From Paramarasmius palmivorus (Eukaryota; Basidiomycota; Agaricomycetes; Agaricales; Marasmiaceae): DNA of 64,000 bases. Made by a program: the position numbers and the translations under genes. Shown in pieces: positions 1 to 64,000 of the stretch. The notes beneath the pieces were generated by a model. The model searched no databases. It was not told where the DNA came from and worked only from the letters and a program-made list of their open reading frames with translations. The stretch spans positions 1 through 64,000 of the forward strand of contig JAYKXP010000185.1 in the NCBI GenBank assembly GCA_037176845.1. Direction: 5' to 3'. Position 1 is the stretch's first letter. Each line of letters begins with the position of its first letter.

Positions 1-1
1 C

Positions 2-638
2 CCCCCTGCGTTAGGTGCGTTGTCGAGCAAAGGGAAAGGCAAGGCGAAGGCGACCGCAGGAGAGGAGTCGGGCGAGAAGAACGACAAGGAGAAGCAGCCC
101 GTCAAGACGAGGGGAGAGAAGACAACCCTTCCGGGCGAGAAGGGTCTCTGGGCACTGGTGGAGAAGGGCTTGGGTAAGTGCTTTCTGATCCGGGCTCGTA
201 CTTGCTGACTTCTGTCCTTCAGAGTGCGAATCCTGTTCCAAGAAGGGACCCACGTCGCCTTGTTGGGTGCAGGTTCAGAACACGGGTGCGAAACGTCCCA
301 TCACCCAGTGCTCAGCATGTCGCGGCGGACGCGGAGGATGCAGCTTTGCTAAAACCAAGCACGCATCCGCCGAGACCGTCAATGAGGAAACCATGGACAA
401 CGTACGAGAGTGCCTTGCGGAGGTCAAGATGCTCCGTACGGATGTGATGGACAAGATTGACAGGAAGCACCGGTCGGCAAGGGCACGGATGGATCGCATC
501 GAGAAGAAGCTGGATGCTTTACTCCAGCACTTCAAGCTGACCAGCTCGGATGCGGAGGAGGAGGAGGAGGAAGAAGAAGAAGAGGATGAGAAAGAGGAGA
601 AGAGGAAGACGCGTTCGAGTAAGAGGCGCAGGGTGTAG
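2..638 (+). CDS. Antisense Zn2Cys6-like protein of chromovirus A, 5' truncated
   Basis: The frame is open from the window edge, so the true start lies upstream. Exon 1 ends at 173, a 49-nt GT-AG intron covers 174-222, and exon 2 runs 223-638. The exon junction creates a cysteine cluster C-X2-C-X8-C-X15-C-X2-C-X6-C, close to the fungal Zn2Cys6 binuclear cluster but with long loops. A heptad-like charged helix follows (about 390-540), then a run of glutamates and a basic tail ending SKRRRV that could be a nuclear localisation signal. The gene converges on pol of chromovirus A and occupies the same place as the gene at 61711-63401 in chromovirus B. Likely a nuclear DNA-binding or regulatory protein carried by the element. 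The fold and role are inferred; the splice junction and cysteines are read directly. Confidence 0.72.
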
Positions 639-640
639 TT

Positions 641-966
641 CGTCCGGCCTCGTCCTATCTTGTCTTCTTGTTGTATACCTTGTATCACGGACGTCATCAT
701 ATATAGAGAATGCAAGTTGTATCGTGCGAAATAGTACGAAGGAAAAATAAGGATAAGCAAGAAATAAGTGCCTCAGCCAAGTAGAACTTGGAGCTGGGAC
801 GAAAGAACGTTAGCACGAAAGCTCGTATGAGAATCGGCTGAGTGCTCTTCCGTCCTACAGCTATTCATCATAGGCGTGGATATAGCATACAAAGAAGAAC
901 TGTAAAGCAATAAAATTAGTGATAAATAACTATGTGAGGGTATAAAGAAAAACAAGAAAAGCAAGA
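641..966. other. Spacer between convergent accessory gene and pol of chromovirus A
   Basis: AT-rich gap between two convergent stop codons. It holds A-rich tracts that could serve as polyadenylation signals for both transcripts. No reading frame of note. Confidence 0.4.
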
Positions 967-3900
967 TCATTCGGCCGTTACGTAGCCGAATAGGGCTTGA
1001 AGGGTAGCGACATGTTGTTCGAGTGGTCCCGGCTTCGTACGATTGCTGGGCTTGGAATGGAAGTCATTGATAGCTTCGCCCGGGTCAAGGTCTTCAGCAG
1101 AGATCCATTCGAATTCTTCGTCAGTACCTTCGTAGCCGGCCCATCGTACGAGATACCGGAGGCGACACTTATACCTTCTATCCAACTTCGAGTCTAGAAT
1201 CTCAGCAACCTCGTAGTGCGGGTCACCTTCATCGTCGATCTCGACCGGAGGCAGAGGAGGTAGAGTGTGATTGGGTATTTCGGATGGGACAAAGGGTTCG
1301 ATTTGGGAAACGTGGAATACGGGGTGTATGGTGGACATGTAGTCGGGGAGTTTGATAGTGAATGCGTTAGAGCTGGGTTGGGCAAGGATAGTGAAGGGTC
1401 CGAGGTATCGTTCTGCGAGCTTCTTAGTCGGACGAGTAGTCTTGATGTGTTTGGCGAGGACGTAGACTTGTTGTCCAACTTTGAAGTCCGGAGCCGGATT
1501 GCGTTTGGTGTCAGCCGTAGCCTTATAAGCTTCTTGTGCAGCCTTGATCTCTTCGCGCAAGAACTGATGAACCTCATCAAGGTTGGTGACATAGTTCCTG
1601 GCTTTCTCGGATGCGAGGTCGACTTCAGGGTGCACGGTGATGTTCAGGTGATATCCCTTGTTGGCAAAGAAAGGAGATATACCAGTTGAAGCGCTGGGTG
1701 CGTTGTTGTATGCGAACTCGGCCAGAGGAAGGAGTAAATCCCAGTTGTCCTGTTGGTAAGTGCAGTACATACGCAAGTACTGTTCCAGAGTTTGGTTCGT
1801 ACGTTCAGTTTGACCCCGGAGGTGAAGTGAAGCTTCATGTTCAAGGCTTCGCCGAGGCTTCGGCTGAAGGAGGATACGAACTCGGATCCGCGGTCGGAGG
1901 TGACATGATTGGGAACGCCGTGCTTGGCGAAGACGTGGATCACGAAGAGTCGTGCGAGAGTTTCGGAGTCGATTTTCTTAGGGAGAGGAATAAAGATAGC
2001 TTGTTTGGATGCGCGATCAACAACCACAAGGATAGAAGTGTGGCCATTGGAGTCAGGAAGTTGTTCGATGAAGTCTAATGAGATAGAGTCCCAAGGTCGT
2101 ACGGGTACCGGAAGAGGTTTAAGCAGTCCGTACGGACGATGTCGACGAGATTTGTTCCTACCACAGTCGGTGCATGATCGTACGTAGTCTTTCACAAAGT
2201 CTCGGATCCGAGGCCAGGTATAAAGGCGACGGATAACAGCGAGAGTCTTGTTCTGACCGTAGTGCCCGGCAAGGATATGATCGTGGTGTTGCTTGCAGAC
2301 TTGTAGGCGTAAGTCTTTGTGCGAAGGAACGTAAATTCTGCCGTCTAGTCGGAGGAGACCAGAGTCATTGATTGACCAGCGCGGATGATCCTTTTTCGCA
2401 TGCTGCATGCCCGCAACCGCTTCAGGATCGGATGAGAGGGAGTTTCGGATATCGAAGTGGAGCTTTTCAGCGTCCATGATGTAGCTTGCACGGAGGCAGG
2501 GTTCTTCAAGATAGGTAGTGCGAAGGGAAGTGATGAGCTGTTCATTGGTGAAAATGGGTCTGAAGTTCTGAGGATTGACTGCTGCGTAGCCGCTATCCCC
2601 CTCTTTAGGGTAGACGTCCCATCGTCTAGTTAAGGCATCTGGTTTGGCCCCCAGTTTGCCCGGCCGAAAGCGGATTACCATGTTGAAGGCTGAGAGGTAC
2701 TCCGACCACCGTACTTGACGTCGGGTAAGAACCTTGGTAGTAGAGAAGTACTCCAAGTTCTTATGGTCCGTAACGACATCAATCGGATTAGGAGCTCCTT
2801 CGAGGTAGTGACGCCAAGTTTTAAACACTTCGAAGATAGCGAGTAACTCTTTGTCGTGCGTGTCGTAGTTGAGTTCGGCCCCAGTGAGGGTACGGGAGAG
2901 GAATGTGACCGGATGAAGTTCGCCGTTAGGAAGGGTGATGGAAAGAATGGCAGCGATAGCGTAGTCGGATGCGTCAGTTTCGACCGTGATCGGGCGATCA
3001 GGTTCCCAGTGCGTGAGCACCGGAGCTCGGGTGAAAGCTTCCTTAAGGTCTTTGAAGGCCTGCTGAGCTTCGGACGACCAGTTCCATTTGACGTCCTTCC
3101 GGGTGAGTCGGGTAAGAGGAATAGTGATGTCGGAGTAGGCGTAGATGAATCTGCGGTAGAAGTTGCAGAAGCCCAGGAAGGATTGGATGTCTTTGACTTT
3201 ACGAGGAACGGGCCAGTCAGCAATAGCTTGGACCTTGTCTTCAGCCATACGGAAGCCGTCGGGCGAGAGGATGTAGCCGAGGAACTCGCATTCGGATACG
3301 TGGAACTCGCACTTCTTCGGATTACAGAATAAGCCGTGCTTCTGCAAACGCCGTAGGACTTCTTTGACGTGCTTCTCGTGCTCGTCCATGTTCTCGGAGT
3401 AGATGAGAATGTCGTCTAGGTAGACAACAACACAGACATCGAGCATGTCAGCGAAGATAGAGTTGACGAACCGCTGGAAAGCAGCAGGAGCGTTCGTGAG
3501 TCCTTCGGGTATGACGTTCCATTGGTAGGATCCGTATTGGGTGCGGAATGCGGTTTTCCACTCGTCGCCGTCTGCGATTCGTACGAGATGGTACGCATGG
3601 CGAAGATCGAGCTTGGTGTAGACGCTAGCCTTACTCGGGGCATCGAGCAGGTCGGAAATAAGGGGAAGTGGATAACGGTCCTTCTTGGTGATCTTGTTCA
3701 AACCTCTAAAGTCCACGCAAAGGCGTAGTGCGCCAGACTTCTTCTTGACGAAGAGCACTGGTGCGCCAAAGGGCGAACCGGATGAGGTGATGAAACCACT
3801 GCGAAGGTTCTCGTCCAAGAACTCCCGAAGAGCTTTAAGCTCTGCCTCCGAAAGAGGGTAGACACGGCCGAGAGGCGGTTCAGTGCCTTCCTCGAGTTCG

Positions 3901-4828
3901 ATCTTCAGATCGTACTCTCGGTGCGGAGCAAGCTTCCAGGACAGATCCTCGTTGAAGACGGATGCGAACTCGTGATAAGGAGGTGGAATAGCAGACATAT
4001 CAACCGGCTCAATGTCGCTAGATTTGGCGGCTAAGCTCGGCTCCGAAGGATCCTGGGCCCAGAGGGTATACTGCTGGGAGCCAGGCTCATTGCAGGCACG
4101 GAGGAAAGCTCCGGCCGAAACAAGAGTGATAGGAGCAGGAGCAGCGCGAGTTTCGGGAAGAGTGTAGACGGGTTCGTACGGCCAGGAAGGCTTATGTGGC
4201 TTTCTCGTCCGAGGAGGAGTCGAACGATCTGGCAAAGCGGAGGTGGACGAATCTGACGAGGAGTTGGATGCGGCCGAAGCAGGTCGCGGAACTGCAGAAG
4301 GAGAAGCTGCGTCGTGGTGCCGGAATGTGATACTGCCATCAGCCCAGTTAATCAACGGATTGTGGTGGGTGAGCCAGTTGTATCCTAGTACTACGTTGCA
4401 GTCGGAATCTAGTCGGGTGACGTAGAAGTCGAGGTAAAAGAGATCTCCGGAGCCGAAACGGATAGGAAGAGTGACCATCTCAGTGATAAGCGTACCGTTT
4501 GAACCGTCTAGGAGTTTGAGTCGCACGGGAGGTATCTGCTCTGTGGGAATAGAGTATTTACGGACGTAGTCACTATCTATGAAACAGTGGGAGGATCCGG
4601 AATCTACGAGAGCAAGCAAATGTAGGAGTAGGGTTTGGAAAGGGGAAGAACAAGAAGTAGAAGGTTTGGATGCGGACAATGTATCTAAAGCAATATTACA
4701 AGACAAGGGAACGCGTAAAGACTGGCTAGAGAGAGCGGCTGCATTGAGAGTGACTTCGTGGTAGACACCAGAAGGCTCAACGCAACTCCGAGCTGGTGTC
4801 GAATCGTCGGAGCCGCGCTCTAATTTTT
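967..4828 (-). pseudogene. pol: Chromovirus A Pol: protease, RT, RNase H, integrase, chromodomain
   Basis: Pol polyprotein of a Ty3/gypsy chromovirus. Going down the minus strand: aspartic protease DSGSSHC (near 4605), reverse transcriptase with YLDD at 3411-3422, RNase H (about 2950-2700), an HHCC zinc-binding integrase N-terminus (about 2300-2150), DDE core including TSDRG (near 1900), and a chromodomain (about 1200-1010) with the RYLVRWAGYEG signature. The frame breaks near 1820. Compared with the homologous pol at 58085-61504, about 19 nt are missing there, removing the residues just before the third catalytic residue (the E of GQTE) and shifting the rest into another frame (1776-967). 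Otherwise the frame is open, so the copy is young but inactive unless the deletion is an assembly error. Pol lies in the -1 frame relative to Gag. Confidence 0.93.
4820..4828 (-). other. Probable -1 frameshift site between Gag and Pol of chromovirus A
   Basis: The gag stop codon TAG (4820-4822) directly follows a run of five A residues and a T on the minus strand. The -1 frame is open across this point and continues without a stop into the protease. This fits Gag-Pol made by -1 slippage on the A run. The site is not a textbook X XXY YYZ heptamer, so the mechanism is inferred. Confidence 0.45.
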
Positions 4829-6601
4829 CGATTCGGGCGAGGACTCGTCCTTCTCGACAGTAGCAGCGCGACCAGAGGCCTTTTTCGCGTCTCGGGCCTT
4901 CTTCTTAGCGCAGTCGTTGATGTTGTGCTTATCACCGCAGAACATGCAAAGACCGTTGTCCTTGCGGCGTTTTCGTTCCTCGTCCGTGAGTCGGCCGTTC
5001 TGGAGTTTGCCTTCAAGCCACGAAGGAAGTGACTTCGACTGATTGCCGGACCCGGACTTGGATGAGGAAGAGGAAGAAGAGGAAGAAGATGATCCGGAAG
5101 GCTTGGATGAGGAAGAGCCGGAGGAGGTGCCAGAGCCACCGCCCGAAGACGAGCTCTTGCCTTTACCGGAATCCAAACTGGTGCCAGACTTTGAACCGGA
5201 AGTCTGGGCAGTCCCTTTCACTCGTCCCTTCTCGCCCAGGCGAGCCCAGTGACGGTTATCCATAGTACGAGTGAGGGAGCGGAGTGCGACGAATGTATCA
5301 GGCCTACCGGCTTTCGTAACATCGTCCTTGAGTCGGTCGGGAAGACCGCGGTAGTACTGGAAGGTGTATGCGTTTTCGCCCCAGTCGAGTTCGGCGATGG
5401 TATCCTGGAACTTCAGGTCGTAGCTACGGATGCGGTCGAATTCGCCCATCTTGAGGGTGCAGAGGATCTCCTCGCACTCCTCTCGTACGTTCTGAGGACC
5501 GAAGTTGTCGATGAGTTCCTCCAAAAAAGCGGACCAGCTGCCCATCCAGAGTGGCCGATCGCCTAGGCGATGTCCGAGGATATCGTGCTGAAACCACTTG
5601 GCAGCGTTGTCACGGAGGAAGGATAGTGCGAAACGGATTTTGGCAGGAGAGTCGTAGAAGATATCCGGCCGATCGTTAAAGTGGAGAGTGAGGGACGCAC
5701 ACCAGGGTTTGAGTTGTTTGGGGTTACTACCGTCGAAGGTATCGGGATCCTTGAGTTTGGACTTAGCGCGAGGCTTGTCCCGAGGAGCGCTCATGACGCG
5801 CGCCGTGAGGGCGGTGAGCAACCTAGTAATGTCAGCGAAGGTGTCGAAGTGATCATCGTCCTCAGGAGGATCCCTCGGTGGACTCGGACCACCAGGAGGA
5901 GGACCAGGAGGAGGTGGACCACCAGGAGGACCCCCGCTGCCACCGCCAGGATCGCTCCCGTCATCATCGTCGCCAGAACCGTCTCCATCATCACCCGGAG
6001 GTAAATCAGGGTTCTGTCCTTGGGGTAAGTCTGTTGCTTCGCCCTCGTCTCCGGCGGCATTGTCGTTCCCACTGCCCGCCTCACCTGAGACGTTCTGATG
6101 AGTAACTCCGCCAGCTGCACCAGAGCCTTCTCCGTGCCCGCTTCGCCTCCTGGGTTCCGGTGTACGAGGCCCGGAAGCACTCGTTCCCGCAGGAGAGACT
6201 AAGGGAGCAGGAGGATTAGAGGATAGGGAATAATGATTAACAGAGTCAGCCGACAAATACGATTGTCGCTTGCGGCGTGAAGTAGATTGTAGGAGGTGGG
6301 CTGTAATGGAGCCTTCCTCGAGGATGCGTTGGAGGTCTGCCTCGGTCTGAGGCTCCTCAGGCAACTCGTTACAGAGTGAGTCGATAATGAGGTCGCCCTG
6401 CGTTACGAAGGTATTAGCTTTGCGTGCAGCTCGCGTGACCTTTCCGATTGCAGCAGGGATGCCTTGAGCTCGGCGATTAGCTCGGTCGTCGCGCGAGGTT
6501 GACTTGTGGGATGTGGGTTTCATGGTGAGAGTAGTAACAGGGATTTCGTTGCGATATTTGAAGTCGACGTGTGGACGATAGTTGAAGTTGGTATGGGACA
6601 T
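4820..6601 (-). CDS. gag: Chromovirus A Gag
   Basis: Capsid and nucleocapsid polyprotein, 593 residues from the ATG at 6601 (MSHTNF). I chose this start because it is the first ATG after the LTR, 27 nt from its edge, the same spacing as in chromovirus B. Order: basic N-terminus with RDDRANRR, an acidic then proline/glycine-rich linker (about 6150-5880), the retrotransposon capsid domain (about 5770-5270, with [12 protein letters not shown] and WFQHDILG), a serine/glycine-rich stretch (about 5180-5050), and a zinc knuckle [13 protein letters not shown] (C-X2-C-X3-H-X4-C) near 4940. The frame is intact. A degenerate copy of the same Gag lies at 35184-36720. Confidence 0.92.
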
Positions 6602-6628
6602 AGAGCAACAGTTCGAAGTAGAAAATAC
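6602..6628 (-). promoter_or_regulatory. Self-priming site (PBS) of chromovirus A
   Basis: The minus strand after the LTR reads GTATTTTCTACTTCGAAC. It has no complement to a tRNA 3' end (no TGG). Its first part is the reverse complement of AAGTAGAAAAT in the LTR (6878-6888), which lies 26-33 nt past the TATA box (6914-6921), where transcription should start. That is the arrangement of Tf1/sushi-type self-primed retrotransposons. Chromovirus B shows the same logic with a different sequence. Confidence 0.6.
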
Positions 6629-7150
6629 TGTTAGGACTGTGCAAGAAAGAGACAAGAGAGCACGGCCGACGACGGACGGAACGTCGTACGAGGAGAAGAC
6701 CGTGCGAAGAGAGTTATTGCTGAAGCTATCGGCAACAGCACTGATGCACTATGCAGGATGAGAGCGTATGAGGGAGATGCCTCGTACGGAGAGCAAGAGA
6801 TAGAGACGGCAGAGACCAAGTGTCTCGGCCGTAGAGCAAGAGGATGATAGAGATGAGAGTAGCAGAGAACAACGTTAATTTTCTACTTGAGTTACTCGGT
6901 ATAATACATCTAGTTTATATACTATGGATATACGCGGGCGCGTGGGTATCATGTGTAGTCCATGAGGTATATGTGTCAAGAAGGCGCAAGCAAGAAACGG
7001 ATATTAATAGCAACGTGGAACATGATAGCGAGATGAAACGGAGATGAAGATGTTGAGCTGAGTACGACGTACGAAGCGTATGAGGTCGGATGAGAGGATG
7101 AGTTGGACTTTGTCGGATGAGATCTCGCCCGAAGTCGTACGGATGTAACA
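6629..7150 (-). repeat. 5' LTR of chromovirus A
   Basis: A 522-bp block bounded by TGTTA and TAACA on the plus strand, lying directly upstream of Gag. The minus strand has a TATATAAA box at 6921-6914. It carries four CGTACG palindromes (6685, 6783, 7068, 7136). The partner LTR is outside the window, so the outer boundary rests on the terminal inverted repeat only. The 5 bp beyond the edge are CAACA. Confidence 0.72.
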
Positions 7151-7289
7151 CAACACTACAAACTTGAACTCTCCGAACCTTGAACCAAAGATGACCTGAA
7201 CCTTTACCAATACCAAACCCTGAGACCAACTCCGAGACCGACCAAACAAGACTGACTCGACCGACCTGACCGATTGACCTGACCGATTA

Positions 7290-8162
7290 ATGGCGAAAGA
7301 CGAGAACATTTGCTGGCTCCAGGGAGAGGAGAATTACCCTGCTTGGGCTCTACGAACAAAGGTGGCTGCAAAGGCTCAGGGACTCCTGGAAATGTTAGAA
7401 GGGACGGATGTAGAGCTGACGACCGGGAAGAATGGCAAGGCATGGAAGGGTTGGCGTGATTGGAGAAATGCAATGACAGATCTCCTTTTTAGGCAGCTTG
7501 AGGATGCTGTTCTCGGCCATGTGAACGACTATATTGATGATCCTGCTGGACCATGGGCACATTTGGCTGTAGTCTTTGGAGATGCCGGTGTGGGAGGTGC
7601 TGTGCGAGCCTGGAGGAGATTCTCTGGGATTAGGTTCATGGGATGGGATGACAAGCTTGTTGACGTGATGGGTAGAGTTAGGACTGCTGCCGACGAACTG
7701 GAGTGTATCCATGGCGACTGCCCTTCTGATAACCAGATCATCGCAACAATGCTCAGTGCCTGCACAAATCACCCAGAATTCAAATCAACTGTCATATCGT
7801 TGGAATCTTCAAAGGAGTCGTTGACTGTTGATGATGTGGAATTGCGTCTTATTCAGGTGGAGAAGGATTTTAAAGAGACAACCCGTACTATTGCTGGATT
7901 TGGTGGGATAGGCTGTGCTTTGAATGATGGCTGAGTTGATGCATTGATGGCAGGGGAGCGACTTAAATGCTTGAACTGTGGAAGACTCAATCACACTGTG
8001 GAGAATTGTTTTCAGCCAGGAGGAGCAAAGGAAGGGCAGATTCCAGACTGGTATGTGAGGTTGCGGCAAGGGGGTAGTGGAGTGACTCCAGCTGCTAATG
8101 TAGCATTGGTATTATCTTTGGATGGGGCATCAGTAGGACCAGGACATTTTTATGTGATGTGA
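7290..8162 (+). pseudogene. Copia-type Gag, gag-only element remnant
   Basis: An ORF from ATG 7290 resembles a Ty1/copia Gag: an N-terminal WLQGEENYPAW start, a helical UBN2-like capsid region, then a zinc knuckle CLNCGRLNHTVENC (C-X2-C-X4-H-X4-C) near 7970-8010. A single in-frame TGA at 7932-7934 separates capsid and knuckle. Nothing resembling protease, integrase or RT follows. The frame ends at 8162, and about 80 nt later comes a purine tract and an LTR-like start. It reads as a non-autonomous gag-only copia element. Its 5' LTR is missing, presumably cut away when chromovirus A inserted at 7150. Confidence 0.7.
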
Positions 8163-8237
8163 GGGGGGCCAGGGGGAGTAAAGATATGGGGGAGTTTAAG
8201 ATTTCTTATTTGTTCATTATTTCTTACGTCCTTGTCT

Positions 8238-8407
8238 GTGGGGGAGTGTTGAGGAAAGACATCCTCAGATGTCCATACCCGGACCCCTAACTATTTTCCT
8301 ATATTTGATATCTTATTTTACCTATAAAATACCTATGATACAGAAATACAAATTGATACTTCTTGACCCTAAACCTCTACCTGTAACAAACGTTCATCCA
8401 GATGTCT
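8238..8407 (+). repeat. Polypurine tract and start of a copia-like 3' LTR
   Basis: GTGGGGGAG (8238-8246) is followed by TGTTGAGGAAAGACATC at 8247, the classical PPT-LTR junction; the intact copia element here has GAAGGGGAG then TGTTAGAA. I cannot find the LTR end; an inverted-repeat element begins near 8408 and may truncate it. Confidence 0.5.
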
Positions 8408-8604
8408 ACACCACTGACAGGCATTTATGCTTGACATCTAAGTATTACTTTATGCGTGGACAAGCTGTGTTGCTGATGTAACACATACGTGGCCATCTGC
8501 CTGGGATGTCTTCTCGGCATTTATGTTAGCTCTGCGTCCTACGTACTTGGCAAGTAAGTTTTGCTAAGCGAGCAGACCGTAAGAATATATACCAGGATAA
8601 TGAG

Positions 8605-8700
8605 GTGTCACGAAAAAGGATCGAACCACTAACCTAGCCCACCTGACACATCGGCTTGAGCGGATACCCACACTAGTTACCACTACACCATGAATTAGCT
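8605..8700 (-). repeat. tRNA-derived SINE head, minus strand
   Basis: The minus strand has an A box-like TGGTGTAGTGG (8690-8680) and a B box GGTTCGATCC (8628-8619), about 52 nt apart, a spacing seen only in tRNAs with a long variable arm. No acceptor stem or CCA-compatible end is convincing, so it looks like a polymerase III promoter of a SINE rather than a working tRNA gene. Confidence 0.45.
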
Positions 8701-8939
8701 GTTAAGATGGACGGCAACAACAAATATATACCCTCAATTCAATGCCTTGGATGTATTATGTTTAGGTATCTACAGCAGAAATGTCTGGTATGCATGATGG
8801 TTAGCTGAATTTATTGCTTAAAAGCTATGTCTAGGTACATTCAATAAAGGAGTGGCATCACACTTGCCCCGGGCCATCTACCTGAGCAAAGACAGTGGGA
8901 GATGACGCTATATTGCAGGCGTCCTTGTACTTTTCCAAT

Positions 8940-9035
8940 TCCCTTGTAGTGGAGTGGTACATCTCCTCTGAGATGTACAGTACCTACGAAGTAATCTAAT
9001 CGCCAGGTTAACAGTTCAATCCTTTTGTGTTACAA
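8940..9035 (+). repeat. Second tRNA-derived SINE head, plus strand
   Basis: TAGTGGAGTGG (8947-8957) and AGTTCAATCC (9013-9022) mirror the A and B boxes of the unit at 8605-8700, and the sequence after the B box is alike in both (CCTTTT-GTG-TACA). The two units face each other head to head inside the same inverted repeat. Confidence 0.38.
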
Positions 9036-9479
9036 ATTACTTTTTGCATTTATATTTGCTTCCCGTAGTTTCTTACGTACAGGCGTCTATTCTACGTACT
9101 TGCCAGGTATGTGCCAAGTCTCGCTCATATCAGTCACATGCCCTCCCCAATTATAAAGCAAGACTTACGTCCCAGGCATAAATGCCTGTCCGCGGTGTAG
9201 TTAGACAGGTTTTTCCACTGGGCTGTTGGCCCATTTGTGACGTTACATGGTGATATTCAAGTTGCATGTGATCATCTGAGTCCCTGCCTGCTCCCATTCC
9301 TTATTCTCCCTATCACTCTACAGCCTCATTCTACACAGTCAAACATATGTCAAGTCCAAACGATTCTGCATCAGTACAGATAGTAATAACCACCCTCACC
9401 TGACACTGTGTACCAGATACAGATCACTAGTGCCCTGTAACACCATGACACCTGCCTTAGATGAGTAGAGCAAACCTAC

Positions 9480-9920
9480 CTTGATGTCTAGCTAGACCGT
9501 CATTCCCGGACTACATCACTGAAGTTGGTTGCGTTGATCACTGACTGTAGAAATCTGCCTTGAAGTCTAGCTAGACCATCCTTACCAGATTACATCACTG
9601 AGAGTTGGATTGTGATGATCTCCAATTGTAGAAACCTGCATTCATGTCTAGCTAGATTGTTCTTTCTAGATATCAATGAGCTGATTGTGATGAGCAGAAC
9701 ACACCCACGTTGATGTCTAACTAGATGCCCTTTCCCGCAGAATGACATCATGAGGTTGGTAAATCCCACTTGAAGCTGTCATCAGTTCCTTTCTTCATCG
9801 ATATCCAATATCTCATGTCTAGCTAGACTGTCCTTTCCAGCTGACATCAACAAGCTGATTGCGATATCACAGGCAGAACGCACCCGTGTTGATGTCGAAC
9901 TAGACGCCTTTTGCCACCTG
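9480..9920. repeat. Degenerate tandem repeat around the palindrome TCTAGCTAGA
   Basis: TCTAGCTAGA or a one-to-two base variant occurs at 9487, 9566, 9647, 9716, 9818 and 9895, each in the context TGATGT-TCTAGCTAGA-C followed by a CTTTCC-like and ATCA-rich stretch. Spacing is 69-102 nt. More copies lie singly or in pairs at about 11954, 12112, 12993 and 13069. No coding potential. Confidence 0.6.
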
Positions 9921-12900
9921 AATCTGTCATCAATTTGGCTTGTGCTTTCTTCGTTCTGAGCCCAATATCCAATTGTTCAAGCACCCACCTCCCATTTCTC
10001 TCTGGATTCCACCAGCTCAATGATATGCCTGACTTTTAATACCTTTTATTCAAATGCATTATTGCACTTTTATATTCTGTTATGCTATGATTGGGACTCT
10101 GAAGGACTAGTATGAGCCCTGAATAGCTAGTCAAAGTCAAGGACTTGTCAGACACACTTATATTAGCAGGTATATGGTTATATGGTATGCCTCACATGGG
10201 TATCTGGCCACTGCTATAGCTTATATTAGTGGTTCTGTCAATGCGGACCCTTTCCTGAAAACTGTAGGGAGCTGTACTACGTTGGATCACGACTGGTACA
10301 CCGTCTGTGCAAGGTCTAAGACATATTAAAGGGACTATTTGCTTTTAAAACACTTTTAATACCTTTTCATGACCAACCAAAGAGAATGTGGGTTCAAGGA
10401 AACGATCCAAGTTGATGCAGAGGACGGCTCCATTAGCAGAAATGATCTGAGGGCTTATATAAGGCATTTGCCGAACCCAGAATGTTGGCAAAGGCTGTTC
10501 CTGATGATCAGACATGGAGGCAAAGCTGTTAAAATGGTGGCAACACCTGAACACTTAGTATGGAAGCAGATAAGCTTGATATACCCCTTATAGTAGGGTC
10601 CCATACGGTCATGGAGACTGGTAAAAGATATCCCAGGTCTAGAGCATGGATGACTGAGCCATTCCAGTGCTCAGAGATGTCGGAAATGACTCTTATTAGT
10701 GGATAAGTGTCTTGGCACATGAAAAAGATAAATTTCAAACAGGCTAAATGCCAACCTGCAGGCACAGGATTCAACTCCTGAGTCTAAAGATAGATATATT
10801 ATTTATTGGTCACACATAAACAACTTATATGGATGTTGTGACTATCATATTTCCCTATTTTGTATATTTCTTATAGATTATCTCTGTTCCTCACTTATTT
10901 CATTGATGTTCCGCTTGTTTTTCACCTTATATTAGCTAATTTCTTACTTATCTTTCCTGGACAGTATATATAGGCTTGTAGTTTGTAGGTAAAAGGGCAG
11001 AGAAGATGAAGGGAGAGTGCTCTGTAGCCCATATCATTAGGTTGTATGTGGCTGTCAGTTGAATGGACCTCTTTGATCTGATATTTGCTCTACTGGCATC
11101 TGTGCATTTCGATTGGACCTCTTATATAAGTTGATCCAGTGGTGTTCATGCTTAGAAGACATTTGATCAGGCCTAGTTGATCTATTAGTGACCTTTGCAT
11201 TCACTTCCACTTCCTCAGGACAGGCCCTAGATTGAAAGTCTAGTTGAGACCTTGCTGTAGACAAGAGCTTAAGTTGTATTGGCAGAGATCAAGTATTTGG
11301 CTTGTGATCTGCAGCATTAGACATTGGTTGCATTGCGTTCCTGTGTAGAGATTAGACCTCAGACTAGCTTTTATAAGCTCTAGTGACGTAGAGAGGCCCA
11401 GATTGACCATTTGGAGAGTCAGTTGGATTCCTGCTTGCGCACAGTTTGTTGATTTGATTCTATCAGGGTCAATACACTTGAGGCAGTATTGGTCGAACTC
11501 AAGATCGCTACATATAGCCCTTGGGACTGTTCCTACCCCTTATATAAGCCTTCGAACCCTTATTGTGACCCTAATATAAGGTGTATCTAGATTGCTTTTG
11601 AAGTAACAAAGAGCGTATCATCACTCTCAGATCTATAGTTTGTGTACTATTCTAAGTACGGCAACTCTGATCACGTCGAACCACACTTGCACAACTAGTC
11701 ACTAGTGTGCTGCTGTTTATAACCAGCATCTATTTGATCTTTGTATTAGTGGTCTTTATTAGGCTTCTGCTGTGTCCTACAGTTCTATTAGTGACTCAGA
11801 GTTGCAGAGCCTATTACTAGTACTTGAGTTGATTTTGTGACGCATTACCGAATTGTGGTCCCTGTCCTGGTATGTTACCTTCTTATATCAAGATATTGAG
11901 GATATCAATGAGCTGTTGCACACTAGCTAGGTAAATAAAGCCTACCTTTTTGGCTAGCTAGACACACTCTTAGGTGCATCCAGGTGCCTGATACTCATCA
12001 CCTCAAACAAGCTCAACCCTATCTATCTTTCTGGCCAGCAGGAATATGAATTAGCTAAGAATGATGAATTATGCTAACCTTCCTGATGGTAGAAAGCTCC
12101 TACCTTTGTGGCTAGCTAGACACTCCCATTCACCTCTCGGCATGTACTTATACTGACACTCAGGCTACTACTGATGACTTTGACACTTCAAATGTCCTCC
12201 ATCAGCCTGTCAACAAATGGCTCGCCCAACGGCATTTCTCCCATCATTAAAAGTCTCTGCCACCAAGAGTTCTTGAATTGCCTCATAGATGCCTACCCTA
12301 GAACCTATGATGGTTTAATCTCAACCTTGTACAACAAGGAGCATCCTAATCTGCTTGAGTTGGTGGTTCTTTGTAAAATAGCGGTTCATCTTTGTGTACA
12401 GGGTGTCCAATGTTGATGTGTTAACTTTTTCTGTAGGACTTTCCAATTACTCTGCAACTGGAAAATCCTGTAATCAACATTCTAACACCCCAGACACAGT
12501 CGAACGTTCAGTTAATTATCAACACTATGAGCAGTGCCAATCCAGCCATAAGCAGCCTCTTTAACAGAATGGATTGTCCCTCGGGTACCGATGCTCAAGG
12601 AATACTGGAGAGTGTGGACCTTTCAGGGGTCCCTGTGCATCAGCTTTGGGCTGGAAGCTGCCAGGCTCCAGGACAGTGTCACTAGCTTTGACAAGGGGCT
12701 TCTGGACAATTGGCTTGCTACAAGATATAACAAGTATATGCTTCATTGGATGAAGACTCGATTCACCCAATTCCTTGGAGTCGAGGTACTCTCAGGGAAC
12801 GATCTGCCTGATGCTGTGGATGCTCATATGTTTTTTTTTTTACCGCTATTGGTTCTCTGTACTGATCTAGTATTCAGTTGCCGATACACTTCATGTGTTG

Positions 12901-13120
12901 AGTATATAATCAGATTATGTATGTTTAGCACAAGGAATTTGATTGTATTGAGCAACATCCGGATTGTCCCTGCTTTGATCCGTAACACATAGTCTAGCTA
13001 GACAGCAAGACAGGGTATATATTGTATTGAGTGAGCAACACTGAACCATATACAATACCTTTGAAATGTCTAGCTAGACAGCAAGACAGGGCATACTGCT
13101 AGTAGCCCAGACTGTCTAAC
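9921..13120. other. Non-coding AT-rich tract with transposon relics
   Basis: Only short unrelated frames, none with a recognisable domain. Short frames at 10369-10593 and 12174-12416 read like scraps of coding sequence (the latter LIDAYPRTYDGLIS resembles Gag helices) but are too short to assign. Several TATATAA-like promoter words and TAGCTAG motifs occur. Confidence 0.4.
10900..11760 (+). repeat. Degenerate long-LTR-like sequence
   Basis: A TATATATAGG box near 10965 is followed by a purine-rich leader, and near 11675 the motif CGTCGAACCACACTTGCAC closely matches CGTCGAACCCCACTTGCAC found near the end of the 1.7-kb LTR at 31288-32985. It is probably a diverged relative; edges cannot be set. 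Confidence 0.35.
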
Positions 13121-13461
13121 TGTTGGAATTCTAAATATAGATATCACTAGACAAGTCATTTTCCACTTTATTCCACCTATGCCACAATTACTAAGAAAGC
13201 AGATATACATAGAACAGTTGCTTTAACCCGCTTGTACCACCATTTACTGACAGTTACTGACATTGACTGTGCAGTTATTTCTAGTTCACTTAGTATCTAT
13301 TATTGTACCTTTAGGATTATCTTTTATCCCTCACTCATGTATAAAAGCTAGACAGAAAACCCTACATACATCATTGAATCACATAGAGTTGTATTCTCTC
13401 TCAACCCCTCTGGTCATCAGCTATCATTTATATCGTGCTATCTGCACTATTGCTGCTAACA
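13121..13461 (+). repeat. Candidate copia-type LTR, 341 bp
   Basis: Bounded by TGTTGGAATTC and GCTGCTAACA, with TATAAAAGC near 13339 and an A/T-rich end like that of the copia LTRs in this window (which also end GCTGCTAACA). No matching target duplication and no second copy here, so it is called a relic. Confidence 0.45.
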
Positions 13462-13622
13462 GAGTTCAATCTAAAACTCTGACACTAACTAGGCACTAGG
13501 ACGCCCATGTCTACCATTTCCACCTCAGGTACTAGATACAAGCTCCCACTTTTGGGCAAAGTTGTGGGTTCACGATAGTCTGAGGACATCTATTCTATGT
13601 GGGTACTGCTACGACAAATGAA

Positions 13623-14123
13623 TTATATAGTGTTGGTGAGGCTCTGTCTTGGGCGTTTCATGCTATTTTCACCCTGGTTGAGTATATCCTCTGTGTACTC
13701 CAACAATGCATCCTCTTCTGTTCTACATTTCCTTTTCTTGACATTTGACGTGGTGCACACTTTCGGATGTTGCAAATCTTGTGCACTGTTGAAACAGGAG
13801 CTATTGGACATTGGTTGGATGGCCATGCCTGCGACAGGTGATGCTGCAGTGATCAACGAAGGCGTAAAAGGCTCCAAAGGTGCAGAAGTCAAATGGGACA
13901 AGAACTCTGCAGGTTGGGATAGAGGAGAACTTTGGGGAAGGAAGTATGGGGGTGAATGGGGTGAGAGCTCTTCAGGTTGAGATGGGGAAGTCTGAGGAAG
14001 GTAGTTCCATATAGAATTGTTGGGGATAGCACCAAATCCATTGCCAAAACTGTTGCTGATGGTGTCTCCATACCCTTCGCCCTCAAAAGCAAATGCGTTA
14101 TTGACATTCATGAGATCGTACAA
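13623..14123 (-). pseudogene. C-terminal fragment of the many-exon DDE transposase-like family
   Basis: A 166-codon minus-strand frame, serine/proline/asparagine-rich, ending in a basic tail (KKRKCRTEEDALLEY then KRPRQSL). The tail matches the last exon of the gene at 43683-52400 in motif order (KKRCRTGDALALDE then RKRTNKSL). Only the last exon is recognisable; upstream sequence is replaced by the LTR at 14233. Probably a dead fragment of a second copy of that family. Confidence 0.5.
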
Positions 14124-14232
14124 TTCCGCCCCAGCTGATGATCATATTAGAAAGGGCCTGTTTGCAGAAAGGAGGATGAATACCTTGGCGCAAGTTATCT
14201 TGTTAATCCAGGGGCGAGATGAAGCTTAACGG

Positions 14233-15929
14233 TGTGAGGGTTCCAGAATGAAATTGCTGAAAACCAGTCATTTTGACACTAATTGTTGTGTTCAGAATCA
14301 CACTAGTACATCATACTAAGTACCATATGGACTTGGTATCACTGCTAGGAACCTAGTAGTGCACATATGACAAAGAATAAGATAGGCATGCACTGCATAG
14401 TGAATACTAGCTACGCGCGCATAGGTGTTGATGTCGTTGTGAGCCCTATATTATTGCGCTAGGATACGTGTTGAAAACTGTAGACTGTATCTATACTCTA
14501 TTATCAGGCTGGGACCTTATGAGGACATGCTACTGTACATGGTAGACTTCCTAGTAGGTCATATGGCTACGCTATAAGTGTGCTATGGGACATATGAGAT
14601 GGGATAGTGAACGAGAACCAACTACCACAGTGTAGAAGAACCCTAGGGGATGGATCAGAGCTATATACCAAATATGGTAGAAGCTGGAGGTGTGAGTCAC
14701 CTTTGAGAGCAAAGTTGCCTGGATTAGAAATGTCTAACTGGGTCATTGATACGAGGGCCATATGGAGGCTTAACAGCTTTCCAATATCAATTGGAATATC
14801 CCTTGAGCTTTGAGTTGGCATCCCTACTGCTAGTACAGACACTAGTAAGGGATGTGTAGTCCTATAGCAAGGAAACAGATAGGACTTTGATTCCAGGACT
14901 GTCCTAGGACATAGAAAATATAATATAGAATGACAAGGGCACTGAGCCTACCTTCCTCAGATACGAATCCAAAGTGCTTCGGTCAAGATTGGACTTCTAG
15001 CAAGTTCCAAGCAGAATAACTATGTCCTAGCATCGATATCCAAAACACACCATGTGGAACAGCTCCTCTGCACGCCACTTCCTAGCAACCAAAAAATAAT
15101 ATTACTTGCAGTCTTGCAAAATAATGTCAAATTCTGACCAATATATACCCAAACCTTCCTTTTCTGGTAGATACTTACTTCATATGGACAGAATCCTCTC
15201 CTTGTTCTCGTTTCCTGCCTAGTTACTATTACTTTATCATGTCCACTTTCACTTATATGTAAGTATGTACACTTGCAGATATATAAGCAGCAGGGGTTTC
15301 CCCTAGAAAGCTCTCAAGCAATTACCCTGCTATATATGTAGCCCTAGTGCACCAATAGCAAAGTTCTTGTCTTCTATCGTTGACCATAGAGGCGATGTGT
15401 GCTTAGAAAATAACTTAGAAAATAAACCTTTGAAAAGCCCTTCTCTATATTGAACTAGTTGTGAAATTAGAACTTTGAGATACCCATAGGGCAGAGCTAG
15501 TTCATCTAGTCTCTTTGGATAGGATTGATTGTTTCAGGACTAGTGTGGAGCCCCACTAGCTTATAGGTGGCCTGGTTGTCGTGCTAGTTCGGCTAGTGTA
15601 ACCAGTGCCTTTCATAGGAACAATAGGTCTTTACCCTTGTCAGGTTCAATAGGTTATTTTGCGTCATAGGAACGTATAGGAATAGTTATAGATAGGTTTA
15701 TAGGTTGGCTTGTGTTGTCTTGATTATATTGAGACCATATTATCATATTACATTGTTTCATTCATCACTCGTACACTTCCCTTGTGTCCTAGTGATTTGT
15801 AGACGTTCAACTAGTGTACTAGTTGATTTCTTGTGTCGATTGTATGGATCCTTTGACAACGTTAAACCCCACTTGCACAACTTGGCATATATATTTTGCT
15901 TGTTCATAAGCATTATATAAGCCTCACAG
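14233..15929 (+). repeat. 1.7-kb LTR, copy 1
   Basis: Begins TGTGAGGG and ends CCTCACA, with TATATAAG near 15281. It is colinear with 31288-32985 over the full length with scattered, mostly transition, differences. No target duplication is seen (ACGG left, GCAA right), unlike copy 2. No open frame inside. Confidence 0.78.
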
Positions 15930-17589
15930 CAAGGCTGGGCCTTCTCATTCTCAGGACATACCTGAGGATTCAGCTATAGCATCACCCTAGATCTCAGCTG
16001 TTTCAGTTGCAGGTCCTAGCCAACTCATGCGATTTGATGATCATGTTGAGACTGTTAAAGTGGTTGTTTCCCAGTAATAGACTCTAAGCCTACTAACAAC
16101 TAACTCTAACTAACCATACACTAAACAGCTATATGCTGTTCACTCTAACTTCTTCCAATCACCAATCCTAACTTCGCCAAGTCCTACTGCACATAGTACA
16201 GTGTTAACTGTTTGATAGTATGTAGACTCTAATTGAGAACCACAAGTGTGTTCGGGGCTAGAAGAGGGACAGAACCTCTTACATTGAATACTAAGCTGGG
16301 GTGTTACTAGCAAAGCTAACAACAAGTCACTAATGTGACTTAGATACAAGATGTCTAGTGAACTAGGGCTTTTAAAAAGAGTTGTTGCCCAAGTAACTTA
16401 GGACTTAAAGTGTTGCCTTAGCCAAGGACTTTAAAAACAGTTTTAATTGAAGACTATTTGCAAAGCTACTAAGTCGTTCACTGGTTCACACCAAAGTATA
16501 GTAAAAAGAGCTTTATATTTCCATCTTGGCTCTACAACAGAAGACAACCAAACTGGCTAGTGTATAGGTACTTCGCAAAGAGTTAAACTCGAATGCAATG
16601 TGCTGTGCTACTGGCCAGTGGGTGCTTGAGCCTTTACATGTTTTTATTTAACTTATATATGTGTCTGTATAACTAATTTTAGAATGTTCGCGAAAGAAAA
16701 CCATATAGTAACCAAGAAAACTAAGAGAACAAAATGCTGTTAAACAGTCCATATTAGGGTCTAGAAGACCCATATTGGGTATATCTCGCTTTCACAATGG
16801 TGAAACCATAAGGTCTCCTACTGATCAGGCCAAGATAAACAAATCCTTATGATCCAATAGCAATTTTTGCAGAAGCCCATTATTCCTTTGCAAATCCAAG
16901 GCCTCTACCTTTCCATGCTTTTCCCAACCAGAAAATCTCTGTTGCTGCTGCCAGAATGCTCCCCTTTCTCAATATTTACTGTCCTTTGTTCAGATACTTT
17001 GCGAATAGACATATTCCAGTATAGTAGAGGGCCTTCCTAAACCCAGCGGTCCTAGCGACTTGCTAGTCTCAGTACAGAGTGCTTTAAGATGTTGGAATCC
17101 GCCTCTGCGAAAGGTATTTAACACAATTATACCTTAGATCCTTTATTTCAGTTTACTTCATCAAAGTAAACTCTGGTTTTAGGTACTTCAATGCTGTACC
17201 AAGGACCCATTTCATCTAAGCTTATTGTTCTAGGCAGCAAGTACAAGTCCTTGCACTTTAATATGCGTAACCTAGACGTGTCCTCTATTACTAGGAGAAT
17301 TCAGACTTGTACAGGTTTCCAAGTCCAAGATCACATGCCTTTTAGCTGACTTATCCCATGATCTAGACGCAAAAATTGCGTGTTTCCATGTTATGCCAAA
17401 ATGTGGCACATCACCATAGTTGTTCTGCTGAACAGTGCAAGGCAACAAGACCTTTCTGTTCAGATAAAGTACTTTTTCTCTTTTAGCTGGAGTATCTTGA
17501 TTTGTTAATTGTGATGTCTCCCCCTCCATTGCTTTTGTCTCCACTGGTTGTTCCTGCTTGCCTGGGATCCCCTAACTGGGGCTGCGCCT
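15930..17589. other. Unassigned AT-rich tract
   Basis: No frame above about 90 codons with recognisable features on either strand. No repeat partner seen elsewhere in the window apart from short motifs. Confidence 0.3.
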
Positions 17590-18549
17590 ATGAACATCAG
17601 CCTTCTGAAGCTTCTTCTGTGGATGTAGAGGCCAATTCTGAATTAAAACACCTAAGGAATGCGAATTCTTGACTTATGCAACGGCTGGAACAATCTAGGA
17701 TGAATGTTTGACAGCTCAGCGACAATCTCGAGAGTCGCAATGCGACAGTTAATTGTCTTCATGGGGAACACAACAAGTTACGCAGTGCTTTGGCCAATCC
17801 TCAGTGAGTGTTAACGTCTTTTTCTTTGCATGTGGCTTTCCGTATCTAATGCCTAGTTGCCTTCCACAGGAATGCAGCTATAACTAATACCCTTATAACC
17901 AATACCCTTTGTGCTCAACTTCGTCAACAGTTGGGGGATCAATTCAATGATCAGATTCATGCTAGAGATCGCAGGATTGCCGACTTAGAAAGGGAGCTGG
18001 CTGAAATAGCCAGTGTTGGTATGCAGTACCACATGGCCGATTCCTTGCCCTTTGTTCAAGACCTGCAGGGTGCAGTGTGCGACATACAATCCAAGGCACA
18101 TGCCAACATACCTGAGGTTGGTTCCATGGTCGACAAGGACAAAGAAGCTTGGATTAGGGACGTCCTTGAAGAGCTAGAGCATGTTGCCAGAAGGACTATG
18201 CATATGCTAGAAGATGTGATAGCCCTTATGAGGATATTTTGTCCTGCTCAAGGCAATGCACACTAGCACAATCTTGCCAGGCTTTCTGCTCATGCTGGCA
18301 ACTACTATTGTCCTGGGGGGGCCTACAGTCTTGCCCTGAACCAACCATTGTATAGGGATGGAGGTAAGTTGCTTATTGTTTTTTCCTTGGAGAGTATGGG
18401 TGTTTTCTAATGACCCTTTTAGCCACATATTGTCGCACTACTATGGTACAGTTCCTGAACAAATATTGTCAGTTGGAGGAGAGTGATGTGGAGAGTTGGG
18501 ATAGGCAAGATGAAGAAGAGGATGAGAATGATGAGAGGGATGCAGAGTA
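17590..18549 (+). pseudogene. Coiled-coil acidic protein pseudogene
   Basis: Three exons can be followed: about 17590-17803, 17870-18361 and 18421-18549, with GT-AG introns 17804-17869 and 18362-18420. The protein is a coiled coil (HGEHNKLRSALANPQ, then RDRRIADLERELAEIAS), then a helical region with WIRDVLEELEHVARR, then an aspartate/glutamate-rich tail. Exon 1 has two in-frame TGA codons and exon 2 a TAG (18264-18266), after which the same frame goes on. All three could derive from arginine or glutamine codons by a C-to-T change. I do not recognise the family; it may be a transposon-associated or host protein. Confidence 0.5.
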
Positions 18550-18659
18550 GGGTATTTCTAGTTAGCCAATCTAAACAGGAGTTGTCATCTTGTAATAATT
18601 ATAAGCCAAACATGTGCTTTTCTTGTATGTTGTGAAGAATTGAAAGTGTGGAAGCGTGT

Positions 18660-21600
18660 TTTAATGGTTATATGGGAACACCATTTGGCTATCCCTTATG
18701 GTTTCCTACAAGCCCAACCTTCGATTTCCTTATGGCTGGGGCCTATTCCTGGATGGGAAATGTGGTATTCCAGAACAGAGTCCCAAGAGTGGGCTAAATC
18801 AGCTTTTTCTCTCCATTGGTTTTCCTCTGTACCATATCCCTTCCAGGATACCAGCCATTCATGTCTTCTTCATGACTTGTTGAATCGGTGACCCAATACT
18901 TGGTCAATCTTGTATTCCTCCTGTCCTTCTACTTCTATAGGAGGTGGATGAGGTTGTGGTTGCAGTGGAAATTTGTTGGGTATCTCCTTTTGTAGCAGGT
19001 TAACATGAAAGATGTTATGAATCCTAGAGAGTGTTTTTGGCAGCTTGAGTCAGTATGCTCTCTCACCTATCCTTTCTTCAATCCTGAAGAGACCCATCCA
19101 TAAGCTGTCCAACTTCTTAGCTGAGCATTTGGTTTTGATGTTCTTGTGTTCAACCAGACCTTCTCTCCCAGCTTCCAATTGGGTGGATCAGTTTTCCCTT
19201 TGTCCCACTGCTCCTTGTACTGTGCTATAGCTGACTGAAGTTGTTCCTGTAGATATTGATGAAGGACTTCCCAGTCTTGCACAAACTCTGAGGCTGCAGG
19301 TACCTGGGAGTTGCTTGGATCAAATGAAATTGTTGGATGGTAACCTTTGTTTGTGAAGAATAGGGAGATGCCTGTGGAATTTTTGGGATTGTTATTGTGC
19401 ACAAACTCGGCTATGGGCAGCCAGTCTACCCAGTCATCCTGCTGATAGTTCATATAAAGGCATAGATACTGTTCCAAAGATTGGTTGGTACATTCTGTCT
19501 GCCCGTTGGTTTCAGGATGATAGGCAGTGGATAACCAGATTTCTACCCCCAGCATCCTACACACTTCCTTTCAGAATTGGGAAGCAAATGTTGTTCCTCA
19601 ATCAGAGATGATATGAATGGGCAGACCATGCTTTGTGAATACATAGTGGATAAAAAACTTTGCCAGCTGGACAGTGTTGTTGGTTTTATTACAGGGTATG
19701 AAGACAGCCTGCTTAGTTAGCTGACAGACCACCACCATGATAGCATTGAATGTGCTAGACATAGGCAAGTCAATGATGTGATCCACAGTGATAGATGACC
19801 AGGGCTTCTGGGATATGAGCAAAGGTCTAAGAGTTCCCGATGGCTTTTGCCTATGAATCTTGGTTCTGTTGCACTCGAAACAAGACAAATTGTAGTGTCT
19901 GATGTCCTGTTTCATACCTGGCCAGTAATAGGTCCTCATGATGAGTGCCTTAGTTTTATGTATGCCAGGATGTCTTCGAAGGAAATGGTCATGGTGCTGC
20001 TGCATCACCAACAACCTCAGATGTGGGTCGTTGGGAACATAGATGAGTCCTCTCCTTCATAGCAACCCATTGTCTAGGGTATACTCGCTAGGATGTTCTG
20101 TTTCCAATGACTCCACTGACTTCTCCCAATGGTTGTCTTTCTTTGCTTTGCAAATTCAGCTATAAAGGGCCTCTTCGTTAAGCAACAAGCTTGCCATGAG
20201 TTGTTCAGGGGGCAGAGACACTCGTTCATTCATGGTGTTAGCCAATTTCTGGTCACTCTTCTTGGGATAGACATCAGGTCATCTCGTGAGTGTGTCCAGT
20301 TTTGCCCCAAGTCTTCCAGGCCTGTAATTGATGATGAAGTCAAAACCAGAAGGGAACTCATTCCATTGTGCTTGTTGTCGGCTAAGCTGTTTTGTTGTAG
20401 TAAAGAACTGAAGGTTGTTATGATCGGTGTCAACCTGCACAGTATGCCTGGCTCCTTCTAGGTATGCCCTTCATTGCTTGAATGCCTCTACGACAGCTAA
20501 CATTTCTTTGTTGTATAATTCAACTCAGCTGGGCCCATAGATCATGCATAGAACACTACTGGATGAATTTCTCCTGTGTCCAGGTGAGGTTTGGAGATGA
20601 TGGAGGCAATTGCATAGTTGGAAGCATTGGTTTCTAGAATAACAGGTAAAGCCGGGTCAAAATGTCAAAGGATGGGAGCCTTGGTAAATGCTTCCTTTAA
20701 TAGGGCAAAAACCGAATCGTGTTGTTTGTTCTATTTCCAAGGTACATTCTTTTCCAGCAGTCTCGTCATTGGCTTGACTATGCCTGAGAAGTTGTCTATG
20801 AACCTCCTGTAGAAGTTTGCAAAGCTGAGGAAGGATTGTATGTCCTTTACATTGCACAGAGTTGGCCATGACTTGATAATCTCCACTTTCTTTGGGTCCA
20901 TTGAAATTCCATTCAGAGAGACAATGACACCAAGGTACTCTACACTGTCCATGTAGAACTCACATTTCTTGGGTTTCACATGCAAGTTGTTGTCCTGCAG
21001 ATGTTGCAATACCCGTTTAACATGGTCCTTATGTTGCTCCTCACTCTTGGAATAGATTAGGATATTATCCAAATAGATGATCACAAAGACATCACTCATG
21101 TCATGGAAAATGTCGTTCATGAAATGTTGAAAGTGGGACGGTGCATTTGTGAGACCAAATGGCATAACCATGTACTCATACATGCCATAGCGTGTCCTAA
21201 AAGCCGTTTTCCATTCATGACCTGCTGCAATGCAGACATTGTTATACCCAGCCCTCAGATCCAACTTGGTGAACACTTTGGCTTTTCTGAGCTGGTCGAT
21301 GAGGTTTCCGATCAAGGAAAGAGGGTAAAGGTTCTTTCGGGTGACCAGATTGAGTTTCCTATAGTCCACACATAGCTGAAGAGTACCGTCTTTCTTCTTA
21401 GCAAATAGGACAGGTGCTTCTACTGGTGAATTCAATGGGTAGACAAATCCTTTGCCCAACATGTTGTCCAGGTACTCTTTAAGTGCCTTGAGTTCCTTTT
21501 CAGACATGTTGTATAGCTTCCCAATTTGCAGCAGTGGATGATCCTCTGTGTTGATGGTGATATCTCTGTGTAGAGGCATTCTTTTTGCTTCACCTGCAGA

Positions 21601-22602
21601 GAACACTGCTGCATATTTTTGAAACTCTTTCAGTACAAACTTATCAAGAACCTCTTGTTCAGTTAACTTGTGTTCCTTTGATGACAATGGTTCTTGTGTG
21701 GCATGAAATTTTTCTGCATGAATATGCTCTTCTGGTTGTGAGGGCTTGTGTGGTTTGCTCTTATCTGCTTCTGGTTCTTAGGGTCGGTAGTAAAGTTGAT
21801 ATACCTGACACCCTTCATGGATTAGCTTTAAAAACAAAACTGTACCTATCATGCTGATTTGGGGCATCCTCCATGGCGCTGGCTTGGTGTCCTCGACTGG
21901 TGTTTCACCTGGTTTTGTTTGTTCATCAAGTGAAATAGCATTATCATTGTTTTTGTTACATGAAAATGAGTCCGTGATAGCAGTTGTTTCATCGTTGAAT
22001 GTGTTAGTTTGGGAGATTGATACCCCCCCATCAAGAGTCTTCTCTATTCGACGTTTTTTGGCTAATCCTGGTGACAAGCTGGAGGAAGTTAAGAGTGAAG
22101 ACTTAGCCGAAATGGCTTCCTGGACAGATGTGGAGTTGTAGAGAGGTAGCAGAGAGTAGTCATGCAACACAGAGGCTGATAGGCATATACCTTGTCACCT
22201 GAAATCGACTGTTAGGTTTGCCCAGTCGATAGTCAGGTTTGCTTCTCTTAACCAGGAAAATCCCAGTACCACTTTTGCAGCCAGATGGAGTTTAGTGAGA
22301 AAGAAACAAACTGAGAAAGTGGATCTGTCAGCAAAGATGATATCTCCAACAACATATTTGGTTATCAAACCCCCAGATGTTTCATCTCCATTGAACAACT
22401 GAAGTGGAATTGGTACTGGAAGCTTTTGAATGTGTTCAGGGAAGTGTTGGTAGGCTTTGTCTCTGTCTAGGAATGAAGAAGAGGCTCCTGAGTCAATCAG
22501 GGCTGTGAAAACAAAGGAAAAGAGTGTAAGGGTTATGATTAAAGCCTGCACAGACCAGAAGGTTAGCCGAAGTGCATTAGTGTCTGCGATTTCTGAGCAC
22601 AT
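18660..22602 (-). pseudogene. pol: Chromovirus C Pol, degenerate
   Basis: Minus-strand Ty3/gypsy Pol in many broken frames. Protease LIDSGASSSF at 22602-22195, a linker to about 21780, RT at 21687-20731 with FTKLDLRAGYNNV and a mutated catalytic box YLDN instead of YLDD, RNase H remnants to about 20030, integrase with an HH-CC zinc motif (20014-19598) and AYHPETNGQTE (19564-19067), and a chromodomain (about 18980-18700) readable as HEWLVSWKGYG. The frame is interrupted repeatedly by stops and shifts. It is a different chromovirus lineage from A and B. Its Gag is displaced to 29088-30250 by the copia insertion. The 3' LTR is not found. Confidence 0.85.
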
Positions 22603-22736
22603 AGTGGCTCCCCTCAGACTCAGGCCTCCTCGCCGGGTAACTCCTGAGTCATCTCGACGTTTCCCTGAGACTCTACTAAGTCGTCCTCATCTTCTCAGCT
22701 ATCCATTTCTCCAGGATCAACGAAATCTACCATTCC

Positions 22737-23148
22737 TGTTAGAATAATTAATCCTTTTGCGGTCTTATTTGTTTATCTTTTAGGTATATCTATTGCTCTT
22801 GTTCTACATTCGGACTATCCTTTGTTAGCTTATCAGTTCCTTATGCTCTTTATGCTTCTCATTCTCATACCATCGTTTCAGTGTGGCATCTTCATTAGTA
22901 CATATTTGCACTTCATGCTGTTGAATCTTCCATTATATATACTGTGTATTCTCTATAGCAAATATCATCGTCTCTTGCTATTGTCTTGTATCAGCACTGC
23001 TAAACACAGTCTCAAGGCTCTTCACAAGTCTTTCGGTCACCATCCATATCCTCGACCTTGTTGATTCGCTTAGGCATCGATCACGGTCCACTTACTTGAC
23101 ATCAAGTGTTACGCGCTTACCTGTCGCTAAGGATTATTGCTGCTAACA
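22737..23148 (+). repeat. 5' LTR of the copia element
   Basis: 412 bp, TGTTAGAATAATT to GCTGCTAACA. A TATATATACTG word near 22935 is a candidate promoter. Nearly identical to 28674-29082. Confidence 0.95.
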
Positions 23149-23160
23149 GGTTATGGGCCC
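23149..23160 (+). promoter_or_regulatory. Half-tRNA primer-binding site
   Basis: GGTTATGGGCCC directly follows the LTR. It is the complement of the anticodon arm of initiator methionine tRNA, the half-tRNA primer site established for Drosophila copia and related elements. Confidence 0.85.
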
Positions 23161-23176
23161 CGGTCTGTAAACTTGC

Positions 23177-25750
23177 ATGTCATCAACGTCAGAAGACAAA
23201 GCAGAAGGCCCAAGCAGAAAAACTCCGATCACCCCTCCTATCACAGCAGCCCCTTTAGGAAAATCATTATCTCCAACTCAATCTCCATCTGTATTAGCCT
23301 GCGAGACATTTGGACACGCTTACGACACAAACTCAGGAAGAGATCGTCATCGAGTAAAACAAGAAGGAAACAAAGCCAAGTGGAGACAGTGCATTGCTCA
23401 ACCATGCCCAAATAGAGAATTCAGAGCAACAGGAAGAAAACCACAAGGGTTTGAGAAAACTTCTGACGAGAACAAAGAGATTATTGAAAAAGCAAAAGGA
23501 TATGTAATAACTGTTGAAGAAACAGAAGCATCAGACGACGACGGAGAACAAGAGAACTCCCCCATTGAAGCTATCGCTCGACCAGAAAAGGAAAATCCTC
23601 AAATAGTAGAGGAACATCCCAAAGAAGAACCCAGCGAAGACGAAGAAGAAGATTATTACGAATACGAAATGTCCATCGCCAAAACCTTCTCAAAGATTGA
23701 AGGACTCATTCCTGATGGAACAGATCAAAACTGGGCATCATGGAAATTCCGAGTAAAAAGCGCAGCACAGGCCGTTGGATGCGGTGATTTGTTGGAAACG
23801 GCCACAGATTCCGATGATGATAAAGCATTGCGTTGGGCCATCATTGTCAAAATACCCAACAGCATAGTCCTTAGATACAAGGACATAAAATTGTCTGCGG
23901 AATTATGGAAGGCTCTAAAAGGGGACTTTGACACCAGAAATGCATTGACAGAAGCATATCTATTCAAAACAATGCATTCTCTCACCTGTGATGACATATC
24001 GAAGGTGGATGCGCATCTGGACAAGCTTCTAGAATTAAGAAGCATGATCACAAATAAAGGAGGAGATGTACCAGAGAAACAGTTTATAAACACCATCCTT
24101 TCTTCTCTTCCCCATCAACTCTCAACCATCATTGCTATCTTCTCTCTCAGCTCCCAAGGAAGCGAAGTCCCAAAACTCAACGAAGTCCTATCTACTGTAC
24201 GAGCAGAAGCCCAAGGAATGGTTCTACAAAGCAGAAGAAACAGAGCCCACCAAGCTTTCGAGCGAGGAGGTGTCAGAGGCCGTGGTCGTGGTGGTTACCG
24301 CAACAGCGATGGCAGTATTACCTGCTATAAGTGCCAACAGATAGGGCACATCACACGCAACTGCACCAATGAACCAGTTGCAAGAAATACATCCACTCCC
24401 ACCAATCAAGGACCAAAACCAGAGGTAGCCGCAGTAGCCAGATTTGAACGCCTAGATTGGCAAAGCGACGCTAGAACCTGGGCAGCCACTATTTCTCCCA
24501 CCAACCCTTTTCCCCACATTAACACCGACGAAACACGTTGGGCCAGTTCAGATAACAACACGAACCAACTTCAAGAAGAAGTAGTCGTCACTGAGACCCA
24601 AAGTCCAATCCCTTCACAAACCACTTACTCTTTTGCGAATCTTCCAGCAGAAGATCTCTGGACGTCATCCAACAACAACAACAGCCACCTTCCCCTCGCA
24701 AATCTAGAGTGCGATTGTGGCACTTGTCACACCCCAAAAGGGGGAGATCGCAGACCAGTAGGGATTGTCAGAGTCCTATTCGACGACAGCATGGATGACG
24801 ACGGCGATGACGATTTCATGGAGTTTCATTGCTGTAAAACGTGTTACAGGTCAGCCAACAAGACCTTGATGGGTGGACAAGTCATTGCCAGGACACCATA
24901 CAAGAAGGGACAGACAACAGAGGAGGCTAGGGACACCACAGCAATCCCTTACCGAGCTCAGATGGAAGAGCACTCTGATGCCTACATCAAACAGCTTGTA
25001 GCTGATTGGTACAAGGACGAAAAGCATCAATCACTCATCCGCGAAATTGACAACCCACCACTAGCCCACCTTCCACCTTCCGAATGGGACGATATGCCTG
25101 ACGACCCATGGAACAACTCTGAAGCATGGCCTAGCTACGTCGCAACCCCATGGGATGACTCAGCTACTTTTAGACCAGCAGTTCAATGGGAAGAAAGTAC
25201 AATATCCACAGAAAAGGTCGTCGCAGCAGGATATGAGGGTGGGAGTGAAAATAGTGATATAGACAATGCCGGCACCAAGAGGACATTTCTTTATACAACA
25301 AACATAAAATATGTAGATTCCGCAGCACCCGAGAGTGCCTCCAATTCTATCATTTCAGCCTATGCCTCAAGTGATCATATCGGAGAAACCACATTATTCG
25401 ATTCAGGAGCTTCTAAACACATGACCCCAAATCCCAACTTCCTTTCCAACATCTCACCCACAGAAGATAAATGCATCACAGCAGCAAACGGAGGTATTCT
25501 AAAGTCATCACAAGAAGGAACAATGCGATTCGGAAACCTAAAACTCCCGAACACAATGTTAGTCCCAAAAATGGAATGCACCTTAGTTAGTCTTGGAATG
25601 TTAGATGATGATGGCCACCACATCATCATAGAACATGGAAAGATGAACATCTATCAAAAAGGACGTTTAATTCAACAAATTCCCAAAATAGATGGATTAT
25701 ATCAATGGAACGGTCACAATGAATACGCGCTGTCAGCAACCAAGATATGA
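23177..25750 (+). CDS. Copia Gag and protease
   Basis: 857 codons from ATG 23177, 29 nt after the LTR. An acidic low-complexity N-terminus (to about 23660) precedes a UBN2-type capsid (about 23690-24230), an RGRGRGGY stretch, a zinc knuckle CYKCQQIGHITRNC (about 24330-24365), a long acidic linker with a second Cys cluster (CDCGTCH), and the aspartic protease LFDSGASKHMT (near 25400). The TGA at 25748-25750 falls inside the normal Gag-Pol frame, because the pre-integrase motif continues in the same frame right after it; it is probably a nonsense mutation in a single Gag-Pol ORF. Confidence 0.9.
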   Translation: MSSTSEDKAEGPSRKTPITPPITAAPLGKSLSPTQSPSVLACETFGHAYDTNSGRDRHRVKQEGNKAKWRQCIAQPCPNREFRATGRKPQGFEKTSDENKEIIEKAKGYVITVEETEASDDDGEQENSPIEAIARPEKENPQIVEEHPKEEPSEDEEEDYYEYEMSIAKTFSKIEGLIPDGTDQNWASWKFRVKSAAQAVGCGDLLETATDSDDDKALRWAIIVKIPNSIVLRYKDIKLSAELWKALKGDFDTRNALTEAYLFKTMHSLTCDDISKVDAHLDKLLELRSMITNKGGDVPEKQFINTILSSLPHQLSTIIAIFSLSSQGSEVPKLNEVLSTVRAEAQGMVLQSRRNRAHQAFERGGVRGRGRGGYRNSDGSITCYKCQQIGHITRNCTNEPVARNTSTPTNQGPKPEVAAVARFERLDWQSDARTWAATISPTNPFPHINTDETRWASSDNNTNQLQEEVVVTETQSPIPSQTTYSFANLPAEDLWTSSNNNNSHLPLANLECDCGTCHTPKGGDRRPVGIVRVLFDDSMDDDGDDDFMEFHCCKTCYRSANKTLMGGQVIARTPYKKGQTTEEARDTTAIPYRAQMEEHSDAYIKQLVADWYKDEKHQSLIREIDNPPLAHLPPSEWDDMPDDPWNNSEAWPSYVATPWDDSATFRPAVQWEESTISTEKVVAAGYEGGSENSDIDNAGTKRTFLYTTNIKYVDSAAPESASNSIISAYASSDHIGETTLFDSGASKHMTPNPNFLSNISPTEDKCITAANGGILKSSQEGTMRFGNLKLPNTMLVPKMECTLVSLGMLDDDGHHIIIEHGKMNIYQKGRLIQQIPKIDGLYQWNGHNEYALSATKI

Positions 25751-28663
25751 GTCATATCCCTCCAAGAAGCTCACGACATCTTCGGCCATACAAATTACAA
25801 ATATGTCGCTAGATTGATCACCAAAGGAAAGATCACAGGACTAAAACTAGATCCCAAACAAATGGAACGACCAAGATCATGTGACATCTGCCTAGCTGCA
25901 AAAGGCAAATGTCATCCTGTAGGAAAACCAAACAAACATCTGGTTGCTGAAAAGTTTGGTGACATTATCCACATGGATGTATGGGGACCCGCCTCAATCA
26001 AAACATATAAAGGAGGCGAATACACTTTAACTCTCCTAGACAGTCATACACATTGGTTGACAGAAGTACTGCTGCGATCCAAAGGAGAAGCTTTTGCCAA
26101 ATACGTCATTCACCAAGAACGTCTCCTGACCCAAGAAGACATAAAGATTAAAATCTTACATTCTGACCGAGGAGGAGAATTCTTATCAGAAGAATTTTCA
26201 GATTACTTGGAAAGCAAAGGCACTATTCGAAGACTGACAGTTCACGACACATCCGAACACAATGGAGATGCCAAACGTGCACATCTAACATTGCTCAATT
26301 ACGTCCGAGTCATGTTGATCAGATCATCACTACCAAAGTGGCTATGGGGATATGCTGTCGATTACGGAGTATTCTTATGGAATAGAGTTCCTCATAAAGC
26401 TATACAAGGAGACACCTTATTGGAGGAGATACAAGCAACACCCAAATGGATTATACATCAGATCATGGGGATGCAATGTTTTCGTAAAGCGGGAAGACCA
26501 ACCAGACAAACTTGGCCCAATGACAGTAGATGGACATTGGCTAGGACCAGACAAAGAATCCAATGGATTCAGGATTTATTGGCCAAAGACCAGATCTGTA
26601 ACGGTGGAGCAGAGTATATACTTCTCAGATAGGAAGACCAGTATCAGCAAAGGGGAGCAAGAACAATTAGAAGGATTGTTAAAATCTGTCGCTGAAACTG
26701 GTCCTCCCATCAACGAAGCAACACAAGAAGAAATGGAGTTTCTTGATCCTGAAGTAATAGTGGGAAAACAAAGACGACAACCCACAGACAAAGTCAAACG
26801 AATCCAACAAGGAACTGCAGAAGGAGGAAAAGAAACTCAAATCATCGAAAAACACCTAACCGCCAGCATAGCAAAAGTCACTAGCGAGATGGAAAAATCA
26901 GATCCATTCACACACTAACAAGCATTAGAAGGACCAAACAAAGAAAAATAGTTAGAAGTGATGGAAGACAAAATCACTCGACTAAAGAATCAAGATTCAT
27001 ACTCCCTATCCACACCTCCTCCTGGAACAAATGTTCTTCCAAACAAATGGGTATACAGATCCAAACGTAATAAGGAAGGAAACGTAGACAGATACAGAGC
27101 CAGACTTGTGGTAAAAGGATTTCGCCAAATACCAGGGATAGATTATTCATTGGACGACACATTCGCATCAGTGGCAAAATTCACTTCCATCAGAACCATC
27201 CTATCAGTGGCAGCACATCACAATATGACCATCCATCAAATGGACGTAAAATCCGCATACCTTTATGGAAGACTAAAACCTGAAGAAAGGGTATTCATGA
27301 AACTTCCACCAGGGCTAGACATCGGAGCCAAACCAGGAGAAGCAATGGAGCTAAAAGTGGCATTGTATGGACTCCATCAAGCAGGAAAACGATGGAACAA
27401 AAAATTTGTCCAATGGATGAAAGAACTAGGTTATACACGATCTGAACATGACCATGCAGTGTTCTATCGGAAAAATCCCTTCACCATCATATTCATCCAC
27501 GTTGATGACATGACCATTGTGGCAGAAGATGACAAGAAAATGATGAAAGCCAAGAGCGAAATTAAATCCAAAATGGAAGTCACCGATGAAGGACAAATCA
27601 ATTGGTTACTAGGCATTGAAATCCAACAGGAACACGGAACAATTCGGCTACGCCAAACGTCATACATAAAAGCAGTACTGGAACATTTTGGTCTAAGCAA
27701 CATCAAACCCACTTCTGCCTCCTTCAAAGCGAAACCATGTCCACACAACAACTCGAAGAACTCAACTCCCATAACCCCTTTATCTATTCCCCCATTACCT
27801 GGCTCATCAAAGCAGCCAAACAACGAAACCCCTCATTCGACCACAGAACAGCTCAAGCAGCCCTTCTTAATGGAGACAAAGATTGGCGCGTCAACAGATG
27901 TGATCACCCATCAGGGACAGAATGCAGAGAATGTTGGAAAACATTGGAACCCATCCTCCGACACTGGGATCAGTACCACGAATGCACCCTTCCCAATGCT
28001 ATTTTGAGAGTTAGTTGGGGCATTACAGTATATATCTATAGCAACCAGGCCAGACATCACATATGCGCTCTCACAGTCTTCTACCAACCTACAACAACCA
28101 ACAAGGGAGGACTGGAATGCGTTGCTGAGGATCTGCGGGTATTTAAAGGGGACCATGCACTACTGGCTATCATACGGGCAAACAAACGAAAAGATGGAAG
28201 ACCATCAAAGGGTAGTAGGATATTCAGATGCGGATGGAATGACTACAGAGGGACGGAGAGCTATCTCAGGATACGTATTCATGCTCAACGGTGGAGCTCT
28301 ATCATGGTCGTCGAAAAGGCAACCTCTAGTAGCTCTCTCTACAACAGAAGCAGAATACGTCGCGCTCACGCACGCGGCAAAGGAGGCCTTATGGATTCGG
28401 TCTTTTATGTCCGAAATTTTTGGAGGAAAGGAGGAACCGCTGCTGTTAAAAACAGACAACCAAGGAGCGATTTCCTTATCTCTAGGAGTGCGAGAACGAA
28501 ACACATCGACATATGATTCCATTTCATTCGATATACGGTCGAGAAGGGAAAGATTGTGCTAGGGTACTGTCCAACCGAAAACATGTTGGCTGATCTGTTA
28601 ACAAAAGGATTACCTTCCGCAAAGGTCAAACACTTCACAAGTCAAATGGGACTATGCTTGGTT
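25751..28663 (+). pseudogene. pol: Copia integrase, reverse transcriptase and RNase H
   Basis: After the TGA the frame reads the pre-integrase zinc motif (HDIFGHTNY then CDICLAAKGKC, 25770-25910), the integrase core (DVWGP near 25975, HSDRGGEF near 26165), then shifts near 26430 into a frame carrying the integrase C-terminus to 26918. RT is at 26958-27750 with NVDRYRARLVVKG, MDVKSAYLYG and a catalytic HVDDM; histidine before VDD occurs in fungal copia elements. RNase H (VVGYSDADG, STTEAEYVAL, KTDNQGA) is at 28122-28562, and the terminal KHIDI-YHFIR motif needs another frame. At least three frame changes, so inactive as read. Confidence 0.9.
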
Positions 28664-28673
28664 TGAAGGGGAG

Positions 28674-29082
28674 TGTTAGAATAATTAATCCTTTTGCGGT
28701 TTTATTTGTTTATCTTTTAGGATCTATTGCTCTTGTTCTACATTTGGACTATCCTTTGTTAGCTTATCAGTTCCTTATGCTCTTTATGCTTCTCATTCTC
28801 ATACCATCGTTTCAGTGTGGCATCTTCATTAGTACATATTTGCACTTCATGCTGTTGAATCTTCCATTATATATACTGTGTATTCTCTATAGCAAATATC
28901 ATCGTCTCTTGCTATTGTCTTGTATCAGCACTGCTAAACACAGTCTCAAGGCTCTTCACAAGTCTTTCGGTCACCATCCATATCCTCGACCTTGTTGATT
29001 CGCTTAGGCGTCGATCATGGTCCACTTACTTTACATCAAGTGTTACGCGCTTACCTGTTGCTAAGGATTATTGCTGCTAACA
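28674..29082 (+). repeat. 3' LTR of the copia element
   Basis: 409 bp, preceded by GAAGGGGAG and followed by the target duplication ATTCC. Compared with the 5' LTR it has a small deletion (ATAT) and mainly C/T changes. Confidence 0.95.
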
Positions 29083-29087
29083 ATTCC

Positions 29088-30250
29088 ATCCATCCCAATG
29101 CTCCAGTAGGGCTTGTCTGACTCTTTGTCCTGTGCATAAGCCATCCTAGCTGTTACAGCTCTGTCTGGACAGTTGGCCATAAAGTGTCCTTGATGACCAC
29201 AAATAAGGCAAGCTTTAGCTGCATGCCTATGGTTCATCTCCTCTTGAGATACTCCTTTGCACATCTGGCTGGCGCAGAAGTTGTCTCTTTGCAGTTATAA
29301 TCCTCATGCATATATCCTGAAAAGCGCAACGTGCTTGTCTGAGGAGTCGTTCTGTTCAGGTTGGACTGAAAAAACTGAAAGGGAGATGATATTCCAGACT
29401 GCAGGAAGGTTTGTTCAGTTGCATCCATACTCCTGAGCATGGCAACCAGTCCTTCATATGTTTCGGGTAACTGGCTTGCCAACATAAGTCTTCCTCTAAA
29501 GTGCTCATTGCTGTGTGTGAGGAGAAGATGGTGTAGAGTGATGGCATCATAGCCAGTGTCCACTGCAGCTTCAGCAAAACAAAGGTAGAAGCCTGAAAAG
29601 GATTCCTTCTCCTTTTGTTTGATGTTGCCAATCTTAACCCGAGCCATAAGGGCTTCATTCTCATGGCCAAACATTTTTGCAAATGTTTCAAGGAAAGTAT
29701 TCCAATCCTTGAGTTCAGGAACATAATTGCCTTTGACCTTGTGTTCTACTAATACCTGATAAGCTGCTAGAGCCTTTCCAGTGAAGTAGGAACTGGTCAT
29801 AGCAATTCTACGATCAGAATTAGCATATGTGTATGGTTTGACGTGAATGATGTTGTAAATGGTTGAAATAAATGGTCTCCATTGGTCTCTGGAATCTGCA
29901 GAGAACAGTTCCAGTTTGTAAATGTCAATTTTGGACTCAGCAGCTATTTTGGCATTGATTTCCTTCTCTAACCATGTTTGTTGTCATTCTTCTTGACGTT
30001 CTTCCTTGTCTGTAGAAGACTCATCAACAGCTGGTCTTAACTTCCTCTCCTTCTTCTTCTGGCTGAGATAACTGGGGGAGGATCCTTTGGGTGATTTGGC
30101 TCATCATCTGAAGAAGGATCTGACCCATTGGGGTCATCAGGTGCTGCTGATGTAGTTTGGGTAATGTTGGGGTCAGTAGCCAACTTCTCAACATCAGTTT
30201 CATAGCCAGCACTCTCAGGAGTTTCAGGAGCTAATGTACAGGCTCCTTGG
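29088..30250 (-). pseudogene. gag: Chromovirus C Gag
   Basis: Minus-strand capsid domain (29800-29280) with FTGKALAAYQVLVEHK and WNTFLETFAKMFG, followed by a zinc knuckle CLICGHQGHFMANC near 29200. Two overlapping frames are needed in 29356-29800, and stops lie upstream, so it is degenerate. The downstream end is cut by the copia insertion and resumes at 22731. Confidence 0.82.
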
Positions 30251-33200
30251 TTAGCCAGCAGTGCACTTGGTGAGTGAAAGCGAGTGTTGGAGCTCTGTCC
30301 AGGGGTAATCCATCAAGAAAAGAAATCTAAAGTGGACTGAATTGAAGGAGTTCACATAGTTGCAGTCGATGGACATGAAGAAATTTGTGTGGAGGTCAAA
30401 TGAGGAGGAACATCTCTTCCTTCCCATTCCTTCAGCCTGTCAGCATCTTCTTTTCTCTTTTTCAGCTTCTCTAGGAGTACAGCTGCTTTTGTCTTCCTGC
30501 CTGCCTTAACCATTTCTCTTTCCTCCTTATGATTCTTAGGCAGTCAAAGGGCATAGCCAGACAGTGTAGAAGTCATTGTTTCCGTTGTGTAAGATGGCTG
30601 TGCTTCAGGATGAGTCGATGACTGGGGCTCTGGGGGGACTGGTTCCTTTGGGGTTTCCTCTATTTTTGGAACATTTTTGTCACGCCAGTTTGTTTGTTGC
30701 TCAGAACATGGTTTCTTATCCAAAGAAGTGGCATGTGACAAGGGTCCTGCTATTGGCTCTTTCTTAACCAGAAAGCCTGGAATAGGTTTGTAGTCAACTG
30801 CCTGAGGTGCCCAGTGAACAGATCAGCTATAACTTGTTGTAGCCGGGGGCATCATTGCAGGCGGATCCACAAAGTAGCGCTCTCTGGTGATTGGAGTTGC
30901 TGTAGGGGATGGAATTCGGCTTACAACGGGTGCAGTAGAAGATGATTGTGGAAAGCTAGCAGAGACTGGGCCATTACTTGTAGGAGGACTCTGACTCTGG
31001 GTCCATTGAACAAGGTTTGAAATTGGTTGACTCAAGAGTTCACTTCATGTCTCCTCATCCCAGTCCTGTGCCATGTTAATGAGCTCTTCTATAGTAGGTG
31101 CTGCATCAAGCAGGGATTCAGTAGAAGACTCAAACTGCATTCCCAGTTTATCATAGGCAATTTCTGACTGCTCCTGAGCCTCTTTCTGGTATGATTTGGC
31201 TAGACTGTCATCACTTCCCTTGGGGGGACCCATGTACACCTCTTCTTGGTTAACCTGTTCCTCCACAGAACCTTTATCTGACACTGTTGTGAGGGTACCA
31301 GAACGAAATTGCTGAAAAACAGTCATTTTGACACTAATTGTTGTGTTCAGAATCACACTAGTACATCATACTAAGTACTATATGGACTTGGTATCACTAC
31401 TAGGAACCTAGTAGTGCACATATGACAAAGAATAAGATAGGCATGCACTGTGTAGTGAATACTAGCTGCGCATACATAGATGTTGATGTCGTCGTTAGCC
31501 CTATATGATTGCGCTAGGATACGTGTCGAAACCTGTAGACTGTATCTATACTCTATTATCAGGCTGGGACCTTATGAGGACATGCTACTGTACATGGTAG
31601 ACTTCCTAGTAGGTCATATGGCTACACTATACTCGCGCTATGGGACATATGAGATGAGATAGTGAACGAGGACCAACTACCACAGCGTAGAAGGACCCTA
31701 GGGGACAGATCAGAGCTATATACCAAATACGGTAGAAGCTGGAGGTGCAAGTCACCTTCGAGAGCAGAGTTACCTGGATTAGAAATGTCCGAGTGACCGG
31801 GTTATTGATACGAGGACCATATGGGGGCTTAACAGCTTTCCCATATCGATCAGAATATCCCTCGAGCTTCGAGTTGGGATTCCTACTGCTAGTACAGACA
31901 CTAGTGAGGGACATATAGTCTTATAACAAGGAAACAGATAGGATTCTGTGCCAGGACTGTCTGAGGACATAGAAAATATAATATAGAATGACAAGGGCAC
32001 TGAGCCTACCTTCCTCAGATACGAATCCGAAGCGTATCGGTCGAGATCGGACTCCTAGCAAGTTCCGAGCGGAATAACTATGTCCTAGCACCGATATCCG
32101 AAACGTACCATGCAGAACAGCGCCTCCGCGTGCCACTTCCTAGCAACCAAAAAGTAATATTACTCGCAGTCCTGCAAAATAATGTCGAATTCCAACCAAT
32201 ATATATCCAAACCTTTCTTTTCTGGTAGATACTTACTTCATATGGACAGAATTCTCTCCTCATTCTCATTTCTTGCATAGTTACTATTACTTTATCATGT
32301 CCACTTTCACTTATATGTAAAATATGTATGCTCGCGGGTATATAAGCAGCAGGGTTTCCCCTAGGAAGCTCTCAAGCAATTACCCCGCTATATACATAGC
32401 CCTAGTGCACCAATAGCAGAGTTCTTGTCTTCTATCGTTGACCATAGAGGTGACGTGTGCTTAGAAAATAACTTAGAAAATAAACCTTTGAAAAGCCCTT
32501 CTCTATATTGAACTAGTTGTGAAATTAGAACTTTGAGATACCCATAGGGCAGAGCTAGTTCATCTAGTCTCTTTGGATAGGATTGATTGTTTCAGGACTA
32601 GTGTGGAGCCCCACTAGCTTATAGGTGGCCTGGTTGTCGTGCTAGTTCGGCTAGTGTAACCAGTGCCTTTCATAGGAACAATAGGTCTTTACCCTTGTTA
32701 GGTTCGATAGGTTATTTTGCGTCATAGAAACGTATAGGAATAGTTATAGATAGGTTTATAGGTTGGCTCATGTTGTCTTGATTATATTGAGACCATATCA
32801 TCATATTACATTGTTTCATTCATCGCTCATACACTTCCCTTGTGTTCTAGTGATTTGTAGACGTTCAACTAGTGTGCTAGTTGATTTCTTGTGTCAATTG
32901 TATGGATCCTTTGACAACGTCGAACCCCACTTGCACAACTTGGCATATATATTTCGCTTGTTCACAAGTGTTTTATAAGCCTCACACTGTATGGACGGAG
33001 GCAGGTTTTCCATGATGCTCTAGTCACTCTACCACTCTGGCAGAGGGTGTTGAAGACGTAATGGTGATACTCAGTTGTGCAGGGCTCAGTCCCAACCCAA
33101 TAGCCAATGCATGCAGCTAGAAGATAGGTGTATGATAGGTGTTTCCAGAAGGGGGTCCAGTATTGAACGGAGTTCTTGGTGAACTGATGGAACCCTTGTC

Positions 33201-34698
33201 AATTCTTTGTGATTTCTGCCATTGATGTTCAGTTAACCTGGTTCTAGCTGAAATGCTGGATGTTGGTCTATCAGAAAATGGGTTGTCTCTAAATAACATT
33301 GATCCTCAGACAGAAGTGGGTGATAAGGGTTCTGGTGCTCTGGGACAGTCATAGGGATTGATGTTCCATGTATTAGACTGAGGAGAGTCCGTTTCGAACA
33401 TGTACTCCCTCAACTGTAAATTGTTGGTAAGAGCACCGTAACATTCTTTGAAACGTGCCCAAAGGTTTCTGTCATGGATCAGATGTAGTTGAACATCTGG
33501 GGGAAGTTGGTTATAGAGAGTTTGCCTAACTCTATCAAACATTCTTGCCCACAATGCTGGTGTAAAATGTTCACAAGTTTGATACCTAAGGTCATTCAGC
33601 ACATCTTGACAAAGGTAAAATAATTATCAGAGATTGGTCCCTTGATCAGTTATGGGATTGGGGGTAGCTTCATGGTCAGGTGCAGACATGGCTTCAACTA
33701 CTTCTCCAATAGGTGTACTGAGATCAATCAAGGTTGACCCTCGTGCTGGGTGTGATACCAGCTGACCAGGTGTGAGCATTTGGGGTGCCTCGTAGTCCTG
33801 GACCCTTGATGCACAAAATGGACGGTTGACAGGTGCAGTTTCTTGTTGCGTTGCAAAGACACTAGGGCTTTCTGGAGCTGTTGTGTGTGCCTGTATGGGA
33901 ACAGATAGCTGACTATGTTCTACATGGTAAGAACTGCCTTGCTTGCTCTGATGTGTTGGGAGCAACATTGGCTAATCCAGGAGGCTGAAGGACCATAAGG
34001 GGCAAGGTTCCAAAAAGACTTGGCTCTTCTTCTCTGAGTTGCCTCAATCTGTCTTGCCTCTGTTTCTCAGCCTCCTTATGGCGCAAATGCAATGGGTATG
34101 GTGAGCTACACAATGGACCCGCCTGTCCAGTCTGCATATGCAGGGGCTGACTGAAACTGGTCCTGGCAGGGTACCCAGGAACTGTTCCAAAGGAATATGG
34201 GGCAGGACTGTAACTGGGTAGCAATGATTCAGGAATTGGAGTTTGAAAACTGCCATATGGAAATCTGTAAGGTACAGGGGCTTGACCATATAGCTGATAA
34301 TGGAACAGTTGCAGAAGATAATAACCGCTGCCCATACTGTTAGCCGACGGTGGTCCAGGTGGTACCTGGTTAGCCAGTGGCATGCCAAACATGTGTGCAG
34401 CTTCTCCTTGCATGTTTGGGGTCCATAACAGATTTCCCAATGGAGGATTCATGGGTAAATTCAGTCCATACAGTGGTGCTGGATGCAAATTCATGAATCC
34501 TGGTGCTTGCCAAGAAGCACACGGCCAAGACAGGTTCCAATTGTTGAACAGTTGTTGGATAATAAAGTCAGGATGTTGGGAAAAGTCTTCTGTGTTAGAG
34601 ACATTAGCTGGTTTAGGTGGTACACGAGGTGGGTTACTCTGCGCAGCCGTGGTTGTGTTTTGGGGGATGTTGCTTGTGTTGTCAGACAACATAGACAA
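30251..34698 (-). pseudogene. Proline-rich ORF upstream of chromovirus C Gag
   Basis: A long coding-like stretch on the minus strand, interrupted by the LTR at 31288-32985. Segments: 34698-33913 (Pro/Tyr/Leu-rich, ATG at 34698, a KEAEKQRQDRLRQLREEE helix near the end), 33968-33627, 33602-33306 (YQTCEHFTPALWARMFDRV), 33299-33117, 31356-31045 and 30741-30544. The last two lead toward Gag. It may be an unusually long Gag N-terminal extension or a separate first ORF of chromovirus C. I do not recognise a domain. Confidence 0.4.
31288..32985 (+). repeat. 1.7-kb solo LTR, copy 2, with target duplication
   Basis: TGTGAGGG to CCTCAC, TATATAAG near 32340. ACTGT flanks both sides (31283-31287 and 32986-32990; equally a 4-bp CTGT if the LTR ends CA at 32986). 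Removal restores a plausible minus-strand frame, so it is a solo LTR inside the ORF upstream of chromovirus C Gag. Confidence 0.85.
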
Positions 34699-35183
34699 TA
34701 GTAAGCAGGTAGTCTTGGAATTCTGTAAAGACCTGGACCAAAATAGATAGAATAGGATGAAAAGAAATAAGGAACAGAGAAACAGGACTGCTTACAGCCT
34801 GTCTAGACTATTGTTGGGGTCAATGACAACACCAACAAAGGTGAATGGAACACTGTGAAGCGCTAGAAAGACTATATCACTAGGCAAGTTGAACAAATAT
34901 AGCTGGAGGTTAAGGTAGTAAATGCAGTGAGCGCTGAGGATAACCATATGAACATAGGCTTAAGAGGTTAAAGTGTTAATTCCAAGACTAACTAGCTACA
35001 TACTTATACAAGAGTTATATATGAAAAGAGAATTTGTACAGAACAAATGTTAGTAAATATTGTGTACACAATGGCTAAATATCAGTAAGAATGTAAAGTT
35101 GATGACATATAGGGGTTACTGGCTATCCACTGTGTTCAGGTGGTGAAGAAAATAGTAAGGGATACCATTACAGCCCTTACAAG
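34699..35183. other. Unassigned tract between chromovirus C and the A-like relic
   Basis: AT-rich, no ORF. It lies where the 5' LTR of chromovirus C would be expected, but I found no second copy near 18600 to prove it. Confidence 0.3.
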
Positions 35184-37092
35184 AAGGCTCTGGTGCAGCC
35201 AGCAGAGTTACTCATCTGGACGACTCAGGTGAGGCAGATGGTGGAAATGACAATACCACCGGAGACATGGATAAAGCAACAGGCTTACCCCAAGGGCAGG
35301 ACCCTGATTTACCTCTGGGTGATGATGGGGGAGATTTTGGTGACAATGATGATGGGAGCGATCCTGGTGGTGGTGGTGGAGGCCCTCCTGGTAGTCCTCC
35401 TCCTTCTGGTCCTCCTCCTGGTGGTCTGAGTCCACCAAGGAATCCTCCTGAGGACAATGATCACTTTGACACCTTCACTGACATTACTGTACTATTTCAT
35501 TCATTTTGGATGGTCATGGTCACAAGGCCAAAAATATCTGAAATTTTTCGTTTGGTCACAGGTCACTGGAGGATCATCTGAGTCGTCCCAGTGATTTACC
35601 AGTGCTAATATCCCCAATTTTGGGTGTTAATTTCTGAAATTTTCACTATAGTCACAGACCGTGGGCCCATCATCTGACAGGTCACTTTCAGATGGAAGGT
35701 CACAAGTCACAACACCATCTGAAATGAATAAAACAGTATAGTACTAAGTTGCTCTCTGCCCTCATGGTGCATGTCATGAGCGCTCCTCAGGACAAGCCTT
35801 ACACTAAGTCCAAACTCAAGGATCCTGATACTTTTGATGATAGTAACCCTAGGCAACTCAAACCCTGGTGTGCATCTCTCACTCTTTACTTCAATGATTG
35901 GCTGGATGTCTTCTGCAACTCCCCTGCCAAAATTTGTTTCGCACTCTCTTTCCTCTGTGGCAATGCTGCCAAGTGGTTTCAGCACAACATCCTCAGACAT
36001 CGCCTAGGCAATTGGCTGCTTTGGATGGGCAGCTGGTCTGCATTTCTAGAGGAACTTATCAACAACTTTGGTCTTCAGAACATACACAAGGAGTGCGAAG
36101 AGATTCTCTGTACCCTCAAGATGCATGAGAATGATCACATCTGTACCTATGACCTGAAGTTCCAGAACACTATTGCTGAACTCAACTGGAGTGAAGACAC
36201 TTACACATATTAGTACTACCATGGTCTTCCTGACTGACTCAAGGACAATGTTTTGAAGGCCAGTAGGCCTGATACACTTGTTGAACTCTGTACCCTCGCT
36301 TGTACTATGGATAACCACTACTGGGCTTGCCAGTACAAGAAGAGATGAGTGCAAGGAACTGCCCAGACTTTCAGTTTAAAGTCTGGCACCAGTTTGGATT
36401 CTGGTAAAGGCAAGAGCTTGTCTTTGGGCAGTGGCTCTAGCACCTCCTTCAAATCATCCAGATTGTCTTCTTCCTCTTCTTCTTCCTCATCCAAGTCTGG
36501 ATCCAGCAATCAGTTGAAGTCACTTCCTTTGTGGCTTGAAGGCAAACTCCAGAACAGCCAACTCACAGACGAGGAATAAAAGTGCTGCAAGAACAATGGT
36601 CTTTGCATATTCTGCAGCAACAAGCACAACATCAATGACTGTGCTAAGAAAAAGGCCTCTGGTTGCGCTGCTACTGTCAAGAAGGACAAGTCTTCATCTG
36701 AATCGAGAAATTAGAGTGGGGCTCTGACAATTCAACACCAGCTCAGAGTTGTGTTGAGCCTTCTGGTGTGTACCATGAAGTCACTCTCAATGCAGCTGCT
36801 CTCTCTAGTCAGTCTTTACGTGTTCCCTTGTCTTGTACGATTACTTTAGATACATTGTCTGCATCCAAACCTTCTACTTCTTGTTCTTCCCCTTTCCAAT
36901 CCCTACTCCTTCATTTGCTTGCTCTAGTAGATTCCAGATCCTCCCACTGTTTCATAGATAGCGACTACATTTGTAAATACTCTATTCCCACAGAGCAGAT
37001 ACCTCCTGTGCAACTCATACTTCTTGATGCCAAGATGGTTACTCTTCCCATCCATTTTGGCTCCAGAGATCTTTTCCACCTTGACTTCTAAC
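35184..37092 (+). pseudogene. CpG-depleted relic of chromovirus A-type Gag and protease
   Basis: Follows Gag of chromovirus A in order: proline/glycine linker (35267-35480), capsid (35749-36213), serine-rich stretch and zinc knuckle (CIFCSNKHNINDC near 36605), and protease start to 37092, where similarity ends. Arginine codons of A are replaced by Cys, His, Gln, Trp or stops, and the protease active site reads DSRSSH instead of DSGSSH. Stops at positions of Arg or Gln in A occur at about 36211, 36235, 36346 and 36577. The pattern is C-to-T decay at CpG, as from cytosine methylation or a RIP-like process. A MITE splits it at 35487. Confidence 0.88.
35487..35741. mobile_element. 255-bp MITE with TA target duplication
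   Basis: It interrupts the capsid frame between DIT and KLLSAL relative to chromovirus A. TA flanks both ends (35485-35486, 35742-35743). Ends are inverted repeats: CTGTACTATTTCATTCATTT on the left against CTATACTGTTTTATTCATTT on the right complement. TA duplication points to Tc1/mariner-type mobilisation. The interior is rich in GGTCAC words. No ORF. Confidence 0.8.
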
Positions 37093-38667
37093 CTTCCAAA
37101 GGGTTCTTTTCCCTGCTGGCCTCTCCAAAGCCTAAATCACGCCCATCTGATCCAATTTTGATGGTTTCTCCTTCATCTTCTTGGTGAGTAACAAAGATCT
37201 TGCCATTGAAGACATTGATGATGATGGTGGTGAGTGAAGAGAGCAGTGAGGATGATGGTGGCAGATGAGGACAATGGTAATGGGTGAGGAAGATGGTGAG
37301 GGATGAAGACAATGTTGGCAGCTGAGAGTAAGCTGAAGGCACAGTCAAATGAGTACAAAGTCACAACACAAGAGAGAACAAACAGAAAATCAGTAACTAA
37401 CAAACGATCTAAAGCAAAGTGAGTACTCACAAAGGTAAATGGGAAGAATTGAGCACTTCAGGCAACCACCAAATACCCCTTATTAGGGTAAACTCCTGAG
37501 TGTAGTAGTTTGGCCTCTAAGGGGTCATTTATACCCTTGGTCACTATATTCTTTGGAACAAAACATGCTATGTTCTTATCTGAGTTTTCTGTGAAGTAAA
37601 GCTTGCAGTTGGAAGAGAGACAGGATGGTCACAGTGTGACCTGTTGTAACAAAGGGCCAAACAGCAGCAGCCAAGCTCGCTGCTTAGAAAGTGAACCAGC
37701 ACTTGGCGGGTGAAATGAACCAAGGGGCGGAGGAGCGGAGGCAAAGAGGAGAGACGGATTGAGGGCGGTGGAGGATGAGAAAGGAAAGGCGAAAGGCTCC
37801 GTGGAAAATGACACTGGGAGTTGAAGAATGAGGAAGAGAAAAAAAAGTAGACATTCATGTAAACATAACGCATAGAAATGAACCATCCTGCATGCGCACT
37901 TGATATGGGTGCCAAGACAGGAGAAAAACAGGAACGAAAACTGAACACTCACTGCATTGTCACATTCGGACTCTCAATGTCAAGAGAGATGGTTGGAGAC
38001 ATTGAAGGGAGGAGGATAGGCATGTTTGAAGACGGGGGTTCAGGAAAGAGAGTAAAATAAGTGAGGTTCAAGTACGTGATGCCAACAGCAAAAGACACCA
38101 AGGTGAACTGAACCGTCGATATGGGGAGAACAGCCATGGGTGATGCCATTGTTGGCATGCTGCCTCTGCAAGGCTCTTACCCGAAATCATCTCTCCTGAT
38201 TTCAGGGTTTCCGTCTTTTCGCTTCGTTCCTCGTCTTTCTTGGGTTCCTTTGGGCCTAGGAAGACTTTCCAGTCCAGAAAAAAGACAGAATCTTTACGTG
38301 AAAAGACACACTTACCTAGCCTGTCTATCCTCAGAGACACACGTGGCCTTGTCTGCCATCTCTCTCTCTCTTCCTCCACCTCTCTATTCACCAGGTATGT
38401 CTATCCAAGGTCTCAGTGAACGACTCAAATGACCAAAAATGTTGACTATAGGATCAATGCTTAATCAGGAATGCCTCCTTAGGGCTGTTCACTGGAGGAT
38501 TGGTTAAGGAGTGTGTTCTGGATCATTGTGAGTTCTTATTCCTCATTTACCTGTACTCATAACTAAATTTTTATCTTCTCTGTCATAGGCTACCTGCTTG
38601 GCTACATAAAGACGCGTACAAGAGGCTTTCAAACCCGTCTTCACCCCACATCACCTCCACTCAAACA
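37093..38667. other. Unassigned tract with simple repeats
   Basis: A GATGATGGTGG-type low-complexity patch lies at about 37195-37320. Frames at 37568-37948 (minus) and 38121-38432 (plus) show no recognisable domain. It may contain the 5' region of the recombinase gene that follows. Confidence 0.3.
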
Positions 38668-41070
38668 ATGTCTACAGTTGTTCCCCAAACTCATCGAAGT
38701 CATCTCAAAGCTCCAGATGACTCTGAAGACCTTGGTCTGGACTTTGAACTTCACTCTCATCCTGTCATCATTTCCTCTGCTAGCATATCTACGGCACTTC
38801 CTGTTAGCAGCAATAATCTAAGCGAGTGGTGAAGCACCTAACACTTGATGCCAAATCAAGCGGACCGTGATTGACGCCTAAGCGAATCAGCAAGGTCTAA
38901 GGACAGTGATTGGTGATCGAAAGACTTGTGAAGAGCCTTAGGACTGGTTTTAGCAGTACTGGTGCAAGACAATAGCAAGAGACGACGATATTCAACAGTA
39001 GATATGTACAGTTTATATAGTCCAATGTTCAACAGCATAATACGGATATATACTAATTAAGTTGCCACACTGAGGCAATGGAGTAACAGTAAGAAGCATG
39101 GAACCGTGTGGTCAGTGTATAGAACAATGATGAACGAATACGAATATCAGAGATGAACAATGTAAAGTGCAGATGATCATGATGAACCATAAAAGGATAA
39201 ATTATTCTAACACTTCCGCAAAATCATCCCCGAGCCCCAGACAACCTTGAAGACATTGATCTTCGCTCCTCACATCTCAAAGACCCTTCACCACTGCCAC
39301 CATCACCGCCATCACCATCACTACCTGTTACTCCTGCTACCCCTTCTATCCTCATCAACCTGGCACTCAAGTTCAAGCACCTTGGTCTACAGCATGCCTG
39401 TTTGGAATACACCATGGATCCTGGCTATATGAACAGATTTGAGGTCGACAATGACTTGGAGGATGCCCAATATGGTGTTGGACCAGCCGATGAGCCAAAG
39501 ACTTCAAGTGCTGATGGTAGCACAACTTTCTTATCAGTCCTGTCTGGCGCTTCTTCTGGTGTTACTGATGAAACATCTTCAAGCTATCGAAGGTGAGCAT
39601 TGACCCAGTGCCAATGTATCTTGACTCATCGTGACTACATTCCTACAGCTTGATGAAAGCTTGTGTCAAGTTTTTGCACGAGAAGAACTTCATAACAAAG
39701 GGCAACCCTTTCTTCACCAATGCACCATCAACCAATGTACCAGAGCTTATCTGTGCATGGATTATGGCTAAGTTGCTCAGCTTGTATTGTACTGCATCAT
39801 ACTGATAGCTTTGCTGCTAGTTGTGATACTATTAACCTAGATGGAACCCCCGTAAATGGGGAAGTTCGCTCTGGTTACGGCCATGCCCAGAAGATGGGTG
39901 CTGCTGCCACGTTTGGGTTCAGACGAGAGCATGGATTGGGTAATCTGCTGTGGCATGAAAGCAAGGTACGTACGATTTATGGCACCTAAACTGCAGACCT
40001 GACATGGAGTAGGTTACGCCAGGGAAAATGCTCAGGAACCCTTCAGTGTCCCAGCAAGTGTCATTGTATATGGTGAGCTTGCGCCGCAGAGTTAAGCTTG
40101 GTCAAGAACCCACAAGCGTGCGAGCAATAACTCATGTAAGTAATAACACTTTCTGCTTTCTGGTAGTTGTCACTAACTTATCAACCTCCAAAGGAAATCA
40201 TTGGCGACCTCTATGATCATGGCCAAAAGCTGGAGAACTTCAACATCATACCACTTGGATTCAAGCCTTTGCCAGCACAACAGTCTGGAGCCGCTGAACG
40301 AGGATGAGTCCAGCAAGAGGTGGGATAGCCTGAGGTTACATCAGCTACTTCATTTCATTTATTGTATCTCTTTTGTCTGCCTCCTTCAGATTGACGAGGC
40401 ACTCAAAATTGAAGCTCACCACATTTCACTCATCAAAGGGACCAACGGAGAACTGATGAAACTGTGCTTACCCTTCCGTAAGATGAATCAATATGGAGGT
40501 ACTTATTGTCCCGTGCTGTCATATTCTGATGCTCACGTACTTTGAAGACATCAAGCCCTTCTATATCTGTATGTTTCCTGAAGACATGATGTATTTATGC
40601 CCCATCTGCGCTTACCTTGAGTGGATCCATGTTTCTCATATCACTACCGGGTATGTTTGTTGCAAAGTCTACGCTAATGGGCAGATATCTAACAACCCAC
40701 TTGATGTGATGGTCAGTGATGACACCTCTAATTCAGAGTAACCGTATCTCACACCTGGCAGTCATCTTCATATTTTCTTGAAAAATTCCGCAACAATCTC
40801 TTGGACATTGGCATCGACTTTACTCCCTACGGCACTCATTCGTTTCGACATGGTGGCTGCCAATGGCTTTCGGTTGATCTTCAGTGGGCTTTATGGAGGA
40901 TTTGCGAGTGGAGAGGCTGGAGCACTGATTTTTTGCATATGACCATCGTCAAGTATTTGATGTTGTGGAATGATGATTCCATGTATCCCCATGAAGACTT
41001 TTTTAACTTTGAACAGCAAGGCCAGCACTGTCCTTGTTGCAATAGATCCTATATGTGCTTCAGTAGATAA
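38668..41070 (+). pseudogene. Crypton-like tyrosine recombinase
   Basis: A multi-exon plus-strand gene I recognise as the Agaricomycete DNA breaking-rejoining (tyrosine recombinase) family. Exon 1 starts at ATG 38668 and is split by a solo LTR; introns include 39593-39648, about 39769-39820 (donor GC rather than GT) and 39966-40012. Conserved blocks: NLDGTPVNGE, NPSVSQQVSLYMVSLRRR (about 40030-40090), LHFIYCISFVCLLQIDEALKI (about 40350-40415), YGTHSFRHGGCQ (about 40828-40865), the GWSTDF block and the terminal TIVKYL with the candidate nucleophile tyrosine (about 40945-40965), then a CPCC knuckle. The first catalytic arginine of the usual LRIDE box is glutamine here. A frame change near 40280 also breaks it. 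It would have cut and rejoined DNA through a tyrosine-DNA link. Confidence 0.78.
38802..39212 (-). repeat. Solo copia LTR with target duplication CTTCC
   Basis: 411 bp, TGTTAGCAGCAATAATC to TTATTCTAACA on the plus strand, the reverse of the copia LTR at 22737, with considerable divergence. CTTCC flanks it at 38797-38801 and 39213-39217. Excision of the LTR and one duplication keeps the recombinase frame (TALPQNHP). Confidence 0.92.
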
Positions 41071-41110
41071 TATGTACGAATGCAAGTTTGTTTAAAGAAC
41101 CTCCAAATGA

Positions 41111-41134
41111 GGTAACCCTAATAGTAGGGTTACC
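41111..41134. terminator. Perfect 10-bp hairpin after the recombinase gene
   Basis: GGTAACCCTA, a 4-nt loop ATAG, then TAGGGTTACC. It lies 41 nt past the recombinase stop. Could be a 3'-end structure or an element-end hairpin; the function is not known. Confidence 0.4.
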
Positions 41135-41952
41135 CTGGAAAATTCGTTGTTGACCATTCTACTCAACGTTGAGGGTTCGTCTTTGGCACTTACCTTTAGC
41201 TCAAGGTGGAAACCTCGACCCTGGTGGATGAAGCCTACCCAGCTGGTCTTTTTCAGCCTCTTCTTCAAGCCGCCTGTTTACGTCAACAGTCCTACAAGCA
41301 CCCTGAGCACCTTCTACACTTCTAGTCCACTGTTCAATTCTATGAAACTTTGGTGCTCAAAACACATTCCCATTCTCAAGAGAAGCATGCTCTTATATCT
41401 GTGGTGGAATTTTGAGGCTTAATGTTATACCAGGCCAAAGTTGCACAACATTTATTGTTCATCATTCTACTTATACTGACCCCAGTCTTTAGCTCTGTCC
41501 CATTATTATTCTTCACCAACGCTACTCAAGGTTCAATGATTCACATCATGGCATGCTAAACATAACCTCAAGCAAGCAAAATGACGAGCTCAGAAGAACC
41601 CTATACACTCCAATGCTGCAAATGTGAATATTGACACTGGATTTGGTGGGCATGTACACAACTTAGGTCTTCAAGTACATAGTATGTCACTTGATTACAC
41701 TCAACATGATTGTTTATTCACTGCTGCAGAACATGGCCATCTCTCTGCAGACATACCCAAAAACAAACTCACTGAGAAATGAACACGCTCATTGATGGAA
41801 CTTGTGGAACTTATACATACAACATGCCATACACACTGCCATCTCCACAGACATACCCAAAAACAAACTCCTCAAGGGAATGTATTGTTTCTCAGTAGTA
41901 GTACATACAATAAAGGTCAAAATAGCTCAGTGTTTACATGCAATCATTCTGT
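41135..41952. other. Spacer between convergent recombinase and nuclease genes
   Basis: No convincing ORF. A 25-nt phrase built on ACATACCCAAAAACAAACTC occurs twice (about 41751 and 41849). Confidence 0.3.
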
Positions 41953-42949
41953 TCAGTTGATTTCAACTGTTCCAATACAGTTTAGCCTGTGTCCATTTTG
42001 GAGTTGAGTGTACAGGTAGATGATGTCGTCATCAGTGTCAGAGTTAATGATAGTATTGGATAAATCAGGCTTTTTGTCTTCACTGTCTGAAATGATGACT
42101 GTGGCCAGCTGCTTGTTGCTTGATGAACCAATCTTTTTCCTGCGACTCATGAGCCTTCATACTAAAGATGCCAATGAAGAAGAAGCCTACCTCTTATGTG
42201 GAGTCAATGCAAGTCTGGACGGCAACCCGAGCACTTCAGGTATGTGCTGTGTCAATGTAGACTCTGGAATCCACATTTGGATTTTAGAATCCTCGAAATC
42301 ATCAGGTGTACATCCTATTGCTTCAATGAATGATGTACTGGTGATGGTAATGTGCCGACAGATGACTGAAGGCATAGAACCATGCGAATAGACCCTTGTA
42401 GAAGGAAAGACCCTTGTAACAGCAATCTGAATAGAACCTGATGTGATGATTTGTTTCTTGGGGTTATACAAAACAGGTCCACTCTGATAAAGTCATAATT
42501 AGAGTTTGATACTTGAACAACAACTCCAACTTACAAAAACAATTGACCGTAATGCTGCCCCTTCAAAAACATGTGAACAGAGTTGCTTGAGCATAAATGG
42601 GCAGTGCAGAAACAGAAATTGGCAAAACTGAGCTATCTCAGATAGGTTTGGTGTGCTGGCTTGCCATTGAGTAGTATCTGGTGGTGTTCTTCCTGATGAC
42701 CAAGATGTTATGGGATCCAGATACAGATTGAGAATCCAGAGGTTAGGAAATGAAGAGGTGATTTGTTTCGCCGCCTTTCTATTCGCTGAGCTCATGAACC
42801 TGTGGGAATTTGAATACAGTTCATTTTGGACAAGGAGCCTCCAGTCATTCAAAAAGATGCCAAGCCGAAAGGGATCACCTTGATACTTCTTGTAGCCTTT
42901 GACCAGGCCATTGCCAAACCCGCACTGAGCCAAACAGGATAGACAACAA
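41953..42949 (-). pseudogene. GEN1/XPG-like nuclease, 3' half
   Basis: Continuation of the nuclease gene begun at 52709-53640. It opens with LAQCGFGNGLVKGYKKY (near 42920), the helix-hairpin-helix region of this family, then FPNLWILNLYLDPITSWS (near 42720), and after an intron-like gap a C-terminal part with IQMWIPESTLTQHIPEVL (near 42270) and a basic/acidic tail with ISDSEDKK. The whole gene would be a structure-specific, XPG-superfamily endonuclease. It is split from its N-terminal half by the transposon at 42958-52700, so it is inactive. Confidence 0.75.
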
Positions 42950-42957
42950 GGATATCC

Positions 42958-43014
42958 CACAGGGTGTGACAATTCACAGCACGTTCAGCACACCAGGACA
43001 ACTATCAGCACACC
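42958..43014. repeat. Left terminal inverted repeat of the 9.7-kb transposon
   Basis: CACAGGGTGTGACAATTC onward, matching the complement of 52644-52700 at about 48 of 57 positions. Confidence 0.85.
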
Positions 43015-46000
43015 TGGTGAGAGATATGTTCCCCCGAAATTTGAATGTGCTGCGGGTGAGTATGAAGCTTGGAGGGAATGTGCTGTAAGTGCGCTGAAAG
43101 TAGTGATGTAACAGCTGCTTGTGCCGGGAAGAGCTTCGGCCCAGTTCCAGCGTGAGAAAACTGGCCATCAAGGTCCGCCAAGTGTCTGCCAGGCTTTTGT
43201 TATTATTGTAGTGCACCCTGCTGGTTTTTCATTGAGTGTGCAATTTCTTAGTCGGAAACACTATGCTCCACTTCCATTATATCACAATTCTGGATGCTAA
43301 ATTTTGATGTTGCACTATCCTCTGTTTTTACAAGATAGATATATAGATCAACTGCTCAGTTTTCGCTTATTTAGATTAGATGATTAAGGTGCTATCATGC
43401 AATACGTTAACGTGCATTTTATGTGTATATAGTGAAGTGGAATCAATGCTTCAGCGTTGCGTCGCCACTACGGTAATGAGTCTGGTAGGCCAATGGTTCA
43501 ACCCTCGCACACTCCATTATTTTTCTCCTAGATATAATGCTACTTCAGCGACATATGGTGCTAAGCCCACAATACCAAAACAGTCCAATGAAGGTACACT
43601 TGGTATGGTTTGAATATGGTCCCTTAATGTTAGAACACACACAAGTTATTGAGTTTTCAACTTGCTATAATAATATGTACATTCATTCATTATCACGGAC
43701 TCCACTGATACCCAACGACTTATTTGTCCTCTTCCGTGCTCGCGTTCCTTCAATTACCTCAGCTTCATCAAGCGCTAGCGCATCTCCAGTCCGGCAACGC
43801 TTCTTCGTCTCCTTGACATCATGATGAGGCTCTGGGTCGGGTTCCAATAACGGTGAGGGAGGCGCCGGAAGACGTTCATCAAATCGGTTTGGACTACTAG
43901 GAGGGGAGGGGACATCAAGGAGATCATCGAATTCAAATGGAGATAGAGATTGTTGCATTGGCTCCTGGAATGAGGTAGTGGTAGCATTGAAAATGCCACC
44001 GCTCGGGTCTGAGGTGTGTGTGAATGATACCTCATCCATAGAATACACGTCCAGACCGGAATAGCCGCCTGCGCTGTCGTTGCCATCGAAACCAGAGGAA
44101 TGTGAGAATGTGTCTGAATGTCCACCTTCGGAGAGATACTCCGAATCAGAAGGTAGTGGTTCCATCTGAAAGTCAGATAGACTTCAAGACTCAGAGTAAC
44201 TGGAGACAAGATTTTCTATACTGACATCAGAGAACAGGGAAGATGTGGAAACAGTGTCCGGCAAGCTATAAAAACCCACACCTTCTCCAACATGACCACT
44301 ATGGTTGTCAGGCCACAGAAAGCCACTATCAAAGAGGTGCCCAGAGCCATATTCCTCTGGAATTGTGCCTACGTGATCATGACCCAGACTATCCTGAACA
44401 GGAGCAGAGAAACTGCCCTCAGCTGACCCAAGTGGCATATCGAGAAAGCTGAGGTCAAACTGATCAAAGTTTTCTCCTGGTGTTTCGATGAGCGGTGTCT
44501 CATCAAGAGGCAATCCACCAAATATGTTGAAGTTCCCAGCAACAGAAGCTGCTAGAGTCAGATGTTCATGTTAGCAAGGTATTGAACGTTAAATGAAGGA
44601 GCTCACCATCTGGCCCATCAGGGACAGCATCGCTGGTGATCCCATCCACCGCAGAAGTACCGGTTTGCGCCCCGGAATTTGTATTAGAACTTGTATCATC
44701 TAGAGGAGGAGTTAGTTCATAGCGGTAACACAATAAGTTAGAGCGCACCAATTACTCCGCTACTTGAAACCTTCACACGGCCACTTGAGCTAGATGTTGA
44801 CTTAGTAGCCTTTTGTCCAGGAGTCCTCACAGTTCCTGAGCCCTGCCTCGCCGATTTGAGCTGCTCTTCAAGCTCTTTTCGACGTGCCTTCGCCTCCTTC
44901 TCAGCTTGCTTCTCCCTTTCAATTGTTTCTTGTAGCTGTGAGATAGTGTTCGCTTGTGCCGTCGCTTCCCGTGACTTTTCCGCTGCCTTCGTCTGACGTT
45001 TGGTGCTACGTGAGAGTTGCTGGTGCAAACCGTTATGCAGGTTTGTCAGAATACCTGTTTGTTCTGCAATCTCGAGCTCCTGAATAACCTTCAAGTTGAT
45101 AATCCGAGCTCTGAAGACATGGTCAGGTGATTATTTAGATAGCTGCACATAAGAATACATACTTCTCGATCCCTTCCACTATGGTAAGCTGAGTATCAGT
45201 CAAGTCGTTGCTCCAGTGATGCTGTCCTTCTCCTATATTCGTGTCATTTGGAGTGCACTTCCAATTGTCACTGTGCATCAAAGAAAATGAGGGGATAATA
45301 CATGGGAGAATCCACACATGGAGTCGTTTATGATCCCACCATGCTACATTCACGAGAATCGCTTCAGTAAAGGAACAGATTACAACATCAAACTTACCTG
45401 TGAGCTTCTTGTTGTTGTGGTGACGAACCCATTCATCGAACTTGAGTAAGTCTGATTGTGACTTGATATGTGTCATGAAGGTGATAAGATGTTGGTAGTC
45501 CTGTGATGAAAGTTGCGATCGAAAGTCATTAATACCCCTAGTCATAATGTACAATTAGATGAATGAAAACTAAAGCCATATCAAGAGGACACATACCTTT
45601 TGACGTGAACTAGACACAACTTGACAAAGTATTGAACTAGAACAGAGGATTCCTCAGTGGCAATCCCACTAAAGCTCGGGTCATTAGTCTTGAGAAAAGA
45701 CGCCCCTGCACCAAGAACCTGAGCAGCTTCCATGTCGGTATTCATACATAATAGGTTTCCATCCTTTTGAAAGCGCTTGAAGGCCATGGGCCGACCCGTA
45801 AGGTTGAGGACAAGATCACAGACACCATCAAACATGAGAGTAAAATACTCGGTTGAGGCTCGATTGAGGTAGACGCGCATGATGGTGACCGCTGGTACAT
45901 CATAGTTTGTCAGTGAATCAAAAGGTAATAGAAATAGTGGACAAACCTCGAGTAAGCTTCTTGTAATAGACTACCATTTCCTATTCATTGAGGTCCCGTA

Positions 46001-47546
46001 AACGTTTAAAGGCAGTATCACCTTCAAATGATGTGACCTCGTGGATGAGCTTGAGCAAACGCGTATAACATGTGAAGATCAGCACACCACCGGTGCCGTC
46101 AAGTGTGACCTGATGCACATAGCGCTCCTCCGCAGGCTTGCTCTGATCACGAATCTGTAGCTCGACGACACCTGATAAACAGTCACTATGAATGATCAGA
46201 ATTTGACTAAGGACATTCTCACCAGGGATTCCTAGACCTTGAGAATGAACATTCAGTTTCTCCTTGCGAATGATTTGTCGCTTAGCACGTTTGTTCTGCA
46301 GTGCTGGCGAGAACTCAGCGGGCATTTTCCCATCAAGAAGAATGCTTGTTGATGGCGCTGTGTCAAATTAATTTAGTTCGTCTAGAGTAAATGATCCGTA
46401 ACTTCATACCATTATCGACTTTCTGTACCGTGGCACCTAATACTCCATGTGCTCTCACAACATTCGCATACGCTGCTTGAACGGCATAAGTTGTCTTTTC
46501 GACTACTGGAATTGGGTGGGAGTGGGCAGTATTATGTTTGCCATGTATAATAATCGCCTTGCGTACTGAAGAATCCATAGGAACATAAATTGTCTGGGTC
46601 GCTTTACATCAATGGGAAATCATCAGTGACTTTGGCTGAGTGACTCCGTTGACAATATGAGGCCGATCTAGGGTACATTTAGCAACAGCATGGGAAGTGA
46701 AATAGATAGACGAAATATTACCGCAGGATTGTTTCCTTGCCCCAACACGGGGTGATACGATATGCCCACAAGGAGGTGTATCTTTTGAGGAGTCATCACA
46801 CAAACGTTGATCGTTCATAACTTTGATGAGTGTTTTGACATCAATGATGGCGGGAATAAAGTGATAGAGATGACCAGATGAAGCATCTGTTGAACGGTTG
46901 CAAACCATCATGTGCCGACGGCTTGGTTCATCCTGTACGAAGTCAAGTGAACATTGGGCAAGACTTAGATCATAATGTTACCCACCTCAAAACCCTTCAC
47001 AACTTGCTGGCCATCACAAGGATTTCCAGTCTTGTCGACTGCTGGACACTTCTTTGAATATACGACATTAAGAAATCTATGTTATTGAAACTGAGATTGA
47101 GATACACCAAGCCCCTGTTACTAGACTCACGTCACAGCAGCACTTTCCTTGGTTCTGCCTTCCTGCGCTCGACTTTCGCCCTCCAATCTTAAGATAGCAT
47201 CCCGTTGTGATGGATCAAGGTCAAATCGCGAGACATTGAGCACGTTCGAAGGAACTTGGCTACATGCAAAGACACCATTGCAATACAAACGAGCATGGCG
47301 ACACTCAACCTTAGGACAATCAGGTTCAACTTGAACCTTCACCTTGGAGTCACTGACACCAGTGTAGCTAGTCCAAGAGTCGTTATCCTAGGATAATGTA
47401 TGTCAATCCACCATATCATATAGTTGAGTAACAGTTTACCTGATTTTTTATAAGATTATCAATGTTTATTATACTGCCACCTTCGCCTCTAATATCCCAC
47501 TGGCAGCTGTCAGTGAGATCAAGGAGGAACGCTGTAGGAGTTTGCG

Positions 47547-50500
47547 TAGGGATGCCAACGGGTCGGGCGGGTCGGGTATGGGTCCAAACCTGAACCTGAC
47601 CTGGAACCCGCGGGTTTGACCCGGTATTTTTTATTTTATTTTTGACACTTTTATCGTACTTTATTGTATTATAGAAATACTTAACAGAGCTCATAGGAAT
47701 ATTTACAGCTAAATACTATTGTTTCCGGTGCTGAATTGGTTGTTGAGAGGGTAGTGATTGGGCTGATCAGATGACGTCATATTTAGGCGCCCGTCGGTCC
47801 GGCCTAAGAAACTCCCCAAAATTGAACATTTCAGAGGTCTCTCAGTTTGATGTGTGTAGAAATGTATAGTATATAGTTATACCTACTAATTTGAATGCAA
47901 AAAATGATTAAATTCCATTAGATTCTCAAGTTTAAAAATTTATATAGGACCCGTTCGGGTTACTGGGTCTACCCGTGGCCCAGCTGATTCTGTAAAATTA
48001 TTGCAAAAGTACCTAATAGTTATCAGATCGGCTTTTGCAAAGCTACAGGATAACTACTTTTGCAAAAGTAGAGGACAAGTAGTCAAGGCAGATAAAAGGT
48101 AGGTCCGCTTTGGGTGCTTCTAAATTGGGAAGCATTATTCCCACACCTTCTGGAAGGGAAACAGGCCGCTTTTTTGAGATCTGGAGATATTCCCACACCG
48201 CTTTTGGCATCCCAAAATGGAAGGTGCTCTTTCCATGATGTAACAGTGCGCTTTTTGGGCGCTTTTTTTGCGGAAAAATTATTCCCACACCTCCTGACAT
48301 CATCTGGGTCTCTACTCCGCTTTTGGCTTCCCAAAATGGAAGGTGGCCTTACCTCATCATTTTCCACCTGGAATCAATGCATTGAGGGGCTATTGGGGCA
48401 TGCTGGGGGGCTATAAAAATCGCATTTTTGAGGGAATATGTTCTAATATGTTCCAAAACCATGCCCCTGCAATTGGGGGGCAGGGGAATGCAAAAAAAGC
48501 GGTCCAAATATGGTAATTCAGGAAAATGGCCTATTGGATCTTGGGCTATAGGCCAGATATTGACATGGGGTAAGTTGGAGGACCTAGATACATTAAATAC
48601 AAGCCTGGGGACACTAAATAGTACATAGATTAGTGGGATAATGGTGCTTGAATATCAAAAATACTGAAAATCTCCGAAATTAGGGGAATAAAATTACAGG
48701 ATGGGATGTAGTGCAGCTAGGGCTTAGATATTGTGAATCAGAGATGATATATATGTCCCCTTGCTTCGTTTACAATCCTGGAGAGCTGCCTATTTTTCCA
48801 GATTTATTACAGCTAAATTCGCTTTTTTTGGACATTGGTAATACTATACCACAGGGAATGATTGGGATGGGCTAATTCTTGTTCATAACCCACTTTAGTA
48901 TGTATAGATGTCAACTACATAGCTGCCCAAGCACTCCTGTATGTGCAACACCTTGTTCAATCCAATGTATTGTACAGTTATGTAATATGGGCAGTAACAC
49001 ATGAATAGCACCTCAGGGAAGCATCCCAGCACCAAGGGGAGTTCAGAATCGAGTTCAGGCACCCAAAATACACTTTCCTACCATGAAAGGACATTTTCTG
49101 AATACATCTGTATGTTGCTACATAAAAAATACATAAAAAATCGCATTTTTAGGAGTTTTTTTGTACTGGAGCATGGGGATTGCTCCTAAAATCACCAAAA
49201 ATGAATGAGAGACCTTTCACTATGCATAGAACAGGAATATAAATTGCCTCCATGAATCCCATGACAGGAATCCATATGCCAGATGCATCAATTCCTGCAC
49301 AATTACAGAAAACATGTACTATGGATGTAGTATTGCAGGGATTGATCTGGGAGCTTGGAGAACCTCAAAATCGAATTCAGGGTGAAAAATCAGTCAAGAA
49401 CATATCCAGGGTTGAAGGAAATCCATCCACAATTGACTTCAATATGCATACATCAAGTTAAATGCACAAGTATATGTGCAATATATGTTAACTATAAGCA
49501 TAAAACTTGTCAGATACATATCTCAAGCTACAGTGATTGGATTCCTTTCAACCCTGGATATGTTCTTGACTGATTTTTCACCCTGAATTCGATTTTGAGG
49601 TTCTCCAAGCTCCCAGATCAATCCCTGCAATACTACATCCATAGTACATGTTTTCTGTAATTGTGCAGGAATTGATGCATCTGGCATATGGATTCCTGTC
49701 ATGGGATTCATGGAGGCAATTTATATTCCTGTTCTATGCATAGTGAAAGGTCTCTCATTCATTTTTGGTGATTTTAGGAGCAATCCCCATGCTCCAGTAC
49801 AAAAAAACTCCTAAAAATGCGATTTTTTATGTATTTTTTATGTAGCAACATACAGATGTATTCAGAAAATGTGCTTTCATGGTAGGAAAGTGTATTTTGG
49901 GTGCCTGAACTCGATTCTGAACTCCCCTTGGTGCTGGAATGCTTCCCTGTGGTGCTATTCATGTGTTACTGCCCATATTACATAACTGTACAATACATTG
50001 GATTGAACAAGGTGTTGCACATACAGGAGTGCTTAGGCAGCTATGTAGTTGTCATCTATACATACTAAAGTGGGTTATGAACAAGAATTAGCCCATCCCA
50101 ATCATTCCCTGTGGTATAGTATTACCAATGTCCAAAAAAAGCGAATTTAGCTGTAATAAATCTGGAAAAATAGGCAGCTCTCCAGGATTGTAAACAAAGC
50201 AAGGGGACATATATATCATCTCTGATTCACAATATCTAAGCCCTAGCTGCACTACATCCCATCCTGTAATTTTATTCCCCTAATTTCGGAGATTTTCAGT
50301 ATTTTTGATATTCAAACACCATTATCCCACAAATCTATGTACTATTTAGTGTCCCCAGGCTTGTATTTAATGTATCTAGGTCCTCCAACTTACCCCATGT
50401 CAATATCTGCCCTGTAGCCCAAGATCCAATAGGCCATTTTCCTGAATTACCATATTTGGACCGCTTTTTTTGCATTCCCCTGCCCCCCAATTGCAGGGGC

Positions 50501-51038
50501 ATGCTTTTGGAACATATTAGAACATATTCCCTCAAAAATCTGATTTTTATAGCCCCCCAGCATGCCCCAATAGCCCCCCAATGCATTGATTCCAGGTGGA
50601 AAATGATGAGGTAAGGCCACCTTCCATTTTGGGAAGCCAAAAGCGGAGTAGAGACCCAGATGATGTCAGGAGGTGTGGGAATAATTTTTCCGCAAAAAAA
50701 GCGCCCAAAAAGCGCACTGTTACATCATGGAAAGAGCACCTTCCATTTTGGGATGCCAAAAGCGGTGTGGGAATATCTCCAGATCTCAAAAAAGCGGCCT
50801 GTTTCCCTTCCAGAAGGTGTGGGAATAATGCTTCCCAATTTAGAAGCACCCAAAGCGGACCTACCTTTTATCTGCCTTGACTACTTGTCCTCTACTTTTG
50901 CAAAAGTAGTTATCCTGTAGCTTTGCAAAAGCCGATCTGATAACTATCAGGTACTATTGTAAAAGTATTACCACTTCTGGTGCGTGGCCCGATAGACCCG
51001 GTAACCCGATGGGTCGACCCGGCCCGTTGGCACCCCTA
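47547..51038. mobile_element. hAT-like foldback element, 3.5 kb
   Basis: Starts TAGGGATGCCAACGGG and ends with the complement of TAGGGGTGCCAACGGG. The 8-bp target duplication AGTTTGCG is perfect (47539-47546, 51039-51046). TIR type and duplication length match the hAT superfamily. Inside are two inverted arms of about 1477 bp (47948-49424 and 49539-51015) around a 114-bp spacer, so nearly the whole element can fold into a hairpin. No transposase ORF; short mirrored frames only. Insertion lies within a coding exon of the DDE gene. Confidence 0.93.
47948..51015. repeat. Near-perfect giant palindrome within the foldback element
   Basis: Arms 47948-49424 and 49539-51015 are reverse complements with few differences, as shown by mirror-image frames (for example 48043-48303 minus and 50660-50920 plus). 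Repeated ATTCCCACACC and CCGCTTTTGG-type words occur within each arm. Confidence 0.93.
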
Positions 51039-52643
51039 AGTTTGCGGAATGGGCCATAGTGATGGTAAAAAATTCAATCGCTCGAGACGTTGCACCCGCA
51101 CTTCGGTTGTGATCGAAAATGACGTGCGTCCAGTGCAAAGTTCCGAATGTTGCCCTTCGTCTTCCCAATGTGTGTCGGACTTGACCCAGACGAGGTCAGT
51201 TTCTGCAAAGTTGTTAATGAGGGTGAACTACAGCCACGGTAGAAGGACATCATAACCTATGCGGAGAGGCTTTCGGTGCTTCACTCAATGACGAATTTGC
51301 TGTTGATGATACCAAAGTCAACAAATGACATTGTTGGCAAAGTAGATGTGCACATACCTTGCTTTGGAACTACATTCTCGCCCTCAGATTCCTCCGAAAG
51401 TATCTCAAATACCTCCCGACCATTTTCGATGTGAGTGACAGTCCTACCAAGGCTAGTGAGCATCTTTCCTGGAAAATAGCCAAGTACGCACTTGACTTCG
51501 GTACCGTGACTGAAATGCACTTCGCTTTCACCCTCGCTCTGCTCAACCTTAATGGCCAATTGCGGAGTAGCCAATGAAGATGATGCCGCCATGACAGCAT
51601 GAAGGTTGGTAGCTGTATCTTCGGTCTTGATAGCTGAAACCTTCTCGGGTTGGGGAGCTGGCACCTGCGGCATGTCAAGGTACCTTTTGAGGGCGTCGAT
51701 GTTGATCCAGTCGTATCCTGCAAACCATTCAGGGTTCGCTTCGACGTAGGAATCATTGAAGATCTGAGAAAATGATACGGTAAGCTTTTGGAATACACCG
51801 GCAAGTGGTCATAACATGTACCGTTTTCCGAAAACCATCAAGAACAGAGGGTTTGAGCATGTCAATGAATGCCACATCTGTGAGGGAGAGTTTTGGCATA
51901 TCAGCTGAGGTTGCGGGAGTTGGCTCTCAATATTTATACCCTGTTGCAACTACAGATCGTCGTGGTCGGCACTCGGTACTCTGGATGATATTTTCTGCAA
52001 AATCTTTGTCCTATCTACCACATGTATCACCCAGCGGTATAACCGGTAACTTGTAAATCAAACTGCTCTATAAACTCAAGTCGGGTATGAGAAGAAAGGC
52101 CAATGAAATTGTTAAGTGACTGTATTCGGTACATCTGGGTTGGGTATATAGTCAAATATGCACGGAGAGACATGAGATCTAGGATGGCTTGAAACAACAT
52201 TGGTAGACAGTGTTGGGTAGCGAATTTGGCTTTTTGGATCTTCGTTGAGACCTGATAAATCCTTGAGACTGGTAATTGGAAAAACAGATAAAGCTGCGCA
52301 CCTGAGCCAAGAACAAAGCATGGTTGCACCTTCCCAGACCTATACTCAATGGAATGATGGATAGACGATAGATGAAGAGTAGCAGAGGATTCAGTCAACT
52401 AGATTCTGAGTTGGCAGCTCATCGTGGTCGTAGGCAGAAAAGGAATGATGACGCGTTCATCGTTCCTTAGCCGAGTGGACGGTTCCGAAAGGAAAGCCAC
52501 GTGTGCAGTGTCCGAAGTCACCGCAGCTCCGATGATCAGCTCCGAGACCTGCAGCACTTAGGCAAATTCAACAGCACACCTGCAACCAGACGTTGTACTT
52601 CATTTGCAGCACATTGGAATATCACAAGATGGAATTCAGAGTA

Positions 52644-52700
52644 GGTGTGCTGGTAGTTGTCGCGGTGTGCTGGGTGTGCTGTAAGTTGTCATACCCTGTG
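52644..52700. repeat. Right terminal inverted repeat of the 9.7-kb transposon
   Basis: Complement begins CACAGGGTATGACAACTTAC; three GTGTGCTG words on the plus strand. Followed by the target duplication GGATATCC. Confidence 0.85.
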
Positions 52701-52708
52701 GGATATCC

Positions 52709-53640
52709 CAGTTGTATATCCTCTGAGCCAAAGCAACTGCAGTCTTGAGACCTACATCCTCAACTCTGTCATCGTAATCACCACCTGCCAGGAGAACAAT
52801 GAGAATGAATACAGACTGATTGAGGTACCAAAGTTCCTTGTCATTCTCAAAGGCTGTGGTGGTATACAGATCAATGTGGTCATGAGTGACTCTTTGACTT
52901 GGAGTCTGTTTACGTTTGCCATTACCATTGTTGTCATCAGGTCTGCAGATAAAGATGTTCAGCAAAGATCTATACAACATCATTGGCATTACCGTTTAAG
53001 GCAGATAACAGTCTCTGCTCCAAAGATGAAAGTTCTGCCTCAGCTTCTCCTGGTGCCTAGTAGCAAATGAAGGTATTGGTATTTGATGTAAAGAGCAATA
53101 GAGTTGATCTGTACCAAGTGGACACTAAACCCAAAGGCTCGTATCAGAGCTTTTGCCTGATCATAGAATCTGACTGGTGCATTGATGAATGGCTTCTCAG
53201 CAGGTCAATCTGGTCCGTTGAATACGAAGATGAGTTCAACTTCAAGGTTCAAGTAGTGGCATAATCGGTAGAAGAATGGGACAAGGGGGTCTAGGACTCC
53301 ATGTAAACCATTTTGAGAGACAGCACTGGTGTAGCGAGCAAGGAGATTTCTACCACAGAATCTATATCACTGATTGCAAATGAGCAGATGAAATGCACAC
53401 CCTGGATCCACTCTGAGAACAAGATATCTTGACCCTTGCCTCTTAGCGTGAAAGCCATCAGATTTCACAAGATGAAGAAGTGAGCGTGTTTCATGGCTTG
53501 AGCCAAGATGATTCTGACAAGTATCAATGTTAGATTCCTCATCATATGAATGGTCTGGACATACCCAATACCACTTGCGTATGCCCATTGTGCGGAGAAG
53601 AACAGAGGGGTAAAAACCTCTGAGATTGTGCAAGCAATAC
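52709..53640 (-). pseudogene. GEN1/XPG-like nuclease, 5' half
   Basis: Minus-strand blocks in family order: SDGFHAKRQGSRYLVLRVDPG (about 53460-53400, the XPG N-region with its catalytic Asp), FFYRLCHYLNLKVELIFVFNGPDRP (about 53280-53200), APGEAEAEL (about 53057-53030, the XPG I-region acidic motif), LLAGGDYDDRV (about 52805-52770) and LKTAVALAQ (about 52755-52730). Several frames are needed and stops interrupt (for example TAG before APGE and a stop after ANDVV). The gene then runs into the transposon end at 52700; the rest is at 41953-42949. Substrates of the family are branched DNA structures. Confidence 0.75.
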
Positions 53641-54015
53641 TTATACTAGCTAATATGAAACACCTCCTTTTCCAAAAAACTAAAATCAAATAGTACATTT
53701 AACTAGTATCCAAGTGATACCAGCAATAGTGTAGTACAATGAGAGAGGATAGTACGATACTATTAGCCATACACATTAGTCTATTCCAAAAATGCTCTCA
53801 TTCACTTATCCACAACTGTTCCTGCCTTCTGTGCACTGATACGACAATGACAGAGTTCGTTCTCGGTTGCGGTCATACACAGGTGTTTGCCCGTGGCTGG
53901 ATTGGTGAACTCGGCACAGAACTGTTCTTCCTTGTGGGATAGATAGTACTCTGCGATATGCTAATTAAGACATTATCAGCTGGATATAAACAAAACTCCA
54001 CAGTCAGCTTACCTT
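53641..54015. other. Spacer between nuclease and SAP-domain genes
   Basis: No clear coding signal. Both flanking genes are on the minus strand. Confidence 0.3.
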
Positions 54016-55230
54016 TCACCAGTTGTGCTTCCTCTTTATTTCTTCCCAGTGCTCATCTGAAGGATTGTTGCAGTCATTGTCATGTGAGAAAACAGCAGGC
54101 CAATACTTGTAGGCGATAGGATAGTTGTCAATGGTCACCAGACATAAGTCACCATCAAAAGTGCTGAGAGAATCATCCCACACCTTTCGAAGGACTTCAA
54201 AATTTTCAAAGTCAATCTCGGGCAAGCAGAAGATATCACCTTGCTTGAACTTCAGGGTGATTCTGTCATGTATGGTGAGGGACTTGACCGTTTGTTTAGC
54301 GAACAGGATGTTGGCCTTGCATGAGGCACCCTGACGTTGTTGTCGACCCTGAGTTTGAGAGGTATGTTGCATCTGCAAAGAAGGGGTAGCAGGTAGGGTA
54401 AACGTAGGCGTGAATGGTACAGTCGCTGATAACGATGATAAGAATGCAGGTGGAGCTGCCGCTGATAGACTGGATACCAGGGAATGAGTCAAGGATTTAT
54501 CAACATCCATCAACTCGGTACTGTTGAACGGAGCAGTTGATGTCTGAATGAATGCCGATTTGTCAATGATCATCTCATCTTCATTTGAGTTGAGCAATGT
54601 GCCAGTGGGTGCAATTGACTGGTTGTGTATAGGAGTAGCTTGCTGCGCCAATAGGCTAACTTCTTCTCAGACTATAAGCCAGATACTCTCTACTGTAAGA
54701 GCTACATGCTGAGTAAAAGGATGTTGAGCAAGTGCAATACACAGAAACAGTACTGTGATTTCACTTCTGTCTTCTTTGGTCTTGGAGCATAGTAAGCAGG
54801 GCACTTCTCATGGAGAAGGTCGGCCTGTATGGGATGGATCAATGGGGTGTGTGATAGAAACTGAGTAACACGTACATATTTAAGCACCTCGTCGGCATCA
54901 GACTGCATACGTGACTCTTGAGTACTGCCCTTCTCTTTGATCATCATCTTGTCCTGATGCTGATATAATTGGCTGATTTTAGGTTTCTTGGTACCGTTGC
55001 GAGGGCCATGCAGAGCTTTGTGAGGTCATTTCTTTGGGCTGGTACTAATAGTGACAGTCAGCCTCTATGTCAGACAAGGCAAGCAGGTTCATAACTTACC
55101 AATTCCACCTGTCTGGGTTCTCACTGAACTCAATCAACTGCTGCCTCACTTCGTCCTTCTTGAGTGATTTTGATATTCCATACTTTCTGCAAAGTTCTTG
55201 AAGACCACCAGGTCCAGTGTGGTTGAGAGC
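54016..55230 (-). pseudogene. SAP-domain protein, truncated by chromovirus B
   Basis: The first readable exon (55230 to about 55100) encodes GGLQELCRKYGISKSLKKD, a SAP DNA/chromatin-binding helix-extension-helix. After an intron ending near 55040 comes a basic stretch (GPRNGTKKPKISQ) preceded by an in-frame TGA, then 54947-54850, and a last exon 54651-54016 with a Ser/Thr/Pro-rich linker and a compact C-terminus (LTIHDRITLKFKQGDI to VLRKVWDDS and PIAYKYWPAVF). The same architecture recurs in a SAP-protein family I recall as expanded in Agaricomycetes; function unknown. The 5' end is removed by the LTR at 55231. Confidence 0.62.
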
Positions 55231-55674
55231 TGTCATGACCGTACTACTCGGACACTGACATCCGGAGATAACCTCGTGTCCGGAAGTACCTCGGAAGCAT
55301 CAACATGTGTTTACCTTCATCCGGAGCTTACGCCTCATGTTCTATTATCTTCCGGATATATGCCTCATGTCTATACTTGTCGTTTTCCGATATTCTGATA
55401 TGTTCCCTTATTTATATATTCCTTTGTTCTGTTCCGTTTAGAGATACTTGGCACCGTACTTGTATATAAGACATAGGATACAGTTCCTGTATCTCTAACA
55501 GAATAAAAAACGTTATCTCTGCCAATCTCCGTACTTCCTCTATCTTCCTATTCGCTCTCAAGCCGTGGGTCAGTAGGGCTGTTGTGTAGAACTTCAGCAA
55601 CTGTTACCTTCCGAGGTCCTCCACCTTCTGGTGGTGCTCCGGACCTCTTTTATACCTCCGGCACGGATCTGACA
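55231..55674 (+). repeat. 5' LTR of chromovirus B
   Basis: 444 bp, TGTCATGAC to ATCTGACA (terminal inverted repeat TGTCA/TGACA). TATATAAG at 55463-55470. The predicted transcript start near 55496 reads TAACAGAATAA. Compared with the 3' LTR, most differences are single-base insertions or deletions. Confidence 0.93.
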
Positions 55675-55688
55675 GTATTATTCTGTTA
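55675..55688 (+). promoter_or_regulatory. Self-priming site (PBS) of chromovirus B
   Basis: GTATTATTCTGTTA directly after the LTR is the reverse complement of TAACAGAATAATAC; the 3' LTR has TAACAGAATAATA at 63884-63896, 34 nt past its TATA box. No tRNA 3'-end complement is present. This fits Tf1/sushi self-priming. Confidence 0.68.
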
Positions 55689-55701
55689 ACCTGCTGAACT
55701 C

Positions 55702-56637
55702 ATGGCATTCTCTGGTCTTTTTCAACCCACTCGTATTCAAGAACCTATCTCCACTCTTACCGCCAAACAACCTTCCCAACCCCCTGAACCTCGACTAGTT
55801 GCTCAAGCCCAACAACGAGACGAACGTCACCAACGTCGTCAACAAGGACTCCCGGCATCCGGGGAACAAGCTGCGCGTGCTGCACGCAAACCAAAGCAGT
55901 TTCGTACCACCGCGGAGATCCTTCATACTTCTCATGTCGAGGAAGAAGACACCATTGGACCCGAACTTCCTGGTGCCTTTGGTGAGTCTATCACTTCCAG
56001 TTTAGCCAACTGAGGACGTCAAACCATGTATACGGATACCATATCAACCGCGCATGGTGATTTTACTATTCAGACTCCTTCTAGACCTACTCGTCTAGAC
56101 CTACCTGGCCGTCGTGCTTCTGCGTCTACACCCACTGTCGAACCTGTCTCCGCCGCTCCAGTTTTCAGCTCAGGACCTCATAGGTCTCTTGGTAGTCTGT
56201 TTCCGGAATTTCCTGAAGTTCCGGAGACACCAACTCGTCAGGCTGGCACCAGAGCGCCTACAGTTCCTCCCGGCGAGACAGATGGTGGTGGAAGGCCTTT
56301 GGAAGGCGAACCCGAGGTAGAAGTCGCCGGTGCAGCCCCAGGTCCTCCTCCTGTTCAAACCCAAGTTGGGGATGACAGAGGACCGACAGGGAATGGCGAA
56401 GGTGATGGTGACGGAGATGCAGACTCGGTGGGTCCTAGTAGACCTGGAGGTGGTGGAGGTGGTCCTCCTCCGACTCTCCCGGAGGTGGCGGGTGGCCTTC
56501 CGGTGGGCCAGGCGGTGGCCGGGGCAAATAGGATGCCTCTAGACGAGATCGATCGGACGATCCCGACGATGCTCAAGTCTTTAATGAGTGCGTTCAGTAA
56601 CATTGCTTCCGCACTTTTGCTATCTCCTCAAGGTTGA
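55702..56637 (+). pseudogene. gag: Chromovirus B Gag, N-terminal part
   Basis: ATG 55702 lies 27 nt after the LTR. Like Gag of A it has a basic RDERHQRRQQGLPA segment and ARKPKQF, then an acidic patch. An in-frame TGA at 56011-56013 is followed by the same frame, a Pro/Gly-rich linker with GGGGGGPP (about 56450), and a stop at 56635-56637. Confidence 0.8.
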
Positions 56638-58084
56638 ATATCCTCCTGCTCTGAGTTCCTCTAGACCCAAATCAAACTCAAAGAACCCAATACTTTCGAC
56701 GGTAGTAACCCTATAGCTCCTACTTCCCGATGGCTTGCCTCCATAACTCTCCATTCAACGATCGTCCGGAAGCCTATCGGTATGAAACTTCCATGGTCCT
56801 CTTTGCATATCCTACCTCCGAGGCAACGCACCAGAAGTGGGTTCAACATGATATCCTTGGACGTCCTGGATCCTTCCGCCTGCTTGACTTCCAGTTTTCA
56901 CATTGCCTTCGTACCGGGAGCTTACCGAGAACTTTGGCCCTCGGAACCTTCGTGCGGTAAGCTGAAGGATTCTATGGACCGCCTCAACATGAAGGAAGCG
57001 ATCGCATTCAGTCTTACGAACTTGAAGTTCAAGGACATCGCTGTGGAGTTGATTGGGAGAGAAAGAATGCTGTCACCTATCAGTACTATCGTGGGCTTCG
57101 GATCGTCTTAAGACGATATCTGTCGAAACGGAAAGACACGGAAACTTCTCTGAGCTGAGTACTGTTGCCCGTCGTCTCGATGATTTCTATTGATTGTCCA
57201 GCGGGAGTAAGCTAAGCGCTCAGCAGAGCATTAACTCCTCTCTGGTTCGAAGGGAGGTAAATCTGGAGCTCTGGTTCGGAGGTAACAAAGGTTCGAGTTC
57301 CGGAAACTCCAATTCCTAACTCCAACTCTAATTCTCTTCCATCCCTCCGGAAAACAACCAGTCGGTCCTCCAGTCTAGTTTCGTCTACAAGCCTAAGGGC
57401 TCTTCGGCAAAACTCCCAAAACCCTTCCTAAAAACTGGTTACAGGGTAAGTCAAGAACGGCAAATTAAGCCGGTAGAGCGAGACGTCGGAAGGCCATCAA
57501 TCTGTGTATGTTCTGTGGAGCTGCAGGACACCGGTAGCGAACTGACGGAAGCGCCTCAAGAAACAATTCCTCTTCATTCCGCTTCGGAAAAGCGGGGCTT
57601 ACGTCTCTCCGAGTAAGACGGACAATGACTCTTCCGAGTCGAAAAAAATAGTCCGGATTCCGGTACCTCAACACCGACCGGAGTCGCGTTGAGCCATCTC
57701 GGGTGTTCTCACGAGGTCACTCTCAACGCTGCCGCTCTTTCCTGTATTCTTTATGGCATTCCCCATACATCCGGACTCCTTTCGGACAGTTTTCCGAGGA
57801 TGTTGTATCACCTGGCTTCACTTCCATTTCCTTAAACTCATAACTCCATTTACTTGATCTTGTTGATTCTGGTTCTTCCCATTGTTTCATAGATCTCTCA
57901 TTATGTCCGAAAAAAACATTATTCCTACCGAAAAAGTTCTTCCTGTGCAGACCTCAAAACTTCTTCGATGGCCTATTTCAACTTTATTGATGAGATGAGT
58001 TACACTTCCCATCCAGAATTTCCTTCCGGAGACACTTCATTCATCTGACTTTTATGTCACTCGCCTGATTCCGACTGCAACCTA
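56638..58084 (+). pseudogene. Decayed capsid, nucleocapsid and protease of chromovirus B
   Basis: Capsid, the zinc knuckle (LCMFCGAAGH near 57505) and protease ([10 protein letters not shown] near 57865, then frame loss) can be recognised in order against chromovirus A, but many small insertions and deletions scatter them over three frames. The decay stops abruptly where the RT frame begins. Confidence 0.75.
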
Positions 58085-61000
58085 GTGCTTGGATACAACT
58101 GGCTCTCCCGCTACAATCCGTTGATTGACTGGGCAGAAGGTAGTTTAACTTTCCGGCACCAAGGAAGCACCCAATCTTCAGTGTTGCTCACTGATGTTCC
58201 GGATACACCACTTAAGGTTCCGGAACCTGTCTCTGTTTCGCCATCCTCCGGTGCTCCTCTTCGCCGGAAGACCAAGTCTTCACCTAAACCGGCTTGGCCT
58301 TATGAGCCCATCTACACCCTACCTGAAATCCCTGCTAAACCTCAACCTATCACGCTCGTTTCCGCTGGAGCTTTCCTCCGTGCATGTAACGAAGCAGGAT
58401 CAAAGCAGTACTGCCTCTATGCAAATAATCCGGACATGCAAGAGGTAGCAGGTAGATCCGGTGACGTTGAACCTCCAGACCTAGGTTCCGTTCCGGAAGT
58501 TTATCATGAGTACGCATCAGTCTTTAACGAAGACCTTTCCTGGGAGCTAGCTCCGCATAGGGACTATGATCTTAAGATCGAGCTCGAAGAAGGCACGTCA
58601 CCGCCTCTTGGACGCATTTATCCCTTATCGGAAGCTGAGCTCAAGGCTCTTCAAGATTTCTTGGATGAGAATCTACGCAGTGGATTCATCACCGCATCCG
58701 GTTCACCGTTTGGAGCCCCCGTACTCTTCGTCAAGAAGAAGAGTGGTGCTCTCCGGTTGTGTGTGGACTTCCGTGGTCTTAACAAGATCACGAAGAAGGA
58801 TCGTTACCCTCTTCCTTTGATCTCCGATCTTCTCGATGCTCCGAGTAAGGCAAAGATTTACACCAAGCTCGACCTCCGTCACGCTTATCACCTAGTTCGC
58901 ATCGCAGAAGGTGATGAGTGGAAGACCGCGTTTAGGACCCGTTACAGTTCTTACCAATGGAACGTTATTCCGGAAGGACTTACCAATGCTCCTGCTGCTT
59001 TCCAACGCTTCGTTAACTCCATTTTCGCAGACCTCCTGGATGTCTGTGTTGTTGTCTACCTAGATGACATCCTTATCTATTCGGAGAATGAAGCAGAGCA
59101 TGAGAGTCACGTTAAGGAAGTCCTCCGACGTCTCAAGAAGCATGGCCTTTTCTGCAACCCGAAGAAGTGCGAGTTCCATGTCTCCGAGTGCGAGTTCCTT
59201 GGCTATATCCTTTCACCCAGCGGCTTCCGAATGGCGGAAGACAAGATCAAAGCTATCATCGATTGGCCTGTTCCGCGGAAGGTCAAGGACATTCAGTCTT
59301 TCCTTGGCTTCTGTAACTTCTACCGACGTTTCATTTACGGGTACAGTGATATCACTATTCCACTCACTCGTCTTACCCGGAAGGACGTCAAATGGAACTG
59401 GTCATCGGAAGCTCAGACAGCCTTTGAATCGTTGAAAGAAGCTTTTACCAGAGCTCCTGTTCTTACGCATTGGGAACCAGATCGACAGATCACCGTGGAA
59501 ACTGATGCATCCGACTACGCTATTGCCGCTATCCTTTCTATTACCCTCGAGGATGGAGAAATCCATCCTGTTGCCTTCCTCTCACGTACCCTTTCCGGAT
59601 CGGAACTTAACTACGACACGCACGACAAGGAATTGCTTGCTATCTTTGAAGCATTCAAGACCTGGCGTCATTACCTAGAGGGCGCATCGTCACCTATTGA
59701 TGTGGTTACGGACCACAAGAACTTGGAATATTTTTCTACTACCAAGATTCTTACTCGCCGACAAGTCCGTTGGTCAGAGTACCTTTCCGCATTCAACATG
59801 GTAATCCGATTCCGACCAGGCAAATTAGGGGCGAAACCAGACGCTTTAACTAGACGATGGGACGTCTACCCTAAAGAGGGGGATACCGGCTACGCAGCAG
59901 TTAACCCACAAAATTTTCGACCCATTTTCACTGAAGAACAACTCATCGCGTCCCTCCGAGCAACGTATCTTGAGGAACCTGTGCTCCACGCAAGTATCCT
60001 TATGGACGCTGAGAAACTTCATTCCGACATTCGTTCAGCACTTTCCTCCGACCCGGAAGCAGTTGCAGGCATGAATCACGCTCAGTCTGGACATCATCGT
60101 TGGTCCGTTGACGAATCTGGCCTCCTTAGGTTAGATGAACACGTTTATGTTCCCGCAGTTGACGATCTCCGACTTCAAGTTCTCAAACATCATCATGATC
60201 ACATCCTTGCCGGTCATTTCGGGCAAAATCGTACTCTTAGTCTGATCCGAAGGCATTATACTTGGCCTAAGATCCGAGAGTTCGTCAAGGATTATGTGCG
60301 TTCATGTCCTGATTGCGGAAGGAACAAGTCGCGTAGACATCGACCTTATGGCCTGCTTAAACCCCTTCCTGTTCCACTACGCCCTTGGGATTCCATCTCC
60401 ATTGATTTTATTGAACAACTTCCAGATTCCAATGGGTTCACTTCCATTATGGTCGTTGTGGATCGTGCCTCCAAACAAGCCATCTTCATTCCTCTTCCGA
60501 AAAAGATTCCCTCCGATGAACTCGCTAGGTTATTCGTTATTCACATCTTTGCCAAGCATGGTGTTCCGAACCATGTCACCTCCGATAGAGGTTCCGAGTT
60601 CATATCTTCCTTCTCCCGTAGCCTTGGGCAGGCACTTAACATGAAGTTGCATTTCACTTCCAGATACCACCCGGAAGCTGATGGCCAAACGGAACGCGCT
60701 AACCAGACTCTAGAACAATACCTCCGGATGTACTGCACCTATCAACAGGACAACTGGGATGTATTGCTTCTGCTCGCAGAGTTCGCATATAACAACTCTC
60801 CGAACGCTTCTACTGGAATATCGCCGTTCTTTGCTAACAAAGGCTATCATCCAAACATTACAGTGCATCCGGAAGTAGATCTTGCTTCCGAGAAAGCACA
60901 CAACTACGTCATGAACCTTGATGAAGTTCATCAGTTCCTCCAGGACGAAATCAGGGCTGCTCAAGATGCATACAAGGCTTCCGCAGACAATCGTCGCATC

Positions 61001-61504
61001 CCTGCTCCGGACTTTAAGGTTGGTCAGAATGTGTATATCCTTGCTAAACATATCAAGACCACACGTCCGACGAAGAAGCTTGCAGAGAAGTATCTTGGAC
61101 CATTTCCTATCATTTCGCAACCCTCTTCCAATGCTTTCACTATCAAACTTCCTACATATCTTTCTGGTGTTCATCCTGTTTTCCATGTTTCCCAGCTAGA
61201 ACCTCACCACCCTTCCGAGATTCCGAATCGCACACTTACTCCCCCTCCTCCGGTGGAAATCGATGATGAAGGCGAAGAACATTTCGAAATCGCTGAAATC
61301 TTAGATTCGAAGCTGGATCGGAGGTACAAGAGGTGTCCTTTACGGTACTACGTCCGATGGGCTGGTTATGAGGGGACGGCTGAGGAATTCGACTGGGTAG
61401 CAGCCGATGATGTGAATGCTCCTGAGGCTGTTGGTGACTTCCATGCGAAGCCCAGCAACAAAGACAAACCTGGTCCTCTTTCCAAAGTTCGTTCCTCCAG
61501 TTAG
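58085..61504 (+). CDS. pol: Chromovirus B reverse transcriptase, RNase H, integrase, chromodomain
   Basis: 1139 codons without interruption, entering within the protease-RT linker (LGYNWLSRYNP). RT palm with YLDD at 59057-59068, RNase H ([15 protein letters not shown] near 59500), the HH-CC integrase zinc motif (about 60190-60320), DDE core (SIDFIEQL near 60405, TSDRGSEF near 60580, GQTER near 60685, the last two 35 residues apart), a GPF/Y-like module (about 61030-61200) and a chromodomain (EIAEILDSK to RYYVRWAGYEG, about 61285-61420). All catalytic residues seen are present. No local start codon context is evident, so it needs the upstream frames that are now broken. Chromodomains direct integration to marked chromatin in related elements. 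Confidence 0.95.
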   Translation: MLGYNWLSRYNPLIDWAEGSLTFRHQGSTQSSVLLTDVPDTPLKVPEPVSVSPSSGAPLRRKTKSSPKPAWPYEPIYTLPEIPAKPQPITLVSAGAFLRACNEAGSKQYCLYANNPDMQEVAGRSGDVEPPDLGSVPEVYHEYASVFNEDLSWELAPHRDYDLKIELEEGTSPPLGRIYPLSEAELKALQDFLDENLRSGFITASGSPFGAPVLFVKKKSGALRLCVDFRGLNKITKKDRYPLPLISDLLDAPSKAKIYTKLDLRHAYHLVRIAEGDEWKTAFRTRYSSYQWNVIPEGLTNAPAAFQRFVNSIFADLLDVCVVVYLDDILIYSENEAEHESHVKEVLRRLKKHGLFCNPKKCEFHVSECEFLGYILSPSGFRMAEDKIKAIIDWPVPRKVKDIQSFLGFCNFYRRFIYGYSDITIPLTRLTRKDVKWNWSSEAQTAFESLKEAFTRAPVLTHWEPDRQITVETDASDYAIAAILSITLEDGEIHPVAFLSRTLSGSELNYDTHDKELLAIFEAFKTWRHYLEGASSPIDVVTDHKNLEYFSTTKILTRRQVRWSEYLSAFNMVIRFRPGKLGAKPDALTRRWDVYPKEGDTGYAAVNPQNFRPIFTEEQLIASLRATYLEEPVLHASILMDAEKLHSDIRSALSSDPEAVAGMNHAQSGHHRWSVDESGLLRLDEHVYVPAVDDLRLQVLKHHHDHILAGHFGQNRTLSLIRRHYTWPKIREFVKDYVRSCPDCGRNKSRRHRPYGLLKPLPVPLRPWDSISIDFIEQLPDSNGFTSIMVVVDRASKQAIFIPLPKKIPSDELARLFVIHIFAKHGVPNHVTSDRGSEFISSFSRSLGQALNMKLHFTSRYHPEADGQTERANQTLEQYLRMYCTYQQDNWDVLLLLAEFAYNNSPNASTGISPFFANKGYHPNITVHPEVDLASEKAHNYVMNLDEVHQFLQDEIRAAQDAYKASADNRRIPAPDFKVGQNVYILAKHIKTTRPTKKLAEKYLGPFPIISQPSSNAFTIKLPTYLSGVHPVFHVSQLEPHHPSEIPNRTLTPPPPVEIDDEGEEHFEIAEILDSKLDRRYKRCPLRYYVRWAGYEGTAEEFDWVAADDVNAPEAVGDFHAKPSNKDKPGPLSKVRSSS

Positions 61505-61710
61505 TTTCAACTTCCAGAAATATTCTGTTCACTTATATCTCTTCCGAAATTCTTATTTCACTTCCGTTCACACTTATACTTTCAAGAAACTTTTTATATT
61601 TACAAGTCCTTTCTTCCGACCATCCACTACATCTGGTGCGTATTGTATGTGTCCGTGACTCTATGTACAACAAAAAAGGCAAGAAACGAAGAAGTCCCAA
61701 GAGCCGCTAT

Positions 61711-63401
61711 CTACTCCTCCGCTCCGGCATCCTCTCCCTCCTTTTCACCCTCCGCGTCCTTGTCAATGTCCATATCCTCCGTCTCCTTGGCTTTGTCCTT
61801 CTCTCCCTCCGGTTCCTTATCCTCCTCCGGTCGACCTCCTGATCCGCTTGCCTCTTGCGCACTTCCCTCCGGAACAAAGTCTCCATTTGCCTGCCTCCGG
61901 AGACCCAATGCAGCCTTCACTCCGTTCAAAAGCTGAATCACAAGGGCTTCCAGCCGGAGGTTGCTATCAAGTAGCTCTTGATTGCTCCGGAGAAGTTGAG
62001 CGTTCTGCTCCTCCAGTTTCTCGATCCGAGCACCGAGACTTCCGAAGCTCACGCCCAGAGCATATCGATCCTGCGAGGAATTTGAAGTTCCTTCCTCCAC
62101 TGGTTCCGGTCGTCTGGGTCTACGGGTGCGCTTCTTCTTGACCTCCGGAGACGCAGTAGTATCACCAGCCTGGCTTCCAGGATTCGAATCAGGAACTATT
62201 GCTGCCGACTTTGGGGTGACCTTGACGCCAAAGGAGCATTTAGACTTGCGGAGGTGGCATCCCTGACATCCGGTGACACCCTTCTTGACAGCATCCGGGT
62301 TCGGAGCGTAACACTCCTTATTGTGATCGATGCATTCGGAGCACCCTTTGCCGGAAGCAACGCGTTTGTATCTGTGGTCGTTCCAGTCGACTGAGATCTC
62401 GGAGTCGTCCGAATCGAAGACAACTTCTGGACGGTTTTCTAAAGCCTTCTCGAAGGCAGTTTTCTCCGAAGCCTTGCCTCCGGTGCGACGTTTCTATAGA
62501 GAAGCATTAGGACAAGTTCAGTCTTCCGAAAGAAACGTACCTTGGGTTCCTTCGGAGGCTCCACGAATTGAATATCGTCATCCTCCGCCTCTGCAGCCTT
62601 TCGCTTGCTTTTCCCCTTCTTCGAAGTACCTGCCTCCGATGACTTGTCCTCGGAAGCACGGAAGGAAGAGGCCTTAGAGGCTGCTTCCGCCCTCCGTTTC
62701 TCCTGAGCCACCTTCCGCGACTTCTCGGCCCTCTCCTGGATTTCCTCTATGGTCGGAGGTGCACGTTGTTGTTGCTGCTGCTCTTCCTCCCTCCGTTTCG
62801 CAGCCCTAGCCCAGATCTCATCCTCCTTCTTCTTTCTCTCTGCCGCCTCTTTCTCCTTCCGGATCCTCTTCTCCTCCTCCTTCTTCTCCCGCTCTTCCTC
62901 TTCCCTCTTTTTCTTCTCCTCCTGCTTCCGGCGTTCCTCTGCCTCCGCAGCCCGCTTCCTAGCCTCTTCAAACCATCCCTTCATCCGAGTGTCCTCCGCT
63001 TCCTCATAGGCTGACATCCAGACATGCCATGCTCACAGCGCCGCTGGACGACTTGCTCGTTGTGTCTTCCTCTCCCGGTTCCGCGCCCGGACCTCGCAAC
63101 ATTGAACTTGGTAATCTTGCAGACCTGCTGCATTCTGGTCTTCAATTTTCACAATGTCGTCCTCATTCGCGTCGTCCGGAACCTCCTCCATTTCAAACTT
63201 CGGAGGAAGCGCTTCATCGTCGTCAACGGAGGCAGGGAAAGGTGGTCGTTGCCGAGGATAGACCTCCGGCATCAATGAAATGACCTCCGGATCGATATAC
63301 GTCCGGGAGGCGTGAGGATAGGTGAAGCCCTCTTCTATGGGCACAGGGGCGGAGGGACGGTCTTCCGGTTTGCTGAATGACAAGTCGTTGCTTCCAGACA
63401 T
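61711..63401 (-). CDS. Antisense Zn2Cys6-like coiled-coil protein of chromovirus B
   Basis: A complete three-exon model: 63401-63125, 63010-62541 and 62493-61711, with GT-AG introns of 114 and 47 nt, giving 509 codons with no stop. The N-terminus is acidic. Exon 2 encodes a long Lys/Glu/Arg helix (about 62980-62800) and a basic KGKSKRK patch. Exon 3 carries C-X2-C-X6-C-X14-C-X2-C-X6-C (about 62345-62230), the Zn2Cys6 spacing of fungal transcription factors except for a long middle loop, then KKKRTRRPRP, a leucine-rich coiled coil (about 62060-61930) and an acidic tail. This is the usual layout of a dimeric nuclear DNA-binding regulator. It lies between pol and the 3' LTR, in reverse orientation, like the gene at 2-638. 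Binding and role are inferred. Confidence 0.82.
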
Positions 63402-63451
63402 TGTTGCAGTTGGTGGGCAGAAAGAGGGGACTTCGTCAAAAAGTAGTGGTC

Positions 63452-63490
63452 CTTTTATAGTTTCAAAAGTTAACCCGGTTACATCACGTG
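63452..63490 (-). promoter_or_regulatory. Promoter of the antisense gene in chromovirus B
   Basis: The minus strand has an E-box-like CACGTG (63490-63485) and TATAAAAGG (63459-63451) about 50 nt before the ATG at 63401. This gives the antisense gene its own transcription start inside the element. Confidence 0.6.
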
Positions 63491-63600
63491 ATTTCATTTA
63501 AGATTTTCTAGAAACTTTCTATGGATCTTTAGATCTTCATTGTCCTCCGGATTTAGGGATAGCTTGCTTCCGGATATTGTAACTTCCGGTACGGAGCTAA

Positions 63601-63614
63601 GAGGGCGGGTATAC
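63601..63614 (+). other. Polypurine tract of chromovirus B
   Basis: GAGGGCGGG followed by TATAC directly before the 3' LTR; expected plus-strand primer. Confidence 0.5.
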
Positions 63615-64000
63615 TGTCATGACTGTATACTCGGACACTGACATCCGGAGATAACCTTCGTGTCCGGAAGTACCTCGGAAAGCATCAACATGTGTTTCCT
63701 TCATTCCGGAGCTTTCGCCTCATGTTCATATTATCTTTACGGATATATGCCTCATGTCTATACTTGTCGTTTTCCGATTTCTGAATGTTCCCTTATTTAT
63801 ATCATTCCTTTGTTCATGTTCCGTTTAGAGATACTCTGGCACGTACTTGTATATAAGACATAGGGATACAGTTCTGTTAACTCTAACAGAATAATAAACG
63901 TTATCTCTGCCATCTCAGTACTTCCTATATCTTCCTATTCGCTCTCAAGCCGTGGGTCAGTAGGGCTGTTGTGTAGAACTTCAGCAACTGTTACCTTCCG
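63615..64000 (+). repeat. 3' LTR of chromovirus B, cut by the window edge
   Basis: Matches 55231 onward: TGTCATGACTGTATACTCGG, TATATAAG at 63850-63857, TAACAGAATAATA at 63884-63896. About 60 bp are missing at the end. Confidence 0.93.

Follow-up and report, generated by a model that had tools for sequence, protein, structure and literature searches.

A predicted zinc-cluster protein encoded antisense within Ty3/gypsy-type retrotransposons of Paramarasmius palmivorus, and its possible link to short words over-represented in those same elements

An extra gene lying antisense within a fungal LTR retrotransposon is said to have been described by Zhao in 2011, i.e., brtn in the Boty element of Botrytis cinerea, an ascomycete. 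Plant LTR retrotransposons carry antisense genes as well, in the place between pol and the 3' LTR that is considered here, with function unknown and with no clear protein similarity described by 2020 (PMC7264820). Retand elements, for their part, carry TRP28, which is predicted to be DNA-binding (PMC11963269).

A quite different precedent is VANC, of the VANDAL elements of Arabidopsis, a protein that is element-encoded, that binds short words, and that removes methylation along the element (PMC5735166; PMC10398659). The protein and the words both change between related elements, with the protein doing so rapidly (PMC5735166).

The DNA considered here, termed the window, is the first 64,000 nucleotides of contig C185 of Paramarasmius palmivorus, i.e., positions 1-64000, from a genome of 68.3 Mb in 393 contigs. 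A Ty3/gypsy-type element occupies positions 55231-64061 of C185, flanked on either side by AGAGC, a target-site duplication of 5 bases. Features are as follows:

1-5478, minus strand: second element, gamma-type, truncated by the contig start, with pol at 1015-3978, minus strand
2-593, plus strand: gamma-type antisense gene fragment of that second element, cut off at the contig start
55226-55230: target-site duplication AGAGC, its second copy lying beyond the window, directly after the 3' LTR, at contig positions 64062-64066
55231-55674, plus strand: 5' LTR, containing 5 TCCGGA
55231-64000: TCCGGA, 34 times, and CGGAR, 164 times (both strands), dispersed over LTR, gag, pol, antisense gene and promoter
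55675-58201, plus strand: gag/protease region, broken as read from sequence in the initial annotation
58202-61501, plus strand: open pol frame of 1100 codons, with reverse transcriptase, RNase H, integrase and a Tf2-1-like SH3 domain
61711-62493, minus strand: last exon of the antisense gene, 260 aa, with predicted zinc cluster, basic linker, coiled coil and acidic tail
61888-62046, minus strand: predicted long helix (model residues 150-202; pLDDT 90-93 over residues 161-190)
62236-62343, minus strand: six-cysteine cluster, C-x2-C-x6-C-x14-C-x2-C-x6-C, with a basic HLRKSK in its second half
62494-62540, minus strand: intron of 47 nt, GT...CTAAT...AG, conserved in C185, C102, C95 and C321
62541-63401, minus strand: first exon, which includes 63011-63124 and which in C185 has an in-frame stop at about 63033-63035
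62973-63032, minus strand: W/AYE/ED/W motif, common to all three protein types
63452-63490, minus strand: predicted antisense promoter signals, TATAAAAG at 63452-63459 and CACGTG at 63485-63490, conserved across protein types
63615-64000, plus strand: 3' LTR, running on to contig position 64061

Within pol of this element the matches to reverse transcriptase, RNase H and integrase are clear, with that to Chromo being weak (17 bits versus a cut-off of 25.1). The 3' LTR is 94% identical to the element's own 5' LTR, with 15 gap openings and many small indels; LTRs of other copies match the C185 5' LTR at 98%, and the deviant C185 3' LTR could be an assembly error.

With brtn, as it is cited, the likeness is one of description, in that both are antisense extra genes in fungal LTR retrotransposons, with the P. 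palmivorus case differing in that the host of Boty is an ascomycete. The plant antisense genes are similar in position, in orientation, in having their own upstream promoter (Grande), in lineage-wide presence and, for TRP28, in predicted DNA binding (PMC7264820; PMC11963269). The host kingdom and the protein family are different, however, with zinc going unmentioned in the main texts of those two papers, and with neither an element-wide excess of words nor cassette swapping being mentioned for the plant genes in the portions available. Given these plant genes along with brtn, a position between pol and the 3' LTR is thus not new. A search of the literature, thin in its coverage of subscription journals, turned up no LTR retrotransposon from a basidiomycete that is described as having a Zn2Cys6 gene within it, and no element-wide word code for any retrotransposon.

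The initial annotation had proposed looking for the gene in other copies of the family, and it is found in most of them. Taking as a lineage the 14 elements with integrase-region identity of at least 63% to the window element, an antisense gene of the same family lies downstream of pol in 13, i.e., in C185 (the window element), C102, C95, C298, C380, C49, C143, C63, C150 (there 2.7 kb from the pol match), the second C185 element, C157, C166 and C120. No antisense gene was found with the fourteenth, C41, the pol match of which ends short of pol's end, and the fragments on C244 and C190 do not extend to where the gene would be. Three more gene copies, on C28, on C166 near 10 kb and on C321, lack an adjoining integrase match. 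The encoded proteins are of three types: alpha (C185, C102, C95, C321), beta (C380, C143, C49, C150, both C166 copies, C28) and gamma (C63, C298, the second C185 element, C157, C120).

More distant elements, with pol 42-49% identical, have a different antisense ORF 3' of pol in three of the four that were examined (C54, C255, C117), one that is coiled-coil-like and that has a GNMAR motif in common; in the fourth, C104, there is no long antisense ORF within 1.6 kb. An open frame in the antisense direction also follows the C143 copy (C143:35130-37630), and is presumably helicase-like. Homologues of the antisense protein were found in the protein collection from P. palmivorus only, by a method that needs shared 5-residue words and so does not imply absence elsewhere; one such search scored the best 7994 candidates by shared words. 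The viral contigs yielded no homologue of this protein.

As initially annotated, the antisense gene was intact and had three exons. That there is a real antisense coding gene between pol and the 3' LTR is borne out by dN/dS, by third-position bias and by in-frame indels between C185 and C102, but it is the C102 copy that is open, with the C185 copy being broken by its in-frame stop. Alignment of C185, C102, C95 and C321 gives two exons and one intron, that is, the intron at 62494-62540, which is kept in all four copies, stands as annotated, but that at 63011-63124 does not, as this segment is coding. C102 reads through the latter in frame, its dN/dS is 0.10 (C185 versus C102), though with a wide interval of 0.05-0.39, and the W-x5-AYE...ED motif, which is found also in other protein types, begins inside it. 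The proposed first intron is ruled out, then, by the open frame of C102, by an alignment that is free of indels, and by the C185 stop that this intron had hidden. Stops within the segment number one, in frame, in C185 and two in C321, and the gene is therefore broken in these two copies; from the C95 copy the initial part of the gene is missing. The NCBI model of the C102 gene (P0007, 544 aa) is the same as the two-exon reading; C102 and C380 are naturally open copies, with NCBI proteins VNI00_015569 and VNI00_019440, respectively. The intron that remains is of a length not divisible by three, and is marked by splice signals that lie on the antisense strand, such that retrotransposition via a sense RNA would be expected to retain it.

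The antisense gene is under purifying selection at the level of its protein. Between C185 and C102 the dN/dS ratio, the calculation of which had been proposed initially, is far below 1, at 0.14 (0.09-0.20) in the first exon and 0.13 (0.08-0.20) in the second, with 0.12-0.14 for the alpha group overall. The corresponding pairs of values are 0.10 and 0.21 for C380/C143 and 0.18 and 0.14 for C63/C298, i.e., 0.10-0.21 within types, versus 0.34 (0.18-0.51) between beta and gamma (C380/C63, N part). In the antisense frame, third codon positions account for 113 of the 187 substitutions in the first exon and for 83 of the 120 in the second (C185 versus C102), and all five indels between these copies are multiples of three (9, 6, 3, 15 and 6 bases). 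A six-frame control has stops in every other frame, with a ratio above 1 in four of them; the sense frame that has the same wobble positions as the antisense gene displays a low ratio too (0.26 and 0.16). A chance open frame is excluded by the codon-position bias, the dN/dS values and the in-frame indels.

Upstream of the gene, the TATA box and CACGTG motif that had been noted initially are both present. Ten upstream flanks, out of the 16 gene copies, were aligned, and CACGTG is found at -85 to -89 in eight of these, across alpha, beta and gamma, having been altered by one CpG-type change in the other two (C63 and C150). A TATA-like box, one base short in C120, lies 25-31 bases further down than CACGTG in all ten. 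An internal antisense promoter is thus predicted from the conservation of these signals.

Gal4-type proteins recognize CGG half-sites, and in these proteins the basic, DNA-contacting half of the cluster comes first. The antisense product is likely a dimeric protein of Zn2Cys6 type, predicted to bind DNA, and the cluster, basic linker and coiled coil that had been read from the sequence hold up to the extent that six cysteines are conserved and a long helix is predicted; the standard Gal4 layout that had been assigned along with them does not hold, with the cluster lying in the C-terminal half of the protein and its basic half being second rather than first. The likeness to Gal4-type proteins thus consists of six cysteines, a CxxCxx(R/Q)KxKC half, a coiled coil after the cluster and CGG in the alpha word (described below), and the differences of the basic half coming second, of 14 residues between the halves, of the C-terminal placement and of the gene being element-borne. 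An uninterrupted six-cysteine pattern is seen in 10 of the 16 gene copies, with spacing of x6, save that the first half of gamma has x8; in the other six the pattern is cut off, decayed or was not found. In gamma, most basic residues have been lost from the half that presumably contacts DNA.

Matches to Pfam Zn_clus (PF00172) reach 22.0 bits for C185, versus a cut-off of 21, with the second half giving the match (Pfam positions 1-15 aligned with residues 74-88), and fall below that cut-off for C102 (12.9 and 10.6), C380 (15.0 and 13.3) and C143 (13.4); proteins P0008 and P0009 gave no match to this profile. Leucine/asparagine heptads of the long helix are visible directly in the sequence. The structure model of the alpha protein is poor overall (pLDDT 55.7, pTM 0.22), and its structure matches, all of them weak, are Zn2Cys6 proteins. 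For the beta protein a single-sequence model shows long helices and gives no zinc cluster that could be used; PDB sequence searches gave nothing informative. What these observations suggest is a protein that would fold as a zinc cluster, dimerise via its coiled coil and bind CG-rich words.

Among 30 host loci that were fetched, the basic half comes first in 20, i.e., in those in which the Zn2Cys6 pattern was seen. Recent capture of a host gene was rejected as a source of the antisense gene, given that the host Zn2Cys6 genes of these 20 loci have this classical order of halves, that no host relative was found, and that a genome search with the protein of annotated exon 3 returned four element copies only.

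The antisense gene is in addition a variable cassette, its types differing far more than do the pol backbones in which they reside. Values of dS for the two parts of the gene are 0.98 and 0.63 between C185 and C102, 0.62 and 0.34 between C380 and C143, and 0.40 and 0.27 between C63 and C298, versus pol values of 0.059, 0.096 and 0.159, respectively. C185 and C102 have promoters that are 99% identical, the 5' LTR of C185 is 98% identical to the LTR of C102, and C102 and C95 have one gene version in common (last-exon dS 0.04). C380 and the second C185 element are 96.8% identical in DNA over 4.6 kb, consisting of pol and adjoining upstream sequence, though the one carries a beta gene and the other a gamma gene; likewise C298 and C380 are 96.2% identical over 2.5 kb, with gamma and beta genes. 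The beta and gamma proteins, by comparison, are 44-47% identical (C380 versus C63 and C298, N and C parts). With dS of the gene so much greater than that of pol, these are old, constrained gene types within nearly identical backbones. Template switching in the course of reverse transcription is known for LTR elements in general, and is the likely route by which such cassettes would be exchanged.

Alpha elements display a firm excess of CGGAR and TCCGGA, including at silent positions of pol. In the C185 alpha element, counting both strands, TCCGGA occurs 34 times, where dinucleotide shuffles give 3.2, and CGGAAG 47 times, where they give 6.3, and TCCGGA occurs 23 times versus 2.4 expected in 6 kb of C102. 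The window has 39 TCCGGA, of which the alpha element has 34, the gamma element 4 and the other 49.8 kb 1. As the latter is CpG-poor, host loci are the fairer control, and over the 30 loci (92.6 kb) TCCGGA is not enriched (16 versus 26 expected), with CGGAAG plus CTTCCG at 53 versus 39 expected. Shuffles in which synonymous codons are permuted within pol, leaving protein and codon usage unchanged, give 24.5 CGGAR for C185, in which 54 are observed, and 31.7 for C102, in which 66 are, counts that none of 500 shuffles reach. A blind scan over every hexamer in which two places are two-fold degenerate ranks CGGARS first both in the whole alpha element (119 versus 21.8, z 21.4, with 12 control stretches at no more than 10.3) and in alpha pol (z 8.3 for C185 and 9.2 for C102, with five control frames at no more than 6.4).

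No tandem arrays account for these words, which are dispersed, coding DNA included. The words are strand-biased (CGGAA 34 versus TTCCG 55), and in alpha pol those on the complementary strand are spread over frames as 12, 15 and 10, with 12 of 17 on the sense strand being in one frame. Word positions are not clearly better kept between alpha copies, with changes at 9 of 286 and 4 of 264 positions within words, and at 54 of 3014 and 59 of 3036 positions elsewhere. Dense TCCGGA occurs as well at C9:108301-110320 and C9:907430-909428, within LTR-like repeats 1.9 kb apart; neither place is among the DNA matches of the alpha LTR, and each is perhaps a short non-autonomous element with the alpha word.

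A distinct word, CGTACGA/CGGCCGA, is likely present in beta and gamma elements, albeit less certainly than is the alpha word, a lower grading that follows from the blind scan and its controls. Among exact 7-mers, CGTACGA ranks first in each of the four beta/gamma elements scanned (16, 13, 14 and 15 versus 0.5-0.9), and CGGCCGA occurs 18 times in C380 versus 1.3 expected. The pattern CGKMCGA, which was picked after the data were seen, is found in pol 14 times versus 1.9 in C380, 13 versus 3.0 in C49, 14 versus 2.0 in C298, 15 versus 3.1 in the second C185 element and 5 versus 0.8 in C63, counts not reached in any of 500 shuffles; in C143 there are 5 versus 1.1, a count reached by 8 of 500. CGKMCGA is not enriched in alpha pol, nor are TCCGGA and CGGAR in beta/gamma pol, save for TCCGGA in C63 (2 versus 0.5).

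In the blind scan of the whole of beta C380, GKMCGA occurs 71 times versus 17.1 (z 15.5, versus 10.3 for the best of 12 controls). Of the six beta/gamma pols, scanned with codon shuffles, only two score above the best control (C36, z 6.4), namely C380 (z 7.2) and C298 (z 7.0), and what ranks first there is not exactly CGKMCGA. For the whole of gamma C63 a purine-rich pattern ranks first (z 11.3), with CGTACG (11 versus 0.9, z 10.9) just above the best control hexamer (9.6). Controls have excess hexamers of their own, such as ATGATG-like ones in C36 pol (C36:140978-142977) and AAAGCG, 18 versus 2.1, at 46000-54000 of the window. In C28 and C150, which are decayed copies, words are sparse. Strict matching of words to beta versus gamma was not seen, with CGGCCGA occurring 13 times in the C380 module and not at all in that of C63 but 5 times in C298 (gamma) and just twice in the gene of C143 (beta), nor are positions of the beta/gamma words clearly better preserved (1 of 74 changed inside versus 66 of 2083 outside).

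The reading that is preferred here, at a probability of roughly 0.38, is that a selection-maintained, antisense-encoded Zn2Cys6-type protein binds the element's own words and keeps copies open versus silencing. An element-encoded zinc-cluster dimer, that is, would bind CG-rich words spread across its own element, and binding over the whole element would then remove or block silencing marks, keeping copies open against the host. As the words occur throughout coding sequence, recognition of the whole element fits better than does a single promoter switch, and an anti-silencing role may be supposed, more tentatively, over one of LTR repression. The initial annotation had envisaged a DNA-binding regulator possibly controlling its own LTR; a conserved, likely DNA-binding protein is indeed encoded by this family, but words and cassette point to whole-element recognition rather than to LTR-only control. 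The tie between protein and word is a correlation seen at the level of sequence, and several observations fit it poorly: beta and gamma proteins, though only about 45% identical, have CGTACGA in common, with gamma moreover lacking most basic residues of the half presumed to contact DNA; a pure double-strand signal has no need of strand bias; word positions are not clearly better preserved between copies; and the structure model is poor, the C185 copy is broken, and homologues come from one species only.

Phage immunity regions have a cassette-like pattern, and near-identical pol carrying very different gene types recalls these regions. The protein could be, correspondingly, a self-binding repressor that limits copy number by acting on its own LTR and promoter, with new types escaping resident repression, and the 5' LTR does have the highest TCCGGA density of the parts counted (5 in 457 bases). 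The words also fill pol, gag and the antisense gene, however, where a promoter switch needs none, and the quite different C185 and C102 proteins go with LTRs and promoters that are nearly identical, such that the presumed operator did not follow the change in protein; this account seems fairly unlikely. An activator of the element, working at LTR and antisense promoter, would make use of the Gal4-type parts that are present, i.e., cluster, linker, coiled coil and acidic tail, with the words as sites either for it or for host Zn2Cys6 factors, candidates for which are plentiful given that a genome scan places Zn_clus at 129 locations, 97 of them above cut-off. Sites throughout coding sequence are not what an activator calls for, nor is TCCGGA in excess in the 30 host loci, leaving this the least likely of the protein-based readings. 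The dispersal of words and the unchanged LTR between protein versions count mildly against repressor and activator both.

The word excess might instead be unrelated to the protein, arising from biased mutation or repair, from the packaging of RNA or cDNA, or through a DNA-binding protein of the host, which is judged improbable, a touch less so than activation and more so than repression. The words contain CpG, and the elements are CpG-richer (observed/expected 0.92 and 1.10) than is the rest of the window (0.46); strand bias, a word held in common by beta and gamma despite their different proteins, and a beta/gamma excess in pol that is just moderately over controls also fit. The large alpha excess nevertheless survives both dinucleotide shuffles, which keep CpG, and codon shuffles, which keep codon usage, and TCCGGA when reversed gives AGGCCT, which has counts of 2 in alpha, 3 in gamma and 7 elsewhere in the window, with TCCGGA itself having 34, 4 and 1, respectively. 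It is highly improbable, lastly, that the main product is an antisense RNA regulating gag-pol via double-stranded RNA, with the open frame secondary. Antisense transcripts of retroelements can act in this manner (PMC7264820), but RNA regulation requires no open frame, and here there are conserved cysteines and purifying selection on the protein.

The preferred reading, of self-binding that keeps copies open, resembles VANC in involving an element-encoded protein and short element-specific words, both varying between relatives (PMC5735166), with the excess of such words being clear for alpha and weaker for beta and gamma. VANDAL elements are DNA transposons, however, their protein is unrelated, and VANC words lie in noncoding tandem repeats (PMC5735166), whereas those of P. 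palmivorus are dispersed, coding DNA included, and without matching arrays. Binding and demethylation have furthermore been shown for VANC, with the P. palmivorus counterpart being predicted. With these differences it may be said that the present system works like VANC, not that it is VANC.

The role of antisense genes of LTR retrotransposons is still open, according to PMC7264820, and a recognisable DNA-binding motif, signs of selection, a cassette-like exchange pattern and a candidate word, taken together, turn the question of function into a simple binding test. The fuller proposition, that an antisense Zn2Cys6 protein, exchangeable between near-identical backbones as a cassette, and a CG-rich word that matches it and recurs more than a hundred times in the element, silent pol positions included, constitute a first self-recognition code of an LTR retrotransposon, shielding copies from host silencing and driving an arms race, is doubtful, though it is less so than any of the alternatives to self-binding just weighed. 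Should the words be bound, then this would be an independent invention of sequence-specific self-recognition by a transposable element, in a retrotransposon and in fungi, and it would mean that an element is able to place binding sites within the sequence that encodes its own proteins. Such an element, if this is true, could mark and shield its own copies.
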